Origin: Pseudomonas sp. PDM18
Lineage (GTDB): Bacteria > Pseudomonadota > Gammaproteobacteria > Pseudomonadales > Pseudomonadaceae
Assembly (NCBI RefSeq): GCF_014852585.1
Contig: NZ_JACVBX010000003.1
Span: forward strand, 248,001-312,000
Length of the DNA: 64,000 nt
Direction: 5' to 3'
Shown here: one piece after another, positions 1 through 64,000 of the stretch
How the letters are laid out: each line of letters begins with the position of its first letter
Position numbering within the stretch: position 1 is the first letter of the stretch
The notes under the pieces: generated by a model
Told to the model about the DNA's origin: nothing
What the model saw: the letters and a program-made list of their open reading frames with translations, nothing else
The model's database searches: none
Translations under genes and position numbers: made by a program

Positions 1-609
1 ATTTTTATAGCCGACCACTTGATTCGGACAGGACTTCACGAGCAAATAGAGAGCTTTCTCGAAGAAGGCTCATTCAGTGCAAAGGACTCGATCTATCTTG
101 CCGAGAGATTTCGCGGAAAATATTGCATTGCCACCGACCTCAATGAGTCAGCGATGAAAGGCGCTGCGCATTCACAGGTGAGCTCATGCGTGGCTGATGC
201 ATTCAAACTTCCGTTTTCAGATCGACAATTTTCGGTAACCTTTCACTCCGGCCTCATCGTGCTTTTCCATAACGAAGAGGCGATTCGTATCGTAGAAGAG
301 CAATTGAGGGTCACCGCGAAGATTGCCTTTGTTTTTGCTCATAATCAGCACAACCGAGTGGACAATCTCGCCAGCCTGTTGAAGCGGATCGCCGGAAAAA
401 GGATCTTCACATTCAGGCGTTTCACTACTGCCGATCTGCAAGCCATTGGCGAGCGAACAGGCTGTTCCTTCGAGATCGTGGCGTACGACAACATGCTGGA
501 AAATTTCGTCAGCAGGAATGTTCCCTGGCTACTGCCCACCGTGAGGCTCCTGAGGCTGCACCGTATCAAAGCGCTGGCCAATGAACTGGTCTTGATCATT
601 ACGCCATGA
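1..609 (+). CDS. SAM-dependent methyltransferase, 5' end cut by the window edge
   Basis: The reading frame is open to base 1, so the N-terminus lies outside the window; the first possible in-frame start inside is a TTG at 19, which is probably not the real one. The visible 200 residues resemble the C-terminal two thirds of class I (Methyltransf_11) enzymes: an acidic strand-2 motif (ATDLNESAM) that would bind the SAM ribose, followed by VADAFKLPFSD, like the usual D-A-x-x-L-P-F motif, and a strand-4 stretch (FSVTFHSGLIVLF). The glycine-rich motif I must lie upstream and cannot be checked. The stop overlaps the next ATG (ATGA at 606-609), so it is translationally coupled to the ATP-grasp gene. 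The substrate is unknown; the context suggests a sugar or surface polymer. Confidence 0.7.
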   Translation: MFIADHLIRTGLHEQIESFLEEGSFSAKDSIYLAERFRGKYCIATDLNESAMKGAAHSQVSSCVADAFKLPFSDRQFSVTFHSGLIVLFHNEEAIRIVEEQLRVTAKIAFVFAHNQHNRVDNLASLLKRIAGKRIFTFRRFTTADLQAIGERTGCSFEIVAYDNMLENFVSRNVPWLLPTVRLLRLHRIKALANELVLIITP

Positions 610-1667
610 GACATGTCGTCTTGGGAGGCAGTGCAAACGCACTTGCGATTTGCAGGCAACTGGACTCGCCTGGCACCGTTCTGGTGGACGTTCAGGAGCG
701 GGCGCCAGCTCACCGGACCCGTTACACAGAGTCCGTCACCCTGACATCCGATGCCGCCGAGGATATTCTCAGAACGCTCCTCGACCTGCCATCCGAGCAG
801 CCTCGGATTCTTTATCCAACCAGTGACTTCTGGTTGGAGTTCATTTCCCAGCATGCTCAAACATTGCGGGAAAACGGCTTTCTTTTCTTCCAGAAGTCGT
901 GTGATTGCGCGGAAATCTTGCTCGACAAGTTGAAATTCTTCGAAGTGATGAACCGCAGGTTTCAGGTGCCTCACACCGAAGCAGCAGAAGGCTTTGCAGA
1001 GTCCGCAACGGAAATAGTCAAACCTCGCCGGGCATTCATTGGCGGGAAGCTTTCCCAGAAAGGATTCCGCAGCAACGCTCCAGGCCTCTCCAGCACCCAC
1101 ATCAGACAACAACGACTGAATTCAGACCTGCACAATCATCTGTCTATTTCTGGCCTGTTCCTGGATGGATCACTCACTGCCAGCATCTGCACTAGGAAAG
1201 TCCTTGAGTATCCACATCCTGGCGGAACGGCAGTTATGGTCTCGACCATTGACTCAAAGGAACTCATAGCTCGCCTCGAAGTCCTCGCCCAACAAGCACT
1301 GCGGCACCTAGACTATGAAGGAATATTCGAACTGGAGGCTATTCTCCAGGAGGGCGAACTCTGGCTGCTTGAGATAAATGGTCGATTCTGGCTGCAACAC
1401 GCCATGGGCAGTAATCGGAAAGTAAATTTCTCAAGGGCTTACGCAGAGGCACTGCTCGGCAATGTGCCTGCCTCTTCTACACTAAATGCCGACAAGGTCG
1501 TGTGGATTCATGAGGGCATGCCAGTTGCTTTTTTGAAAGCTTCCCGCGCTTCCAAGATAGATGCCATCAAAACCATGTTCGGCAAGGGTCAATGGATCTT
1601 CGCTCACTTCAATCGCAAAGACTATATGCCATTCATTGAATTCATAAAATGCAAACTGGCAAACTGA
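606..1667 (+). CDS. ATP-grasp family carboxylate ligase
   Basis: This 353-residue protein resembles ATP-grasp enzymes, which activate a carboxylate as an acyl phosphate and join it to an amine or thiol. The C-terminal half carries the metal-binding strand pair FELEAILQEGE and LLEINGRFW (the E-x-N motif that ligates magnesium), as in CarB-like and carbamoyl-phosphate-synthase-like members. The N-terminus (HVVLGGSANALAICRQL) looks like a Rossmann-like pre-ATP-grasp domain. It overlaps the upstream methyltransferase by 4 nt and the downstream membrane protein by 19 nt, so the three form one operon. The substrate cannot be read from sequence. An amino acid or other acid joined to an amino-sugar is one possibility, because a NodB-type deacetylase lies opposite. 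Confidence 0.7.
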   Translation: MRHVVLGGSANALAICRQLDSPGTVLVDVQERAPAHRTRYTESVTLTSDAAEDILRTLLDLPSEQPRILYPTSDFWLEFISQHAQTLRENGFLFFQKSCDCAEILLDKLKFFEVMNRRFQVPHTEAAEGFAESATEIVKPRRAFIGGKLSQKGFRSNAPGLSSTHIRQQRLNSDLHNHLSISGLFLDGSLTASICTRKVLEYPHPGGTAVMVSTIDSKELIARLEVLAQQALRHLDYEGIFELEAILQEGELWLLEINGRFWLQHAMGSNRKVNFSRAYAEALLGNVPASSTLNADKVVWIHEGMPVAFLKASRASKIDAIKTMFGKGQWIFAHFNRKDYMPFIEFIKCKLAN

Positions 1668-2551
1668 TTAAAAAGGCCATCGCGCCGCTTACGGCGATCC
1701 TTTTTCTAGCTTTCTGTTATCTGCACAAGGAAGCCTTCAGGAACCTCACGTCATTCCCGCCAGACAGCCTCCTCTGTATCGTCGCGCTCTATCTGCTCTT
1801 CCACCTGACCAATGCTCTGGTACTAAAGCAGTTGAGCGACAAGATCAATCCAGCCGGAAACCTATTGTTCTTCGTCGGGGTAAATCAGATATCGAGCGCT
1901 TGGAACTACGTAGCGCCTCTGCGCCTGGCGCAGTTTGGCAGCCGCGCCCTGTTGCTAAAAAAGCACCTGCAAATATCGATTAGTCAGAGCGCCGCGCAAT
2001 TCAGCATTGCCTCGATCTTCAACGTCATCTGCAACGTCGCTGCAACCCTACTGATATTGTTCATTGAGCCCCAAGCAGTCCCCAACGCTTTGCTACTAAC
2101 CTTGGCAGGTCTCGCAACACTGGGGGGTATGGCAACCTGTCTTTACTTACCCCGACTCAGCCGCTCGAATGCATCCTGGATGCAAGAACTCGCGGGCCCC
2201 TTCCAGGTACTACGGGGCATGGATGCCTTCAAGCTTTTGAGCTTGAACAGCATACAGATCACGCTCTCCACGGCGATTACTTATGTGCTGTTTCAAGGGG
2301 CCGGCCTTGTCTTCGAGCTGACCGATTGCATCCTCATCGCCACCGCCAGCGTATTGCTTTCCATCGTATCGCTAACACCAGGCAACCTGGGTTACAAAGA
2401 ACTTTCCCTGACACTGCTGGGGAGCTGGCTCGGTCTGGAGCAAGGACCATTACTGGCAGCGCTCATGCTCGACAGGGCAATCCAGCTAGGCCTGACACTG
2501 TCATTGGCGGCCATCTTCTCACTATCTCTGCAGCGCCTTTCGCCGCCGTAG
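1649..2551 (+). CDS. LPG synthase transmembrane-like (UPF0104) membrane protein
   Basis: This 300-residue, very hydrophobic protein has about seven to eight predicted membrane helices. Its pattern resembles the lysylphosphatidylglycerol synthase TM / UPF0104 family: a conserved polar stretch (SSAWNYVAPLRLAQFGSRALLL) after the first helices and a glycine-rich LTPGNLGYKELSLTLLGSWLG near the end. Members often sit in polysaccharide and glycolipid clusters and are thought to move or modify lipids; the catalytic aminoacyl-transfer domain of MprF is absent here. The start overlaps the ATP-grasp gene by 19 nt, and no strong ribosome-binding site is visible. Its stop TAG at 2549-2551 abuts the stop of the opposing gene directly. 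Confidence 0.7.
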   Translation: MQTGKLIKKAIAPLTAILFLAFCYLHKEAFRNLTSFPPDSLLCIVALYLLFHLTNALVLKQLSDKINPAGNLLFFVGVNQISSAWNYVAPLRLAQFGSRALLLKKHLQISISQSAAQFSIASIFNVICNVAATLLILFIEPQAVPNALLLTLAGLATLGGMATCLYLPRLSRSNASWMQELAGPFQVLRGMDAFKLLSLNSIQITLSTAITYVLFQGAGLVFELTDCILIATASVLLSIVSLTPGNLGYKELSLTLLGSWLGLEQGPLLAALMLDRAIQLGLTLSLAAIFSLSLQRLSPP

Positions 2552-3376
2552 CTATGAGAGCAGCTCCTGCATGGTGACGATCGAAGCCTGCTCCTTGAGT
2601 GCCTGGACGAAAGCAATGAATGCTCCTTTCCCTCGACCCGCAATAAAGCAGGGATGCGAGTAATACACGCCAAACCCCGACTCTCCTATGCTCTGCGCTA
2701 CTGCATCTTCCATCGACCTGCGCCCTCCAGATGCCACCAACCATTCCAGATAGTCCACGGTGTTGGCCGCCGCCAGCGTCACGGGTATATCGGGCAGCCC
2801 ACACTGGCGCCGCAGAATCACTCCGCGCATGTCGATGAAGTCGGATAAATAGCGGCATCCCGCCTCGGCAAGCAGTTCATAAGCAGGCTCACTCACTGCA
2901 AAACCCGGGCTGCTGAATCCGAAGCCTTCAGCCCCCAGCAATTGCTGATAGCGCTCTATGGCAGGCACGAGAAAGGAGTGCATCTGCGCAGTAGACATGG
3001 TGGATGCGGCGTAATGCCACAAACTGTGGTTGAGGCCGCCATGCAGGCCAATTTCATGGCCTCGCTCTTGCGCCTGCCTCAGAGCAGGCCCAGACAATCG
3101 TTGCAATTCGGGATTGAGGAGAATGCTTTCGAACAAGCCCAGCCAGCCGATTTTGCTGCGGATCGACAGTTTGGCGGGAGCGCTCGCGGAGGCCGTGTGG
3201 AGAGCACCTCTAGTGAGGCGTCGGCGTAGTGCAGCAGGGACACTGACCGAACGCCCCATGTTGGCAAAGATGGTGAAGCGAACACCCAAACTGTCACCCA
3301 GCGCAACGACCTCAGCGAGCCGACGGGCGCAAACCGTGGTATCGATATCCAGGCGAATGGCATATCGGCGCGTCAC
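2552..3376 (-). CDS. Polysaccharide deacetylase (NodB-homology) family protein
   Basis: About 274 residues of the carbohydrate esterase 4 / NodB-homology type. The metal/catalytic motif 1 appears as AIRLDID and motif 2 as HEIGLHGGLNH, with the two histidines spaced as in ArnD-like and PuuE-like enzymes. Members remove N-acetyl or N-formyl groups from amino-sugars, including lipid-linked ones. I chose the GTG at 3376 because it overlaps the upstream wecB stop as GTGA and leaves the conserved domain intact; a TTG 21 nt upstream is possible. It is the last gene of the minus-strand operon. In this context it could trim an amino-sugar made by the epimerase and loaded by the GT2 enzyme; that is inference. 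Confidence 0.75.
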   Translation of the reverse strand: MTRRYAIRLDIDTTVCARRLAEVVALGDSLGVRFTIFANMGRSVSVPAALRRRLTRGALHTASASAPAKLSIRSKIGWLGLFESILLNPELQRLSGPALRQAQERGHEIGLHGGLNHSLWHYAASTMSTAQMHSFLVPAIERYQQLLGAEGFGFSSPGFAVSEPAYELLAEAGCRYLSDFIDMRGVILRRQCGLPDIPVTLAAANTVDYLEWLVASGGRRSMEDAVAQSIGESGFGVYYSHPCFIAGRGKGAFIAFVQALKEQASIVTMQELLS

Positions 3377-4461
3377 GTGGCAGGACTCTCCAGGCAACTG
3401 TCAACCACCCGCGCGGAAGGCGAAGCTTCCGACACCAGGGGCGCTCTGGGAGCCCGGTCATTCAGCGATGCCATGAACGCCAGAACACGCTGCGGCTGGT
3501 ACTCGGACAAGGTGCAGTTGTCATCCAGGCCCTCTTTGCGCTCTGTCGCCGCCCGCAACAACAAGAGCGGCTTGCCCAGGTAATAGCACTCCTCCTGATT
3601 ACTGCCGCCGTCGCTCACAACGAATCGTGCAGCCCGCACTAGATGCATGAAGCGCAAATAATCGTAGCGCTGGCGCAACTCGAGTCCTGGTAGCTTCGAC
3701 AAGCGATCGAACAGCCCGTACTGCCTCAGCTTACGCTCGGTCGGCTTGTGCAGGATGAAGAGCAAGGGGAACTGCCCCGCGACTAACTCAATCAATTCGA
3801 CGATACGCAGAAGGGCGTTCTTGTCCTTGAGGTTTTCGAAGCGGTGAATGCTGATAATTCCGAAGTCCCCTGGAGGCACCTGAAGATCGAAGTCCTGCGA
3901 GCGACTCAACATGATCCGCAGCGAGTCCTGCAGCGTGTTGCCGCCGATATCAATGTTTCGGCCACCTCGATATCCCACCACGTTGCCGAGCGCCCACCCC
4001 CCAGGACAGAAACGAATATCGGCCATGCGCCCCACCACGATGCGGATCAGCTCTTCGGGAAACGGATGGAAATAGTTGAAAGAGCGCAGACCGGCCTCTA
4101 CATGGCCGACTCGCTGTCCACCTATTTTGGCAATGAACGCTCCCAACAGCGTGGAGGCGGTATCACCGTGAACCAGCACTATCCCATTACGCACGGGGAA
4201 CAAGCTACGACGAGTGCGGAACGCCCGAAACATCACCTTGAGCGACCAGGTCAGCATCTGCCGGATCGAAACGATATCCTGCCCCTCATGCAGAAATACT
4301 TCCGGTCCGGCCAACTGGAAGTTCGCCAGGATATCGTCCGTGGTGTCCTTGTGCTGGCCGGTGGAAATGAACCGGTACTCCACACCACGATCACGAAGCT
4401 CCATCATCACCGGCGCCATCTTGATCAGCTGTGCTTTGGTGCCCAGCACGACGTAGATCAT
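3373..4461 (-). CDS. wecB: UDP-N-acetylglucosamine 2-epimerase, non-hydrolysing (WecB family)
   Basis: This 362-residue protein matches the WecB/MnaA family, which interconverts UDP-GlcNAc and UDP-ManNAc in the cytoplasm. Visible hallmarks are the N-terminal VLGTKAQLIKMAPVM, the HGDTAST and HVEAGLRSF stretches that hold catalytic acidic residues, and the C-terminal uridine-binding region GGSNQEECYYLGKPLLLL followed by TERKE. It is close to the usual family length. It starts 1 nt after the GT2 stop and overlaps the deacetylase by 4 nt, so it is part of a tight operon. The usual epimerase signature S-G-G is SDGGSN here, a small deviation that may mean a modified UDP-sugar substrate. Confidence 0.82.
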   Translation of the reverse strand: MIYVVLGTKAQLIKMAPVMMELRDRGVEYRFISTGQHKDTTDDILANFQLAGPEVFLHEGQDIVSIRQMLTWSLKVMFRAFRTRRSLFPVRNGIVLVHGDTASTLLGAFIAKIGGQRVGHVEAGLRSFNYFHPFPEELIRIVVGRMADIRFCPGGWALGNVVGYRGGRNIDIGGNTLQDSLRIMLSRSQDFDLQVPPGDFGIISIHRFENLKDKNALLRIVELIELVAGQFPLLFILHKPTERKLRQYGLFDRLSKLPGLELRQRYDYLRFMHLVRAARFVVSDGGSNQEECYYLGKPLLLLRAATERKEGLDDNCTLSEYQPQRVLAFMASLNDRAPRAPLVSEASPSARVVDSCLESPAT

Positions 4462-4462
4462 G

Positions 4463-5338
4463 TCAGTCCCCGGTACGACTATAGAGCAGGTTGGTGATCT
4501 GTTCGGAGACGAGTCCCATCAGGAAGACCATGATGGATGTCGTGAACAGCAACGCACTCATGTTGGTGAAGCGCGAATACTCGATGAAGGTGTAGAGGTA
4601 GTACCCCAGGCCCAACGTAAACAGACTGGCACTGATTGGCAGGAATATCTTCAGCGGCGAATACAGCGTGCCGATCTTGAAAATAATCATTAGGAAACGA
4701 ATGCCATCCCGAACCAGCTTGATATGGCTTTGTGTCCCCGCCAGCCTCGGCTTGACGTCGACGGGCACATAGGCCACGGAGTGACCGGCTCGGAAGAAGC
4801 ACATGGTCGTGGTAGTCGGATAGGAAAAACCATTGGGCAGCAGGCAGATGAATTCTTCGACCAATGCACGGCGCATAGCGCGGAATCCAGAGGTCAGATC
4901 CGCCACAGGCTGCCCCACCATCCAGCTTGCGAGGCGATTGTAGAAAGCGTTAGCCATACCACGATGAACGCCTGCCTGGGCGGTGCCAGAGCGAGAGCCA
5001 ACGACCAGGTCATAGCCATCGTCGAGCTTACTCAGCAGCAACTCGATATCAGCAGGACGATGCTGCCCATCCGCATCCATGCACACCACTACTTCTCGGC
5101 TGGCACTGCGCAGACCACTTTTGATCGCCGCACCGTTACCCTTGCTATAAGGGTGGCGAACCACCTTCGCGCCGAACTCCGCGGCTACGGCGGAGGTTGA
5201 ATCAGTGGAGCCATCGTCGACCACGATGATTTCCGCCTGCGGATACAACTGCCTCAACTCCGGCAACACCAAGGACAGGCCCTGCATCTCGTTCTTCGCC
5301 GGCAAAATGATCGAGATGTCTCTCCCGCTTTTTTCCAC
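4463..5338 (-). CDS. Family 2 glycosyltransferase, DPM1/GtrB-like, with C-terminal membrane anchor
   Basis: This 291-residue protein has an N-terminal GT-A domain: IILPAKNE, the nucleotide-binding VVDDGSTDST and the metal-binding MDADGQH. Two C-terminal membrane helices follow at about residues 225-280. This layout is that of polyprenyl-phosphate sugar transferases (DPM1, GtrB, ArnC), which load a sugar from a nucleotide donor onto undecaprenyl phosphate at the cytoplasmic face. DLTSGFRAM is also typical. The start is GTG at 5338, directly after the stop of the GT-C gene, with a strong AAGGAGG 4 nt upstream. Its neighbours suggest that it makes the lipid-linked donor for the GT-C enzyme. Confidence 0.8.
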   Translation of the reverse strand: MEKSGRDISIILPAKNEMQGLSLVLPELRQLYPQAEIIVVDDGSTDSTSAVAAEFGAKVVRHPYSKGNGAAIKSGLRSASREVVVCMDADGQHRPADIELLLSKLDDGYDLVVGSRSGTAQAGVHRGMANAFYNRLASWMVGQPVADLTSGFRAMRRALVEEFICLLPNGFSYPTTTTMCFFRAGHSVAYVPVDVKPRLAGTQSHIKLVRDGIRFLMIIFKIGTLYSPLKIFLPISASLFTLGLGYYLYTFIEYSRFTNMSALLFTTSIMVFLMGLVSEQITNLLYSRTGD

Positions 5339-7279
5339 TTACCCCTCCTTCCGCTTCGCAGACTCTCTCTCGACGTACTTCATTGCCGCCGCACAACGCT
5401 CACGCCGAGCATCGGCCAACCAGGGATTACGCGGCAGGTTCCGGCACATCTCGGTGCCGACGAACTGGCGGGCCTCATCAAATTTCTGCTGGCGCACCCA
5501 GTACCCCAGGAGAACTTCCGCTACCCCCGGGTCATTCTTGATGGCCCAGACCTTTTGCAGGTAAAGCATCGCCGTCTGATCATCACCGCGCTCCACAGCC
5601 AGACGCTGGAGATTGGAATAAAGGTGCAGCAGATAGCCATTGGCGCCGCCTTTCTCCTGGGCTGAGGCCATCGCTGCCAGCAAGTGTTGTAGATCGTCCA
5701 AGCCCAGCGCCTTGCACTGGCCGGACTCGATCTGTTTGAACATACTGGTCAGTGCTGACGGAGCACTGCCCAGATCAGGTCTTGCCGCAAGGCTCAGCGC
5801 CTGTTCGTAATGACGGCGCACATCAGCGTCTCGCCCTTCGATGCAAGACAACAACATGGCCTGTACCGCCGATCCGACGCAGTCGGGGCAACGCTCGGTC
5901 TGCATCTCCATCACGCGCCCGGCTTCGTAGACCTTTCCTTTGCCCAGGAACATCAGTGCGAGATGCTCTGCCGCTCGGGAAGATCCACGCGCCGTATCGA
6001 ACCACACCAGCGCCGCGTCCAGAGGCTTGCTCCACAAAGAAGTCACCTGGCACAGAATCGCGAGCATCCCTACGCAATAGGCGGCGACTACGCCAAGAGC
6101 GATTTTTCGATAACGGTCTGCTAGGCCAGATACTCCCCAGACGATTGCGAGGCAAGGACCAAACAACGCGACGTAATTGCGGTGTTCAAAGTACAACTCC
6201 AGGCCAACCACCGTCGACTCCAGCAAATGGGCAGCGAGGAACCACAGCACAGCGAATGCGAACACAGGAGCGCGACGACGCAAAGTAACGGCCAAGAGCA
6301 GGCCACCAATCAGCGCCAGAATTGCCAGCCCATTGCCCCAGCCGAGCATCCGCTGAACTGGATATTGATCATGAAAGGGACTGATTGCGAATGGGTCGGG
6401 CAGAAATGCAGCGCGCAGGTAGTCGAACAGCACTACCGACTCAGTCAACAAGCGTTCTTCAAGGGTGAAGTCTCGACCCGAGTAGTCAGTACTGGACAGG
6501 CTTCTAATGACCAGATACGCCACTAGCAACAGGGTCGTACCGCCGGTAAGTGACAGGCGCAACCTCCGCCATGGCGCGACCTCCGGGACACCCGCCAGCA
6601 GCGTCAACTCCAGTACGAAAACGAAAACCGGCAGTAGTGCCCCGTTTTCCTTGGCAAACATCGACAGGATGGTTGCGCAACCCAACACAGCCAAGGGGTA
6701 AAGAGTGCTGACGAATTTTCGCTTATCCAGCGAGCGCAGGGCTCGCAGATAGCCAAACACGCCAAGAAATACGAAGACAGCCGAGAGTCCGGCCATACGC
6801 TGGACGGTGATCAGCGAGGTGGTCACCTGAATCGGCAGCACAGACCAGAGAACAGTCACCAGAAGAGCTGTAGAACTCGCACGGGCAGGCGCAACGCCCT
6901 TGAGTATCAAGAGGGTGCGAGTCAGCAATAGCACCAATGCTGTGTTGACAACATGCACCGCGATATTGATGCGTAGAAAGTCGGAAACGTTATTTGGCCA
7001 ATCACTCTGGTTGAGCAGGAAGCTGAACATGCTCAACGGACGCCCGAGCGGGCCGGATATATCCCCCAGTGCATAGATCATTGCAGAGGAAAGATCATGA
7101 GCTGCGGTTAAGCCAGATAATGGACGGATATCGTCGTAATAGAACGTACCGGGCAACCCTAGAGAGTAGGCCAGATATAGACAAACTCCCCAGACGAGAG
7201 CGGCCACGGTAAGGGAACGATTGAGTTTCAGAGTCACACCCTTGAAGTACAAATAAAAATGGACCGCTAGGCGGTCCAT
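5339..7279 (-). CDS. GT-C type membrane glycosyltransferase with C-terminal TPR-like domain, next to pilA
   Basis: This 646-residue protein has roughly ten membrane helices (residues 22-415) and then a soluble helical-repeat region (about 430-640). Features of GT-C/TMTC-like transferases are visible: acidic pair D49-D50 in the first external loop (FYYDDIRPL), FAKENG at about 208-213 and YFEHRNY at 363-369. GT-C enzymes use polyprenyl-phosphate sugars in the periplasm. It is the first gene after pilA on the same strand, 16 nt from the pilA stop, the place where pilin glycosyltransferases (TfpO, TfpW) are found in P. aeruginosa. The PilA tail lacks the C-terminal serine used by TfpO, so a TfpW-like role on internal residues is more likely. 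The ATG has GGAG 7 nt upstream and lies in a terminator hairpin; a GTG at 7237 is a weaker alternative. Confidence 0.72.
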   Translation of the reverse strand: MDRLAVHFYLYFKGVTLKLNRSLTVAALVWGVCLYLAYSLGLPGTFYYDDIRPLSGLTAAHDLSSAMIYALGDISGPLGRPLSMFSFLLNQSDWPNNVSDFLRINIAVHVVNTALVLLLTRTLLILKGVAPARASSTALLVTVLWSVLPIQVTTSLITVQRMAGLSAVFVFLGVFGYLRALRSLDKRKFVSTLYPLAVLGCATILSMFAKENGALLPVFVFVLELTLLAGVPEVAPWRRLRLSLTGGTTLLLVAYLVIRSLSSTDYSGRDFTLEERLLTESVVLFDYLRAAFLPDPFAISPFHDQYPVQRMLGWGNGLAILALIGGLLLAVTLRRRAPVFAFAVLWFLAAHLLESTVVGLELYFEHRNYVALFGPCLAIVWGVSGLADRYRKIALGVVAAYCVGMLAILCQVTSLWSKPLDAALVWFDTARGSSRAAEHLALMFLGKGKVYEAGRVMEMQTERCPDCVGSAVQAMLLSCIEGRDADVRRHYEQALSLAARPDLGSAPSALTSMFKQIESGQCKALGLDDLQHLLAAMASAQEKGGANGYLLHLYSNLQRLAVERGDDQTAMLYLQKVWAIKNDPGVAEVLLGYWVRQQKFDEARQFVGTEMCRNLPRNPWLADARRERCAAAMKYVERESAKRKEG

Positions 7280-7285
7280 TTTTTA
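7255..7285 (-). terminator. Rho-independent terminator of pilA, overlapping the next start codon
   Basis: On the minus strand, an 8-bp stem (TGGACCGC / GCGGTCCA) with a 3-nt CTA loop is preceded by A6 and followed by T5ATTT. It lies directly after pilA. The ATG of the downstream glycosyltransferase is in the left arm, so termination and translation start may compete. Confidence 0.85.
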
Positions 7286-7295
7286 GCTCCGGAGA

Positions 7296-7691
7296 TTACT
7301 GGCAAGCCTTCGGCTTGTACTCAGGATCTGCGTTGCTGGAGCAGGTCCACTCACCGCTGGTGCCGTTACGGGTCCAGGAAATGGTTTTACCATTCACTTG
7401 GGTCGGTGCGTTAGCGAGAGTACAAACGATACCGCCAGCCTTGGTAGCTACGATGCCGCAGTTGGAGGTAGTAGCCTGCAGGCCGATATCAGCTGCAGAA
7501 GTCACGTCCTCATCTTCGTTAATGCGAGTTTCGAAAGCAGTTTTGCCAGCGGAGATTTCGGCCAGACCCGCAGTGATCTTCGCCTTAGCCTGGTACTTGC
7601 TGTAAGCCGGGATGGCGATGGCAGCCAGGATGCCGATGATTGCAACCACGATCATGAGTTCGATCAGGGTGAAGCCTTTTTGAGCCTTCAT
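7296..7691 (-). CDS. pilA: Type IV major pilin PilA
   Basis: The 131-residue prepilin has a short leader MKAQKG cut by PilD before F7, then the classical [20 protein letters not shown] helix with Glu at mature position 5. Four cysteines are at 78, 90, 117 and 130. The last pair would close the usual C-terminal D-loop, and C78-C90 may form a second disulphide in the alpha-beta region. The start at 7691 follows GGAGAG by 5 nt; longer upstream readings are not pilin-like. It is transcribed from a sigma-54 promoter at 7738-7757 and ends at a terminator before the GT-C gene. There is no C-terminal serine, unlike TfpO-glycosylated pilins. PilA is the main fibre subunit for twitching and adhesion. 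Confidence 0.96.
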
Positions 7692-7737
7692 AGTTCTCTC
7701 CAGGATTTGTAGAAAGGTCGTTGGACCTGAGTCCTTC

Positions 7738-7757
7738 AAAGCAGCTTCCGTGCCAAA
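7738..7757 (-). promoter_or_regulatory. Sigma-54 (RpoN) promoter of pilA
   Basis: On the minus strand, TTTGGCACGGAAGCTGCTTT has GG (-24) and GC (-12) separated by exactly 10 nt, matching TGGCAC-N5-TTGC well. The expected transcript start is about 7729, giving a leader of about 38 nt to the pilA ATG. P. aeruginosa pilA is known to need RpoN and PilR; pilSR are in this window. Confidence 0.9.
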
Positions 7758-7828
7758 TCTCCTACACCCTGAAAACCGCTACTCTGTAGGAAAACGCAAT
7801 GTTTCTTGAGAGAAAATTACGCAGGAAG

Positions 7829-7857
7829 TGACAAAATTTGACAGCCCACTGATGTCA
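7829..7857. promoter_or_regulatory. Candidate PilR enhancer boxes upstream of pilA
   Basis: Three TGACA/TGTCA words lie at 7829-7833, 7839-7843 and 7853-7857, some 75-120 nt upstream of the pilA sigma-54 promoter. Spacing and sequence resemble the TGTC-containing PilR cassettes described for P. aeruginosa pilA. They also sit next to the pilB promoter. Confidence 0.5.
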
Positions 7858-7859
7858 AT

Positions 7860-7888
7860 TTGGCAGAGGTGGGCATCTGCGATATAAG
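7860..7888 (+). promoter_or_regulatory. Sigma-70 promoter of pilBCD
   Basis: TTGGCA (7860-7865) and TATAAG (7883-7888) are separated by 17 nt. The expected start near 7895 is about 22 nt before the pilB ATG at 7917. This supports the internal ATG over an upstream start at 7860. Confidence 0.65.
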
Positions 7889-7916
7889 GCACCCTATTCA
7901 TTGCCAGGCATACTCC

Positions 7917-9620
7917 ATGAACGATCAAGTCGTGCTGTCCGGGCTCGCTCGCCAACTGGTGATTGCCGAGCTGCTGGATGAAAAGAGCGCCCAGCAGGCG
8001 CAGCTACAGGCCCAGCGCAACAATCTGTCGCTGGTGACTTATCTGGTGCAGAACAAGCTGGTCAAGAGCAAGCCGCTGACCGAGCTGGCGGCGGACCAGT
8101 TCGGTATTGCCTATCTGGACCTTTCCTCGATCGACAAGGACAGCCTGCCCAAGGAGCTGATCAGCGAAAAGCTGGTGCGCCAGCACCGCGTGATGCCGCT
8201 GTGGCGCCGGGGCAACAAGCTTTTTGTGGGTCTGTCCGACCCGACCAACCACCAGGCGATCACCGACGTCCAGTTCAGCACTGGCCTGACCACCGAGGCC
8301 ATCCTGGTCGAGGACGACAAGCTTGGCGATGCCATCGAGAAGCTGTTCGAAAGCGCCAACAGCGGGCTGGATGACCTTGGCGATGTCGACCTCGAAGGCC
8401 TCGACATCGAGCACGGCAACACCGAACCCAAGGACGACCCCATTGGCGGTGACGCCGACGACGCGCCGGTGGTGCGCTTCGTCAACAAGATGCTGCTCGA
8501 CGCCATCAAGGGCGGCTCGTCCGACTTGCACTTCGAGCCCTACGAGAAGATCTACCGCGTCCGCTTCCGTACCGATGGCATGTTGCATGAAACCGCCAAG
8601 CCGCCGATCCAGCTGGCCAGCCGTATCTCCGCACGCCTGAAGGTAATGGCCGGTCTGGATATTTCCGAGCGCCGCAAGCCCCAGGACGGCCGTATCAAGA
8701 TGCGAGTGTCCAAGACCAAGTCCATCGATTTCCGCGTCAACACCCTGCCCACGCTGTGGGGCGAAAAGATCGTGATGCGGATCCTCGACTCCTCCAGCGC
8801 GCAGATGGGGATCGACGCGCTGGGCTACGAAGAAGCGCAGAAGCAGCTCTACCTCGATGCATTGAAGCAACCGCAGGGCATGATTCTGGTGACCGGCCCG
8901 ACTGGCTCGGGCAAGACGGTATCGCTCTATACCGGCCTGAATATCCTCAACACGCCGGACATCAATATCTCCACCGCCGAAGACCCGGTGGAGATCAACC
9001 TGGAAGGCATCAACCAGGTCAACGTCAACCCGCGCCAGGGCATGGACTTCGCCCAGGCCCTGCGCGCCTTCCTGCGCCAGGACCCTGACGTGATCATGGT
9101 TGGTGAGATCCGCGACCTGGAAACCGCCGAGATCGCCATCAAGGCGGCGCAGACCGGTCACATGGTGATGTCCACCCTGCACACCAACAGCGCAGCCGAA
9201 ACCCTGACGCGCCTGCTGAACATGGGGGTCGCCTCGTTCAACCTGGCCACCTCGACCAACCTGATCATTGCCCAGCGCCTGGCGCGCAAGCTCTGTCCGC
9301 ACTGCAAGAAAGAACACGACGTTCCACGGGAAGCCCTGCTGCACGAAGGCTTCCCTGCGGACCAGATCGGCAGCTTCAAGCTCTATTCGCCAGTCGGGTG
9401 CGACAATTGCAAAGGTGGATACAAGGGCCGCTTGGGTATTTATGAAGTGGTTAAAATCACGCCTGCGCTGCAACGCATTATCATGGAGGAAGGCAACTCC
9501 ATTCAGATCGCGGAGCAAGCCCGCAAAGAAGGCTTCAATGACCTGCGTACCTCGGGCCTGCTCAAGGCCATGCAAGGCATCACCAGCCTCGAGGAAGTCA
9601 ACCGCGTGACCAAGGATTAA
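7917..9620 (+). CDS. pilB: Type IV pilus extension ATPase PilB
   Basis: This 567-residue cytoplasmic motor powers pilus extension. An N-terminal GspE/MshEN-type domain with RQHRVMPLWRRGNKLFVGLSDP precedes the ATPase. Walker A GPTGSGKT starts at residue 327; the Asp box and Walker B region (DPDVIMVGEIRD) lie near 390. A zinc-binding pair of Cys motifs (CPHC at about 460 and CDNC about 35 residues later) is typical of PilB/GspE. I start at MNDQ (7917), which aligns with P. aeruginosa PilB and lies downstream of the promoter. It begins the pilBCD operon, divergent from pilA, and pilC follows after 3 nt. Confidence 0.96.
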   Translation: MNDQVVLSGLARQLVIAELLDEKSAQQAQLQAQRNNLSLVTYLVQNKLVKSKPLTELAADQFGIAYLDLSSIDKDSLPKELISEKLVRQHRVMPLWRRGNKLFVGLSDPTNHQAITDVQFSTGLTTEAILVEDDKLGDAIEKLFESANSGLDDLGDVDLEGLDIEHGNTEPKDDPIGGDADDAPVVRFVNKMLLDAIKGGSSDLHFEPYEKIYRVRFRTDGMLHETAKPPIQLASRISARLKVMAGLDISERRKPQDGRIKMRVSKTKSIDFRVNTLPTLWGEKIVMRILDSSSAQMGIDALGYEEAQKQLYLDALKQPQGMILVTGPTGSGKTVSLYTGLNILNTPDINISTAEDPVEINLEGINQVNVNPRQGMDFAQALRAFLRQDPDVIMVGEIRDLETAEIAIKAAQTGHMVMSTLHTNSAAETLTRLLNMGVASFNLATSTNLIIAQRLARKLCPHCKKEHDVPREALLHEGFPADQIGSFKLYSPVGCDNCKGGYKGRLGIYEVVKITPALQRIIMEEGNSIQIAEQARKEGFNDLRTSGLLKAMQGITSLEEVNRVTKD

Positions 9621-9623
9621 TCC

Positions 9624-10841
9624 ATGGCGGATAAAGCAGCAAAAATGGGCGTCTTTACCTGGGAAGGTACGGATCGCAAGGGCGGGAAGGTCAAAGGGGA
9701 GCTTTCCGGCATGAACACCGCCTTGGTCAAGGCGCAACTGCGCAAGCAGGGCATCAACCCGACCAAGGTGCGCAAGAAGGGCATGTCCCTGCTAAGCGCG
9801 GGCAAGAAGATCAAGCCCATGGACATCGCGCTGTTCACCCGGCAGATGGCAACCATGATGGGCTCGGGCGTGCCGCTGCTGCAGTCATTCGACATCATCG
9901 GCGAGGGTTTCGACAACCCCAACATGCGCAAGCTGGTGGAGGAGATCAAGCAGGAAGTCGCCGCCGGCAACAGCCTGGCCAACTCCCTGCGCAAGAAGCC
10001 GCAGTACTTCGACGACCTGTACTGCAACCTGGTCGATGCCGGTGAGCAATCCGGTGCGCTGGAAACCTTGCTGGATCGCGTGGCGACCTATAAGGAAAAG
10101 ACCGAATCGCTCAAAGCCAAGATCAAGAAGGCGATGACCTATCCGATCGCGGTCGTGGTGGTTGCAGTCATCGTCTCCGCGATCCTGCTGATCAAGGTGG
10201 TGCCACAGTTCCAATCCGTCTTCGCAGGTTTTGGCGCGGAACTACCGGCTTTCACCATGTTCGTGATCCATATTTCCGAAGCGCTACAGACCTGGTGGTT
10301 TGTTGTGCTGATCGCCATGTTCGGCTTCGCTTTCGGCTTCCGTGAGTTTCACAAGCGATCCGAAAAATTCCGCGACGCGCTCGACCGTGGATTGCTGAAG
10401 ATTCCGGTGATCGGCGACATCCTCTACAAATCCGCCGTAGCCCGTTACGCCCGCACGCTCGCCACCACCTTTGCCGCGGGTGTTCCCCTGGTAGAGGCGC
10501 TTGATTCCGTAGCCGGCGCAGCCGGCAACGTGGTGTTCCGCAATGCGGTCTATCGCATCAAGCAGGACGTATCCTCCGGTACCCAGCTGAACTTCTCCAT
10601 GCGCACCACCGGCGTGTTCCCGAGCATGGCGATCCAGATGGCCGCCATCGGTGAGGAATCCGGCTCCCTCGACGCGATGCTGGACAAGGTGGCCTCGTTC
10701 TACGAAGAAGAGGTCGACAACGCTGTGGATAACCTGACCACCCTGATGGAGCCGCTGATCATGGCGGTCCTGGGTGTGCTGGTCGGTGGCCTGATCATCG
10801 CAATGTACCTGCCGATCTTCCAACTGGGCTCCGTCGTTTAA
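9624..10841 (+). CDS. pilC: Type IV pilus inner-membrane platform protein PilC
   Basis: This 405-residue member of the GspF/PilC family has two repeated T2SSF domains: one around FTRQMATMMGSGVPLLQSFDII and one around YARTLATTFAAGVPLVEALDSVAG. Three membrane segments are seen (AVVVVAVIVSAILLIKVVPQF, WWFVVLIAMFGFAFGF and the C-terminal MAVLGVLVGGLIIAMYLP). It couples the PilB motor to the assembling pilin. It sits 3 nt after pilB, and its stop overlaps the pilD start as TAATG. Length agrees with the family. Confidence 0.96.
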   Translation: MADKAAKMGVFTWEGTDRKGGKVKGELSGMNTALVKAQLRKQGINPTKVRKKGMSLLSAGKKIKPMDIALFTRQMATMMGSGVPLLQSFDIIGEGFDNPNMRKLVEEIKQEVAAGNSLANSLRKKPQYFDDLYCNLVDAGEQSGALETLLDRVATYKEKTESLKAKIKKAMTYPIAVVVVAVIVSAILLIKVVPQFQSVFAGFGAELPAFTMFVIHISEALQTWWFVVLIAMFGFAFGFREFHKRSEKFRDALDRGLLKIPVIGDILYKSAVARYARTLATTFAAGVPLVEALDSVAGAAGNVVFRNAVYRIKQDVSSGTQLNFSMRTTGVFPSMAIQMAAIGEESGSLDAMLDKVASFYEEEVDNAVDNLTTLMEPLIMAVLGVLVGGLIIAMYLPIFQLGSVV

Positions 10842-11713
10842 TGTTCTTCTTCGACCTCCTGGCCAGCACCCCGCTGGCCTTTGTTTCATGCGTCACCCTT
10901 CTCGGCCTGCTGGTCGGCAGCTTCCTCAACGTGGTGATCCATCGCCTGCCGCGAATGATGGAACGCGACTGGCAGCAGCAGGCGCGGGAAACCCTGGGCC
11001 TGCCGGAGGGTGAGAAGCGCCCGACCTACAACCTGGTCCTGCCCAACTCCCAGTGCCCGCATTGCGCCCACGAGATCAAGCCGTGGGAGAACATCCCGCT
11101 GGTGAGCTGGCTGGCGCTGGGTGGCAAGTGTTCGTCGTGCAAGGCGCCGATCAGCAAGCGTTACCCGCTGGTCGAGTTGGCCTGTGGCGTACTGTCGGCC
11201 TTCATCGCCTGGCATTACGGCTTCGGCTGGCAGTCCGGCGCGATGCTGCTGCTGACCTGGGGTCTGCTGGCGATGAGCATGATCGACGTCGATCATCAGC
11301 TGCTGCCGGACGCCCTGGTGTTGCCGTTGCTCTGGCTGGGGCTGATCGTCAACCACTTCGGGCTTTTTACCAGCCTGGGCGACGCGCTCTGGGGCGCGGT
11401 GTTCGGTTACCTGAGCCTGTGGTCGGTGTACTGGCTGTTCAAGCTGATCACCGGCAAGGAAGGCATGGGCTACGGCGATTTCAAGCTGCTGGCCATGCTC
11501 GGCGCCTGGGGTGGCTGGCAGGTGCTGCCGCAGACCATCCTGTTCTCGTCGCTGGTAGGTGCTGTGCTGGGCGTGATCATGCTGCGCCTGCGCAATGCTG
11601 AAACCAGTACGCCCATCCCCTTCGGCCCCTATCTGGCCATCGCCGGCTGGATTGCGCTGCTCTGGGGTGATCAAATAACCGCGACCTATCTGCAGTTCGC
11701 CGGTTTCCGCTAG
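10841..11713 (+). CDS. pilD: Prepilin peptidase / N-methyltransferase PilD
   Basis: This 290-residue bifunctional membrane enzyme cuts prepilin leaders after glycine and methylates the new N-terminus. The cytoplasmic zinc-binding domain carries CPHC and CSSC. The catalytic aspartates are in [12 protein letters not shown] and in the [11 protein letters not shown] (GxGD) motif. About eight membrane helices are predicted. It would process PilA and the minor pilins FimT, FimU, PilV, PilW, PilX and PilE of this window, and also type II secretion pseudopilins. The start overlaps the pilC stop by one base. Confidence 0.96.
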
Positions 11714-11778
11714 CCTTCTCCCGCGCCGATTCTTGTCGGCGCATCTGGACGGCCACCGGGCCGGCTGAAAGGAGAACG

Positions 11779-12387
11779 ATGAAACCCTGGATTCTGGGCC
11801 TTACTGGCGGCATCGGCAGCGGCAAGAGTGCCGCCGCCGAGCATTTCGCCTCGCTGGGCATCCACATGGTCGACGCCGACCACGCTGCGCGCTGGGTGGT
11901 GGAACCCGGCCGCCCTGCCCTCGCGAAGATCGTCGAGCGCTTCGGCGAAGCCATGCTGCTTCCGGACGGCCAGCTCAACCGCGCCGCCCTGCGCGAGCGC
12001 ATCTTCAAGGCGGAAGACGAACGCCGCTGGCTGGAACAGCTGCTGCACCCGCTGATCGGCCAGGAGATCGCCAGCAACCTGGCGCAGGCGCAATCGCCCT
12101 ACGCCATCCTGGTCTCGCCGCTGCTGGTGGAGTCCGGGCAGCACCGCATGACCCAGCGCGTGCTGGTGGTGGATACCCCGGAACACCTGCAACTGGAGCG
12201 CACCATGCGCCGCGACCAGGTGTCCGAAGAACAGGTCCGCTCGATTCTCAAGGCCCAGGCCTTGCGCGACGACCGACTCAAGCACGCGGACGACGTGCTG
12301 CTCAACGATGGCGACCTCGACCACCTGCACCAGCAGGTCGAGCGTCTGCATCAGTTCTATCTAGGCCTGCGTGGAGGACAACCATGA
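11779..12387 (+). CDS. coaE: Dephospho-CoA kinase CoaE
   Basis: This 202-residue P-loop kinase performs the last step of coenzyme A synthesis, phosphorylating the 3' hydroxyl of dephospho-CoA. The N-terminal [13 protein letters not shown] holds Walker A, and [11 protein letters not shown] is the conserved acidic substrate motif. The start has GAAAGGAGA 5 nt upstream. The stop overlaps the yacG start (ATGA), a pairing with pilBCD that is common in gammaproteobacteria. Confidence 0.96.
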
Positions 12388-12587
12388 GCCAACCCCTGAC
12401 CGTGGAATGCCCCACCTGCGGCGCCCCCGTGGAGTGGAGCGCAAAGAGCGAGTTCCGCCCCTTCTGTTCGCACCGCTGCAAGCTGATCGACCTCGGCGCC
12501 TGGGCGGCGGAAGAACACGCCATCCCCGGCGATAATCTCGAGGACGAGCTGTTCTCCGGCGATCTGGAGAAGCCGCGCGGGCATTGA
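12384..12587 (+). CDS. yacG: DNA gyrase inhibitor / zinc-binding protein YacG
   Basis: This 67-residue protein has the four-cysteine zinc site CPTCG and FCSHRC, followed by the conserved [18 protein letters not shown]. coli YacG binds GyrB and inhibits gyrase. The gene overlaps coaE by 4 nt and is followed by a terminator. Confidence 0.95.
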
Positions 12588-12601
12588 GCCCACTCATGAA
12601 G

Positions 12602-12625
12602 CCGCCCCGTTGGGCGGCTTTTTTG
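12602..12625 (+). terminator. Terminator of pilBCD-coaE-yacG
   Basis: A GCCGCCC / GGGCGGC stem with a CGTT loop is followed by T6. Confidence 0.85.
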
Positions 12626-12646
12626 TGCGCGACGGATGGGCTTTTC

Positions 12647-12728
12647 GTAGGAGCGAGCTTGCTCGCGAACCGTCCGAGTTGCAGGTTAGCCAGCCGAAAA
12701 GAGAGTTCGCGAGCAAGCTCGCTCCTAC
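12647..12728. repeat. Inverted pair of REP elements
   Basis: GTAGGAGCGAGCTTGCTCGC (12647 onward, unit to 12670) and its reverse complement (12705-12728) face each other across 34 nt. This is the well-known Pseudomonas REP sequence, usually found between genes. Confidence 0.85.
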
Positions 12729-12734
12729 AGGAAT

Positions 12735-12764
12735 GAAAAAGGTCCGCATCTGCGGGCCTTTTTC
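12735..12764 (-). terminator. Bidirectional terminator
   Basis: A stem of AAAAAGGYCCGCA and its complement with a short loop has T runs on both strands. It ends the minus-strand genes 12767-14239. Confidence 0.75.
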
Positions 12765-12766
12765 AT

Positions 12767-12982
12767 TCAGGGACGCATGAAGGCGTAGTCCCGTTCCTCA
12801 TCCAGGTTGTCGGCGAGGAAATGCAGTTCATGCCCCAGGTCTTCCTGCGTGCGCACCTGCGCGTTGGCCTGCACCACCGCGCTGAGCAGCGCGCGCACGA
12901 CCAGTTGCGGGTCCTGCCCGCCCGCTTCAGCTTCGATCAGCAGCTCGTGGAGGCGTTGTTCAGCCCAGCTGTGAATGCTCAT
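12767..12982 (-). CDS. Conserved hypothetical small protein, 71 aa
   Basis: An acidic, probably helical cytoplasmic protein (starts MSIHSWAEQRLHELLIEAEAG, ends DEERDYAFMRP) without a recognised motif, signal or membrane segment. The ATG has AAGGAG 7 nt upstream, which makes it a credible gene. A small gene in this position downstream of yacG is also present in P. aeruginosa as I remember it. Function unknown. Confidence 0.75.
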   Translation of the reverse strand: MSIHSWAEQRLHELLIEAEAGGQDPQLVVRALLSAVVQANAQVRTQEDLGHELHFLADNLDEERDYAFMRP

Positions 12983-13088
12983 CGGCGATCTCCTTGCGAA
13001 TGGGGGCCAAGCTTCCCCGATCCCGGGAGTCTTCCGAACTGATCTGGATCAAACCGCCACAGCCATGGGCCTCGCAGATGGCCGAACA

Positions 13089-13778
13089 TCAGCGGGGCTC
13101 ATCGTCATCCTTCCACGGCGCCTGCAGGTAGCGCGTGCGGTTGAAGGTCTCCAGCCAGTCTGGATAGAAGACCACCAGCCCGGTGACGATGGTGCCGTTG
13201 ATGAAGGCTTCAGGAAACATGATCAGCCAGAGGTAACCGATGAAGTCCTCGATCCACGGCGGCATCGGGAACAGCCCGTCCATCCACAGCAGGCCGAGGC
13301 CCAGCAGCAGGCTGCAGACCGCCGCCAGCGCCGCCGGGAAGAAGCCCGAGCAGAAGATGTAGACGAACAGGTTCCGCGGCTGCCGTCGCTCGACGAAGAT
13401 CGCCGCCAGTTCGGTGATGACCACCGGAATTAGCACCAGCAGGATGCCGTTGACGCCGATGGCCGCCCAGTCCTGCCGGCCAATGGCGCACAGTCCCAGT
13501 TGCGCGACGAGGCCGACCAGCACCGCCAGCGGCCAGTCCAGCAGCAGGGTCACGGCGGTCATGCCGATGAAGTGGAAGGACACCCCGGAGGCGAAGTCGC
13601 GCCGCACCAACCAGAGCAGGAACAGCCCGAGCATGGTGCCAAACACCAGGTGCTGGCGGCGGAAGTCGCTGACGAGCTCCAGCCACGGCGCGCGCCAGAT
13701 GGCCCAGGCGACGACGGGCAAGTAGATCGCCCAGCCAAGCTCCAGGGTTTCCGCGGACAGCAGCTGCGAGGCGATCAC
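13089..13778 (-). CDS. CbiM-like / energy-coupling factor permease-type membrane protein
   Basis: This 229-residue protein has about six to seven membrane helices. The stretch SGVSFHFIGMTAVTLLLDWPLAVLVG resembles the CbiM/NikM substrate-specific component of ECF-type metal transporters, but the N-terminal metal-binding histidine of CbiM is not evident, and no ATPase or CbiQ gene is nearby. The start is a GTG that overlaps the upstream stop (GTGA at 13775-13778), so it is coupled to the exported protein. A transport role is plausible, but the substrate is unknown. Confidence 0.65.
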   Translation of the reverse strand: MIASQLLSAETLELGWAIYLPVVAWAIWRAPWLELVSDFRRQHLVFGTMLGLFLLWLVRRDFASGVSFHFIGMTAVTLLLDWPLAVLVGLVAQLGLCAIGRQDWAAIGVNGILLVLIPVVITELAAIFVERRQPRNLFVYIFCSGFFPAALAAVCSLLLGLGLLWMDGLFPMPPWIEDFIGYLWLIMFPEAFINGTIVTGLVVFYPDWLETFNRTRYLQAPWKDDDEPR

Positions 13779-14239
13779 GGCGCGCCCCGCTCCAGCGCCT
13801 GACGCAAAGCCTCAACGGAATCGAACTGATGAGTCGAGACAACCTTGCCCTGCTCGAGTTGCAGCCAGGTCACCGCATCGGCCTGGGCCGGGAAGCGGTT
13901 GGCCACGCGTGGCTCGCGGTCGAGCAGCACGTGGTATGAGTAGTCGCGCATGGAGGGAATGGCGAACAGCTTCGAGATGGGCGGGGGCATGCGGCTGATG
14001 TCGGCGACGAAGGCCGCATGGCGCGACTCCAGGTAGCCTGTCGGGCGCTCGGTCAGAACCGTTTTCACCAGCTTCGAGCCGGCCATGTCGTGCGCGACCA
14101 GCAGCACCTTGAGGTCAGTGTTCGCGGTGTAGGGGTTGTCGAACTGATCCAGCAGCGTCCAGCCGGTGGCCGGCGACTCCTGCGCCACCGCCAGGCTCGC
14201 CAGTACCATCAACAGCATCCCGCTCAGCACTCGTCTCAC
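13775..14239 (-). CDS. Exported hypothetical protein
   Basis: About 154 residues. I place the start at the GTG at 14239, which has AGGGGGA 5 nt upstream and gives a good Sec signal peptide (MRRVLSGMLLMVLASLAVAQ, cut near ES). The mature part (LKVLLVAHDMAGSKLVKTVL, YSYHVLLDREPRVANRFPAQADAVTWLQL) has a thioredoxin-like strand pattern but no CxxC. It is coupled to the membrane protein downstream. Role unknown. Confidence 0.7.
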   Translation of the reverse strand: MRRVLSGMLLMVLASLAVAQESPATGWTLLDQFDNPYTANTDLKVLLVAHDMAGSKLVKTVLTERPTGYLESRHAAFVADISRMPPPISKLFAIPSMRDYSYHVLLDREPRVANRFPAQADAVTWLQLEQGKVVSTHQFDSVEALRQALERGAP

Positions 14240-14330
14240 GCTTCCCCCTTGCCAGGAACCGCCAATGATTGGCAACAGTCTACACCGCCGCCGTCGCCCG
14301 CCTGCGGTTGCCAGCAACTATGCTTGAGGC

Positions 14331-14960
14331 ATGAACGAGTCTGACTATCTGCGCCTGCTGACGCGCCAGGCGGAACAAGCCAACGACTTTCTCTCCAATG
14401 CCCGCAAGTGGGAACGGGAGTGCTGGGCCTGCCAGCGGCTGCTGCAGGCGCTGAAGGTGCCGTATCGCCAGGAAGACTTCGTTGCGCCCACGCAGCAGCC
14501 GCCGGATGTGCTGTTCCGCGACGCCACCTTCGAGGTGTTCTTCGTGCTCGACCAGGGCCGCCGGCTCAACGAGGAATGGAAGGAAGAACTGCTGCGCCGG
14601 CGCATGGCCCAGAGCCTGAATCAGTTGATCCGCCGCGAGCAGCGGCCGCGACGGATTCCCTGCGCCGAACTGCAGGCGCGCCTGGCACCGACGCTGCGCA
14701 AGAAGGCGCACAACTACACCGAGCGCGGCATCGACCCGCGCGAGCTGGACCTGCTCGCCTTCGTCAGCCTCAAGCGCGAGACGCCTGACTTCAATACCCC
14801 GTTTCCGCCACCCACCGAGTACCTGCGCCAGGGTTGGCGCTCGCTGTCAGTGGTCGGGCCGACCTTCGCCCGCGTGCTTTTCGCCCATAGCGATGCGCCG
14901 GACTTCCTGCGCGGCAGCCTGGGCCGCAGCATCCTTTTCGACATGGGCGTCGGCCTGTAA
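14331..14960 (+). CDS. DUF1780 family protein
   Basis: A 209-residue soluble protein starting MNESDYLRLLTRQAEQANDFL. It resembles the Pseudomonas DUF1780 family (compact alpha/beta fold). The segment YRQEDFVAPTQQPPDVLFRDATFEV holds acidic residues arranged somewhat like a PD-(D/E)XK nuclease core, but I cannot confirm an activity. It is transcribed divergently from the exported protein. The following small gene is on the same strand 94 nt later. Confidence 0.75.
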   Translation: MNESDYLRLLTRQAEQANDFLSNARKWERECWACQRLLQALKVPYRQEDFVAPTQQPPDVLFRDATFEVFFVLDQGRRLNEEWKEELLRRRMAQSLNQLIRREQRPRRIPCAELQARLAPTLRKKAHNYTERGIDPRELDLLAFVSLKRETPDFNTPFPPPTEYLRQGWRSLSVVGPTFARVLFAHSDAPDFLRGSLGRSILFDMGVGL

Positions 14961-15054
14961 ATAGGCGCCGGCGCAAAGCTGCATTGATCGGCGGCGCATT
15001 GAGAGGCCGCCCAAGCCCTACTAGAATGCTCGACATTATAAACGGAGGCCGCCC

Positions 15055-15225
15055 ATGCCCAGTCGCCTGAGCCCCGAAGACCAGCAGAAGGTCGATCAGT
15101 ACCTCAGCTCTCCCGTCCACCAGGTCCAACGCGCGCCGTTCAAACCCTGGCTGATGATGGGAGCCTTGCTCGCTGTGGTCATCGCCCTGGGTTTGCTGAG
15201 CCGCCTCCTGGCCTACCTTGCGTGA
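15055..15225 (+). CDS. DUF3094-like small membrane protein, 56 aa
   Basis: The ATG at 15055 lies shortly after a GGAGG-type site and opens a 56-residue frame ending TGA at 15225. The N-terminal half is polar (MPSRLSPEDQQKVDQYLSSP) and the C-terminal half is one membrane helix (WLMMGALLAVVIALGLLSRLL). The family is conserved in pseudomonads. Its position just upstream of ndh suggests nothing firm about function. Confidence 0.75.
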   Translation: MPSRLSPEDQQKVDQYLSSPVHQVQRAPFKPWLMMGALLAVVIALGLLSRLLAYLA

Positions 15226-15278
15226 GCGCCGTGCCGCCACGGGCCGATACAGGATTCCTTAAGCTATGAGAATGCACC

Positions 15279-16577
15279 ATGTCCCATCGTTTCGTGATCG
15301 TCGGCGGCGGCGCCGGCGGGCTGGAGCTCGCGACCCGTCTCGGCCGCACCCTGGGTAAAAAGGGCAAGGCGCGCATTACGCTCGTCGACGCCAACCTCAC
15401 CCACATCTGGAAACCCCTGCTGCACGAAGTCGCCGCTGGCTCGCTCAACTCCTCCGAGGATGAGCTGAACTACGTCGCCCAGGCGAAATGGAACCACTTC
15501 GAATTCCAGCTCGGCCGCCTCTGCGGCCTGGACCGCGCGAGCAAACGCATCCAGCTCGCCGCCACGCTTGATGAGCAGGGCGAAGAACTGGTGCCGGCGC
15601 GTGGACTCGAATACGACAGCCTGGTCCTGGCCATCGGCAGCACCACCAATGACTTCGGCACCCAGGGCGCCGCGGACCACTGCATCTTCCTGGATACCCG
15701 CGAGCAGGCCGAGCGCTTCCACAAGCAGTTGCTGACCCACTACCTGCGAGCCCATGCCGGGCAGGACAAGGACGACCAGATCAGCGTCGCCATCGTTGGC
15801 GCCGGCGCCACGGGCGTCGAGCTGTCCGCCGAGCTGCATCACGCCGCGCAGGAACTGTCGGCCTACGGCCTGACCGGCATCCAGCCGCAGAACATGCGCA
15901 TCACCCTGATCGAGGCCGGCCCGCGCGTGCTGCCGGCGCTACCCGAGCGCATCAGCCGCCCGGTGCACCAGACGCTGGAGAAGCTCGGCGTGCGCGTGCT
16001 CACCGGTTCGGCGGTGCAGGAAGTGACCGCAGAAGGCCTGCGCACGGCGGTGGGCGAGTTCATTCCGGCGAGCCTGAAGGTCTGGGCGGCGGGCATCCGC
16101 GCGCCGAGCCTGCTCAAGGAGATCGACGGCCTGGAGACCAACCGCATCAACCAGCTGGTGGTCCGCCCTACCCTGCAGACCACCCGCGACGACGACATCT
16201 TCGCCTTCGGTGACTGCGCCGCCTGCCCCATGGGCGATGGCAGCGAACGCACCGTACCGCCGCGCGCCCAGGCTGCGCACCAGCAGGCCTCGCTGCTGGC
16301 CAAGGCCATTGTCGCGCGGCTGGAGGGCAAGCCGCTGCCGGAGTATCGCTACACCGACTACGGCTCGCTGATCTCGCTGTCGCGCTTCAGCGCGGTGGGC
16401 AACCTGATGGGTAACCTGATGGGCAGCGTGAAGCTCGAAGGCTGGCTGGCGCGGATGTTCTACGTGTCGCTGTACCGCATGCACCAGATGGCGCTGTACG
16501 GACCGTTCCGCACCGCGCTGCTGATGATCGCGGACCGCATCGGCCGCAGTACCGAGCCGCGCTTGAAGCTGCATTGA
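15279..16577 (+). CDS. ndh: Type II NADH:quinone oxidoreductase (NDH-2)
   Basis: This 432-residue flavoprotein passes electrons from NADH to quinone at the inner face of the membrane without pumping protons. The first dinucleotide fold IVGGGAGGLELATRLG binds FAD and the second, VAIVGAGATGVELSAEL, binds NADH. DDIFAFGDCAACP is the FAD-closing motif. A C-terminal amphipathic region (SVKLEGWLARMFYVSLYRMHQMALYG) fits membrane attachment. No other electron-transport gene is co-transcribed, but a cyo oxidase operon faces it from the right. Confidence 0.92.
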   Translation: MSHRFVIVGGGAGGLELATRLGRTLGKKGKARITLVDANLTHIWKPLLHEVAAGSLNSSEDELNYVAQAKWNHFEFQLGRLCGLDRASKRIQLAATLDEQGEELVPARGLEYDSLVLAIGSTTNDFGTQGAADHCIFLDTREQAERFHKQLLTHYLRAHAGQDKDDQISVAIVGAGATGVELSAELHHAAQELSAYGLTGIQPQNMRITLIEAGPRVLPALPERISRPVHQTLEKLGVRVLTGSAVQEVTAEGLRTAVGEFIPASLKVWAAGIRAPSLLKEIDGLETNRINQLVVRPTLQTTRDDDIFAFGDCAACPMGDGSERTVPPRAQAAHQQASLLAKAIVARLEGKPLPEYRYTDYGSLISLSRFSAVGNLMGNLMGSVKLEGWLARMFYVSLYRMHQMALYGPFRTALLMIADRIGRSTEPRLKLH

Positions 16578-16662
16578 TCGGGTAGCAATGGCGGGTTAGG
16601 TCCGCTCCTGCGGGAATTGCCCCTTGTAGGAGCGAGCTGTATCGCCGATAAATACCAGGCAC

Positions 16663-16692
16663 AAAAAAGCCGCCCCGAGGGGCGGCTTTTTC
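16663..16692. terminator. Bidirectional terminator between ndh and cyoE
   Basis: AAAAAGCCGCCCC / GGGGCGGCTTTTT with a 2-nt GA loop serves both converging operons. Half a REP-like unit (TGTAGGAGCGAGCT, from about 16625) lies just before it. Confidence 0.85.
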
Positions 16693-16709
16693 GTTGCAGC
16701 AAAGCAGCC

Positions 16710-17597
16710 TTACAGCGCCGCCAGCATCGACTGAGCCGGGAGGGCCTGGAAGTCGATGGACATCATCAGGCTCAGCACGCTGATCGCGATGATGGAGAAG
16801 GCGAACAGCTGGCGGGCCCAGCGGCGGTCATCTTCGGCACTGAAGCCTTTCACCGCGATGAACAGCCACCAGGCGCTGACGGCCAGCGCCACCACCAGGT
16901 AACCGTAGCCGGCGAAGCCGGTCACGGTCAGCAGCAGGGTCGCCAGGCCGAAGGCCACGACGTAGTACAGGATCTGCTTCTTGGTCGCGTCGATGCCCCG
17001 CTCCACCGGCAGCACGGGAATCCCGGCGGCGCGGTAGTCGTTGAGGCGGAAGATCGCGATGGCGTAGCTGTGCGGCATCTGCCAGAGGCAGAAGATCAGC
17101 AGCAGCACCGCCGCGCCCATGTCGAAGTGACCGCTGGCGGCGCAGTAGCCCACCACCGGCGGCATGGCTCCGGAGAGGCTGCCGACCAGCGTGCCGTAGA
17201 CCGAACTGCGCTTGAGCCAGAGGCTGTAGAGCACGACGTAGACGAAGAAGCCGAACGCGGCGAGCAGGGTCGCCTGCACATTGGTCTTCCATGCCAACAG
17301 GCCGAAGCCCGCCGCGCCAAGGACCAGGCCGTGGGCCAGGGCGGCCTTCAGCGAGATCTGCCCGGTCACGGTGACACGGCTGCGGGTACGCTCCATGAAG
17401 CGATCGATGTCGCGGTCGATGCAGTTGTTGAACACACAACCGCTGGCAACGACCAGGGACAGGCCGATCACGGTGGCCAGCAGCAGCATCGGGTCAACGC
17501 TGCCGCGAGCGGCGAGGAAGTATCCTCCCGCCACCGCGATCAGGTTTCCGAAGATGATGCCCGGCTTGGCGACCAGGAGATAACGCTTGAGTTTCAC
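16710..17597 (-). CDS. cyoE: Protoheme IX farnesyltransferase CyoE (heme O synthase)
   Basis: This 295-residue UbiA-family membrane enzyme adds farnesyl to heme B to make the heme O used by CyoB. The signature [15 protein letters not shown] holds the aspartate-rich prenyl-diphosphate site, and [28 protein letters not shown] is family-typical. I start at the GTG at 17597 ([13 protein letters not shown]), which aligns with family N-termini; a longer frame upstream overlaps cyoD. GAGGG lies 8 nt before the start. Confidence 0.93.
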
Positions 17598-17608
17598 GGC
17601 ATCGGCCC

Positions 17609-17971
17609 TCAGGGCATCGGCATCATCAGGGTGTCTGCGGTGTAGATGATCCACAGCGACAGACCGACCACCAGCAGGATGATGATGGCGGTGAAGATGA
17701 ATGCCATGACGTTCCAGCGGCCTTCGGAGCTGAAGTTCATGTGCAGGAAGCAGATCAGGTGCACGACGACCTGAACCAGGCCCAGGATCACCATGGTCAG
17801 CAGGGTGGCGTGACGCGAGAAGCCACCGTCGATGACCATGTAGAACGGGATCGCGGTCAGGATCACCGAGAGCACGAAGCCGATGGCGTACGAACCCAGG
17901 CTGCCGTGACCGGCGCCGTGGTCGCCGTGGCCGGCACCGTGGGAGTCGTGATGATGTGCAGCAGCGGTCAT
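17609..17971 (-). CDS. cyoD: Cytochrome bo3 ubiquinol oxidase subunit IV, CyoD
   Basis: 120 residues with a His-rich N-terminus ([20 protein letters not shown]) and three membrane helices, including the family-typical [20 protein letters not shown]. The start overlaps the cyoC stop (TAATG at 17969-17973). CyoD supports assembly of the copper site in subunit I. Confidence 0.94.
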
Positions 17972-18600
17972 TACAGAGCCCCCATCAGGTAGACGACGGT
18001 GAATACGCAGATCCAGACGATGTCCAGGAAGTGCCAGAACAGGCTCAGGCACATCATGCGGGTGTTGTTCTGCGCGGTCAGGCCACGGGTGCCGATCTGC
18101 GCCATCAGCACCAGCATCCACAGCAGGCCGGCACTTACGTGCAGGCCGTGCATGCCGACCAGGGTGAAGAAGGACGACAGGAAGGCGCTGCGGCTCGGGC
18201 CGAAGCCTTCGACGATCAGGTGATGGAACTCGTTGAGTTCCATGCCGATGAACGCGGCACCGCAGAGGAAGGTCACGCCCAGCCAGGCGATGGCCTTGCC
18301 CTTGGCACCTTTGTGCGCAGCCAGCATGGCCAGGCCGTAGGTGCAGGAGGAGATCAGCAGGATCGCGGTTTCGACGGCCACGTAGGGCAGTTCGAAGATG
18401 TCCTTGCCGCTCGGGCCGCCGGCCGTGTGGTTGACCAGCACGGCGTAGGTGGCGAAGACGCTCGCGAACAGGATGCAGTCGGTCATCAGGTACAGCCAGA
18501 AGCCGAAGACCGTCATACCGCCGCTGTCGTGGGCGTGGTCATGGTCATGCGCCGCTTCGTGCGTATCGACCAGGTGTTGATTCAGTACTGCCGTCGACAT
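17971..18600 (-). CDS. cyoC: Cytochrome bo3 ubiquinol oxidase subunit III, CyoC
   Basis: 209 residues with five predicted helices. [26 protein letters not shown] and [17 protein letters not shown] are typical of COX3-like subunit III of quinol oxidases. I use the ATG at 18600, 4 nt after the cyoB stop; longer upstream readings lie inside cyoB. The N-terminus is His/Asp rich (HDHDHAHD). Confidence 0.95.
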
Positions 18601-18604
18601 GGTT

Positions 18605-20587
18605 TTATACCTGCTGCGCGGTGGCGAGTTTCTGGAAGTTGGCGTTTTCGATGCGCTCGATCTCATCCGGCTGGACGTAGTAGTCCAGGTCGGTGACGTA
18701 GCTGCGCACGATGACCGAAGCAATCATGCCGACGAAGCCAACACCCACCAGCCACCAGATGTGCCAGATGGCGGCGAAGCCGAAGAGGAAGGCGAACACG
18801 GCGATGGAGAAGCCAGCGGCGGTGTTCTTCGGCATGTGGATCGGCGCATAGGCCGGCAGCTTGCGGTACGCGGTACCGGTCTGCTTCATGTCGTGGAACG
18901 CGTCGATGTCGTTGACCTTCGGCAGTTCGGCGAAGTTGTAGTACGGCGGCGGCGAGGAAGTAGACCATTCCAGGGTACGGCCACCCCACGGGTCGCCAGT
19001 CAGGTCGGCCAGCTTCTCGCGGTTCTTGATCGACACGAACAGCTGGATCAGCTGACAGGCGATACCGAAGAAGATCAGCACGGCGCCGCAGAACGCCACC
19101 ACCATGTACGGCTGCCACATCGGGTTTTCGTAGTGGTTCAGGCGACGGGTCATGCCCATGAAGCCGAGGATGTACAGCGGCATGAAGGCCATGTAGAAGC
19201 CGACCAGCCAGCACCAGAAGGAACGCTTGCCCCACTTCTCGTCCAGCTTGAAGCCGAAGGCTTTCGGGAACCAGAAGACGAAGCCGGCCAGGTAGCCGAA
19301 CACCGCACCACCGATGATGGTGTTGTGGAAGTGAGCGATCAGGAACAGGCTGTTGTGCAGCAGGTAGTCAGCACCCGGAATGGCCAGCAGAACGCCGGTC
19401 ATGCCACCGATGGTGAAGGTGACGATGAAGCCCAGGGTCCACAGGATCGGGGTGTCGAAGCGCAGGCGGCCACGGTAGATGGTGAACAGCCAGTTGAACA
19501 GTTTCACCCCGGTCGGGATGGAGATCAGCATGGTCGCAACGCCGAAGAAGCCATTGACGTCGCCGCCCGAACCCATGGTGAAGAAGTGGTGCAGCCACAC
19601 GGTGAAGCCGAGGAAGGTGATCGCGGCGCTCGCCCACACCATCGAGGTGTAGCCGAACATGCGCTTGCCGGCGAAGGTCGCGGTGACTTCGGAGAAGATA
19701 CCGAAAGCCGGCAGGATCAGGATGTACACCTCAGGATGGCCCCAGGCCCAGAAGAGGTTGATGTACATCATGGCGTTGCCGCCCAGCTCGTTGGTGAAGA
19801 AGTGCATGTCGAAGTAACGGTCCAGCGACAGCAGGCCCAGGGCCGCGGTCAGGATCGGGAACGACGCAACGATCAGGATGTTGGCGAAGGTGCAGGTCCA
19901 GGTGAAGATCGGCATCTGCATCAGCTTCATGCCGGGGGTACGCATCTTGAACACGGTAACCAGGAAGTTGATACCCGTGAGCAAGGTACCCATACCCGAT
20001 ATCTGTAGTGCCCAGATGTAGTAGTCCACACCCACGCCCGGGCTGTAGGCCAGTTCGGACAGCGGCGGGTACGCGACCCAGCCGGTACGGGCGAACTCAC
20101 CCAGGCCCAGCGAGACGTTCACCAGCATGGCGCTGACGACCAGCAGCCAGAAGCTCAGGGAGTTCAGGAAGGGGAACGCCACGTCGCGCGCGCCGATCTG
20201 CAGCGGCACGGCCAGGTTCATCAGACCGGTCATGAAGGGCATGGCCATGAAGATGATCATGATCACGCCGTGAGCGGTGAAGATCTGGTCGTAGTGTTCC
20301 GGCGGCAGGTAGCCGTGGTTGGCACCTTCAGCCAGCGCGAGCTGGCCGCGCATCATGATGGCGTCGGCGAAGCCGCGCAGGAGCATGACCAGGGCGACGA
20401 TGATGTACATCACGCCGATTTTCTTGTGGTCGATGGACGTCAGCCATTCGGTCCACAGGTAGGTCCACTTGCGGTAGTAGGTGATCGCGCCGAACACACC
20501 GAGGCCCAACAGGGCGACGACGGCCAGCGTGATGACGATGATCGGCTCGTGATACGGCACGGCCGACAGTGTCAGTTTCCCGAACAT
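18605..20587 (-). CDS. cyoB: Cytochrome bo3 ubiquinol oxidase subunit I, CyoB
   Basis: This 660-residue heme-copper oxidase subunit has the same numbering as E. coli CyoB. H106 is a low-spin heme ligand; H284 and Y288 (GHPEVY) form the cross-linked copper pair; H333-H334 complete CuB. Downstream, HFHNTI ligates both hemes. R71, D75, H98 and Q101 of the ubiquinol site are all present, so this is a quinol and not a cytochrome c oxidase. It reduces oxygen to water and pumps protons in the inner membrane. Confidence 0.97.
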
Positions 20588-20593
20588 CTGCAG

Positions 20594-21589
20594 TTACTCC
20601 TGGCTCGGATTCGTTTGCATGCCAGGCATGCCTTGCATGTTGCTCATGTCGTGGCCCGCCATGGCGGTCTCGTCATGCGCTGCTTCGCCGTGCTCGCCCT
20701 TCTCGGCCTGTTCTTTGGCTTCGTGGGCCTTGGCCATCGCGTGGCCAGCGTGTTCCCACTTGTTCAGCACGTGGGAGAACAGCTCGGGGCTGACGGTTGC
20801 GAAGTAGGTCGCCGGGACGTTCTCGGTCGGCTTGACCAGCTCCGGGTACTGATCCAGGTTCAGGGTCTGCTGCGAGGCCTTGACCTTCGCGACCCAATCC
20901 TGGAAGCCCTGCTCGGAGGTGGAGATGGCCTTGAACTTCATGCCCGAGAAGCCGCCGCCGCTGTAGTTCGCGGAGATGCCGTCGAACACGCCTTCTTCGT
21001 TGGCGATCAGATGCAGCTTGGTCATCATTCCGGCCATGGAGTAGATCTGGCTACCCAGCTGCGGAATGAAGAAGGAGTTCATCACCGAATCCGAGGTGAT
21101 CTGGAAGTTCACCGGGGTGTCTTTCGGGAAGGCGATTTCGTTGACGGTGGCGATACCCTGTTCCGGGTAGATGAACAGCCACTTCCAGTCCAGCGAGATG
21201 GCCTGGATGGTCACCGGCTTGACCTCGGAGTCCAGCGGACGGTACGGGTCCAGCTTGTGAGTGCTCTCCCAGGTGATCCAGCCGAGCACGGCGATGATCA
21301 GGCAGGGAACCAGCCATACCACCAGCTCGATCTTGGTCGAGTGAGACCAGTCCGGCATGTAGGTGGCCTTGGTGTTCGAAGCCCGGTATTTCCAAGCGAA
21401 CCCGAAGGTCATCAGGATGACCGGCACCACCACGATCAGCATCAGCAGGGTTGCCGTGATGATCAGGGACTTCTCGTCAGCGCCGACCTGCCCTTTCGGG
21501 TCGAACAGCGCCATGTTGCAACCACCGAGCATCAGCATCGGCAGCCACGCAAGTCTCTTCAAAATTCCTGTGTACTGCTCTTTTTTCAT
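20594..21589 (-). CDS. cyoA: Cytochrome bo3 ubiquinol oxidase subunit II, CyoA
   Basis: This 331-residue lipoprotein has a lipobox LGGC (Cys24), two membrane helices, then a periplasmic cupredoxin domain without the CuA ligands, as expected for a quinol oxidase. The last 50 residues are rich in His and Met (six of each), as in E. coli CyoA, and could bind copper. It is the first gene of cyoABCDE, 6 nt before cyoB. The ATG is preceded by a purine-rich AAGGCCGCAAG. Confidence 0.95.
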
Positions 21590-22336
21590 CTTGCGGCCTT
21601 AGTGGATGAAAATCGCTTCACCGCCCACGAGCCTTCGCCACGCACTGCTCGACGACTCGTTACCCGCGACTTTTCCAAGCCGCCTGCCAGGGCTGTCATG
21701 GATTCACGAACGCGGCCGCACGGATTCCAGGCAAAGGGAGGTCGCCCGGTCTTCGCGATGCGAAACCGATTTCGTCAGCTGATTCGTTCCGTGTTATTCA
21801 GCGTGTGGTGTCTGGACTGGCGGCTCGTTGAAGCGCGCGCGTCGCACACCGGATGCACGAGCGGATTGCCCGACTCGTCTTGATGACAGGAGCCCACCGA
21901 TGGCAGCCCCCTGTTGTTATGCCGCTGCACCGAAGGGTGAGCACTGGCTTTGATCTACGTCAGTGCGACTCAGCGATTTGGGGGTAGGAAATGGACGGCG
22001 GGTATTACAAAGCATTTCAGAAACCCCTTTCAAGGCCCATTCCGCCCATTTTTAACAAGATATTTTCTCAGTCAGAGAAACAGTCCCGTGCAAATTCGCT
22101 CACAAAACAACCAATTCACAGGAATTGTGCAGGGTTATTCCCTCCCTGCCAGGGGCTTGCACAGGCGCGCCATGGGAATGTGTCAGAACCATGAACGACG
22201 GGGCTTTCAGCGCGCTTCCCCAGATCCGAAAAGCGACCTCAACGCCTTCGGCAAAGTCCTTGCCATGATGGCGATCAAGATCCTTTGCGAAAGTCGCGTA
22301 TTCCCCCTGCGCACCCTGCGACACATCGACGCACAG

Positions 22337-22360
22337 TGACTTTGGCAAGAGGCAAAGTCA
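22337..22360. repeat. 8-bp inverted repeat
   Basis: TGACTTTG and CAAAGTCA are separated by 8 nt. It could be an operator or a weak hairpin; no T run follows immediately. Confidence 0.5.
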
Positions 22361-22408
22361 TTCAAATTATGACGATCGTGCAGAGTGCACAGGGGAAGCT
22401 TTCCGCGG

Positions 22409-22438
22409 CATGCTCGCCTCGATGAACAGGCGAGCATG
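22409..22438 (-). repeat. 11-bp hairpin, possible end of the type I secretion operon
   Basis: CATGCTCGCCT and AGGCGAGCATG form a perfect 11-bp stem with an 8-nt loop, 80 nt after the TolC stop. The minus strand has no T tract after it, so it is a hairpin of uncertain role and not a canonical terminator. Confidence 0.55.
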
Positions 22439-22518
22439 GTTTTCACGACCACCGAAGCGGGCATGCCGGGAAGAAAGAGACAAGAGTGGCGGGACGCTAG
22501 TTACGCTGCCCGCAAGGA

Positions 22519-24099
22519 TCAGAAGCTGGCCGCTTCGCCAGAGTTCGACAGCCACGCCATCAGATCGCTAGCTTCCGCTCGGATGCGCAAATCGGACGCC
22601 TTGGCGCTGTAGTAGGTATCGGCTGCCGCGATCTGCTGCGAGTAGTAGTCGTTCTCGGCAATCAACACGTCCAGAAGGGTACGCTTACCCAGGTGGTACC
22701 ACTGGTCATAGAACATCTTGCGTACCCGATCAGACTCCGCCAACAGGGCGGTGTAATCGCCAACACGGGCAGTCGACAGGTCGCGCTGCTCGACCAGGTT
22801 GCGAATGCGATACTCCGACTCACGACGGGTAGCTTCCATTTTCTGCTCCGCCGCATCAGCTCGGGCATAGGCGGCGCGTTGCGCGGCCGATGCGGAACCA
22901 CCGGAAAACGCCGCCCACTGCACAGCGAGGCCGGTCGACCATGGCTCTTCGTTGTCGAACATATTGTCGCCTGTATTACGACCGACGACCCAGTTCAACT
23001 TCGGCATGCGCGAAGACTTCACGGATTCGGCATTGGCCAGTGCGGCGTCTTTCTCCCAGCGCGCCTGGCGCAGAGCGGGCTGATCGCCCATGAGCTCCAG
23101 CGCCCGATCCAAAGGCATCGGTGCCCAGTCCCACTTGGCGTTCGCCGGCACACTCACGTCCTTCCCCACGAGCTTGGCCAGGGTGGTCTTCTGCTCCTGC
23201 AGCTTCGACTGCACCAGATCGCGGGCAGTTTCCGCCTGCAACAAACGAGCTCGAGCCTGAACGAGCTCGCTACGGCGACCCGGGTCGGTCTCAGCGATCT
23301 GCCCGAGCATATTCACCAGCTCACGCATGCGCATGACATAGCGATCGCTGATGTCCAACGCTTCCTGCTGGTGAGCCAGTTCCAGCACCCCCGAAGCGGT
23401 GTTGTAGGCAACCGTCACCTCGGTCTGCCCTTTCGCCTCTTCCTGCGCATTGGCAGTTTTGCTGCGGCTGTCGATCGTGTGCCGGATCGCACCGAAGTCA
23501 TAGACCGGCGTCACCACCTGCACGGAGGTAGTGCCACCGTTGTCATACTTACTGCCGCCGCTCTGCAACTGCTTCGAGTTGGCGCTGATCTGAACTTGCG
23601 GCCAGCGCGCGCCCTTGGCCTGTTCCACATCACCCTTGGCAGCCTGCCAACCGGCATCCGCCTGCTTCAGCTCGGGGCTGATGTTCAGCGCTGTGCCCAC
23701 CAGTTCACGCAGATAGGCCAGCGACGACTGCCCCTGCCCCAGGCTCGACGCCGACACCTCCGTTTTCAGCTCCGCCGGCAGGCTCAGATCTAGCCCGGAA
23801 GACCGCTTGGCCGGTTGTGGCTTGGCGACCGGCACGGCGCTGGCTGTGGTAGCACGCAATCCGAGTTCGGCTTGCGGGGCCGCTGACGGCCGGTCCTGGT
23901 TCATGGAGGTAGCTTGAGCGTCACGAGGCATTGGAGCGGCCACGTCGACAGCGGTCTGTTGGGGCTTGGAGTAGAAGCTCAGTGAACTGCCAAGGTCATT
24001 CGCCTTGGCCAAGGAACTGAGTGAAGCCATCGTCAGCACCATGGCCGAATGGCCGAAGCGCCAACGTTTGCTAGTTGCGTAAGGCTTACGGTTTTTCAT
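22519..24099 (-). CDS. TolC-family outer-membrane channel of a type I secretion system
   Basis: 526 residues. An N-terminal signal segment (AMVLTMASLSSLAKA) is followed by a Pro/Ala-rich linker of about 80 residues and the two TolC-type repeats from about residue 125 (LRELVGTALNISPELKQADAGWQAAKGDVEQAKGA). The LapE/AggA-like motif AADTYYSAKASDLRIRAEASDL near the end fits adhesin exporters. It forms the outer-membrane tunnel for the ABC/HlyD pair encoded upstream, 5 nt away. The long linker before the barrel repeats is unusual. Confidence 0.85.
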   Translation of the reverse strand: MKNRKPYATSKRWRFGHSAMVLTMASLSSLAKANDLGSSLSFYSKPQQTAVDVAAPMPRDAQATSMNQDRPSAAPQAELGLRATTASAVPVAKPQPAKRSSGLDLSLPAELKTEVSASSLGQGQSSLAYLRELVGTALNISPELKQADAGWQAAKGDVEQAKGARWPQVQISANSKQLQSGGSKYDNGGTTSVQVVTPVYDFGAIRHTIDSRSKTANAQEEAKGQTEVTVAYNTASGVLELAHQQEALDISDRYVMRMRELVNMLGQIAETDPGRRSELVQARARLLQAETARDLVQSKLQEQKTTLAKLVGKDVSVPANAKWDWAPMPLDRALELMGDQPALRQARWEKDAALANAESVKSSRMPKLNWVVGRNTGDNMFDNEEPWSTGLAVQWAAFSGGSASAAQRAAYARADAAEQKMEATRRESEYRIRNLVEQRDLSTARVGDYTALLAESDRVRKMFYDQWYHLGKRTLLDVLIAENDYYSQQIAAADTYYSAKASDLRIRAEASDLMAWLSNSGEAASF

Positions 24100-24104
24100 T
24101 TCAA

Positions 24105-25409
24105 TTATCTCTCACGGAACGCTTCACGCGCTTTCAGCGCGGGCTTGAGTATGTAATCCAGAATGGTTTTTTCCCCGGTGCGGATCTCGGCGGTCGCGGT
24201 CATACCGGGAATGATCGGGAAATGCTTGTCGCCCATGGTCAGATCGGCCTGGTCGGTACGAATCAGCACGCGGTAGAAGGAGGTATCCGGGCGGCCCTGG
24301 CGAGCCATCTCGTCGTCCTTGATAGTGTCGGGGCTGATGAGCTCGATCCTGCCTTTCAAGCCGCCGTAAATAGCGAAGTCATAGGCCGAAATCTTCACGG
24401 TGGCGGCAAGACCGGGGCGCAGGAACGCCACGTCAGCCGGGCGGATCTTCGCCTCCACCAGCAACTGATCCTCCAGCGGGACGATCTCCATGATGTCCTG
24501 GCCTTGCTGGATGACCCCACCGATGGTGTTGGCCCGCACGTTCTTCACGATGCCCTTTAGCGGTGCAGTGATGATGGTGCGTTTCATCACATCCTCGCGA
24601 CCCGCCGCGCTTTCCAACGCCTGCGCAAGCTCGCTCTCGACCCGCGTCAGCTCGGCGTTGGCTTCCGACCGATACTTGTTGCGGCGCTCACTGATCTGCA
24701 GGTTGAATTCGTTTGCCTGGCGGCGCATGCGAAGGATCTCGACGTCCGAGATCAATCCTTGCTTGGCCAGTCGCTCCGATACATTCAGCTCGCCCTGGGC
24801 CAGCGACAGGCTCTTCTGCAGCCCGGCAACACCTTCGTCCAGCGCATGCTTGCGGGCGTTGTAGGCCTCGGTCTCGGCCTCCACGATCGATTCCACGGCG
24901 AGCACATCCGGTGGGAACACCAGCGGTTTGCCATACGCCTCCGAACGAAGGCGCACCAACTGGCCCTTGAGCGCCAGCGTCTTGGACTGCGCCTCACGGA
25001 AACTGGCGCCAGCGCGGGTCGGATCGATCTTCAGGAGAACCTGCCCCGCCTCCACCACGTCGCCTTCCTTGACGTTCATCTGCTCGAGGATGCCGCCCTC
25101 CAGACTCTGGATGACCTGCTCGCGGCTGGAGGGAATCACCTTGCCCTCTCCCTTGGTGATCTCTTCGACTCGGGCAAAGTAGGCCCAGACGATGAGGCCG
25201 GAGAACACCGCCGCGATCAGCAGCAGCACCACCGTGCTCGCCGTGGTTTTCTGGGAAATCAGCGCAGCCTGAAGGTCCGAGACATAGGCAATGTCATTGT
25301 CGCGCAGCCGCGCCACTTCCTTCGCATAGGGCGAGACCTGAGGCGCCGGCGCCTTCGAGGGCTCGACGACGGCGGGGACAGCCGCCTGCGGGTTGGGGGT
25401 ATCAGTCAT
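24105..25409 (-). CDS. HlyD-family membrane-fusion (adaptor) protein
   Basis: 434 residues. A short cytoplasmic N-terminus rich in Pro/Ala precedes one membrane helix (TVVLLLIAAVFSGLIVWAYFARV). Then come a lipoyl half (EGGILEQMNVKEGDVVEAGQVLLKID), a long coiled coil, the second lipoyl half (APLKGIVKNVRANTIGGVI) and a beta-barrel. The C-terminal signature ARQGRPDTSFYRVLIRTDQ..MTATAEIRTGEKTI is typical of the type I secretion adaptors LapC and PrtE. It bridges the inner-membrane ABC exporter and the TolC channel. Confidence 0.9.
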   Translation of the reverse strand: MTDTPNPQAAVPAVVEPSKAPAPQVSPYAKEVARLRDNDIAYVSDLQAALISQKTTASTVVLLLIAAVFSGLIVWAYFARVEEITKGEGKVIPSSREQVIQSLEGGILEQMNVKEGDVVEAGQVLLKIDPTRAGASFREAQSKTLALKGQLVRLRSEAYGKPLVFPPDVLAVESIVEAETEAYNARKHALDEGVAGLQKSLSLAQGELNVSERLAKQGLISDVEILRMRRQANEFNLQISERRNKYRSEANAELTRVESELAQALESAAGREDVMKRTIITAPLKGIVKNVRANTIGGVIQQGQDIMEIVPLEDQLLVEAKIRPADVAFLRPGLAATVKISAYDFAIYGGLKGRIELISPDTIKDDEMARQGRPDTSFYRVLIRTDQADLTMGDKHFPIIPGMTATAEIRTGEKTILDYILKPALKAREAFRER

Positions 25410-25416
25410 GACCTAC

Positions 25417-27606
25417 TCACCAAGTAGTGGCCGGCGCCTTGCCAGGCGCTTGAGAATTGTTGGCCTGCAGGGCTCGCAGCACTTCGTCCTTGGGGCCGTC
25501 GGCGACGATCTGCCCGGCATCCACGACGATTAAGCGGTCGACCTGCTCCAGCACCGAGAAGCGATGGGTGACCACCACGACTGTGCAGTCACGCGTGGCC
25601 GCTTCCAGGCGCTGCAGGAAAAGGCGCTCGGTCTGCATGTCCATGCCGCTGGTGGGCTCGTCCAGCAGCAGCACCTGCGGATGCAGCAACAGCGTGCGAG
25701 CCAGGGCGAGCAGTTGACGCTGCCCACCGGACAGGGCCTGGCCCATTTCACCTACGGGGCGGTCGAAACCCAGTGGGTGGTTGGCAACCACGGCGTCCAG
25801 CCCGGTCAGGCGCATCACGTGCAGCAGTTCTTCGCTGCTCGCCGCCGGGTTGCCGATCATCAGGTTCTCGCGCAGCGAGCCGAAGAACAGCCGCGCATCC
25901 TGGCCGACGAAGCCCACCGTGGAGCTCCAATCCGCCGGGTCGATCTGTTCGGCGTCGATGCCGTTGATCAGCAGCCGTCCCTCCACCGGCTGGTACAGGC
26001 GGGCCATCACTCGCAGCAGGGTCGACTTACCGCTGCCGATGCTGCCGACAATGGCCACGCGCTCGCCGTGCTTGATGCTCAGGCTGATGTTGTTCAGTAC
26101 CGTGGGGCGTGGTTGCATCGGCGGTGCGGGGTAGGAGAACTTCAGCTTGCGCAGCGACAGTGTCGCGCTCTTCGGGACATCCAGATAACGGCGATTGCTG
26201 TCGCGCACCGTGGGGATTTCCATCAACTGGTTCAGCGAATTCAATGCTGTCTTCGCCTGCTGGTAGCGCACCGCGAGACCTACCGAGCTAGCCAGTGGCG
26301 CCAGGGCACGGCCGCTGAGCAGCACCATGCCAACCAGCGCGCCCTGGGTCATGTCGCCATCGCCTATCCGGTAAACCCCCCAGAGCACGGTGATCACCGT
26401 GGTCAGCTGTGTGATCAGCGATACCGAGTTCGCGGCCATGTTCGACAGCGCCTTGGTCTTGATCCCCGAGGCGGCCAGTTGCGCGCTGAAGTCTTCCCAG
26501 CGGCGCAGCATGCTGCCCTCGGCACGGACCGCCTTGAGCGTCTCAACGCCTTCGATAGCCTCGATCAGCAGGCCGTGCTTCTGCGAGGCTTCGCGAAGAT
26601 TCACCTTCATGAGCTTGGACAGTGGCCACTGGATGTAGGCACACAGGCCGAGAAGAACGATCATCGCCCCTAGCGGCACCAGCGCCAGCGGTCCGCCGAT
26701 CACGAAGAGCACGAAGACGAACAGCAGGCAGAACGGCAGGTCAGCCAGCGTTGCCAGCGACGCCGAGGTGATGAAGTCACGTACCGACTCGAACTCGCGG
26801 AACTGGTTGGCGAAGGACCCCGCGGACGGCGGTTTGTGCTCGAGCCGGACCTCCATCAACTGACGGAACAGGATCGAGCCCAGGATCAGGTCGGCCTTCT
26901 TGCCGGCGTTGTCGATCAGGTAGGCACGGACCTGACGCGAAGTGAACTCGAAGCCGATCGCCACCATCACGCCGATGGCCAGCGACCAGAGCGTCACGTA
27001 CGCCTGGTTCGGTACGACTCGGTCGTACACGTTCATGATGAAGAAGGTACTTGCCAGTGCCAGGATGTTGATCAGAACGGTCGACAGCGCCGCGCTGTAA
27101 TAGAAGCGGCGGTAGTTCCAGAGAGTGGAGAACAGCCAGTGGCCTTTTCCCTCCGATCTGGGCACTTCAGTGCGAGCATCGGGAGCCGCCTTGGGACGTG
27201 CCAGCAACGCATAGCCCAGGTAGTTCTCCTGCAGCTCCGCCGCACTCATGGTGATGCTCCCACCGCCGGCCTCGGGCACCACCAGTTCGAATTCCTCGCC
27301 ACGACGGGCAACTAGAATGCGAGCTTCGCCGTTGCGGAACAGCAGCAGCAGAGGAAAAAGGTACGATGACAACTCAGCAGGGCTGCGCTTGACCCAGCCG
27401 GCACCGATGCCGGCCTGCTCGAGCATCCGAGCCACCAGGCTGGGGCGCAGTTTGCGATCGCGCGGCAGGCCGGCATAGAGCGACTCGAGAGTCGTGTTCC
27501 GCTCGAAATGGGTGCACAGCCAGCGCACGCCTGCAAGCAGGCTGTCACTTTGTGATGAAATGCCCAGTTCGACTTCAGTAGTCGCGGGCGCAGAGGAGGA
27601 ATTCAT
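25417..27606 (-). CDS. Type I secretion permease/ATPase, LapB-like
   Basis: 729 residues from the ATG at 27606, which has GAAGG 8 nt upstream; an earlier ATG at 27642 has none. The N-terminal 130 residues form a C39-like domain without the catalytic Cys/His pair, as in LapB and HlyB exporters that do not cut leader peptides. Six membrane helices follow, then the nucleotide-binding domain with Walker A (GSIGSGKST), signature LSGGQRQ, Walker B LLLDEPTSGMD and the switch His (VTHR). It probably exports a large adhesin or RTX-type protein, but no such gene is in the window. Confidence 0.9.
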   Translation of the reverse strand: MNSSSAPATTEVELGISSQSDSLLAGVRWLCTHFERNTTLESLYAGLPRDRKLRPSLVARMLEQAGIGAGWVKRSPAELSSYLFPLLLLFRNGEARILVARRGEEFELVVPEAGGGSITMSAAELQENYLGYALLARPKAAPDARTEVPRSEGKGHWLFSTLWNYRRFYYSAALSTVLINILALASTFFIMNVYDRVVPNQAYVTLWSLAIGVMVAIGFEFTSRQVRAYLIDNAGKKADLILGSILFRQLMEVRLEHKPPSAGSFANQFREFESVRDFITSASLATLADLPFCLLFVFVLFVIGGPLALVPLGAMIVLLGLCAYIQWPLSKLMKVNLREASQKHGLLIEAIEGVETLKAVRAEGSMLRRWEDFSAQLAASGIKTKALSNMAANSVSLITQLTTVITVLWGVYRIGDGDMTQGALVGMVLLSGRALAPLASSVGLAVRYQQAKTALNSLNQLMEIPTVRDSNRRYLDVPKSATLSLRKLKFSYPAPPMQPRPTVLNNISLSIKHGERVAIVGSIGSGKSTLLRVMARLYQPVEGRLLINGIDAEQIDPADWSSTVGFVGQDARLFFGSLRENLMIGNPAASSEELLHVMRLTGLDAVVANHPLGFDRPVGEMGQALSGGQRQLLALARTLLLHPQVLLLDEPTSGMDMQTERLFLQRLEAATRDCTVVVVTHRFSVLEQVDRLIVVDAGQIVADGPKDEVLRALQANNSQAPGKAPATTW

Positions 27607-28123
27607 GTGCACACCTTCGTAAGAGGGGAAAGCTGTGCGCATGTTAGAAATGCACCGCTGAGCGCGGCATCAGAAAAGCCTGATTGGCCTGACGTACCTT
27701 TCCTTCACCGAGCAATTGGCACTGTACGGCAGCAGGAAGGAGCTGGCAGACACCGCAAAACGCCGTTCTGAGCGCCCATCACAAGCGCGACTCGGGGAGT
27801 CATGCAGGTGTGGACAGACGAGCGCCAGCTGAACGTTCCATTCGGCCGAGCCTGATTGGCCAGCCGCTCGCGGTACCTCGGTGTATTACGGGAGTTTGTG
27901 CGACGCAGGGAGCGACATCTTGCGCACCGCCAACCCAATACCCACGAAACCACAGCCCCAACCGGCAGCGAGGGCATTACTCGATAGCTAACCTTCGCCG
28001 TCTGCGCGGAACAAATTACTCCGCCCTGGCGCGGCCGTTCACTGAGGGATACTTTCAACGAAGACCGGGAGGACCCGGACGTAGGGAGGAAAGGGGCAAA
28101 GGATCGAATCAGGCCTGGAAACG
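27607..28123. other. Non-coding stretch between the secretion operon and the tRNA operon
   Basis: No gene with a ribosome-binding site or recognised protein was seen. The word GCCTGATTGGCC occurs twice, at about 27679 and 27849, possibly a chance direct repeat. The region probably contains the promoter of the type I secretion operon, but no clear match to a sigma consensus was found. Confidence 0.5.
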
Positions 28124-28153
28124 AAAAAGCCCACCTCGAGAGGTGGGCTTTTT
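28124..28153 (-). terminator. Terminator of the tRNA operon
   Basis: AAAAAGCCCACCTC / GAGGTGGGCTTTTT stem with a short loop; T-rich on both strands. It lies about 57 nt downstream of tRNA-Lys. Confidence 0.85.
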
Positions 28154-28209
28154 GCTAGAAGCGGCTTGGGGACCGCTTCAGGCACTCAGCAATGCTGATG
28201 CCTTGAATA

Positions 28210-28285
28210 TGGTGGGTCGTGTAGGATTCGAACCTACGACCAATTGGTTAAAAGCCAACTGCTCTACCGACTGAGCTAACGACCC
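28210..28285 (-). tRNA. tRNA-Lys (anticodon TTT)
   Basis: 76 nt including an encoded CCA. Acceptor GGGTCGT/ACGACCC, D-arm TAGCTCAGTCGGTAGAGC, anticodon loop CTTTTAA, and T-arm GGTTCGAATCC are all present. Last tRNA of the three-gene operon. Confidence 0.97.
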
Positions 28286-28291
28286 AAATGT

Positions 28292-28368
28292 TGGTCGGGG
28301 TAGGGGGATTCGAACTCCCGACATCTTGCTCCCAAAGCAAGCGCGCTACCGGACTGCGCTATACCCCG
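28292..28368 (-). tRNA. tRNA-Pro (anticodon TGG)
   Basis: 77 nt including an encoded CCA. Acceptor CGGGGTA/TACCCCG, D-arm AGCGCAGTCCGGTAGCGC, anticodon loop TTTGGGA, and T-arm AGTTCGAATCC are complete. Confidence 0.97.
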
Positions 28369-28377
28369 TTTGAAAGT

Positions 28378-28453
28378 TGGCTCCGCGACCTGGACTCGAA
28401 CCAGGGACCCAATGATTAACAGTCATTTGCTCTACCGACTGAGCTATCGCGGA
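28378..28453 (-). tRNA. tRNA-Asn (anticodon GTT)
   Basis: 76 nt including an encoded CCA. Acceptor TCCGCGA/TCGCGGA, D-arm TAGCTCAGTCGGTAGAGC, anticodon loop CTGTTAA, and T-arm GGTTCGAGTCC are complete. First tRNA of the operon. Confidence 0.97.
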
Positions 28454-28520
28454 ACAACAAGCCTTTCAATCTCCTCTACTTTCTTCCGGCTTCACCGGAT
28501 TCCCGTATCAGAGGCGCGCC

Positions 28521-28548
28521 ATTTTACGTATATCGAAACGCCTGTCAA
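28521..28548 (-). promoter_or_regulatory. Promoter of the tRNA operon
   Basis: On the minus strand, TTGACA (28543-28548), a 16-nt spacer and TAAAAT (28521-28526) are followed by a GC-rich discriminator (GGCGCGCC), typical of stable-RNA promoters under stringent control. The start is about 60 nt before tRNA-Asn. Confidence 0.8.
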
Positions 28549-28669
28549 CACTCTGATCCAAAAAGTTTTTCTCTGCTTTGCAGCGGGCCGGGCTGATTGC
28601 TATATCTGCATGGATAAATTCGAGTGATCCACCGCGGGTGCTAACGGAACGATCACGCACAGGATGGCC

Positions 28670-30970
28670 ATGAGCAACAAGGACACCCCACCACCCTCCC
28701 CCATCGCCAGCCGGATGATCCAGCCGCGCTTCGGCGAGCTGGTGCAGGGCTGCCGTCAGTTGGCGATGAATCACCTCGCCGAGCTCCTGGGTAATGTCTT
28801 TGCTCAGGTGGACGACACACTCTTCGAATGCGCCGAGAAAGCCGAGAACAACCAGGTCCAGGCACTGTTCTTCGACGCCATGCGCGAAGTTCGCCGCGAG
28901 CGCCCGAACCTCGAGCGTTTCTACCACCAGCGCATCGCCCAGGGCCTGAGCGACTTCCTCGAGGGCAAACTGCCTCTCGCGGAGCCGTTGGAAGAGCTGG
29001 ATATCGACCAATTGACCCTGGTCGGCAACGACGAATATGAAGAAACGCTGCTGGTGACCAACATGGTCAACCAGGTGCGCGCCCACTGCGCCCAGCAACT
29101 GTTCGCACTGGATCAGCGCCTAGCGCTACTCAACAATGGCAGCAAGCTGGGCGAGGACCGCAATCCCTTTGGCCCGCAGGCCATTGCCCAGGCGTTTCGC
29201 GACATCCTGGCGCGTAGTGCCTTCCCGTTGCGGATCAAGACCATCCTTTATGTGCTGTTCGATCAGCAGGTCATGCAGCATCTGCAACCTTTATATGAGC
29301 AGTTGAACAAGCGCCTGGCCGAGGGCGGTGTCCTACCCAACCTGAAGTACCGTCCGCAAGCGCAGCGACAGACCTCCCCACCCCCGCCGCGCCCGGCTGT
29401 GGCCGAGAAAAACACCGCGACGACGAGCGGCGGAGCGGCGGCACCACCGACCTACGCCGCGAGCGACCTGCCGGATATGCCTCCGGGAGACCGCAACGCC
29501 CTGTTCGGCGGCCTCGCAGTGCTGCTCGCCGAACACCGCCGGCGCGGCGACAAGGCCACGCTGTTCGGCAGCACCCAGAGCATCGTCAGCTTCGGACCGC
29601 GTTCGGCCACCACAACCTACAGCGCCAACGAGCTGCTGGAGGCGCTGAACCGACTGCAGCGCGAGTCTGCCCAAGAGTTGGCCCACCGGCTGCGCCATCC
29701 GCAGCCTGTCGATGCGCTGAAGGCCGACCTGCAGCGCCAGCTGGAAGCCGGCAGCGCGCAACCGAACAACACCCGACTGACCGACCAGGAAGCCGATGTC
29801 ATCGACCTGGTGGGCATGGTCTTCGACTTCATTCTCGACGACGAGAACCTGCCCGACAGTTGCAAGACCACGCTTTCCCACCTGCATACGCCCTTCCTCA
29901 AGGTGGCGCTGCTGGATAAGCAGCTGTTCACCCAACATCATCATCCTGCGCGCAAGCTGCTCAACGCCATGGCCCAGGCCGGCGTGCTGTATGGCGGCGA
30001 GGGAGAGGAGCGCGCGCTGCTGGCGAAGATGCACTGGATTGTCGAACGGGTGATCCAGGACTTCGTCGGTGACCTGGCGCTGTTCGACACCCTGCTGGGC
30101 GACTTCAACGAATACGTCACCAACCTGAGGCAGAAGGTCGAGCTGCGCGAACGCCGCGCCATGGAGGCCGCGCGCGGCCGCGATCGCCTGCTGGCGGCGC
30201 GGGAGCAGGCGCTGGATACCATCGCCAAGGTGACCCACGACCGCGACCTGCCGGAGCTGGTGCGCAACTTCCTGGAAATGAGCTGGTGCGATGCTCTGAC
30301 GTTCATCGTGCTACGCAGCGGTGAGCACAGCGAAGAATGGAAGCGCGCCTGCGAAGTCGGCGAACAGCTGGCCTGGAGCGTGACGCCGCTGGACGCAGCC
30401 GACCGCGAGCACCTCCAGGCGATACGCCTGGCGCTGCTGGAAGAGCTGCGCAAGGGCCTGGAGGTGCTCGGTGGTTACCACGAGGACGGCATCCGCCGGT
30501 TGCTGCAGGACCTGGTCGCCTGCCAGCACGCAATCCAGGCGCAGCAGCCCCAGGTCGCTGCGCAGCTCAAGCAGGACCTGCCGGAAAGCCCGTTGGGCGC
30601 CATGCTCGGCGCCGAGGGGCACACTCTGGTCAAACCCAACGGCGAAGCGTTGTCCGAACGCGTGCGGGTATTGATGAAGGAACTCAGTCACCTGGAATTC
30701 GGCACTTGGTTCGAGTTCAGCGACACCACCCCGGCACGCCGGCTCAAGCTTTCATGGTTCAGCCCGACCACGCGCAACTACATGTTCGTCGACCACACCG
30801 GGCAGCGGGTGGCGGTCAAACCGATAGTGCAGTTGGCCCAGGAGATGGAAGCGGGCAAGGTCCGCCTGGTGCCGACGGAACAGTCCGCCCCGCTGATGGA
30901 TCGTGCCCTGAATGCGATCTACCGGGTCCTGCAACGCTTTACCTCCGGGCGCAGCCCGGCCCAGACCTGA
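28670..30970 (+). CDS. DUF1631 family protein
   Basis: 766 residues from the ATG at 28670 (AGG 7 nt upstream); an ATG two codons earlier is possible. It is a large, mostly helical cytoplasmic protein of the DUF1631 family, found in pseudomonads and related bacteria. An alanine/proline-rich low-complexity linker lies near residues 225-265. The C-terminus (LSHLEFGTWFEFSD, RLKLSWFSPTTRNYMFVDHTGQRVAVK) has a beta-barrel pattern like a degenerate PilZ domain. The next gene, 11 nt downstream, is a PilZ protein, so a role in c-di-GMP response or surface behaviour is plausible. Exact function unknown. Confidence 0.85.
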   Translation: MSNKDTPPPSPIASRMIQPRFGELVQGCRQLAMNHLAELLGNVFAQVDDTLFECAEKAENNQVQALFFDAMREVRRERPNLERFYHQRIAQGLSDFLEGKLPLAEPLEELDIDQLTLVGNDEYEETLLVTNMVNQVRAHCAQQLFALDQRLALLNNGSKLGEDRNPFGPQAIAQAFRDILARSAFPLRIKTILYVLFDQQVMQHLQPLYEQLNKRLAEGGVLPNLKYRPQAQRQTSPPPPRPAVAEKNTATTSGGAAAPPTYAASDLPDMPPGDRNALFGGLAVLLAEHRRRGDKATLFGSTQSIVSFGPRSATTTYSANELLEALNRLQRESAQELAHRLRHPQPVDALKADLQRQLEAGSAQPNNTRLTDQEADVIDLVGMVFDFILDDENLPDSCKTTLSHLHTPFLKVALLDKQLFTQHHHPARKLLNAMAQAGVLYGGEGEERALLAKMHWIVERVIQDFVGDLALFDTLLGDFNEYVTNLRQKVELRERRAMEAARGRDRLLAAREQALDTIAKVTHDRDLPELVRNFLEMSWCDALTFIVLRSGEHSEEWKRACEVGEQLAWSVTPLDAADREHLQAIRLALLEELRKGLEVLGGYHEDGIRRLLQDLVACQHAIQAQQPQVAAQLKQDLPESPLGAMLGAEGHTLVKPNGEALSERVRVLMKELSHLEFGTWFEFSDTTPARRLKLSWFSPTTRNYMFVDHTGQRVAVKPIVQLAQEMEAGKVRLVPTEQSAPLMDRALNAIYRVLQRFTSGRSPAQT

Positions 30971-30981
30971 AGGAGCAGTCG

Positions 30982-31335
30982 ATGAGTGAGCGTCGCCAGC
31001 ACAGCCGGCAGCAGACCGGGCTGACCGTGGAAGTCTTCGACCGCCATTCCAGGCGCAGCCTCGGTCGGCTCGCCGACCTGTCCGCCGAAGGGTTCATGCT
31101 CTGTGGCGTTGAGGTTCCGGAGGCCGACTCCGTCTGGGATTGCCTGCTCGTGCCGGCACCGCCGCTGGACGAGATCGGCGAAATCCAGCTCGGCGCCGAT
31201 TGCCTGTGGAGCCGCGCCGGCACCGACGGCCAACTGGGCTGGGCGGGTTTCCACATCATCGATATCGCCGAGGATCAGGCCGAACTGATCGAGCAACTGC
31301 TGGTCATGCTGGGCGGAGCCCGTGAAACCGGCTGA
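30982..31335 (+). CDS. PilZ domain protein, predicted c-di-GMP receptor
   Basis: 117 residues with the c-di-GMP motifs RxxxR (RQHSR, near residue 5) and DxSxxG (DLSAEG). A single PilZ barrel fills the protein. The ATG has AAGGAG upstream (30970-30975) and lies 11 nt after the DUF1631 stop, so the two are co-transcribed. It would bind c-di-GMP and relay it to an unknown partner, perhaps the DUF1631 protein. Confidence 0.85.
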   Translation: MSERRQHSRQQTGLTVEVFDRHSRRSLGRLADLSAEGFMLCGVEVPEADSVWDCLLVPAPPLDEIGEIQLGADCLWSRAGTDGQLGWAGFHIIDIAEDQAELIEQLLVMLGGARETG

Positions 31336-31349
31336 CCGCCGAAACACCT

Positions 31350-31408
31350 GTAGGAGCGCCGTGTCCTGCGGTTCGCGAGCAAGGGCTAGGCGCCCCCTCG
31401 GTCCTACA
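31350..31408. repeat. Degenerate REP pair
   Basis: TGTAGGAGCG at the left, a REP core GTTCGCGAGCAAG in the middle and GGTCCTACA at the right resemble a decayed inverted REP pair. Confidence 0.55.
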
Positions 31409-31416
31409 AATAGCCA

Positions 31417-31449
31417 AAGAAAAAGCCCGCCAATTGGCGGGCTTTTTCG
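31417..31449. terminator. Bidirectional terminator between the PilZ gene and clpB
   Basis: AAAAAGCCCGCCA / TGGCGGGCTTTTT with a very short loop; T5 on both strands. Confidence 0.85.
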
Positions 31450-31460
31450 TGGGGCATGGA

Positions 31461-34025
31461 TCAGGAGAAGACGATCTCGTCGTTCTGGACTTTGGCGTGG
31501 ATCTGGGTGCCAGGGTTGAACCGGCCGGCCAGGATCAGTTGCGCCAGCGGGTTCTCGATCCAGCGCTGGATCGCACGCTTGAGCGGCCGCGCGCCATATA
31601 CCGGGTCAAAGCCCACGGCGATCAGCTTGTCCATCGCCTCCTCGCTCAGCTCCAGACTCAGCTCACGCTCGGCCAGACGCTTGCGCAGACGGCCCATCTG
31701 GATGCGGGCGATGCCGGCGATCTGCTCGCGGGCCAGCGGCTCGAACACCACCACTTCGTCGATCCGGTTGATGAATTCCGGACGGAAGTGCAAATTCACC
31801 GCGTCCATGACGGCCGCATGCTGGGCTTCACGGTCGCCGACCAGTTCCTGGATCTGCGCTGAACCGAGGTTCGAGGTCATCACCACCACGGTGTTGCGGA
31901 AGTCCACCGTACGGCCGTGGCTGTCGGTCAGGCGACCATCTTCGAGCACCTGCAGCAGCACGTTGAAGACGTCCGGGTGGGCCTTCTCGACTTCGTCGAG
32001 CAGCACCACGGAGTAGGGTTTGCGGCGCACGGCCTCGGTCAGGTAACCGCCCTCTTCATAACCGACGTAGCCCGGAGGAGCACCGATCAGGCGAGCCACG
32101 GAGTGCTTCTCCATGAACTCGGACATGTCGATGCGCACCAGCGCTTCCTCGGTATCGAAGAGGAATTCGGCCAAGGCCTTGCACAGCTCGGTCTTGCCCA
32201 CCCCGGTCGGGCCAAGGAAGAGGAACGAGCCGCTGGGGCGATTCGGGTCCGCCAAGCCTGCACGGGAACGGCGCACGGCGTTGGAGACGGCCACCACGGC
32301 CTCGTGCTGGCCGATGACGCGCTTGTGCAGCTCGTCTTCCATGCGCAGCAGCTTCTCGCGCTCGCCTTCGAGCATCTTGGACACCGGGATGCCGGTCCAC
32401 TTGGCGACGACTTCGGCGATTTCCTCGTCGGTCACCTTGTTGCGCAGCAGTTGCTTCTCGGTCTGGCCGTGCTGGTCGACCATCTGCAGGCTGCGCTCCA
32501 GGTCCGGGATTGTCTGGTACTGGATACGGGCCATGGTTTCCAGATCGCCCTTGCGCCGCGCGGTTTCCATTTCCTGCTTGGCCTGCTCGATCTTCTGCTG
32601 GATCTGCGCGGAACCCTGGACCTCGGCTTTCTCCGATTTCCAGATTTCCTCGAGATCGGCGTACTCGCGTTCGAGCTTGGCGATGTCTTCTTCCAGCTTG
32701 GCGAGGCGCTTCTTGGTGGCCTCGTCATCTTCCTTCTTCAACGCCTCGCGCTCGATCTTCAGCTGGATCAGGCGGCGATCCAGGCGATCCAGTTCCTCCG
32801 GCTTGGAGTCGATCTCCATGCGGATGCGGCTGGCGGCTTCGTCGATCAGGTCGATGGCCTTGTCCGGCAGCTGGCGGTCGGTGATATAGCGGTGACTAAG
32901 CTTGGCCGCGGCGATGATCGCGCCGTCGGTGATGGTCACGCCGTGGTGCACTTCATAGCGCTCTTTCAGGCCACGCAGGATGGCGATGGTGTCTTCCTCG
33001 CTCGGCTCATCCACCAGGACTTTCTGGAAGCGGCGCTCCAGGGCGGCGTCCTTCTCGATGTACTGGCGGTATTCGTCCAGGGTGGTGGCGCCCACGCAGT
33101 GCAATTCGCCACGGGCCAGGGCCGGCTTGAGCATGTTGCCAGCATCCATGGCGCCTTCGGCCTTGCCGGCGCCGACCATGGTGTGCAGTTCGTCGATAAA
33201 CAGGATGATCCGGCCTTCCTGCTTGGACAGCTCGTTGAGGACGGCTTTCAGGCGCTCCTCGAACTCGCCACGGAACTTGGCGCCGGCGATCAGCGCGCCC
33301 ATATCCAGGGCCAGCAGACGCTTGTCCTTCAGGCCGTCCGGCACTTCGCCATTGACGATGCGCTGGGCCAGGCCCTCGACGATGGCGGTCTTGCCGACGC
33401 CGGGCTCGCCGATCAGTACCGGGTTGTTCTTGGTGCGGCGCTGCAGGACCTGGATGGTCCGGCGGATTTCGTCGTCACGGCCGATCACCGGATCGAGCTT
33501 TCCGTCTTCGGCGCGCTTGGTCATGTCGACGGTGTACTTGTCCAGCGCCTGGCGCGAGTCTTCGGCATTCGGGTCGTTGACCGCTTCACCGCCGCGCAGG
33601 TTGGCCACGGCATTCTCCAGGGCCTTCTTGGAGACGCCCTGGCTGGTCAAGAGCTTGCCGAGCTTGGTGCTGTCGTCCATAGCGGCGAGCAGCACGAGTT
33701 CGCTGGAGATGAACTGGTCGCCCTTCTGCTGCGCCAGGCGGTCGGCCTGGTTGAGCAGGCGCGCCAGATCCTGCGACAGGTTCACGTCGCCAGTGGGGTT
33801 CTGGATCTTCGGCAGCGTGTCCATCTCTTTATTGAGGGAGGCACGCAGCGCAGGGATATCGAAGCCGACCTGCATCAGCAGGGGCTTGATGGAGCCACCC
33901 TGCTGCTCGATGAGCGCGGACAGCAGGTGCACAGGCTCGATGGCCGGGTGGTCATGTCCAACGGCCAGGGACTGGGCATCGGAGAGTGCAAGCTGGAGCT
34001 TGCTGGTCAAACGGTCGATTCGCAT
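31461..34025 (-). CDS. clpB: ATP-dependent disaggregase ClpB
   Basis: 854 residues, standard length. An N-terminal Clp-N domain (residues 1-145) precedes AAA module 1 (Walker A GEPGVGKT near 206) with the long coiled-coil M-domain (about 400-525, [19 protein letters not shown]), then AAA module 2 (Walker A GPTGVGKT near 605). It lacks the IGF loop for ClpP, so it acts with DnaK/DnaJ to dissolve aggregates after heat stress. A sigma-32 type promoter is upstream at 34103-34131. Confidence 0.97.
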
Positions 34026-34102
34026 GAGGGTCGTCCTTCCTTTCTATAGCGGGCCGGAGCGATGAGTGCCCCTGGTCACGACTAACCCGCCGGGATGTCA
34101 GA

Positions 34103-34131
34103 TAGATAAGGACGATTTTGGTCGGTTCAAG
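34103..34131 (-). promoter_or_regulatory. Sigma-32 heat-shock promoter of clpB
   Basis: On the minus strand, CTTGAA (34126-34131), a 14-nt spacer and CCTTATCTA (34103-34111) match CTTGAA-N13-17-CCCCATNT at all -35 and six of eight -10 positions. It is about 80 nt upstream of the clpB ATG. Confidence 0.75.
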
Positions 34132-34195
34132 CCATTTGGCCATGACACCCGTCAGTTAGTGCCTTCGAAAGGACCTCAGGAATGGAGTTGAACCT

Positions 34196-34269
34196 GTAAG
34201 AGCGCGCTTGCTCGCGAACCTCGCCTGACACAAAGGTATCCAGCTGTTCGCGAGCAAGCTCGCTCCTAC
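34196..34269. repeat. Inverted pair of REP elements
   Basis: GTAAGAGCGCGCTTGCTCGC (unit 34196-34219) and the inverse GTTCGCGAGCAAGCTCGCTC (unit 34246-34269) face each other across 26 nt, the same family as at 12647-12728. Confidence 0.85.
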
Positions 34270-34279
34270 AAACAGACTG

Positions 34280-35005
34280 TCAGGCCAACCAGATCAGGCT
34301 GGCAAGTCGGCCGGTGCGGGAGCTGCGGCGGTAGGAATAGAAACGCTCGGTGTCGGTGAAGGTGCAGAAATCCCCACCATAGACGGCAGTCACCCCTTTC
34401 GCCGCCAGGCGGATGCGCGCCAGCTCATAGATGTCGGCCATGAATTTGCCAGCATTGGCGCTTGGCACGAAGGCGCGTGCGGCTTCGGCGTGGTCCGCCA
34501 GGAAGGCTTCACGCACTTCCGCGCCGACTTCGAAGGCCTGCGGGCCGATGGACGGGCCGAGCCAGACCAGCAATTCCGCCGGCGCGACGCCCATGGCGTC
34601 CACGGCCGCCTCCAGCACGCCGCCCGCCAGCCCGCGCCAGCCGGCGTGGGCAGCACCGACACGGGTCCCCGCGCGGTCACAGAACAGCGCCGGCAGGCAA
34701 TCGGCCGTCATGATGGTGCAGGCGATGCCGGGCGCGGCGCTCCAGCTCGCATCCGCGGTGGCGACGACGGAAGGATCGGCCTCGACGACATCGATGCCAT
34801 GCACCTGGCTCAGCCAGGCCGGCTGGCAGCCCAGTTCGGCAGTCAGGCGGCGGCGGTTCTCGGCGACGGCGGCCGGCTCGTCGCCGACGTGGTCACCGAG
34901 GTTGAAGCTGTCGAAAGGCTCGACGCTGACGCCGCCGGCACGAGTAGTCACGCAGGCGCGGACGTTCGCCGGGGCCGGCCAGTCAGGCGCCAGCCAGGGA
35001 CTCAT
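34280..35005 (-). CDS. pgeF: Peptidoglycan editing factor PgeF (laccase-domain, YfiH family)
   Basis: 241 residues. HAGWRGLAGGVLEAAV and the preceding CTIMTADCLPALFCD hold the Cys/His residues of the copper/zinc-binding laccase-domain family; GPSIGPQAFEVG is also typical. In E. coli, PgeF hydrolyses wrongly incorporated L-Ser from muropeptide precursors. I start at the ATG at 35005, which overlaps the rluD stop (ATGA); a longer frame runs into rluD. RluD-PgeF-ClpB order is common in gammaproteobacteria. Confidence 0.93.
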   Translation of the reverse strand: MSPWLAPDWPAPANVRACVTTRAGGVSVEPFDSFNLGDHVGDEPAAVAENRRRLTAELGCQPAWLSQVHGIDVVEADPSVVATADASWSAAPGIACTIMTADCLPALFCDRAGTRVGAAHAGWRGLAGGVLEAAVDAMGVAPAELLVWLGPSIGPQAFEVGAEVREAFLADHAEAARAFVPSANAGKFMADIYELARIRLAAKGVTAVYGGDFCTFTDTERFYSYRRSSRTGRLASLIWLA

Positions 35006-35961
35006 ACGAAAGACTCGTTGTCCTGCCGCAGCAGGCTCAGCAGCCAAGTGAAATCATCCGGCAGCGGCGACTCCCACTTCATGCGCACGTTGGTGGCCGG
35101 GTGATCCAGCTCCAGGAAGCGCGCGTGCAGGGCCTGGCGAGGGAAATCGCGCAGGGATTCGACGAGGGTTGGGCTGGCCCCCGGCGGAATGCGGAAACGC
35201 CCGCCGTAAGTGGGGTCGCCTACCAGCGGGTGGCCGATGTGCGTCATATGGACGCGGATCTGGTGGGTACGCCCGGTTTCAAGCTTCACCCGCGTGTGGG
35301 TATGCGCACGGAAGCGCTCCAGTACGCGGTAATGGCTGATGGCGACCTTGCCGGTCTCAATCACCGCCATCTTCTGGCGCTGCACGCCGTGACGGCCAAT
35401 GGGCGCGTCGACGGTGCCGCCGGCGACGATCACGCCGGTGACGATGGCTTCATAGATGCGGCTGACGCTACGCGCCTGCAACTGGGCGACCAGGTTGGTG
35501 TGCGCTTCCAGGGTCTTGGCCACCACCATCAGGCCGGTGGTGTCCTTGTCCAGGCGGTGCACGATGCCGGCGCGCGGCACGTTGGCCAGGTGCGGCACGT
35601 GGTGCAGCAATGCGTTGAGCAAGGTGCCGTCCTGGTGGCCGGCGGCGGGGTGAACCACCAGGCCGGTCGGCTTGTCGATGACCAGGATCTGGTCGTCTTC
35701 ATAAACGATGTCCAGCTCGATGTCCTGGGCAACCCATTCACCCTGGGCCTCCAGTTCGACATCCAGTTCGAGGCGCGAGCCGGAATGGACGATGTCGCGC
35801 GGCCGCAGCACAGCGCCATCGACCTTGAGACGGCCGTCCTTGATCCAGCCAGCCAAGCGCGAGCGGGAGTGGTCGGAGAAGAGCTGGGCGGCGACCTGGT
35901 CGAGACGCTGACCACCGAGGTCGAACGGCACTTCTGCCGCGAGTTGGATGATATTGGACAT
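35002..35961 (-). CDS. rluD: 23S rRNA pseudouridine synthase RluD
   Basis: 319 residues from ATG 35961. An N-terminal S4 RNA-binding domain (DQVAAQLFSDHSRSRLAGWIKDGRLKV) is followed by the catalytic domain with the HRLDKDTTG motif; the Asp is the nucleophile that makes pseudouridines in helix 69 of 23S rRNA. TGRTHQIRVHMTHIGHPLVGD is also characteristic. The earlier start in the same frame would reach into the bamD promoter and has no family support. Confidence 0.96.
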   Translation of the reverse strand: MSNIIQLAAEVPFDLGGQRLDQVAAQLFSDHSRSRLAGWIKDGRLKVDGAVLRPRDIVHSGSRLELDVELEAQGEWVAQDIELDIVYEDDQILVIDKPTGLVVHPAAGHQDGTLLNALLHHVPHLANVPRAGIVHRLDKDTTGLMVVAKTLEAHTNLVAQLQARSVSRIYEAIVTGVIVAGGTVDAPIGRHGVQRQKMAVIETGKVAISHYRVLERFRAHTHTRVKLETGRTHQIRVHMTHIGHPLVGDPTYGGRFRIPPGASPTLVESLRDFPRQALHARFLELDHPATNVRMKWESPLPDDFTWLLSLLRQDNESFV

Positions 35962-35988
35962 GACGGGACACGAAGGGCGCGCGGCCTT

Positions 35989-36017
35989 TTGGTTCGGCTG
36001 CACGCTGTGGTTAAATA
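35989..36017 (+). promoter_or_regulatory. Candidate bamD promoter
   Basis: TTGGTT (35989-35994), 17-nt spacer and TAAATA (36012-36017) lie about 92 nt before bamD. On the opposite strand, TGTTATGAT (36054-36062) is an extended -10 that could serve rluD. A CCCAGGG-GTAT-CCCTGGG hairpin lies between them. Confidence 0.5.
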
Positions 36018-36108
36018 CGGGGCCTTTGTCCCAGGGGTATCCCTGGGGCGCCAATCATAACAGACGGTTGCGGCCGCGACAGCCGACCGTCCAGGGACGC
36101 AACTCGCC

Positions 36109-37134
36109 ATGCAAGTGAAACACCTGCTGCTGATCGCCATCCTCGCCTTCGTCACCGCCTGCTCCTCCAAGGGCGAGAAGGTGGATGAGAACCTGAGCGA
36201 AAGCCAGCTGTACCAGCAGGCACAGGACGACCTCAACAACAAGAGCTACACCAACGCCGTCGCCAAGCTGAAGGCGCTGGAGTCCCGCTATCCGTTCGGC
36301 CGTTACGCCGAGCAGGCCCAGTTGGAACTGATCTACGCCAACTACAAGAATATGGAGCCCGAGGCCGCCCGCGCCTCCGCCGAGCGCTTCATCCGTCTGC
36401 ACCCGCAGCACCCGAACGTCGACTACGCCTACTACCTCAAGGGTCTGGCGTCCTTCGACCAGGACCGTGGCCTGCTGGCGCGCTTCCTGCCGCTGGACAT
36501 GACCAAGCGCGACCCAGGCGCCGCCCGCGACTCTTTCAACGAGTTCGCCCAACTAGTCAGCCGCTACCCGAACAGCCGCTACGCCCCGGACGCCAAGGCG
36601 CGCATGATCTACCTGCGCAACCTGCTGGCGGCCTACGAAGTGCACGTCGGCCACTACTATCTGAAGCGCCAGGCGTATGTCGCCGCCGCCAACCGTGGCC
36701 GCTACGTGGTCGAGAACTTCCAGGAAACCCCGGCCGTCGGCGATGGCCTGGCGATCATGGTCGAGGCCTATCAGCGCCTGGGCCTGAACGACCTGGCCGA
36801 TTCCAGCCTGGAAACCCTGAAGGCGAACTACCCGGACAACGCCAGCCTCAAGGATGGCCAGTTCGTTCCGCGTGAAGACGAAGCCGACAACCGCTCCTGG
36901 CTGGCCAAGGCCACCCTGGGCCTGATCGAAACCAACGATGCCCCGCCGCACATGGAAACCCAGGCATCCAAGGACGTGATCAAGCAGTACGAAGACGCCG
37001 AACAGCAGATTCCGGCTGAACTCAAGCCCGAGAACCAGAGCGACGTGCAGGAAGAACAGCACGAGTCCGAAGGCAACGCTGGCGGTAGCGACCGCTCCTG
37101 GTTCAGCTACATGACCTTCGGCATCTTCGACTGA
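36109..37134 (+). CDS. bamD: Outer-membrane assembly lipoprotein BamD (ComL)
   Basis: 341 residues. Signal peptide with lipobox VTAC (Cys18), then about five TPR motifs (e.g. [38 protein letters not shown]). It is an essential partner of BamA in folding beta-barrel proteins at the periplasmic face of the outer membrane. The C-terminal about 80 residues are acidic and longer than in E. coli (245 aa), which is usual for Pseudomonas. It is a single gene, divergent from rluD. Confidence 0.97.
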
Positions 37135-37151
37135 TACCGGCAGGTTCGACG

Positions 37152-37180
37152 AAAAAGGGAGGCTTCGGCCTCCCTTTTTC
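37152..37180 (+). terminator. Terminator of bamD
   Basis: AAAAAGGGAGGC-TTCG-GCCTCCCTTTTT; a strong UUCG-type loop. Confidence 0.9.
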
Positions 37181-37294
37181 ATTGGCGCAAAGCACGGACG
37201 CTTTACCCATCCCCAGGCGGGTGCGCGCACGGGCTCACTGTGCGGCGCCGCGTGGCTTGGATAAACTGCCACTCTTTGTGCACAAGGGATTGCC

Positions 37295-37531
37295 ATGACC
37301 CGTCTGCTGTTCTGGATCGCCCTCTTCGCCTTCGGCTGGTGGTTGTGGCGCAAAGCTACCCGGCCGGCCCGTCCTGTCGAGAAGTCCAAGGGCGACGCCC
37401 CGGCCGCGCCGATGGTCCGCTGTGCGCAGTGCGGCGTGCATGTGCCGCAGAGCCATGCCCTGCAGGACGAGAACCAGTGGTACTGCAGCCGCACACATCT
37501 CGAACAGGACCGCACCGACCGTGGTCGCTGA
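37295..37531 (+). CDS. PP0621-family small membrane zinc-site protein
   Basis: 78 residues. One N-terminal membrane helix (LLFWIALFAFGWWLWRKA), then a basic linker and a Cys pair CAQCG plus a later YCSRTH, which may bind zinc. It is always just upstream of pilS in pseudomonads as far as I recall. It overlaps pilS by 11 nt, so it is co-translated with it. Role unknown. Confidence 0.8.
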   Translation: MTRLLFWIALFAFGWWLWRKATRPARPVEKSKGDAPAAPMVRCAQCGVHVPQSHALQDENQWYCSRTHLEQDRTDRGR

Positions 37532-39110
37532 AGGCATCTCGCTCACGGGGCAGGGCCTGCGGGTCCTGCGCCTGTATCACCTGTATCGCCTGACCATAGG
37601 GCTGGTGCTGGTGCTGCTTATTTCCAGCAGCCTGGACGATGAGCTGCTGAAGCTGGCCCACCCCGAACTGTTCCACGTCGGCTGCTGGATCTACCTGGTC
37701 CTCAACATTCTGATCGCGGTGCTGATGCCAACACCGCGACAACTCTTGCCAATCTTCCTCCTGGCGGCACTGGACATACTCCTGCTCAGCGCCCTGTTCT
37801 ATACCGCAGGCGGCATTCCCAGCGGCATCGGCAACCTGATGGTGGTTGCCGTAGCCATCGCCAACATCCTGTTGCGGGGCCGCATCGGCCTGCTTATCGC
37901 CGCGATCGCCGCCATCGGCCTGATCTACCTGACCTTCTACCTGAGCCTCAGCCAACCCACAGCCATCAATCATTACGTGCAGGCAGGCGGGCTGGGCGCC
38001 CTGAGCTTCGCCTCGGCCCTGCTGATCCAGGCCCTGGCGCGGCGCCAGCAGATCGTCGAGAGCATCGCCGAGCAACGCGCCACCACGGTGGCCAACCTCG
38101 AAGAGCTCAACGCGCTGATCCTGCAGCGCATGCGCACCGGCATCCTGGTCCTGGGCGATCGCCACCGGGTACTGCTGGCCAACCAGAGCGCCACCACCCT
38201 GCTGGGTGGCCACGACCTTCCCGGCCATTCGCTGGCCGAGTACAGCCCGCCCCTGGTCTCCAGCCTGCAGCAGTGGCAACAGAACCCCGCGCTGCGCCCG
38301 CCAAGCCTGCAACCCGTGGAATCCGGCCCGACCGTACAGCCAAGCTTCATCCCGCTGCGTCGGGACAACGAACAGCACATCCTGATGTTCCTCGAAGACA
38401 TCTCGCAGATCGCCCAGCAAGCCCAGCAACTCAAGCTTGCCGCCCTGGGCCGCCTCACCGCGGGCATTGCCCATGAGATCCGCAATCCGCTGGGCGCCAT
38501 TAGCCATGCGGCGCAGTTGCTGCTGGAGTCCGAAGAGCTGGACAAGCCCGACCGGCGCCTGGCGCAAATCATCCAGGACCAGTCGCGGCGCATGAACCTG
38601 GTCATCGAGAACGTCCTCCAGCTGTCGCGCCGGCGCCAGGCCGAGCCGCAACTGCTCGACCTGAAGTACTGGCTGCATCGCTATGCCGGCGAGATGCGCG
38701 AAGGCCTTCGGGAAGGCCAGCAGATTCACGTGGAAACAGGCCAGGGCACCGTGCAGACGCGCATGGACCCGCACCAGTTGACGCAGGTACTGACCAACCT
38801 CGTACAGAATGGGTTACGGTACAGCACTCAGAAGAACGGCACCGGCCAGGTATGGCTGCGATTGTTCCGCGACAGCGAGACCGACCTGCCCGTACTCGAA
38901 GTCCTCGATGACGGCCCCGGCATCGCCAACGAACAGCGGGGGAAGCTGTTCGAGCCGTTCTTCACCACTGAAAGCAAGGGCACCGGCCTTGGCCTGTACA
39001 TCTCCCGCGAGCTGTGCGAAAGCAACCAGGCCCGGCTGGACTACAAGACGCGTGACGAAGGCGGCAGCTGCTTCCGCCTCACCTTCGCCCACCCGCGCAA
39101 ACAAAGCTAA
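37521..39110 (+). CDS. pilS: Sensor histidine kinase PilS
   Basis: 529 residues from the GTG at 37521, which matches the N-terminus of P. aeruginosa PilS (LRVLRLYHLYRLTIG); earlier starts overlap the previous gene out of frame. Six membrane helices come first (to about residue 175), then a PAS-like region, the HisKA domain with the phospho-His in GIAHEIRNPLGA, and the HATPase domain (N-box NLVQNGLRYS, G-box DDGPGI, GTGLGLYISRELC). It senses pilin levels in the membrane and controls PilR. Confidence 0.95.
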   Translation: MVAEGISLTGQGLRVLRLYHLYRLTIGLVLVLLISSSLDDELLKLAHPELFHVGCWIYLVLNILIAVLMPTPRQLLPIFLLAALDILLLSALFYTAGGIPSGIGNLMVVAVAIANILLRGRIGLLIAAIAAIGLIYLTFYLSLSQPTAINHYVQAGGLGALSFASALLIQALARRQQIVESIAEQRATTVANLEELNALILQRMRTGILVLGDRHRVLLANQSATTLLGGHDLPGHSLAEYSPPLVSSLQQWQQNPALRPPSLQPVESGPTVQPSFIPLRRDNEQHILMFLEDISQIAQQAQQLKLAALGRLTAGIAHEIRNPLGAISHAAQLLLESEELDKPDRRLAQIIQDQSRRMNLVIENVLQLSRRRQAEPQLLDLKYWLHRYAGEMREGLREGQQIHVETGQGTVQTRMDPHQLTQVLTNLVQNGLRYSTQKNGTGQVWLRLFRDSETDLPVLEVLDDGPGIANEQRGKLFEPFFTTESKGTGLGLYISRELCESNQARLDYKTRDEGGSCFRLTFAHPRKQS

Positions 39111-39125
39111 GAAGACGCAAAGAGC

Positions 39126-40463
39126 ATGAGCCGTCAAAAAGCCCTGATCGTCGACGACGAACCCGACATCCGCGAGCTGCTGGAGATCACCCTCGGCCGC
39201 ATGAAGCTGGACACCCGCAGCGCCCGCAACGTCAAGGAAGCCCGCGACTTCCTGGCCCGCGAACCCTTCGACTTCTGCCTCACCGACATGCGCCTGCCCG
39301 ATGGCACCGGCCTGGACCTGGTGCAGTACATCCAGCAGCGCCATCCGCAGATGCCGGTGGCGATGATCACAGCCTTCGGCAGCCTCGACACCGCGGTGCA
39401 GGCTCTCAAGGCCGGCGCCTTCGACTTCCTGACCAAGCCGGTCGACCTTGCCCGCCTGCGCGAGCTGGTGAATTCCGCCTTGCGTCTGCGCTCGCCGGAG
39501 GCCGAGGAAGCGCCGGTGGACAGCCGCCTGCTCGGTGATTCGCCACCCATGCGCACCCTGCGCAACCAGGTGGCCAAACTCGCCCGCAGCCAGGCGCCGG
39601 TGTACATCAGCGGCGAATCCGGCAGCGGCAAGGAGCTGGTGGCCCGACTGATCCACGAGCAGGGCCCGCGCGAGAGCCAGACCTTCGTGCCGGTCAATTG
39701 TGGCGCCATCCCGTCCGAACTGATGGAGAGCGAATTCTTCGGCCACAAGAAAGGCAGCTTCACCGGTGCCGTGGAAGACAAGCTCGGCCTGTTCCAGGCG
39801 GCCAACGGCGGCACGCTGTTCCTCGACGAAGTCGCCGACCTGCCACTGCCGATGCAGGTCAAGCTGCTGCGCGTCATCCAGGAAAAGGCCGTGCGCGCCG
39901 TGGGCGGACAGCAGGAGGTCGCGGTGGACGTGCGCGTCCTCTGCGCGACCCATAAGGACCTGGCCGCCGAAGTGGCAGCTGGCCGCTTCCGTCAGGACCT
40001 CTACTACCGACTGAATGTCATCGAACTGCGGGTTCCGCCGCTGCGCGAGCGCCGCGAAGACATCCCGCTACTGACCGACCGCGTCCTCAAGCGCCTGGCC
40101 GGGGACAACGGACTGGCTGCCGCGACGGTCAGCCCCGATGCGCTGGAGAAGCTCAAGAGCTACCGCTTCCCCGGCAACGTTCGGGAACTGGAAAACATGC
40201 TGGAGCGCGCCTACACGCTCTGCGAGGACGACGTCATCCAGCCTCACGACTTGCGCCTGGCCGAAACCAGCACGGCGGACAGCGGTGGTGATGCAAGCCT
40301 GGCGCAGATCGACAACCTTGAGGATTACCTCGAGGACATCGAGCGCAAGCTGATCATGCAGGCGCTGGAAGAGACGCGCTGGAACCGGACAGCGGCGGCG
40401 CAGCGCCTGGGCCTGACCTTCCGCTCCATGCGCTACCGCCTGAAGAAACTGGGGATCGACTGA
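39126..40463 (+). CDS. pilR: Sigma-54-dependent response regulator PilR
   Basis: 445 residues. Receiver domain with the phospho-acceptor D54 (CLTDMRLPD), AAA+ domain with Walker A GESGSGKE and the sigma-54-contacting loop KKGSFTGAV, and a C-terminal Fis-type helix-turn-helix (WNRTAAAQRLGLTFRSMRYRLKKLG). It activates pilA transcription from the sigma-54 promoter in this window. It starts 15 nt after pilS and ends 13 nt from the convergent thiO. Confidence 0.97.
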   Translation: MSRQKALIVDDEPDIRELLEITLGRMKLDTRSARNVKEARDFLAREPFDFCLTDMRLPDGTGLDLVQYIQQRHPQMPVAMITAFGSLDTAVQALKAGAFDFLTKPVDLARLRELVNSALRLRSPEAEEAPVDSRLLGDSPPMRTLRNQVAKLARSQAPVYISGESGSGKELVARLIHEQGPRESQTFVPVNCGAIPSELMESEFFGHKKGSFTGAVEDKLGLFQAANGGTLFLDEVADLPLPMQVKLLRVIQEKAVRAVGGQQEVAVDVRVLCATHKDLAAEVAAGRFRQDLYYRLNVIELRVPPLRERREDIPLLTDRVLKRLAGDNGLAAATVSPDALEKLKSYRFPGNVRELENMLERAYTLCEDDVIQPHDLRLAETSTADSGGDASLAQIDNLEDYLEDIERKLIMQALEETRWNRTAAAQRLGLTFRSMRYRLKKLGID

Positions 40464-40476
40464 TCCCCGTCCGCTT

Positions 40477-41586
40477 TCAGACAATGGGCGTCGCCACCAG
40501 GCGCCCTTCTGGCGCATAGGGTGCCGCTTCGATGATCGGCTGACGCTTCTGCATCAGGTCCGCCAGCAACTGGCAGGACGCCGGCGCCAGCACCAGGCCG
40601 TTGCGGTAATGGCCGGTGTTCAGCCACAGTCCACGGTGACCGGGCACCTCGCCGATGAAAGGAATGCCCTGCGGCGAGCCCGGACGCAGTCCGGCCCAGT
40701 GCTTCACCGGCGCCATGCCCTTGAGCGCGGGGAGCAACTCCTCCGCCGATGCACGCAGGCTGCTCAGAGCCTCGTCCGACGGGGTCTTGTCGAAACCGGC
40801 GTGCTCCAACGTACTGCCCACCAGAATGTGCCCGTCGCGACGCGGAATCGCGTAGCGACCTTTGGCCAGCACCATGCTGGAGAGGAAATCCGGGGCGCAG
40901 CGATAGAGAATCATCTGCCCCTTCACCGGCTCGACCGGTAGTTCCAGCCCCAGCCTTGCCAGCAAATCGCCGCTCCAGGCGCCGGCCGCCAGCACCACAA
41001 AGTCGGCAGTGAAATCACCCTGCGCCGTGCGGACGCCCTTTACGCTGCTGCCGTCCTTGAGGAAGCCGGTCACCTGCACCTGTTCCTGCACACTCACATT
41101 CGGCAGCTGCACCAACGCCTGGCGCAGCGACTTGGCCAGGCGCGGGTTGCGCACATTGGCCACGCCCGACATGTACACCGCGCGCTCGAAGCCTTGCCCC
41201 AACACCGGGACAGCCTCACGCACGGCTCCGATTTCCACTTCCGAAAGCGGGCGGCCATGGGTCCTGGCCCACGCCAGGGCTTCGGCCTGGTCGTCCAGGT
41301 CCAGCCAGTAGAGACCGGTGACGTGCACTTCCGGATCGAGCCCGGTATCAGCGAGCAGACGCTCGCCCAGCTGGGGGTAGAAGTCCTGCGACCAGTGGGC
41401 CAGGTTGGCGACCGCCGCGCTGTAGCGCCACGGATAGAGCGGCGAGACGATGCCGCCGCCGGCCCAGGACGCTTCGCGCCCGGTCTCGCCCTTTTCCAGC
41501 AGCACCACCGCAGCCCCTGCCTGGCCCAGAGTCCAGGCAGTCAGCATCCCGACCACCCCACCGCCCACCACGATCACGTCCGGCAT
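40477..41586 (-). CDS. thiO: Glycine oxidase ThiO
   Basis: 369 residues from the ATG at 41586 (GGGG 7 nt upstream); a GTG four codons earlier (41598) is possible. DAAO-type FAD fold: N-terminal VIVVGGGVVGMLTAWTLGQAG. The C-terminus has WAGLRPGSPQGIPFIGEVPGHRGLWLNTGHYRNGLVLAP. It oxidises glycine to iminoacetate for the thiazole part of thiamine. It ends 13 nt from pilR. Confidence 0.88.
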   Translation of the reverse strand: MPDVIVVGGGVVGMLTAWTLGQAGAAVVLLEKGETGREASWAGGGIVSPLYPWRYSAAVANLAHWSQDFYPQLGERLLADTGLDPEVHVTGLYWLDLDDQAEALAWARTHGRPLSEVEIGAVREAVPVLGQGFERAVYMSGVANVRNPRLAKSLRQALVQLPNVSVQEQVQVTGFLKDGSSVKGVRTAQGDFTADFVVLAAGAWSGDLLARLGLELPVEPVKGQMILYRCAPDFLSSMVLAKGRYAIPRRDGHILVGSTLEHAGFDKTPSDEALSSLRASAEELLPALKGMAPVKHWAGLRPGSPQGIPFIGEVPGHRGLWLNTGHYRNGLVLAPASCQLLADLMQKRQPIIEAAPYAPEGRLVATPIV

Positions 41587-41780
41587 ACCACGCCCCACAT
41601 CACAGGAAAATCACCGGCCCATCGCCGGCCGCACACTATACCGGGCATGGGCTGACGACGGAGCACGATGGAAGTCAGTGCGGCATCGGACCGCTCCTAC
41701 AGCGCCTGTCCAACTCGCTGGCAGGCGCAGGCTATCCGGCAACCAATACTTCCCGCTCCTCAACTGCCCGGAAGCGAACC

Positions 41781-42311
41781 ATGGCCAAGGAGCAATCTAC
41801 TATCAGTGAGCAGGGCTTCACCCTTGTCGAGCTGCTGTTCACTCTCGCGATACTGGCGATCGCACTCTCCATCGCAGCCCCAGACTTCAGCGAACTCCTG
41901 CATAACCAGCGGGCAAGCACAGCCACCCAGGAACTGCGCAATGCCCTGAACTTCGCCCGCGAATCGGCCGTGCACAGCGGGCAACCGATCAGTATCGCCG
42001 CGACCCATGGCGACTGGGCTGCCGGCTGGGAGGTTTTCGCCGACTCCGCCAATAGCGGCGTCCGCCCCCCTCAGCAACAGCCACTTGCGGCCCACGGCCC
42101 CCTGAGCGGTATCAGCATCCGCACCGACAGCACCTCGCGCCGCTACCTCCACTTCACCCCGCGCGGCAACGCAATCCAGCCCAAAGGCGCTTTCCACGCT
42201 GGCACGCTGACGCTCTGCGGCGCGGGCCGAACGAGTTATCACATCGTGTTCAACAAGGCGGGACGCATCCGCACCGAGGCAGGAAACACCGAGGACTACT
42301 GCCCCCGCTGA
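41781..42311 (+). CDS. fimT: Type IV pilus minor pilin / pseudopilin FimT
   Basis: 176 residues. Leader MAKEQSTISEQG, then FTLVELLFTLAILAIALSIA with Glu5 of the mature form. The GspH-type body ends with a Cys pair (TLCGAG and EDYCPR). FimT binds DNA and helps natural uptake in related bacteria; in P. aeruginosa it is not essential for twitching. It is separated from fimU by 150 nt. Confidence 0.9.
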   Translation: MAKEQSTISEQGFTLVELLFTLAILAIALSIAAPDFSELLHNQRASTATQELRNALNFARESAVHSGQPISIAATHGDWAAGWEVFADSANSGVRPPQQQPLAAHGPLSGISIRTDSTSRRYLHFTPRGNAIQPKGAFHAGTLTLCGAGRTSYHIVFNKAGRIRTEAGNTEDYCPR

Positions 42312-42379
42312 CCGACTTCTCACCCCTTGCGCGACGGTGTTCACAGAACCTCGGCGGGCATGACCGAACATCGCCGTAA

Positions 42380-42388
42380 TACGAACGG
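42380..42388 (-). promoter_or_regulatory. Candidate AlgR box upstream of fimU
   Basis: On the minus strand, CCGTTCGTA matches the AlgR site CCGTTCGTC at eight of nine positions. P. aeruginosa AlgR is known to drive the fimU-pilVWXY1Y2E operon. The box lies about 75 nt before the fimU start. Confidence 0.5.
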
Positions 42389-42461
42389 TCATCCATAGAA
42401 AAAAGACATTTCCCACACGACTAGGCAGCATTGCCGCTATCGAAAATGTGAGGAATGCGCC

Positions 42462-42962
42462 ATGTCGCGCCCCAAGGAGCAAGCCGGGCTTACGCTGGTG
42501 GAGCTGGTCACTGTGATTGCGATTATCGCAATCCTCGCCTCCATTGCCTTTCCGAGCTTTCAACGCACGCTCGCGAGCAATCGAGTGACGTCCACCTCCA
42601 ACAGTCTGCTCGGCCTGCTGCAACTCGCCCGCAGCGAAGCGATGACCATGGGGCGGACGGTGACCGTCTGCCCCAGCACCGACCAGGCCACCTGCACCCA
42701 AGGCGCCACCTGGAACAACGGCATGATCGCACTGCGTAACGGCAGCAGCACCCCGGTGCGGATAGTGCCGGACATCAGCAACGGCACTTCGGTCAGCGCC
42801 AGCAGTGGGGCGAACAGCGTCAGCAGTCTGACCTTCAATGCTAACGGCACCATCAGCGCCGCCACCTCCTTCGGCATCTGCAACAGCAGCGGCCACGTCG
42901 CGCGACAGATTGACGTCAATCTACTTGGCCACGCCACCATCGTTGCGGGGCAATGCCCATGA
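42462..42962 (+). CDS. fimU: Type IV pilus minor pilin FimU
   Basis: 166 residues. Leader MSRPKEQAG and LTLVELVTVIAIIAILASIA (Glu5), then a GspH/FimT body with Cys in TVCPSTDQATC and GICNSSG, ending GQCP. It is the first gene of the priming operon fimU-pilVWXY1E; all following genes overlap by about 4 nt or lie within 12 nt. FimU links the priming complex to PilA. Confidence 0.92.
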   Translation: MSRPKEQAGLTLVELVTVIAIIAILASIAFPSFQRTLASNRVTSTSNSLLGLLQLARSEAMTMGRTVTVCPSTDQATCTQGATWNNGMIALRNGSSTPVRIVPDISNGTSVSASSGANSVSSLTFNANGTISAATSFGICNSSGHVARQIDVNLLGHATIVAGQCP

Positions 42963-43432
42963 AACGCCAGTCCGCCGGTTTCACCCTGCTCGAAGTACTG
43001 ATTGCCATGTTGATCCTGGCCATCGGCCTGCTCGGTATGGCCAGCCTGATGATCACCAGCCTGCAGAACAACCAGGGCGCCTATACCCGCGCCCAGGCCA
43101 CCGTGCTGGCCTACGACATAGTCGAACGCATGCGTGCCAACCGTCCGCAGGCAGAGCTGGACAGCTCCCCTTACGTGCTCGCCAGCGGCAGCCCGGCCGC
43201 CAGCGCCAAGGACTGCCAGCAGAACGGCTGCAGCCCGTCGGAAATGGCCGCCTGGGACATGGCGCAATGGTGGGCTGACATGCAGACGAGCATTCCCGGT
43301 GCCACCGCCACGGTCACCCAGATAACCGGACGAAGTTACGAGATCAACCTGAGCTGGAAGGAAACCTCATCGGCTCGGGGCGCCGGCACCACGCCTGATA
43401 CGCTGACCTACAAACTGAGAACCGACCTATGA
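42959..43432 (+). CDS. pilV: Type IV pilus minor pilin PilV
   Basis: 157 residues from the ATG at 42959, which overlaps the fimU stop as ATGA; an ATG two codons upstream is possible. Leader MKRQSAG, then FTLLEVLIAMLILAIGLLGM (Glu5) and the PilV-typical AYDIVERMRANR. Part of the FimU-PilV-PilW-PilX-PilE priming complex. Its Cys residues (KDCQQNGC) could form a disulphide. Confidence 0.93.
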   Translation: MKRQSAGFTLLEVLIAMLILAIGLLGMASLMITSLQNNQGAYTRAQATVLAYDIVERMRANRPQAELDSSPYVLASGSPAASAKDCQQNGCSPSEMAAWDMAQWWADMQTSIPGATATVTQITGRSYEINLSWKETSSARGAGTTPDTLTYKLRTDL

Positions 43433-44106
43433 CGTACGCGTATCCACAGCTAGCGATGCCTCGGCAGCAAGGCTTCTCGCTGATCGAGCTGATGGTGGCG
43501 ATCGTCCTCGCCAGCCTGCTGATCCTAGGCGTGACCCAGCTCTACTCGAACTCGGCAGCGACCGACCGCACCAACTCCGCCCTGGCCCGCGTGCAGGAGA
43601 GCGGTCGCACGGTGCTCGAACTCATCCGCCAGGACACTTGGCGAGCGGGATTCGAGGGCTGCATCAACCCGCTCACGCTGACCAAGGTCGGCAACGTCAC
43701 TTTCCCTGACGACACGGTGATAGCACAGACTAACCCGCTTGGCGTGACCCTGCGCTATGCCTCACGCGACAACACGGGCACCAGCTTCCCGCAGAAAGAC
43801 TGCGACAACTCCCAGCTGTATCTGCACGAAGTCACTTACGCCAACTGTTCCGGCAACCAGGCGGGCATCTGCGTCACCAGCAACGGGGGAGCGGCAACCC
43901 AGCTCACGGCCGATGTCACCATCAGCGCGATCCGCTATGGCGTGCCAAACAAGGCAGGAACCTCGGTTACCTGGAAGGACAGCCCTGTGGCTGAGGATCT
44001 CCCCCGTACCACCGCGCTCCAGGTTTCGGTTCGTGCGACCGATACCAAGCAGGAGATCACCCGCGACTTCAGCTCCACGGTCATGATCAGGAATCGCTCG
44101 CAATGA
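43429..44106 (+). CDS. pilW: Type IV pilus minor pilin PilW
   Basis: 225 residues. A 15-residue leader ends QQG, then FSLIELMVAIVLASLLILGV with Glu5. The PilW-typical QESGRTVLELIRQDTWRAGFEGC follows. The start overlaps pilV (ATGA) and the stop overlaps pilX (ATGA). It is somewhat shorter than P. aeruginosa PilW (about 274 aa). Confidence 0.92.
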   Translation: MTYAYPQLAMPRQQGFSLIELMVAIVLASLLILGVTQLYSNSAATDRTNSALARVQESGRTVLELIRQDTWRAGFEGCINPLTLTKVGNVTFPDDTVIAQTNPLGVTLRYASRDNTGTSFPQKDCDNSQLYLHEVTYANCSGNQAGICVTSNGGAATQLTADVTISAIRYGVPNKAGTSVTWKDSPVAEDLPRTTALQVSVRATDTKQEITRDFSSTVMIRNRSQ

Positions 44107-44576
44107 CTTCCCGCACCCCGCAACGAGGCATGGCCCTGCTGGTCAGCCTGATGCTCCTGCTGCTGCTGACGGTAATCGCCATCAGCGCCGCCAACATGTC
44201 CTCCGTGCAACAGCGCATGGCGATCAACAGCCAGAACCAAAACGTCGCCTTCCAGGCGTCGGAGAGTGGCCTGGCGGCATGGATCACCCATTACGTGAAG
44301 ACTGGCATCCCCCTCGTAACCACCGAGGAACCACTTAAGGATGATGAAAACGACGAAGTGGTGGCAAAGTTCGCTGTGTCCTCTTCCGATCCGATCATCC
44401 TGCCCCCAGGCGTCGGAGCCTCCATCGGCACCGAGAACCCCGAGTTCCGCACCTACCCCATTACCAGCCTTGCTGTCGCCTGCGGCAGCGACTCCAGTGC
44501 CTGTGATCCCGCGACGGACAACGGGCATGCGCGTGCAAAGCACATGCAGGGCTACGAACAACGCCGGGTCAAGTAA
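44103..44576 (+). CDS. pilX: Type IV pilus minor pilin PilX
   Basis: 157 residues. Leader MTSRTPQRG, then MALLVSLMLLLLLTVIAISA; as in other PilX/GspK-like tip pilins, Glu5 is missing (Val here). QRMAINSQNQNVAFQASESGLAAW is PilX-typical. PilX sits at the tip with PilW and PilY1. Overlaps pilW by 4 nt. Confidence 0.92.
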   Translation: MTSRTPQRGMALLVSLMLLLLLTVIAISAANMSSVQQRMAINSQNQNVAFQASESGLAAWITHYVKTGIPLVTTEEPLKDDENDEVVAKFAVSSSDPIILPPGVGASIGTENPEFRTYPITSLAVACGSDSSACDPATDNGHARAKHMQGYEQRRVK

Positions 44577-44587
44577 CAGGAGCGCCC

Positions 44588-47500
44588 ATGAACAGAACCC
44601 CGAAAATCCGCTCCCTGCTGATCGGCATGCTCGCGACCGGCCTGATGTCCTCGGCAACCCTGAGCTATGCCGACGACACCGAGATCTTCTTCGGCGGCCC
44701 AGCCATCGACAGTGGTATCCGCCCCAACGTGCTCTTCGTGCTGGACAATTCCGGCTCCATGGCCTGGCGGACCGACAGCAACGACAACCCGTCGGGCGGC
44801 CAGTCCTCGCGGATGACGATCCTCAAGGGCGCCTTCTCCGACATCATTCAGAGCGTCAAGGGCATCAACGCCGGCGTGATGGTGCTGAACTCGCGTACCG
44901 AATACGACGGTACGCGCATGGTGTTCCCGGTGGAAAACATCGACGACATCATGCCCAGTTCGGTCACCCAGGTAGCCAACGCCCCTGAACTGCTCGACAG
45001 CGTGGGCGACGGCACCGAACGTACCGACGTGAGCAGCGCACCTGTACTGGACGACCCCAGCCTGGTGATGGGTTACGTGGGGGTTAACATCGACACCCCT
45101 GGGTTGAAGGATGTGCCGCTCACTGGTTCCAACGCTTTCTTCAGCAGCACTGCGTATAACACCGCACCGGCTGCGGCGGATTACGCCTGCAACGTCGCAG
45201 CGACCAGCAATCGCACGAACTGCAAAGCGGTCACCAGCATGAACGTCCGCAACTCCACGGCGGGTATGACGGCTTTGCTGCTGATCAAGGGCGTCAACCT
45301 GCCTCCGAATGCGACGATTCAGAGCGCCGTGCTGCAGCTGACGCCGACCAACAGCAATAACGGCACTCCGCCGCAGTTGAGCATTCGCGCCCAGCGAAGC
45401 AAGACGCCGGCAGACCTCAACGACGATCAGAAACTCGGCAGCAACCGCACCTTCAGCACCACCGCAACCAGGGTCACGGCGACCACCTGGAAAAATGGCA
45501 GCAGCGTCCAGTTCAACGTCTTGCCACTGATCACCGACATCCTGGCGACGAACCCCGTAGCCGACCCTATCGGCGACGTACTGCTGGCCTTCCGCGCCAG
45601 CCAGAACAACGACTACACCTTCTGTGCCTCGGGCTGCCCGACTGCTTCGGCGCCGCGCCTGATCATCAATTACACCACGCCGACCACCCAGACACAGACC
45701 CGTGTAGGTGCGATGCGCTTCGAGAACGTCTCGATTCCTCAGGGCGCCACCGTCACCTCTGCCCGCCTGGACTTTGTACCGGCCTCCTCCAGCAGCCAGG
45801 CTGTGACCTTCCAAGTCAAGGCGCAGCTGAGCAGCGACGCGCCAGTACTCAGCACCGGCGAGCACTTTGCCAACCGCACCAAGACCACCGCGCTGACCAA
45901 CTGGCAGGCGCCGGAGTGGATCACTGAAAACCCGCCCGTTTATGTGGACGGCCCCGATGTCACCGGACAGGTGCAAGAGGTCGTAAACCAGACAGGCTGG
46001 TGCGGCAACAACGCGATGGCCTTCTTCCTCACCCCGAGTACGGGAACGGGATCGCGCACCGCCTATAGCTATGACGGTGGCACCGGCCTTCAGCCGCGCC
46101 TGACCATCTCCTACACCGGCGGGACCAACGGTTGTCTCAACCCTATTCTGGAAGCCCGGGTTACTGACCAGAAGAACGACGCCTATGAGAACCGAAACGG
46201 AGGTATGAACCTCGCCGGCAACAGCCTAACGCTGAACCGTGCCTATGTCGGCGCACGCTATGAGGGCCTGGCGCTCAACCGCAACGCCAACATCCTTGAC
46301 GCCCGGGTGATCCTGACCCCGGCTTCGTCCTCCAACTCGCCCAACGCATCGACCACGATCAGCTTCGAGGCGGCGGACAACTCCGCGGCCTTTACCTCCG
46401 ACACCAGCAACCTGAGCAACCGAAATCGCACTAGCACCGCCACATGCAATATCAACAATGCGGGCGGCGGATGGACTGCCAATACTCCGTATATCTGCCG
46501 CGACGCAGCGATCAAGACTTCACTGCAAGCGGTGGTCAACCGCAATGGCTGGCAACCAGGAAACGCCGTCACGCTGTTGCTCAACCAGGGCTCGGATACC
46601 AGCCTGAGCGTACGCGCCTATGAAACCAACCCGTCGCAGTCGATCAAGCTGCGCATCAAGGTGGCAAACGGCGGGCTCGGAGTCAGCACCAACACAGTGC
46701 GCAACCATCTCGACGCTCTCGTGCAGAACATGACTGCCAAGGACGGTACGCCGATCGTGCCGACTTACCTCGAGGCTACGCAGTATCTGCGGGGCGAGCG
46801 CAGTGGTTACAGCTCGCCGATGACCAGCGCCTGCCAAGCCACTCACGTCGTGATACTCACCGATGGTCAGGCCAACAACAACACCAGCGATGCCAAGAAT
46901 GCGATTGGCAGCCTGATCGGCAAGAATTGCACCGGCGATGCCAGCGACGATGGCGAACGCTGCGCAAGGTCCCTGGCCGGCTGGCTGTCCGCAAATGACC
47001 AGTCCGCATTCGACGGCGACAACTACTTCATCACCCACACCGTCGGTTTCGCCCTGGATGCCAGCGGCGGCACGGCCAGCACTAACATCAAGAACTTCCT
47101 GCGCGATGTGGCCAGCCAGGGCAAGGGATCGTTCTATACGGCTACCGACGCGGCTCAGCTTTCGGCGGCATTCAATGCCATCATCCAACAGGTATTAGCT
47201 ACCGACACCACCTTCGTCAGCGTCAGCGCACCGGTGAACTCATTCAACCGCGCGGACAACAAGGACGAGCTGTACTACTCACTGTTCAAACCCTCGGAAA
47301 ACGATCGCTGGGCGGGCAACGTCAAGCGTTACCGCTTCGCTACACCGAGCAACGGCGACACCTCCATCGCGCAGATCGTCGACGCCGACGGCACTCCGGC
47401 CATCGATGCCAACACCGGCTTCTTCCGCAATACGGCACGCAGCTTCTGGAGTGCCACGGCGGACGGTAACAACACCGCCGCAGGCGGCGCTGCTGCAGTG

Positions 47501-49375
47501 CTCCCGCTGGCCGCCTCGCGTCACCTGTACACCTACACCGGCTCCTCGCCGAGCGCTCCGGTAACGCTGAGCACTGGCAACAACAACCTGCTCGATACTG
47601 TCAACACGACCCTCACCGCGGAGATGCTCGGTGCGGCTGACGCCACCGAACGGACCAATCTGATCAGCTATATCCGCGGCATCAACCCCGCCGACAGCAC
47701 CCAGCGCAAAGCCATGGGCGATCCGCTGCACTCCTCGCCTCGCCTTGCGACCTGGTCTTGTAACGTTGCACTGTCGAGCGATGGCAGCTGCAGCGATGCC
47801 GACCAGAGCGTGGTCGTGGCGAGCAACGAAGGCTTCCTCCATGTTATCAACTCCAAGACGGGTGTCGAGCAGATGGCCTTCATGCCCAAGGCCCTGCTGA
47901 GCAATATCAAGCCGCTCTACAACAACACTCGCTCGACCAGCCAGAAACCACGCCCGTATGGCCTCGATAACACGGTCACCCTGTGGGTCAACGACGCGAA
48001 CAACAACGGCGTGATCTATGGCGGCAAGGACCCGCTGACTGGCAACGACATTAGCGGCCTGAACACCGGCGAATTCGTCTATGCCTACGTCACCATGGGC
48101 CGTGGCGGCCGTGACGTGTACGCCCTGGATATTACCGACCGGAGCGCACCGCGCCTGATGTGGCAGATCCTCGGCGGCACCACCACCGGCTTCAGCAAGC
48201 TCGGTCAGACCTGGTCGGCCCCCGTGAAGACCCAGATCCAGGTGGGTACGGCGAGCGACAGCAACCCGCCGAAGGATGTCCTGATTTTCGCTGGCGGCTA
48301 TGACGTCGACCAGGACAACGCCAGCGTCCGCACCAGCGATGACCAGGGCAACGCCCTGTACATCGTCGATGCCAAGACCGGCGCTCTGATCTGGTCGGCC
48401 AGCAACGACAGCTCGGCCACCAAGACGCTGACCAAGATGAACTACAGCATGCCAGGGCGCGTACGGGTCCTCGACCTGCAGAAGAACACCCAGGGAGCAC
48501 TGATCTCGGACAGCCAGCAATTGGCCGACCAGATATTCATCGGTGACCTCGGTGGGCAGGTCTGGCGCTTCTACATCAACAACGGAAGCTCTGGCACCAA
48601 CCTGGTAACCCCTGGCGGCAACAGCGGTGACGGCGTCTTCGCCAACATCGTCCCGGCCGATACCACCAGCGAGACCGCTGCCGACCGCAAGGCCAAACTG
48701 CGTCGCTTCTACAACGAAGTGGACGTCGCCCTGCTCAACGACAGCGGTACCCTGGCGCTCGCGGTGAACGTGGGCTCCGGCTATCGCGGCCACCCGCTGG
48801 ACAAGAATGCCCAGGACCGCTTCTACTCATTCCGCACGCAGAACATTACCAAGCCTGCCAGCGGCAATGAAGGCACCATCACTGAGGGCGACCTATACGA
48901 CGCCTCTGCCAACCTGGTGCAGAAGGGTACGGAGGACGAGAAAGCCGCTCAGTTGGCCTCTCTGAAAGCGGCTAAGGGCTGGTATATCAAGATGAACAGC
49001 CAGGACGGGGAAAAGGTCCTTACCCGCTCCGTGACCCTCAATGGCAAGCTGTTCTTCAACACTTACCAGCCCACTGCAGTCTCCAACTCCTGCCAGGCTG
49101 CCGTCGGCCTGAACCGCTCCTACGAGGTAAATATCCTCGATGCGACGCCGACCATCGTGAACAGCAGCGACCCGTCGGACCGCTACAAGAACAGCTTGGC
49201 TAACGGCGGCCTCGCTCCTGACCCGGTAGTCTTCTGCCAGGGCTCGAGCTGCTACGTGAACGCCGCAGGTACCGGTTATTCGGTCGTTGGCCAGAATGGC
49301 AGCACCACCGGCCAGTTCAAGCGAGTCCTGCTGGACAACGATCCCCGCTCGTTCTGGATCGACCAGACCCCATGA
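44588..49375 (+). CDS. pilY1: Large type IV pilus tip adhesin PilY1 with inserted modules
   Basis: 1595 residues, about 430 more than P. aeruginosa PilY1. After a signal peptide (ends near SYA), a von Willebrand A domain begins with the MIDAS motif D53-N-S-G-S57. It is then interrupted by residues about 150-697, which hold three tandem beta-rich repeats (around 220-364, 370-512 and 515-692) resembling DNRLRE/CBM-like modules. The vWA resumes near VVILTDGQ (755-761). The C-terminal PilC-type beta-propeller (from about 885) has GGYDVDQDN and FIGDLGGQVWRF, but the calcium loop before the latter lacks the usual Asp pattern. It probably acts as a tip adhesin and surface sensor. Confidence 0.93.
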   Translation: MNRTPKIRSLLIGMLATGLMSSATLSYADDTEIFFGGPAIDSGIRPNVLFVLDNSGSMAWRTDSNDNPSGGQSSRMTILKGAFSDIIQSVKGINAGVMVLNSRTEYDGTRMVFPVENIDDIMPSSVTQVANAPELLDSVGDGTERTDVSSAPVLDDPSLVMGYVGVNIDTPGLKDVPLTGSNAFFSSTAYNTAPAAADYACNVAATSNRTNCKAVTSMNVRNSTAGMTALLLIKGVNLPPNATIQSAVLQLTPTNSNNGTPPQLSIRAQRSKTPADLNDDQKLGSNRTFSTTATRVTATTWKNGSSVQFNVLPLITDILATNPVADPIGDVLLAFRASQNNDYTFCASGCPTASAPRLIINYTTPTTQTQTRVGAMRFENVSIPQGATVTSARLDFVPASSSSQAVTFQVKAQLSSDAPVLSTGEHFANRTKTTALTNWQAPEWITENPPVYVDGPDVTGQVQEVVNQTGWCGNNAMAFFLTPSTGTGSRTAYSYDGGTGLQPRLTISYTGGTNGCLNPILEARVTDQKNDAYENRNGGMNLAGNSLTLNRAYVGARYEGLALNRNANILDARVILTPASSSNSPNASTTISFEAADNSAAFTSDTSNLSNRNRTSTATCNINNAGGGWTANTPYICRDAAIKTSLQAVVNRNGWQPGNAVTLLLNQGSDTSLSVRAYETNPSQSIKLRIKVANGGLGVSTNTVRNHLDALVQNMTAKDGTPIVPTYLEATQYLRGERSGYSSPMTSACQATHVVILTDGQANNNTSDAKNAIGSLIGKNCTGDASDDGERCARSLAGWLSANDQSAFDGDNYFITHTVGFALDASGGTASTNIKNFLRDVASQGKGSFYTATDAAQLSAAFNAIIQQVLATDTTFVSVSAPVNSFNRADNKDELYYSLFKPSENDRWAGNVKRYRFATPSNGDTSIAQIVDADGTPAIDANTGFFRNTARSFWSATADGNNTAAGGAAAVLPLAASRHLYTYTGSSPSAPVTLSTGNNNLLDTVNTTLTAEMLGAADATERTNLISYIRGINPADSTQRKAMGDPLHSSPRLATWSCNVALSSDGSCSDADQSVVVASNEGFLHVINSKTGVEQMAFMPKALLSNIKPLYNNTRSTSQKPRPYGLDNTVTLWVNDANNNGVIYGGKDPLTGNDISGLNTGEFVYAYVTMGRGGRDVYALDITDRSAPRLMWQILGGTTTGFSKLGQTWSAPVKTQIQVGTASDSNPPKDVLIFAGGYDVDQDNASVRTSDDQGNALYIVDAKTGALIWSASNDSSATKTLTKMNYSMPGRVRVLDLQKNTQGALISDSQQLADQIFIGDLGGQVWRFYINNGSSGTNLVTPGGNSGDGVFANIVPADTTSETAADRKAKLRRFYNEVDVALLNDSGTLALAVNVGSGYRGHPLDKNAQDRFYSFRTQNITKPASGNEGTITEGDLYDASANLVQKGTEDEKAAQLASLKAAKGWYIKMNSQDGEKVLTRSVTLNGKLFFNTYQPTAVSNSCQAAVGLNRSYEVNILDATPTIVNSSDPSDRYKNSLANGGLAPDPVVFCQGSSCYVNAAGTGYSVVGQNGSTTGQFKRVLLDNDPRSFWIDQTP

Positions 49376-49398
49376 GCCCAACAACCCAGGTTGCAAGC

Positions 49399-49821
49399 AT
49401 GCACAAGGAACAAGGTTTCACTCTGGTAGAACTGATGATCGTGGTCATCGTGGTCGGCGTACTCACGGCGATCGCCTTTCCCAGCTACCAGGCCCATATA
49501 AGGCGCGGTGCCTGCGAGGACGGCAAAGGTGTACTGCTGGGAGCGGCTAACGTCATGGAGCGCTACCGTGCCCAGAACAACACCTATTCGTCGGCAACTG
49601 CGGCGGACCTCGGCGCCTACCAGCACGCCCCTATCGACGGCAGCCGCAAGAACTTCGATATCGCGCTGAGCGACCTGACTGATACCGGCTACACCTTGAC
49701 AGCCACCGCCACGGCCGACGGCGTCCTCACCAGCGGTGACGAGCTAGAACTGAACTCTTCCGGAGCTCGGATCGGAACAGGAACTTTGATCAACGCCTGG
49801 AACACCTGCAGCAATCTTTGA
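49399..49821 (+). CDS. pilE: Type IV pilus minor pilin PilE
   Basis: 140 residues from ATG 49399, giving the short leader MHKEQG, then FTLVELMIVVIVVGVLTAIA (Glu5). An ATG at 49372 overlaps the pilY1 stop as ATGA and would add nine residues to the leader; coupling favours it, leader length favours the shorter form. The C-terminal Cys (NTCSNL) pairs with GACEDG in the N-terminal region or elsewhere. It is the last gene of the operon; the pilY2 of P. aeruginosa is not present between it and pilY1. Confidence 0.9.
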   Translation: MHKEQGFTLVELMIVVIVVGVLTAIAFPSYQAHIRRGACEDGKGVLLGAANVMERYRAQNNTYSSATAADLGAYQHAPIDGSRKNFDIALSDLTDTGYTLTATATADGVLTSGDELELNSSGARIGTGTLINAWNTCSNL

Positions 49822-49834
49822 CCTCTGCTGCCAA

Positions 49835-49864
49835 TAAAAAACCCGCTTTCGCGGGTTTTTTATT
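49835..49864. terminator. Bidirectional terminator between pilE and ispH
   Basis: AAAAAACCCGC-TTTC-GCGGGTTTTTT; T6 on the plus strand, A6/T6 symmetric. Confidence 0.9.
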
Positions 49865-49878
49865 ATTCGGGAAACGGC

Positions 49879-50823
49879 TCAGATCGCCTTCACCCGCAAC
49901 TCCTTGGGCATCGAGAAGGTTATGTTCTCTTCGCGCCCATCCAGCTCGACTTCAGGCTCCGCGCCCCAGTCACGCAGTTGCTGGATCACGCCGCGCACCA
50001 GCACTTCCGGAGCCGAGGCACCAGCGGTGATGCCGATGCGCTGCACGCCATCAAACCACTCCTTCTGCATGTCCTCGGCACCATCGATCAGGTAGCCGGG
50101 GGTGCCCATGCGCTCGGCCAGCTCGCGCAGGCGGTTGGAGTTGGAGCTGTTCGGGCTGCCGACCACCAGCACCAGGTCGCACTGGTCGGCCAGTTCCTTC
50201 ACCGCGTCCTGGCGGTTCTGGGTGGCGTAGCAGATGTCGTTCTTGCGCGGGCCCTGGATGTTCGGGAATTTCGCACGCAGGGCGTCGATCACCTTGGAAG
50301 TGTCGTCCATCGACAGGGTTGTCTGGGTGACGAAGTGCAGCGCTTCAGGATTACGCACCTCCAGCGCCGCCACGTCTGCCTCGTCTTCCACCAGGTAGAT
50401 GGTGCCGCCATTGGAGGCATCGTACTGGCCCATGGTGCCTTCCACTTCCGGATGACCCTCGTGGCCGATCAGGATGCATTCGTGGCCGTCGCGACTGTAG
50501 CGCACGACTTCCAGATGCACCTTGGTCACCAGCGGGCAGGTGGCATCAAAGACTTTCAGGCCGCGGCTCTCGGCTTCCTTGCGGACGGCCTGGGAAACGC
50601 CGTGGGCGCTGAAGATGACGATGGTGTCGTCCGGCACCTGGTCAAGCTCCTCGACGAACACGGCGCCGCGGTTGCGCAGGTTCTCCACCACGAACTTGTT
50701 GTGCACCACTTCATGGCGCACATAGATCGGCGGGCCGAAGACGTCGAGGGCGCGGTTGACGATCTCGATCGCCCGGTCGACGCCGGCGCAGAAGCCGCGG
50801 GGATTGGCGAGTTTGATTTGCAT
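49879..50823 (-). CDS. ispH: 4-hydroxy-3-methylbut-2-enyl diphosphate reductase IspH (LytB)
   Basis: 314 residues. The iron-sulfur enzyme of the last MEP-pathway step, making IPP and DMAPP. The three cluster cysteines appear in [21 protein letters not shown] and [11 protein letters not shown], each in its typical motif; THE substrate motif HGVSQAVR is also present. It is last in the ribF-ileS-lspA-fkpB-ispH operon, about 97 nt after fkpB. Confidence 0.97.
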
Positions 50824-50890
50824 GGTGGCCTCGGGTGCTACGCAAGCCGGCCCACGAGGGGCCGATAGGAATACTTCGCCTCAAGCGCAA

Positions 50891-50910
50891 CGGCCCGCCA
50901 GCGGCGGGCC
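50891..50910 (-). repeat. GC-rich hairpin between fkpB and ispH
   Basis: GGCCCGCC / GGCGGGCC with a 3-nt loop. It has no T tract on the minus strand and could slow or stabilise the transcript; not a canonical terminator. Confidence 0.5.
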
Positions 50911-50920
50911 GTGCAGCCAA

Positions 50921-51373
50921 TCAGGCTGGTTGTACGTCGATGATATCGACTTCGAACGCTAGCGTTTTACCGGCCAGCGGATGGTTGAAGTCGATGGTGA
51001 CGTGCTGCTCGTCGAACTCCTTCACGACGCCCGGCAGCTCGGTCTTGGCGGCATCGTTGAAGATCACCAGCAGCCCCTCGGCCAACTCCATGCCTTCGAA
51101 CTGGTCGCGCGGCATCACCTGCACGTTGGCCGGGTTCGGTTGGCCGAAGCCCTGCTCCGGCTCGATGCTCAGGGTGCGCTTGTCGCCGGCCTTGAGACCG
51201 AACAGCGCCTGCTCGAAGCCCGGCAGCAGGTTGCCGTCGCCGACCTTGAAGGTGGCCGGCTGCTTGTCGAAGGTGCTGTCGACGACGTTGCCGTCATCCA
51301 GTTTCAGGGCGAAATGTAGGGTGACCTTCGAGTCGCCGCCGATGCGCTGAATGGTGTCAGAGGAATCAACCAT
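50921..51373 (-). CDS. fkpB: FKBP-type peptidyl-prolyl isomerase FkpB (SlpA-like)
   Basis: 150 residues of the SlpA/SlyD-type FKBP group: VTLHFALKLDDGNVVDSTFDKQPATFKVGDGNLLPGFEQALFGLK, then an inserted chaperone flap. No His-rich tail as in SlyD. The start overlaps the lspA stop by 8 nt. It is probably cytoplasmic. The position between lspA and ispH is conserved in gammaproteobacteria. Confidence 0.93.
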   Translation of the reverse strand: MVDSSDTIQRIGGDSKVTLHFALKLDDGNVVDSTFDKQPATFKVGDGNLLPGFEQALFGLKAGDKRTLSIEPEQGFGQPNPANVQVMPRDQFEGMELAEGLLVIFNDAAKTELPGVVKEFDEQHVTIDFNHPLAGKTLAFEVDIIDVQPA

Positions 51374-51875
51374 TGGCGGTCTCTCCGGAATTCTTCGATT
51401 TGAACATGTCCAGCGCCAGCATGATGGCGCCGACGGTGATGGCGCTGTCGGCCAGGTTGAAGGCCGGGAAGCGCCAGCGGTCCTGCCAGTGCACGAGGAT
51501 GAAGTCCACCACGTGCCCCAGGACCATGCGGTCGTACAGGTTGCCCAGCGCGCCGCCCAGCACCAGGGCCAGGGCGATGGCCAGCCAGGTCTCGCCGCGC
51601 TTCAAGCGCTTGAGCCAGACCACCAGCACGACGCTGACCACGATGGCGATCAGCGCGAACAGCCAGCGCTGCCAGCCCGAGCTGTCGGCCAGGAAGCTGA
51701 ACGCGGCGCCGGTGTTGTAGGCAAGTGTCCAGCTGAACAGGTCGGGAATGACCACGATCTGCTGGTACATGGTCAGCTCAGACTGGAAGAAGGCCTTGGT
51801 GACCTGATCCAGAACAAACACTACCACGGTGATCCACAGCCAGGGCAGGCGGCCGAGGCGATCAGCGTTAGGCAT
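51366..51875 (-). CDS. lspA: Lipoprotein signal peptidase LspA
   Basis: 169 residues from ATG 51875. Four membrane helices. The two catalytic aspartates lie in [15 protein letters not shown] and [11 protein letters not shown], and [10 protein letters not shown] is typical. It removes lipoprotein signal peptides after lipidation, for instance those of CyoA and BamD here. The start overlaps the ileS stop by 8 nt. Confidence 0.96.
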
Positions 51876-54702
51876 AGTGACGCACCTCGCCCGCGCCATC
51901 GATGTTCTCGACGCAGCGACCACACAGCTCCGGATGCGCGGCGTGGCTGCCCACGTCGGCGCGGAAGTGCCAGCAACGGCCGCACTTGGCATGGGCGGAC
52001 TTGACCACCTTCAGCTTCAGGCCCGGCAGTTCGCTCTCGACCGCATCGGCCGGCGCATCGGCCAGCGGCGCGACGGTGGCGGCGGAGGTGATCAGCACGA
52101 AGCGCAGCTCGTTGCCCAGTTTCTCCAGGCGCTTGGCCAGGGAGTCTTCGGCGTAGAGGGTGATCTCGGCCTGCAGGTTGCCGCCGATGGTCTTGGCGCT
52201 GCGCAGGTTCTCCAGTTCCTTGTTCACGGCAGCCTTGGCAGCCATGACTTCGTCCCAGTAGGCGCGGTCCAGCTCGGCGTCGGCCGGCAGCTCGGAGAGG
52301 CCGTCGTACCAAGTGGTCAGCATCACCGATTCGGCGCGCTCACCCGGCATGAAGCTCCAGATTTCCTCGGCGGTGAAGGCCATGATCGGCGCGATCCAGC
52401 GCACCAGGGCCTCTGCGATGTGGAACAGCGCGGTCTGGCAGGAGCGACGGGCGACGCTGTCCGCCTGGGTGGTGTACTGGCGGTCCTTGATGATGTCCAG
52501 GTAGAAGCCGCCCAGCTCTTGCACGCAGAAGTTGTGCACCTTGGAGTAGACGTTCCAGAAGCGGTAGTCGCGGTAGGCTTCTTCCAGCTCGCGTTGCAGT
52601 TGCAGCGCGCGGTCGATGGCCCAGCGGTCCAGGGCCAGCAGCTGGTCGTTGGGCAGCAGGTCCTTGGCCGGGTCGAAGCCGGACAGGTTGGACAGCAGGA
52701 AGCGCGTGGTATTGCGGATACGACGGTAGGCGTCGGCGCTGCGCTGGAGGATGGTCTGGGAAACAGCGATCTCACCGGAGTAGTCGGTGGACGCGACCCA
52801 CAGGCGCAGGATGTCGGCGCCCATGCTGTCGATCACGGTCTGCGGCACCACGGTGTTGCCCAGGGACTTGGACATCTTGCGGCCGGACTCGTCCACGGTG
52901 AAGCCGTGGGTCAGCAGTTGGCGGTACGGCGCGTGGCCGTCGATGGCGCAGCCGGTCAGCAGCGAGGAGTGGAACCAGCCGCGGTGCTGGTCGGAGCCTT
53001 CCAGGTAAAGGTCGGCGGCCGGACCGCTGGCATGGCCCAACTCGGCATGGGAGCCGCGCAGCACGTGCCAGTGGGTGGTGCCGGAGTCGAACCAGACGTC
53101 CAGGGTGTCGTTGATCTTGTCGTACTGCGCGGCTTCATCGCCCAGCAGTTCGGCGGCGTCGAGCTTGAACCAGGCCTCGATGCCTTCCTTCTCGACGCGC
53201 TGAGCCACGGCTTCCATCAGCTCGACGGTGCGCGGATGCAGCTCGCCGGTGGCCTTGTGCAGGAAGAACGGGATCGGCACGCCCCAGTTGCGCTGACGCG
53301 AGATGCACCAGTCCGGACGGCCGGCGATCATGCCGTGCAGGCGCGCCTGGCCCCACGTGGGCACGAATTCGGTCTGGGTGATGGCTTCCAGCGCGCGCTC
53401 GCGCAGGGTGGCGCCGGTCTGCGGCTGCTTGTCCATGCCGACGAACCACTGCGCGGTGGCGCGGTAGATCAGCGGAGTCTTGTGGCGCCAGCAGTGCATG
53501 TAGCTGTGGCTGATGCTGGCGTGCTTGAGCAGTGCGCCGACTTCATCGAGCTTGGCAACGATATTCGGGTTGGCCTTCCAGATGAACTGGCCACCGAAGA
53601 ACGGAAGGTCGGCCACGTAGACGCCATTGCTCTGCACGGGGCTGAGGATGTCGTCATTGCTCATGCCGTACTGCTTGCAGGTACGGAAGTCGTCCTCACC
53701 GTAGGCCGGGGCGGAGTGAACCACGCCGGTGCCGGCGCCCAGCTCGACGTACTCGGCCAGGTAGACCGGGGAGAAGCGCTCGTAGAACGGGTGGCGGAAA
53801 CGGATCAGGTCCAGCGACTCGCCCTGGGCGGTGGCGATGGCCTTGCCTTCCAGGCCATAGCGTTGCAGGCAGGACTCGACCAGCTCCTCGGCCAGCACCA
53901 GCAGGCGATCGCCGACATCCACCAGTGCGTAGGTGAATTCGGGGTGGACGTTCAGCGCCTGGTTGGCCGGGATGGTCCAAGGGGTGGTGGTCCAGATGAC
54001 GATGGCAGCCGGCTTGGGCAGGCTGGCCAAGCCGAAGGCGGCGGCCAGCTTGTCAGCGTCTTCCACCGGGAAGGCGACGTCGATGGCGTCGGACTTCTTG
54101 TCGGCGTACTCGACCTCGGCTTCTGCCAGGGCGGAGCCGCAGTCGAAGCACCAGTTCACCGGCTTCAGGCCCTTGAACACGAAGCCCTGCTTGACCATCT
54201 CGGCGAGGGCGCGGATTTCCCCGGCCTCGTTGGAGAAGTTCATGGTCTTGTAGGGGTTGTCCCAGTCGCCCAGCACGCCCAGGCGGATGAAGTCGGCCTT
54301 CTGCCCTTCGATCTGCTCGGCGGCGTATTCGCGGCACAGTTCGCGGGTCTTGTCCGCCGGCAGGTTCTTGCCGTGGGTGGTCTCGACCTTGTGCTCGATC
54401 GGCAGGCCGTGGCAGTCCCAGCCCGGCACGTAGGGGGCATCGTAGCCGGCCAGGGTCTTGGAGCGGACGATGATGTCCTTGAGGATCTTGTTGACCGCGT
54501 GACCGATGTGGATGCTGCCGTTGGCGTAGGGCGGGCCATCGTGCAGGATGAATTTCGGGCGACCTTCGCCAATCTTCCGCAGCTTCTGGTACAGGCCAAT
54601 GTCGTTCCAGAGCTTGAGAGTTTGCGGCTCGCGCTGCGGCAGGCCGGCTTTCATCGGGAAGTCGGTTTCGGGAAGGTTCAGAGTGGCTTTGTAATCGGTC
54701 AT
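51868..54702 (-). CDS. ileS: Isoleucyl-tRNA synthetase IleS
   Basis: 944 residues, usual length. Class I signatures: HIGH motif ([10 protein letters not shown], near residue 58-65) and KMSKS ([10 protein letters not shown] near 600). A CP1 editing domain lies between them. The C-terminal zinc ribbon is visible as CGRCWHFR and LCGRCVENI. It charges tRNA-Ile. It follows ribF by 21 nt and overlaps lspA. Confidence 0.97.
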
Positions 54703-54723
54703 CTCAGGGCCTGTTCAGGATCT

Positions 54724-55662
54724 TCAATCAAGCGGTTGGCCCAGCCAATAGGCCCGGGCGGCGGCGATGTCGGCGAGGATGGCCGCCTTGAGTGCCTCAA
54801 GGGAGGCAAAACGCTGCTCATCACGCAGCTTCTGGTGGAACGTGATATCCAGGTGCTGGCCGTACAGATCGCCGGCGAAATCCAGCAGATGCACTTCCAG
54901 GTGGGGCCGGCCGTCGCCATTCACGGACGGTCGGGTGCCGATGTTGGCAACCCCGTTCTGACGCTGACCAGCCACCATCGTGCTGACCAGGTAAACGCCG
55001 TTGAGCGGCGCCTTGCGGCGCTTGAGCTGGATATTCGCGGTGGGCGAGCCCAGCGTACGGCCCAGCTTCTGCCCGTGCAGCACGCGGCCGCTCAGGCTGT
55101 AAGGGCGACCCAGCAGGCGCTCGACCATGTGCAGGTCGCCGTCGGCCAGGTCCTTGCGGATACGCGAGCTGCTCACGCGCATGCCGTCGACCTCCACGGT
55201 GGTCGCGGCCTCGACGGTGAAGCCCTGTTCCGCGCTGGCGTTGACCAGGAAGGCGAAGTCGCCGGAACGGTCGCAACCAAAGCGGAAATCGTCGCCTACT
55301 TCCAGATGACGGACACGCAGGCCCTCGACCAGCACCTGGCGGACGAACTCGGCGGCCGACAGCTCGCGCAGACGGCGGTTGAAGGCCAGGCAGAGAACGA
55401 AGTCGACGCCGTACCGGCGCAGCAGTTCGAGCTTCTCGCGCAGACGGGTCAGACGCACCGGCGCCGCATCGGGAGCGAAGTATTCGCGCGGCTGCGGCTC
55501 GAAGATCACCACGCAGCTGGGCACACCCAGCTCCAGCGAACGCTCGCGCAGACGCCCCAGGATCGCCTGGTGGCCGAGATGGACGCCGTCGAAGTTACCG
55601 ATGGTGGCGACACAGCCCCCGGACAGGGGCCGCAGGTTGTGAAGGCCTCGAAGCAGCTGCAT
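54724..55662 (-). CDS. ribF: Bifunctional riboflavin kinase / FAD synthetase RibF
   Basis: 312 residues from ATG 55662. The N-terminal FMN adenylyltransferase domain has GNFDGVHLGHQ (nucleotidyltransferase HxGH-like) and VSSSRIRKDL; the C-terminal flavokinase domain has GRTLGSPTANI. It makes FMN and FAD in the cytoplasm. It is followed by ileS (21 nt), and the murJ gene lies 106 nt upstream. Confidence 0.96.
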   Translation of the reverse strand: MQLLRGLHNLRPLSGGCVATIGNFDGVHLGHQAILGRLRERSLELGVPSCVVIFEPQPREYFAPDAAPVRLTRLREKLELLRRYGVDFVLCLAFNRRLRELSAAEFVRQVLVEGLRVRHLEVGDDFRFGCDRSGDFAFLVNASAEQGFTVEAATTVEVDGMRVSSSRIRKDLADGDLHMVERLLGRPYSLSGRVLHGQKLGRTLGSPTANIQLKRRKAPLNGVYLVSTMVAGQRQNGVANIGTRPSVNGDGRPHLEVHLLDFAGDLYGQHLDITFHQKLRDEQRFASLEALKAAILADIAAARAYWLGQPLD

Positions 55663-55768
55663 AGCGCGCGTATTGCTCAGAAAGTGGTCGATTATACCTG
55701 CACCCGCTGCCATGCGACAGGCAAAATGCCGTCGCCGAAAACGGATGCAATGCTTTGTACGGCGAAGG

Positions 55769-57307
55769 TTACAGCACCGCGCGGCGGGAGAAGTCCCGCA
55801 AGCGGAAGCCAAGGATCGCCAGCATACCGAAATAGGCGACCACACCGGCCACCACTAGCGCGCCCAGGCGCACCAGGCGAATCGGCATACCGCCCTGATC
55901 CCAGGCCGGCATGAAGTGCATCATGCCGATCAGCACCGCGCACATCACCAGTACAGCTACGACTAATTTGGCGATGAACCTGCCCCAACCCGCCTGCGGC
56001 TCGAACAACCGCTGCTTGCGCAACTGCCAGAACAGCAGGCCCGCGTTCAGACAGGCCGCCAGACTGATCGCCAGCGCCAACCCCGCATGCTTGAGCGGGC
56101 CGATGAACACCACGTTCATCAGCTGGGTGGACACCAGGGTGAACAGCGCGATCTTTACCGGCGTCTTGATGTTCTGACGGGCATAGAAGCCCGGTGCCAG
56201 CACTTTCACCAGGATGATGCCGAGCAGGCCAACCGCGTAGGCGACCAGTGCGTGCTGGGTCATCAGAGCGTCGTGGGCATCGAACTTGCCGTATTGGAAC
56301 AGTGCGACGGTCAGCGGCTCGGCGATCACCGCCAGGGCCAGGGAACACGGCAGCACGAGCAGGAAGCACAGGCGCAGCCCCCAGTCCATCAGCCGTGAAT
56401 ACTCATGGCGGTCATCGCTGGCATAGGTTTTGGCCAGCGACGGCAGCAGGATCGTGCCCAGCGCCACGCCGAGTACGCCGGAGGGCAATTCCATCAGGCG
56501 GTCCGCGTAATACATCCAGGAGACCGAGCCCGCCACCAGGAAGGAAGCGAAGATGGTGTTGATGATCAGCGAAATCTGACTGACCGATACGCCGAGGATC
56601 GCCGGCCCCATCTGCTTCATCACGCGCCAGACCCCGGTATCGCGCAGGTTGACCCGCGGCAGCACAAGCATGCCGATCTTTTTCAGGTGCGGCAGTTGGT
56701 AGAGCAGTTGCGCCAGACCTCCGGCCAGCACGGCCCAGCCCAGCGCCATGATCGGCGGATCGAAGTACGGCGTCAGGAACAGCGCGAAGAGAATCATGCT
56801 GACGTTCAGCAGGGTCGGCACGAATGCCGGCACCGAGAAGCGGTTCCAGGTATTGAGGATCGCCCCCGCCAGGGACGCCAGCGAAATCAGCAGGATATAA
56901 GGAAAGGTCACCCGCAGCAGGGAACTGGTGAGCTCGAACTTCTCCGGCGAATCGACGAAGCCGGGCGCCGTCACCCAGATCACCCAGGGCGCGGCGAGGA
57001 TGCCCAGCGCGGTGACCAGCGCGAGGATCAGGGTCAGCAGACCCGATACATAGGCAATGAAGGTACGCGTCGCCTCCTCGCCCTGCTGGGTCTTGTACTC
57101 GGCCAGGATCGGCACGAAAGCCTGGGAGAACGCTCCCTCGGCGAAGATGCGGCGCAACAGGTTGGGCAGCTTGAAAGCGACGAAGAAGGCGTCGGTGGCC
57201 ATGCCGGCGCCGAACATCCGCGCAACGATCGTGTCGCGCACGAAGCCGAGCACCCGCGAGATCATGGTCATCGAGCTGACCGCGGCCAGCGACTTGAGTA
57301 GGTTCAT
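55769..57307 (-). CDS. murJ: Lipid II flippase MurJ
   Basis: 512 residues from ATG 57307. Fourteen membrane helices are predicted. [25 protein letters not shown] is the family-typical N-terminus, with Arg residues of the central cavity; [26 protein letters not shown] is also diagnostic. It moves lipid II across the inner membrane for peptidoglycan synthesis. It is divergent from rpsT. Confidence 0.96.
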
Positions 57308-57478
57308 AGCGTCCAGAACTGGTAGAATGGCCGCCCCTGCAGGGGGCAGCCCTGGCCTAGAGCGATTGCTCGACTGCCAGGCGAAGCGCAGCAGTGTAGG
57401 GCCGCGGGGCGAATAAATCACCCCATCCGCCGGACCGCGTGTGCCCGTCGCACCACTCGTCGGAGGCCGCGCACACCC

Positions 57479-57507
57479 TTGACAAGGCCCTGATGCAACG
57501 GCATTAT
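57479..57507 (+). promoter_or_regulatory. Promoter of rpsT
   Basis: TTGACA (57479-57484), 17-nt spacer, CATTAT (57502-57507). The start would be about 46 nt before the GTG of rpsT. Confidence 0.75.
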
Positions 57508-57560
57508 TCGCGGCCTTAATTTATTCGCAACATCCCAAGTTTTTTTCGAGGAGCTCGACG

Positions 57561-57830
57561 GTGGCCAACACACCTTCCGCCAAAAAACGCGCCAAACAGG
57601 CTGAGAAGCGTCGCAGCCACAACGCCAGCCTGCGTTCTATGGTTCGTACCTACATCAAGAACGTAGTCAAAGCAGTCGACGCCAAGGACCTGCCGAAGGC
57701 CCAGGCCGCTCTGGTTGCTGCCGTACCGGTCATCGACCGCATGGCCGACAAAGGCATCATCCACAAGAACAAGGCCGCTCGTCACAAGAGCCGCCTGAAC
57801 GCCCACGTGAAGGCCCTGGCCACCGCGTAA
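57561..57830 (+). CDS. rpsT: 30S ribosomal protein S20
   Basis: 89 residues, basic. [34 protein letters not shown] is the S20 N-terminus; it binds 16S rRNA early in assembly. The start is GTG with a good GAGGAG site; rare starts are a known feature of rpsT, which in E. coli uses UUG for autoregulation. Confidence 0.97.
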
Positions 57831-57846
57831 GCGTTCCGTTCTTGAA

Positions 57847-57873
57847 AAGCCGGCCCCAGGGCCGGTTTTTTAT
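57847..57873 (+). terminator. Terminator of rpsT
   Basis: GCCGGCCC-CAG-GGCCGGTTTTTT stem-loop, 17 nt after the stop. Confidence 0.88.
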
Positions 57874-57941
57874 TGCCTGCGATTTGCCCAGCGCACCGCT
57901 ATCCACAGACACCCCTCCCTGCCGATGAAAAGCCGTAGGCA

Positions 57942-57970
57942 AAAATAAAGGGCGGTCACCCGCCCTTTTC
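57942..57970 (-). terminator. Terminator of creA / obgE-proB-creA
   Basis: On the minus strand, AAAGGGCGG-GTGA-CCGCCCTTTATTTTT. Confidence 0.85.
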
Positions 57971-57974
57971 TTTC

Positions 57975-58430
57975 TTACTTTTCAGGCCACGGCATGATCG
58001 GAATTGCCGTCACCGCATTTTGCGGACTGCCTTCGATCACTCGGTCGCTGTAGACCAGATAGACCAGCGCATTGCGCTTCTTGTCGAAGAAGCGCACCAC
58101 TTGCATGGTCTTGAATACCAGCGAAGTGCGCTGCTGGAAGACTACCTCGCCATCCTTCAACTCGCCAGCAAAGCGGATCGGCCCGACCTGACGACAGGAG
58201 ATCGACGCCTCGGCACGATCCTCCGCCAACCCCAGCCCACCCTTCACGCCACCCGTCTTGGCGCGAGACAGGTAGCAACTGACACCCTGCACCTTCGGGT
58301 CATCGAAAGCCTCGACGACAATCTTGTCGTTCGGCCCGACCCACTTGAAGACAGTGGACACCTCACCGACCACGTCGGCCCGAGCCAGCGCCGGCAGCAG
58401 TAGCAGTGCGGCGATCAATCCCTTGCGCAT
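57975..58430 (-). CDS. creA: CreA family protein
   Basis: 151 residues with a Sec signal peptide ([18 protein letters not shown]). The CreA body ([34 protein letters not shown]) is conserved across proteobacteria, with Cys in VSCYLS and ISCRQVG that may form a disulphide. Its role in the periplasm is not known. It lies 11 nt after proB. Confidence 0.92.
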
Positions 58431-58441
58431 GGCGAATCTCC

Positions 58442-59560
58442 TCAGACGAGCACCAGGTTGTCGCGGTGCACCAACTCCGGACCATCTACATAGCCCAGCA
58501 GGCTTTCGATGGCATCGGTCGGCTGGCCAATGATCTTCTGCGCCTCGAGAGCGCTGTAGTTCGCCAGGCCGCGAGCAATCTCGCGACCCCGCTGATCCAC
58601 ACAGACCACCATCTCTCCGCGACGGAAGCTGCCCTGTACGGCCTTCACGCCGACCGGCAACAGGCTCTTGTGATCCTGCGACAGAGCCTTCACTGCGCCA
58701 TCATCCAGCACCAGCGTGCCGCGCATCTGCAGATGCCCCGCCAGCCACTGCTTGCGCGCCGCCTTGCGACTCTGCTCGGGAGTCAGCAGCGTGCCGAGCC
58801 GCTCACCGACACGCAGGCGATCCAGCACACGCTCGATACGACCACCAACGATAACGGTGTGCGCACCGGAACGCGCCGCCAGACGGGCAGCGCGTAGCTT
58901 GGTCTGCATACCGCCACGACCCAGCGCACCACCGGTACCGCCAGCCACCGCATCCAGGGCAGGATCATCAGCGCGAGCCTCGAAGATAAGCTCGGCATCG
59001 GGATTGTTGCGCGGGTCGGCGTCGAACATGCCGTCGCGATCGGTGAGGATCACCAGCAGGTCAGCCTCGACCAGGTTGGCCACCAACGCCGCCAGGGTGT
59101 CGTTGTCGCCGAAGCGGATCTCGTCAGTGACGACGGTATCGTTCTCGTTGATCACCGGGATCACGCCGAGATCGACCAGCGTGCGCAGGGTGTTGCGCCC
59201 ATTCAGGTAGCGCTTGCGGTCGGACAGGTCGTCATGAGTCAGCAGCACCTGCGCGGTCTGCAGGCCATGCACGCCGAAGCTGGACTCCCAGGCCTGGACC
59301 AGGCCCATCTGCCCCACCGCGGCGGCCGCCTGCAGCTCGTGCATGTCACTAGGTCGGGAAACCCAGCCCAGGCGACTCATGCCCGCCGCGACGGCGCCCG
59401 AGGACACAAGAACCAGCTCAACGCCCGCGCAATGCAGCGCGACCATCTGCTCGACCCATACCGCCATGGCATCACGATCCAGACCGCGACCATCGGCGGT
59501 CAGCAACGCACTGCCAATCTTGACTACCCAGCGCTTGGCGCCAGTGACCTTCTCACGCAT
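58442..59560 (-). CDS. proB: Glutamate 5-kinase ProB
   Basis: 372 residues. An amino-acid kinase domain ([56 protein letters not shown]) is followed by a C-terminal PUA domain (about 280-360). It phosphorylates glutamate as the first step of proline synthesis and is feedback-inhibited by proline. It follows obgE by 61 nt, an order common in Pseudomonas. Confidence 0.96.
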
Positions 59561-59621
59561 ACCCTCAACCTTAGAAGTCAGGCTTCACACGTTTCATCCG
59601 GACCGGCGGGCGCCGTTCCGA

Positions 59622-60987
<1,366 letters not shown>

Positions 60988-61001
60988 CAGTGAGAGCTCG
61001 C

Positions 61002-61259
61002 TTAGGCAGCGACGACGCTTACATAGCGACGGCCAAAGGCGCCTTTCACTTCGAACTTGATCACGCCGTCGACTTTAGCGAACAGGGTGTGATCCTTGCC
61101 CATGCCAACGCCGTAGCCAGCGTGGAACTGGGTACCGCGCTGACGCACGATGATGTTGCCTGCTTTCACAGCCTGGCTACCGAACAGCTTCACGCCAAGG
61201 CGTTTGCTTTCTGAGTCGCGGCCGTTGCGGGTACTACCGCCAGCTTTTTTGTGTGCCAT
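61002..61259 (-). CDS. rpmA: 50S ribosomal protein L27
   Basis: 85 residues. [24 protein letters not shown] is the L27 N-terminus that reaches the peptidyl-transferase centre. It is 38 nt downstream of rplU, in the standard operon rplU-rpmA; obgE follows after the terminator. Confidence 0.98.
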
Positions 61260-61297
61260 GAGTCAATTCTCCTAAAACAGGAAGCAGCCCTAAAAAA

Positions 61298-61609
61298 TTA
61301 GGCCTGGATGCCGGTGATTTTGATTTCAGTGAACCACTGGCGGTGGCCCTGACGCTTCATGTGGTGCTTGCGGCGGCGGAACTTGATGATGCGGATTTTA
61401 TCGTGACGACCGTGGGAAACCACTTCTGCAGTCACTTTCGCGCCTTCTACCACCGGCAGGCCGATCTTGACGTCATCGCCGTCGGCAACCAGCAGGATGC
61501 GATCCAGGTTGATCGCTTCGCCGGTGGCAACGTCGAGTTTCTCGACCTTGAGGAATTCGCCTTCGGTGACTTTGTATTGCTTGCCACCAGTAACAATTAC
61601 TGCGTACAT
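61298..61609 (-). CDS. rplU: 50S ribosomal protein L21
   Basis: 103 residues from ATG 61609 ([25 protein letters not shown]). [23 protein letters not shown] is the rRNA-binding C-terminus. The ATG is preceded by a GGAGACATCCAG leader. Expressed from a promoter at 61744-61772. Confidence 0.98.
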
Positions 61610-61743
61610 CTGGATGTCTCCGTTAGACCTGCTCACCCGACGCTTTATAGAAAGAGGAATCGGTCGGCATGGCTGCATGGGGCCGGAAAGGACGCCCGTG
61701 CAATTGCGTAAGGCAGGATATGCCAGGGAAGTTCGGGGCCGCG

Positions 61744-61772
61744 ATTGTACGCAAACCCCTGGTGCGGATCAA
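61744..61772 (-). promoter_or_regulatory. Promoter of rplU-rpmA
   Basis: On the minus strand, TTGATC (61767-61772), 17-nt spacer and TACAAT (61744-61749). It gives a leader of about 125 nt to rplU, long enough for a regulatory structure. Confidence 0.75.
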
Positions 61773-61790
61773 GCCCCACGGGGCCTTGCC

Positions 61791-61819
61791 TTGACAGCCC
61801 AAACAGCGGCACCTAGCAT
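61791..61819 (+). promoter_or_regulatory. Promoter of ispB
   Basis: TTGACA (61791-61796), 17-nt spacer, TAGCAT (61814-61819). About 26 nt from the expected start to the ispB ATG. Confidence 0.75.
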
Positions 61820-61851
61820 GCCGCGGCAATCTACGAGGAGCGCTGTCTTTA

Positions 61852-62820
61852 ATGCAACCCCAGGCTTTCTATCGCGTGGTGGCGGACGACTTCACCGCCG
61901 TCGACGGCATCATCCGTCGCCAACTCACTTCCCGCGTTCCCCTGGTGGAAAAGATCGGCGACTATATCATCTCCGCCGGTGGCAAGCGCCTCCGCCCACT
62001 GCTGGTGCTCCTCTCGGGCAAGGCCTTGGGCTATTCGGGCGATGACCTGAAGCTACTGGCCGCCACCATCGAATTCCTGCACACCTCCACCCTGCTGCAC
62101 GACGACGTTGTCGACGCCTCCGGCCTGCGCCGCGGCCGCGCCACCGCCAATGCTCAGTGGGGCAACGCGCCGAGCGTGCTGGTGGGCGACTTCCTTTATG
62201 CGCGCTCCTTCGAAATGATGGTCGAGCTGGGCTCCATGCCGGTGATGCGCATCATTTCCCAGGCCACCCGCGTGATCGCCGAAGGCGAAGTGCTGCAGCT
62301 GTCCAAGGTCCGCGACGCCAGCACCACCGAAGAAACCTACATGGAAGTCATCCGCGGCAAGACCGCGATGCTCTTCGAAGCCTCCACCCACAGCGCCGCC
62401 GCGCTGGCCAACGCCCAGCCGGAACAATCCGAGGCGCTGCGCCTGTTCGGTGACGCCCTGGGCATCGCCTTCCAGCTGGTGGACGACCTGCTCGACTACC
62501 GCGGCGACGCCGCCAGCCTGGGCAAGAACGTCGGCGACGACCTCGCCGAAGGCAAGCCCACCCTGCCGCTGATCGCCACCATGCGCGACGGCACCCCGGA
62601 ACAGGCCGCACTGGTACGCAAGGCCATCCAGCAGGGTGGCAGCCAGGATCTGGAGGGCATCCGCGCCGCCGTGGAAGCCGCCGGCGCGCTGGACTACACC
62701 GCCAACCTGGCCCGCGAGTACGCCGCCCGCGCCGTCGACTGCCTGAAGGCGCTGCCGGACAATGAATACCGCGCCGCGCTGATCGAACTGGCCGAGTTCG
62801 CCGTCGCCCGCACGCACTGA
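61852..62820 (+). CDS. ispB: Octaprenyl (polyprenyl) diphosphate synthase IspB
   Basis: 322 residues. Trans-prenyltransferase with aspartate-rich motifs LLHDDVVD (near residue 82) and QLVDDLLDY (near 208), and the GKRLRPLLVLLSGKA N-terminal signature. It makes the side chain of ubiquinone, the substrate of CyoABCD and Ndh here. It is divergent from rplU. Confidence 0.96.
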   Translation: MQPQAFYRVVADDFTAVDGIIRRQLTSRVPLVEKIGDYIISAGGKRLRPLLVLLSGKALGYSGDDLKLLAATIEFLHTSTLLHDDVVDASGLRRGRATANAQWGNAPSVLVGDFLYARSFEMMVELGSMPVMRIISQATRVIAEGEVLQLSKVRDASTTEETYMEVIRGKTAMLFEASTHSAAALANAQPEQSEALRLFGDALGIAFQLVDDLLDYRGDAASLGKNVGDDLAEGKPTLPLIATMRDGTPEQAALVRKAIQQGGSQDLEGIRAAVEAAGALDYTANLAREYAARAVDCLKALPDNEYRAALIELAEFAVARTH

Positions 62821-62834
62821 TCCGCCGTTTCGCC

Positions 62835-62868
62835 AAAGCCCGCCCCGGTTCACCGCGGCGGGCTTTTT
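62835..62868 (+). terminator. Terminator of ispB
   Basis: AAAGCCCGCC and GGCGGGCTTTTT around an 11-nt loop. Confidence 0.75.
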
Positions 62869-62938
62869 GTTGCCTGTCTTTTGACCGGGAACAACAGATC
62901 GTCGGCTGCGCGAAATTTTTTCCAATTCAGGCTTGCTA

Positions 62939-62964
62939 TTGAGATAATAAGAATTATTCTCATT
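62939..62964 (+). promoter_or_regulatory. Fur box in the promoter of the 74-aa gene
   Basis: GATAATAAGAATTATTCTC (62943-62961) matches the 19-bp Fur consensus GATAATGATAATCATTATC at 15 positions and is nearly palindromic. TTGAGA (62939-62944) and ATTAAA (62962-62967) 17 nt apart could be the -35 and -10 it blocks. Confidence 0.85.
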
Positions 62965-62990
62965 AAACGGTCTGCACGGAGGAACACGCC

Positions 62991-63215
62991 ATGACCTACA
63001 TGATCGATGCCTGGCTGGATCGCCCGCACCCCTACCTGCGCATCCTGCATCGGGACACCGGGGAAGTCTGCGCGGTGCTGGAAGAAGAAGCCCTGGACGA
63101 GCTGCGCGAACAGGGCGGCCTGGAACTGTCGGAGCTATCCACCAGCGAGCCGGGCGTGCTCAAGGAGCTGGTGCGCAACCTCTTCCTGTTCTGTTACGCC
63201 CGCGCATTGCGCTAG
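62991..63215 (+). CDS. Small iron-regulated protein, 74 aa
   Basis: 74 residues, acidic and soluble (MTYMIDAWLDRPHPYLRILH), no recognised domain. The ATG has GGAGGA 7 nt upstream, and a strong Fur box lies directly upstream, so it should be expressed in iron starvation. P. aeruginosa has a small Fur-regulated gene in the same place (PA4570, from memory). Only one Cys is in each of two distant positions (GEVCAV, LFCYAR). Function unknown. Confidence 0.85.
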   Translation: MTYMIDAWLDRPHPYLRILHRDTGEVCAVLEEEALDELREQGGLELSELSTSEPGVLKELVRNLFLFCYARALR

Positions 63216-63277
63216 GCGCACTTTACGATGGCGCAGGAAGCGCCGTCGGTGCTCCGCCGCCCGGGAGGCGGACGCAC

Positions 63278-63303
63278 AAAGGGGCGCCTGAGCGCCCCTT
63301 TTC
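63278..63303. terminator. Bidirectional terminator between the Fur-regulated gene and fklB
   Basis: AAAGGGGCGC-CTGA-GCGCCCCTTTT. Confidence 0.88.
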
Positions 63304-63348
63304 CTGCGCAGTCGCCAGGGATGGCACTGCGCAGCGAACCTTCGGGAA

Positions 63349-63966
63349 TCAGAGGATTTCCAGCAGCTCGACGTCGAACACCAGCACGCTGTGCGGCGGG
63401 ATGCTGCCGACGGCCTGGCCGCCATAGGCCAGCTCGCTCGGCACGTGCAGCCGCCACTTGCTGCCGGCGTTCATCAGCTGCAGGGCCTCGACCCAGCCGG
63501 CGATCACACCGCCTACCGGGAATTCGGCCGGCTGGCCGCGCTCGTAGGAGCTGTCAAAGACGGTGCCGTCGACCAGGGTGCCGTGGTAGTGGGTACGCAC
63601 GGTGTCTTCGCGGGACGGCTTGGCGCCTTCGCCGGTGGTCAACACTTCGTACTGCAGGCCGGACGGCAGGACAGTCACGCCTTCACGCTTGGCGTTTTCC
63701 ACCAGGTACTCACGGCCAACGCCGGCGGCGGCTTCGGCTTTCGCCTGGGCTTCGGCCTGCATGCGCTCGCGGATCACCTGGAAGCTGGCGGACAGGGCTT
63801 CGCCCGGAACGCGGCTTTCCACGTTGGCGTAGGCGTCGGACAGGCCGGCCAGGATTGCGTCGAGGGTCATGCCCGGAACCGGGTTCTCGCGCAGCTGGTC
63901 ACCCAGCTGACGGCCGATGCCGTAGCTGACGCGGGCTTCGTCGGTGGAAAGGTTGAGTTCGCTCAT
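63349..63966 (-). CDS. fklB: FKBP-type peptidyl-prolyl isomerase FklB
   Basis: 205 residues, complete. An N-terminal helical dimerisation region (LSTDEARVSYGIGRQLGDQLRENPVPGMTLDAILAGL) is followed by the FKBP domain (VRTHYHGTLVDGTVFDSSYERGQPAEFPVGGVIAGWVEALQLMNAGSKWRLHVPSELAYG). No signal peptide is visible, so it is like cytoplasmic FKBP22. Upstream bases 63967-64000 only hold its leader. Confidence 0.94.
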   Translation of the reverse strand: MSELNLSTDEARVSYGIGRQLGDQLRENPVPGMTLDAILAGLSDAYANVESRVPGEALSASFQVIRERMQAEAQAKAEAAAGVGREYLVENAKREGVTVLPSGLQYEVLTTGEGAKPSREDTVRTHYHGTLVDGTVFDSSYERGQPAEFPVGGVIAGWVEALQLMNAGSKWRLHVPSELAYGGQAVGSIPPHSVLVFDVELLEIL

Positions 63967-64000
63967 GGCGGCGCTCCGCTGGGGGTCAAAAAAGGGCCGC

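Follow-up and report, generated by a model that had tools for sequence, protein, structure and literature searches.

What is made by the genes that lie directly downstream of the type IV pilin gene pilA in Pseudomonas sp. PDM18, and is it made for the pilin? The window, i.e. the whole 64,000-nt stretch of DNA that was analysed, begins within this group of genes, and all seven cassette genes as well as pilA (7296..7691, minus strand) were found where they had been predicted. The precursor of the major pilin is 131 aa long, matches the Pilin (78.1 bits) and N_methyl (41.8 bits) families and terminates in KACQ. Computational analysis established the gene content and the folds of the locus, the order pilA, terminator-like hairpin, GT-C, GT2, the backbone flanks and the presence of the same set at pilA of P. 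delhiensis. At a rough probability of 0.78, we regard the locus as a horizontally acquired, self-contained cassette for O-glycosylation of the type IV pilin, the mechanistic steps of which we infer. Its product would very probably be an unusual sugar, assembled on a lipid of the membrane and then passed to the pilus.

The genes following pilA on the minus strand had been described as overlapping or 0–1 nt apart, which proved correct: the spacing is 0 nt between the GT-C and GT2 genes and 1 nt between the GT2 and epimerase genes, while the epimerase and deacylase genes overlap at GTGA, provided that the latter starts at GTG 3376. This likely start, in place of position 3397 given in the list of open reading frames, agrees with the start in P. 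delhiensis. As also predicted, the methyltransferase, ATP-grasp and UPF0104 genes, which overlap one another, occupy the opposite strand and converge on the first group, the stop codons of the two half-operons abutting at 2551/2552. All cassette reading frames are open and the cassette is AT-rich. The window does cut off the left part of the locus; the missing part is a single gene, for a nucleotide-sugar dehydrogenase, beyond which lie galE and nadC. Both are taken for backbone: galE was considered as a cassette gene and rejected, since it follows nadC in many genomes of the genus that are free of the cassette.

The gene next to pilA (5339..7279, minus strand) encodes a membrane transferase for which AlphaFold2 modelling and VIA-align confirm the predicted GT-C fold. 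The proposed C-terminal TPR part is likewise supported by VIA-align and by Pfam matches in homologues, TPR_14 being matched in 7 of 16 of these and not in the protein of the window. TPR families and RPN7 were the only Pfam matches among the 16 members, with no match to Wzy_C or a related O-oligosaccharyltransferase family; the protein of the window matched nothing in Pfam, such domains included. Foldseek alone returned no match at E≤0.001, its top rows being TPR and other helical-repeat proteins; the fold assignment rests on VIA-align. TPR proteins also ranked highest in sequence searches of the PDB, and PHROGs contained nothing for the GT-C, methyltransferase or ATP-grasp proteins. The modelled GT-C fold is shared with PMT and is ArnT-like. 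Members of this widespread transferase family neighbour pilus genes in a broad range of bacteria, and the libraries searched contain no model for the family.

Three proteins appear to supply the donor. The dehydrogenase belongs to the nucleotide-sugar dehydrogenase subfamily TIGR03026 (419.9 bits, cut-off 189.8), scoring below the WecC equivalog NF008286 (249.9 bits, cut-off 459) and the TviB model (213.1 bits, cut-off 592). Cap5O is its best PDB match; among the 15 plasmid matches listed, a single one (64% identical) carries the label wbpA, and the remainder have generic labels or none. The 362-aa protein encoded at 3373..4461 (minus strand) resembles non-hydrolysing UDP-GlcNAc 2-epimerases and falls in a GT[KR]AQL subfamily (Epimerase_2, 171.7 bits) and stays under the TIGR00236 (WecB) cut-off (171.3 versus 210.15 bits). 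It retains acidic and histidine residues of the motifs HGDT, HVEAGLRS, PFPEE and HRFEN, the roles of which we take to be those of the family; a plasmid search with it yielded 234 records, all remote (29–34% for the 12 listed). The 291-aa GT2 glycosyltransferase (4463..5338, minus strand; Glycos_transf_2, 103.5 bits) is of the polyprenyl-phosphate type according to the alignment and falls below the cut-offs of the AglJ model (132.5 bits) and the ArnC equivalog NF007986 (61.9 bits, cut-off 529).

The deacetylase at 2552..3376 (minus strand) had been called NodB-type. It is indeed a CE4 deacylase of the NodB superfamily, but a generic NodB assignment was rejected in favour of ArnD, its nearest kin by NCBIfam and Foldseek. 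The best Foldseek match was ArnD 8t0j (E 1.6e-7; query model pLDDT 56), while the PDB sequence search placed ArnD third (E 0.06) behind two other CE4 deacetylases (E 0.015 and 0.053), and the score against the ArnD equivalog NF011923 was 27.5 bits for a cut-off of 382. Across the family, matches occurred in 111 of 398 genomes; all except the cassette copies in G000 and G003 had E-values of 4.8e-9 or weaker. Many of these have frames of ~300 aa, as ArnD would have; they were taken for ArnD and left out of the count of cassette members. On the plus strand, positions 1..609 hold the 3' part of a class I SAM methyltransferase gene (Methyltransf_11, 24.3 bits, cut-off 21.2), which in full (L004:11905-12609) encodes 234 aa and is 53% identical in G003. 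It is followed by a 353-aa ATP-grasp ligase-like protein (606..1667; ATP-grasp_3, 26 bits), 52% identical in G003 and found in 1 of 350 class genomes, its own; the PDB sequence search gave no useful match, and plasmids contained only remote relatives (8 records, 25–28% identity) labelled carbamoyl-phosphate synthase. The third plus-strand gene (1649..2551) encodes a 300-aa UPF0104/LPG_synthase_TM membrane protein (PF03706, 71 bits; TIGR00374, 41.7 bits, cut-off 43.2), for which we propose the role of a flippase.

Taken together, these assignments suggest a pathway that starts from UDP-GlcNAc: oxidation would be the task of the dehydrogenase and C2 inversion that of the GTKAQ epimerase, in either order, and the final donor would most likely be UDP-ManNAcA. 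On the cytoplasmic side of the membrane, GT2 would load the sugar onto undecaprenyl monophosphate; the ArnD-like enzyme would N-deacetylate the lipid-bound sugar, and the ATP-grasp and methyltransferase proteins might modify either the amine thus exposed or the carboxylate. Flipping of the lipid would fall to the UPF0104 protein, a role that Wzx-type proteins have in many relatives, and in the periplasm the GT-C/TPR protein would attach the sugar to Ser/Thr of PilA. Lipid loading, deacylation, flipping and transfer to PilA were part of the original prediction and gain support from the fold, from the gene order in relatives and from the co-divergence of pilin and GT-C; UDP-ManNAc is an unlikely final donor, given the dehydrogenase gene outside the window. 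One modified sugar per site is the probable product, since GT2 is the only glycosyltransferase besides GT-C.

Searches for the set covered 398 family genomes, GTDB contigs (by a pattern scan) and 350 class genomes. The one further full copy found there, in P. delhiensis, is also located at pilA; no copy came to light in an O-antigen cluster distant from pilA, an outcome that would have spoken against the prediction. The weak family match G068 (E 1.2e-7) lay outside the fetched loci. A GT-C homologue is present in 102 of the 350 class genomes, its own counted, and the order pilA, hairpin, GT-C, GT2 is conserved among relatives. Judged by the conservation counts, the arrangement would appear to exceed chance.

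If GT-C were a general periplasmic O-glycosyltransferase, or modified lipid A or another envelope component, pilA would be a mere neighbour. This is unlikely, even though the fold fits ArnT too and, of the 53 class loci that extend far enough upstream, 17 showed no pilin within 1.5 kb by a regular expression, which misses some pilins (a pilin-like gene ~1 kb upstream was overlooked in G731). A pilin adjoins GT-C in all 16 assessable strong family matches; among 60 class loci, 39 have one no more than 1.5 kb upstream, these 60 not being a random sample (the 40 strongest loci other than its own plus 20 picked from the rest, weak ones included). Pilin and GT-C diverge together in a distance test of 37 loci, from which loci that carried several long GT-C genes or lacked a pilin or GT2, as well as G007 and G056, had been dropped. 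The adjacency holds where pilB is absent from the fetched stretch (G069 and G160, the latter still beside nadC), and for lipid A this strain possesses an arn-type locus of its own, ~20 kb to the left of the window.

It is somewhat less improbable, though still doubtful, that UDP-ManNAc or UDP-GlcNAc itself serves as donor, in line with the original prediction, and that the dehydrogenase belongs to another pathway: the epimerase family is WecB-like and the dehydrogenase gene is encoded on the other strand. However, the dehydrogenase gene overlaps the start of the methyltransferase gene by 4 nt, is confined to GT-C-bearing intervals of the genus (3/3 versus 0/21) and occurs within the fetched stretch of 11 of 17 family loci. 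That an O-antigen or exopolysaccharide cluster once inserted at pilA and left these genes behind is very improbable. O-antigen clusters characteristically contain genes of the WecB and WbpA/WecC types and the composition is AT-rich, yet every frame is open, P. delhiensis keeps set and order at pilA despite 33–80% protein identity, and profile searches of the cassette proteins gave no match to the families of Wzy, Wzx or initiating phosphoglycosyltransferases. The last was also absent from the Pfam matches of 26 of 69 unclassified family-locus proteins scanned after clustering, a scan that took in two proteins from clustered groups as well.

A pilin O-glycosylation cassette invites comparison with known systems. 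TfpW modifies P. aeruginosa group IV pilins with D-arabinofuranose from polyprenyl phosphate; here too, a GT-C-fold membrane protein is encoded directly after pilA, at the same pilA–nadC site, and the donor logic would be that of a polyprenyl monophosphate. The donor genes may differ, the cassette proteins matching general models of the dehydrogenase, 2-epimerase, GT2, ArnD-like deacylase, ATP-grasp, methyltransferase and UPF0104 families. TfpO/PglL O-oligosaccharyltransferases, also encoded beside pilA and acting on the pilin, are Wzy_C-type enzymes using Und-PP O-antigen units, and TfpO needs a C-terminal Ser of the pilin; the cassette enzyme has a GT-C fold in place of a Wzy_C domain, and the terminal Gln of PilA departs from that rule. 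The Arn pathway (ArnC-ArnD-ArnT) would share GT2 action on Und-P and ArnD-like deacylation, and it shares the ArnT-like fold; it differs in being tied to lipid A rather than pilin, in its sugar precursors and in lacking the TPR domain, and neither GT2 nor the deacylase reaches the cut-off of its Arn equivalog. Eukaryotic TMTC/PMT O-mannosyltransferases likewise have a GT-C domain and a polyprenyl-P-sugar donor, TMTC also carrying C-terminal TPRs, but none of the 16 family members matches a PMT or TMTC model of Pfam. In the Francisella NaxD and Bordetella Lgm pathways, Und-P-HexNAc is deacetylated prior to GT-C transfer, by a different deacetylase superfamily and to lipid A. We give even odds to the broader proposal that pilA, hairpin, GT-C/TPR and GT2 form a major pilin O-glycosylation system of Gammaproteobacteria, without a model in the libraries searched and with a swappable sugar module, making here and in P. 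delhiensis a single deacylated, derivatised HexNAc-uronic sugar by Arn-like logic.

Pilin sugars influence phage adsorption, motility and surface contact. A transferase family of conserved position, adjoining its presumed acceptor and presumed donor-loading enzyme in many genera, makes enzyme-to-pilin pairing directly testable, and the modularity of the sugar genes allows glycan structure to be read in part from sequence; an amine-bearing uronic acid, if the cassette makes one, would be unusual chemistry for a pilus.

The terminator-like hairpin directly 3' of pilA (7255..7283, minus strand; 13 pairs and a T tail) recurs at this site in 41 of 55 loci, that of the window counted, and read-through of it would keep transferase expression far below that of the pilin. 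As ATG 7279 falls within the hairpin, translation of GT-C may in fact begin at a more internal codon such as GTG 7237. Upstream of pilA, a possible sigma-54-type promoter (TGGCAC...CTGCT; 7735..7760, minus strand) was read by eye as an unscored candidate, by what we take to be the sigma-54 consensus.

The window spans positions 248001–312000 of the 448-kb contig G000:C33. At its left end, including the adjoining stretch L004 outside the window, the plus strand carries nadC, galE and then genes for a nucleotide-sugar dehydrogenase, a class I SAM methyltransferase, an ATP-grasp protein and a UPF0104 membrane protein. Convergent on these, the minus strand encodes an ArnD-like CE4 deacylase, a UDP-GlcNAc 2-epimerase-like protein, a polyprenyl-phosphate-type glycosyltransferase (GT2), a GT-C/TPR membrane transferase (GT-C; 5339–7279) and PilA (7296–7691). 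Beyond pilA, the divergent genes pilB, pilC, pilD and coaE follow, the last three named by eye. Open reading frames run throughout the cassette, and genes overlap or abut inside each half-operon. A sigma-54-like motif was read by eye 5' of pilA (7735–7760, minus strand).

GT-C belongs to a pilin-linked family. A single-sequence search matched 3 of 25 genus genomes, and a profile of three GT-C proteins yielded 18 matches among 398 family genomes, 17 of them at E < 1e-70. Those of the window genome and P. delhiensis RLD-1 sit at pilA and that of genome G007 runs off the end of its contig; the loci of the other 14 were fetched. In all 14, a pilin gene lies immediately 5' of GT-C and a same-strand GT2 gene, its product ∼58–64% identical, lies downstream, with an extra pilin gene between GT-C and GT2 in G056. 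The fetched stretches of G069 and G160 lack pilB, the latter still adjoining nadC. At E <= 0.01, neither Pfam-A nor NCBIfam yielded a glycosyltransferase model for any of the 16 GT-C members.

When 350 class genomes were searched with a 16-sequence profile, 102, own genome included, matched at E <= 1e-20, and the loci of 60 were examined. A same-strand pilin gene was found within 1.5 kb upstream in 39 of the 60 (36/53 where at least 1 kb of sequence was available); GT2 lies no more than 1.5 kb downstream in 39 (37/56 with enough sequence), and 30 loci have both. Among the exceptions, GT-C of G642 comes after minor-pilin-like genes, G731 has upstream a pilin-like gene overlooked by the regular expression plus a 285-aa gene, and the four weakest loci have neither pilin nor GT2. 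As a control, the 82 kb upstream of GT-C contained 50 pilin-like ORFs, versus 2 in another 540 kb of these loci and none in 28 ArnD-type loci; four turned up in the window's other 52 kb, and these are minor-pilin genes of its own. At least two adjacent GT-C ORFs, fragments among them, are present in 12/60 class loci; in L197 (G545), L223 (G479) and L219 (G530) tandem GT-C ORFs precede a single GT2. Perhaps such tandem enzymes serve one site or one pilin each. Pilin genes flank GT-C on either side in L204 (G561; 5392–8339) and L151 (G056; 8938–11749), and a degenerate copy of GT-C, interrupted by several stop codons, lies at G431:C1:1406492-1407686.

Distances were compared over 37 loci (22 class, 13 family, the window genome and P. 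delhiensis), with residues 1–28 of mature pilin excluded. Pilin and GT-C distances were correlated (rho 0.378; partial on GT2 0.367; 0/999 permutations as high), whereas those of pilin and GT2 were not (0.100, 142/999 permutations; partial 0.035, 347/999); GT-C and GT2 correlated weakly (0.181, 14/999). This is the pattern that an acceptor-specific transferase (GT-C) and a donor-specific loader (GT2) would show; joint transfer of neighbouring genes offers, in part, another explanation.

The nadC–pilB interval was extracted from 24 of the 25 genus genomes (G018, without a close pilB match, was left out), two intervals being interrupted by contig ends (G007 and G023). Its contents vary between genomes; nadC and pilB are constant and galE is frequent. 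Among these intervals, that of P. delhiensis is the only one besides the window genome's with the complete cassette set; in this species, PilB and NadC are 93% and 89% identical to those of the window. Local identities of the cassette proteins are 78% for the dehydrogenase, 53% for the methyltransferase, 52% for ATP-grasp, 53% for UPF0104, 67% for the deacylase, 75% for the epimerase, 80% for GT2, 33% for GT-C and 41% for PilA. G007 has GT-C, GT2 and the dehydrogenase alongside different sugar genes; the dehydrogenase is present in 3/3 genus intervals with GT-C versus 0/21 without. GC content points to horizontal gain of the cassette, since it is lower in the cassette than in the flanks: 0.546 for the plus-strand and 0.572 for the minus-strand genes versus 0.654 for nadC–galE and 0.605 for pilB in the window genome, and 0.418 and 0.456 versus 0.711 for nadC and 0.59 for pilB in P. 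delhiensis. The site may be home to many types of pilin modification. In other genus genomes (L094–L118) it holds unrelated membrane proteins, for example, by eye, one resembling the alkaline phosphatase superfamily in G017 and one resembling amine oxidases in G015. Distant GT-C relatives occur in G012 (E 1.9e-18) and G020 (E 1.2e-10).

Many family relatives carry, 3' of GT2, further glycosyltransferases, methyltransferases or aminotransferases and a dehydrogenase, the last found inside the fetched stretch in 11/17 family loci. One cluster of polysaccharide-flippase-like proteins follows GT2 in 10/17 (the G007 member scoring slightly under the Pfam cut-off), and G160 has a MurJ-like protein in this module. 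The window genome and P. delhiensis have neither such a flippase nor a second glycosyltransferase and encode instead a UPF0104 protein, as does G056 (37.9 bits), which leads us to propose a single modified sugar with UPF0104 as the putative flippase. Epimerases of the cassette epimerase's subfamily immediately follow GT2 in G563 and G440. The ATP-grasp protein matched only the own genome among 350 class genomes; the deacylase matched strongly in 2/398 family genomes and once among GTDB records, in P. delhiensis, the window's near relatives perhaps being left out there. In G069 (L148, about 876–5909, minus strand), genes for an ABC transporter, a PEP mutase/cytidylyltransferase-like fusion and a TPP enzyme come after pilA–GT-C–GT2, which suggests a phosphonate-bearing pilin glycan.

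Families, folds, gene order, linkage and co-divergence were obtained by computation; what each enzyme acts on, and which way each reaction runs, we infer. UDP-GlcNAc would be oxidised and epimerised at C2, most likely to UDP-ManNAcA, and GT2 would load the sugar onto Und-P. The lipid-linked sugar would then be deacylated by the ArnD-like enzyme, derivatised by the ATP-grasp protein and the methyltransferase, flipped by UPF0104 and moved by GT-C to Ser/Thr of PilA. The functions of WbpA, WecB, WecC, ArnC/D/T, AglJ, TfpO, TfpW and TMTC are general knowledge. Pilin glycosylation cassettes are known at the same site in P. aeruginosa, so the present one represents a variant of a familiar type of locus; within the reach of the searches used here, what is new is its donor gene set, an Arn-like deacylation next to a pilin and how widely the pilA–GT-C–GT2 unit occurs.

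Directly 3' of pilA lies a hairpin of 13 pairs followed by a T tail. It contains ATG 7279 of the listed GT-C ORF, and the GT-C start is therefore uncertain. Under a rule similar to that for this hairpin, one was found no more than 130 nt from the pilin stop codon in 41/55 loci, including 14/16 loci of the window's family, versus 1.9 expected from mononucleotide shuffles. The pilin would then be overproduced relative to the enzymes, whose expression would depend on read-through.

Elsewhere in the window, minor pilin-like genes whose N termini resemble FimT/PilV/PilW, a PilY1-like protein of 1595 aa and a pilin resembling PilE were recognised by eye at 41781–49821 (plus strand), as were pilS/pilR-looking genes at ∼37.4–40.5 kb; RsmW RNA at 63222–63342 fits a Pseudomonas-type genome, one of the same genus as P. 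delhiensis. Some 20 kb to the left of where the window begins, a separate arn-type locus (L242, G000:C33:219001-236000; 6330–11046) encodes, in order, an ArnD-like protein of 294 aa, an ArnT-like protein of 548 aa and a UDP-glucose dehydrogenase-like protein, the last two named by eye.
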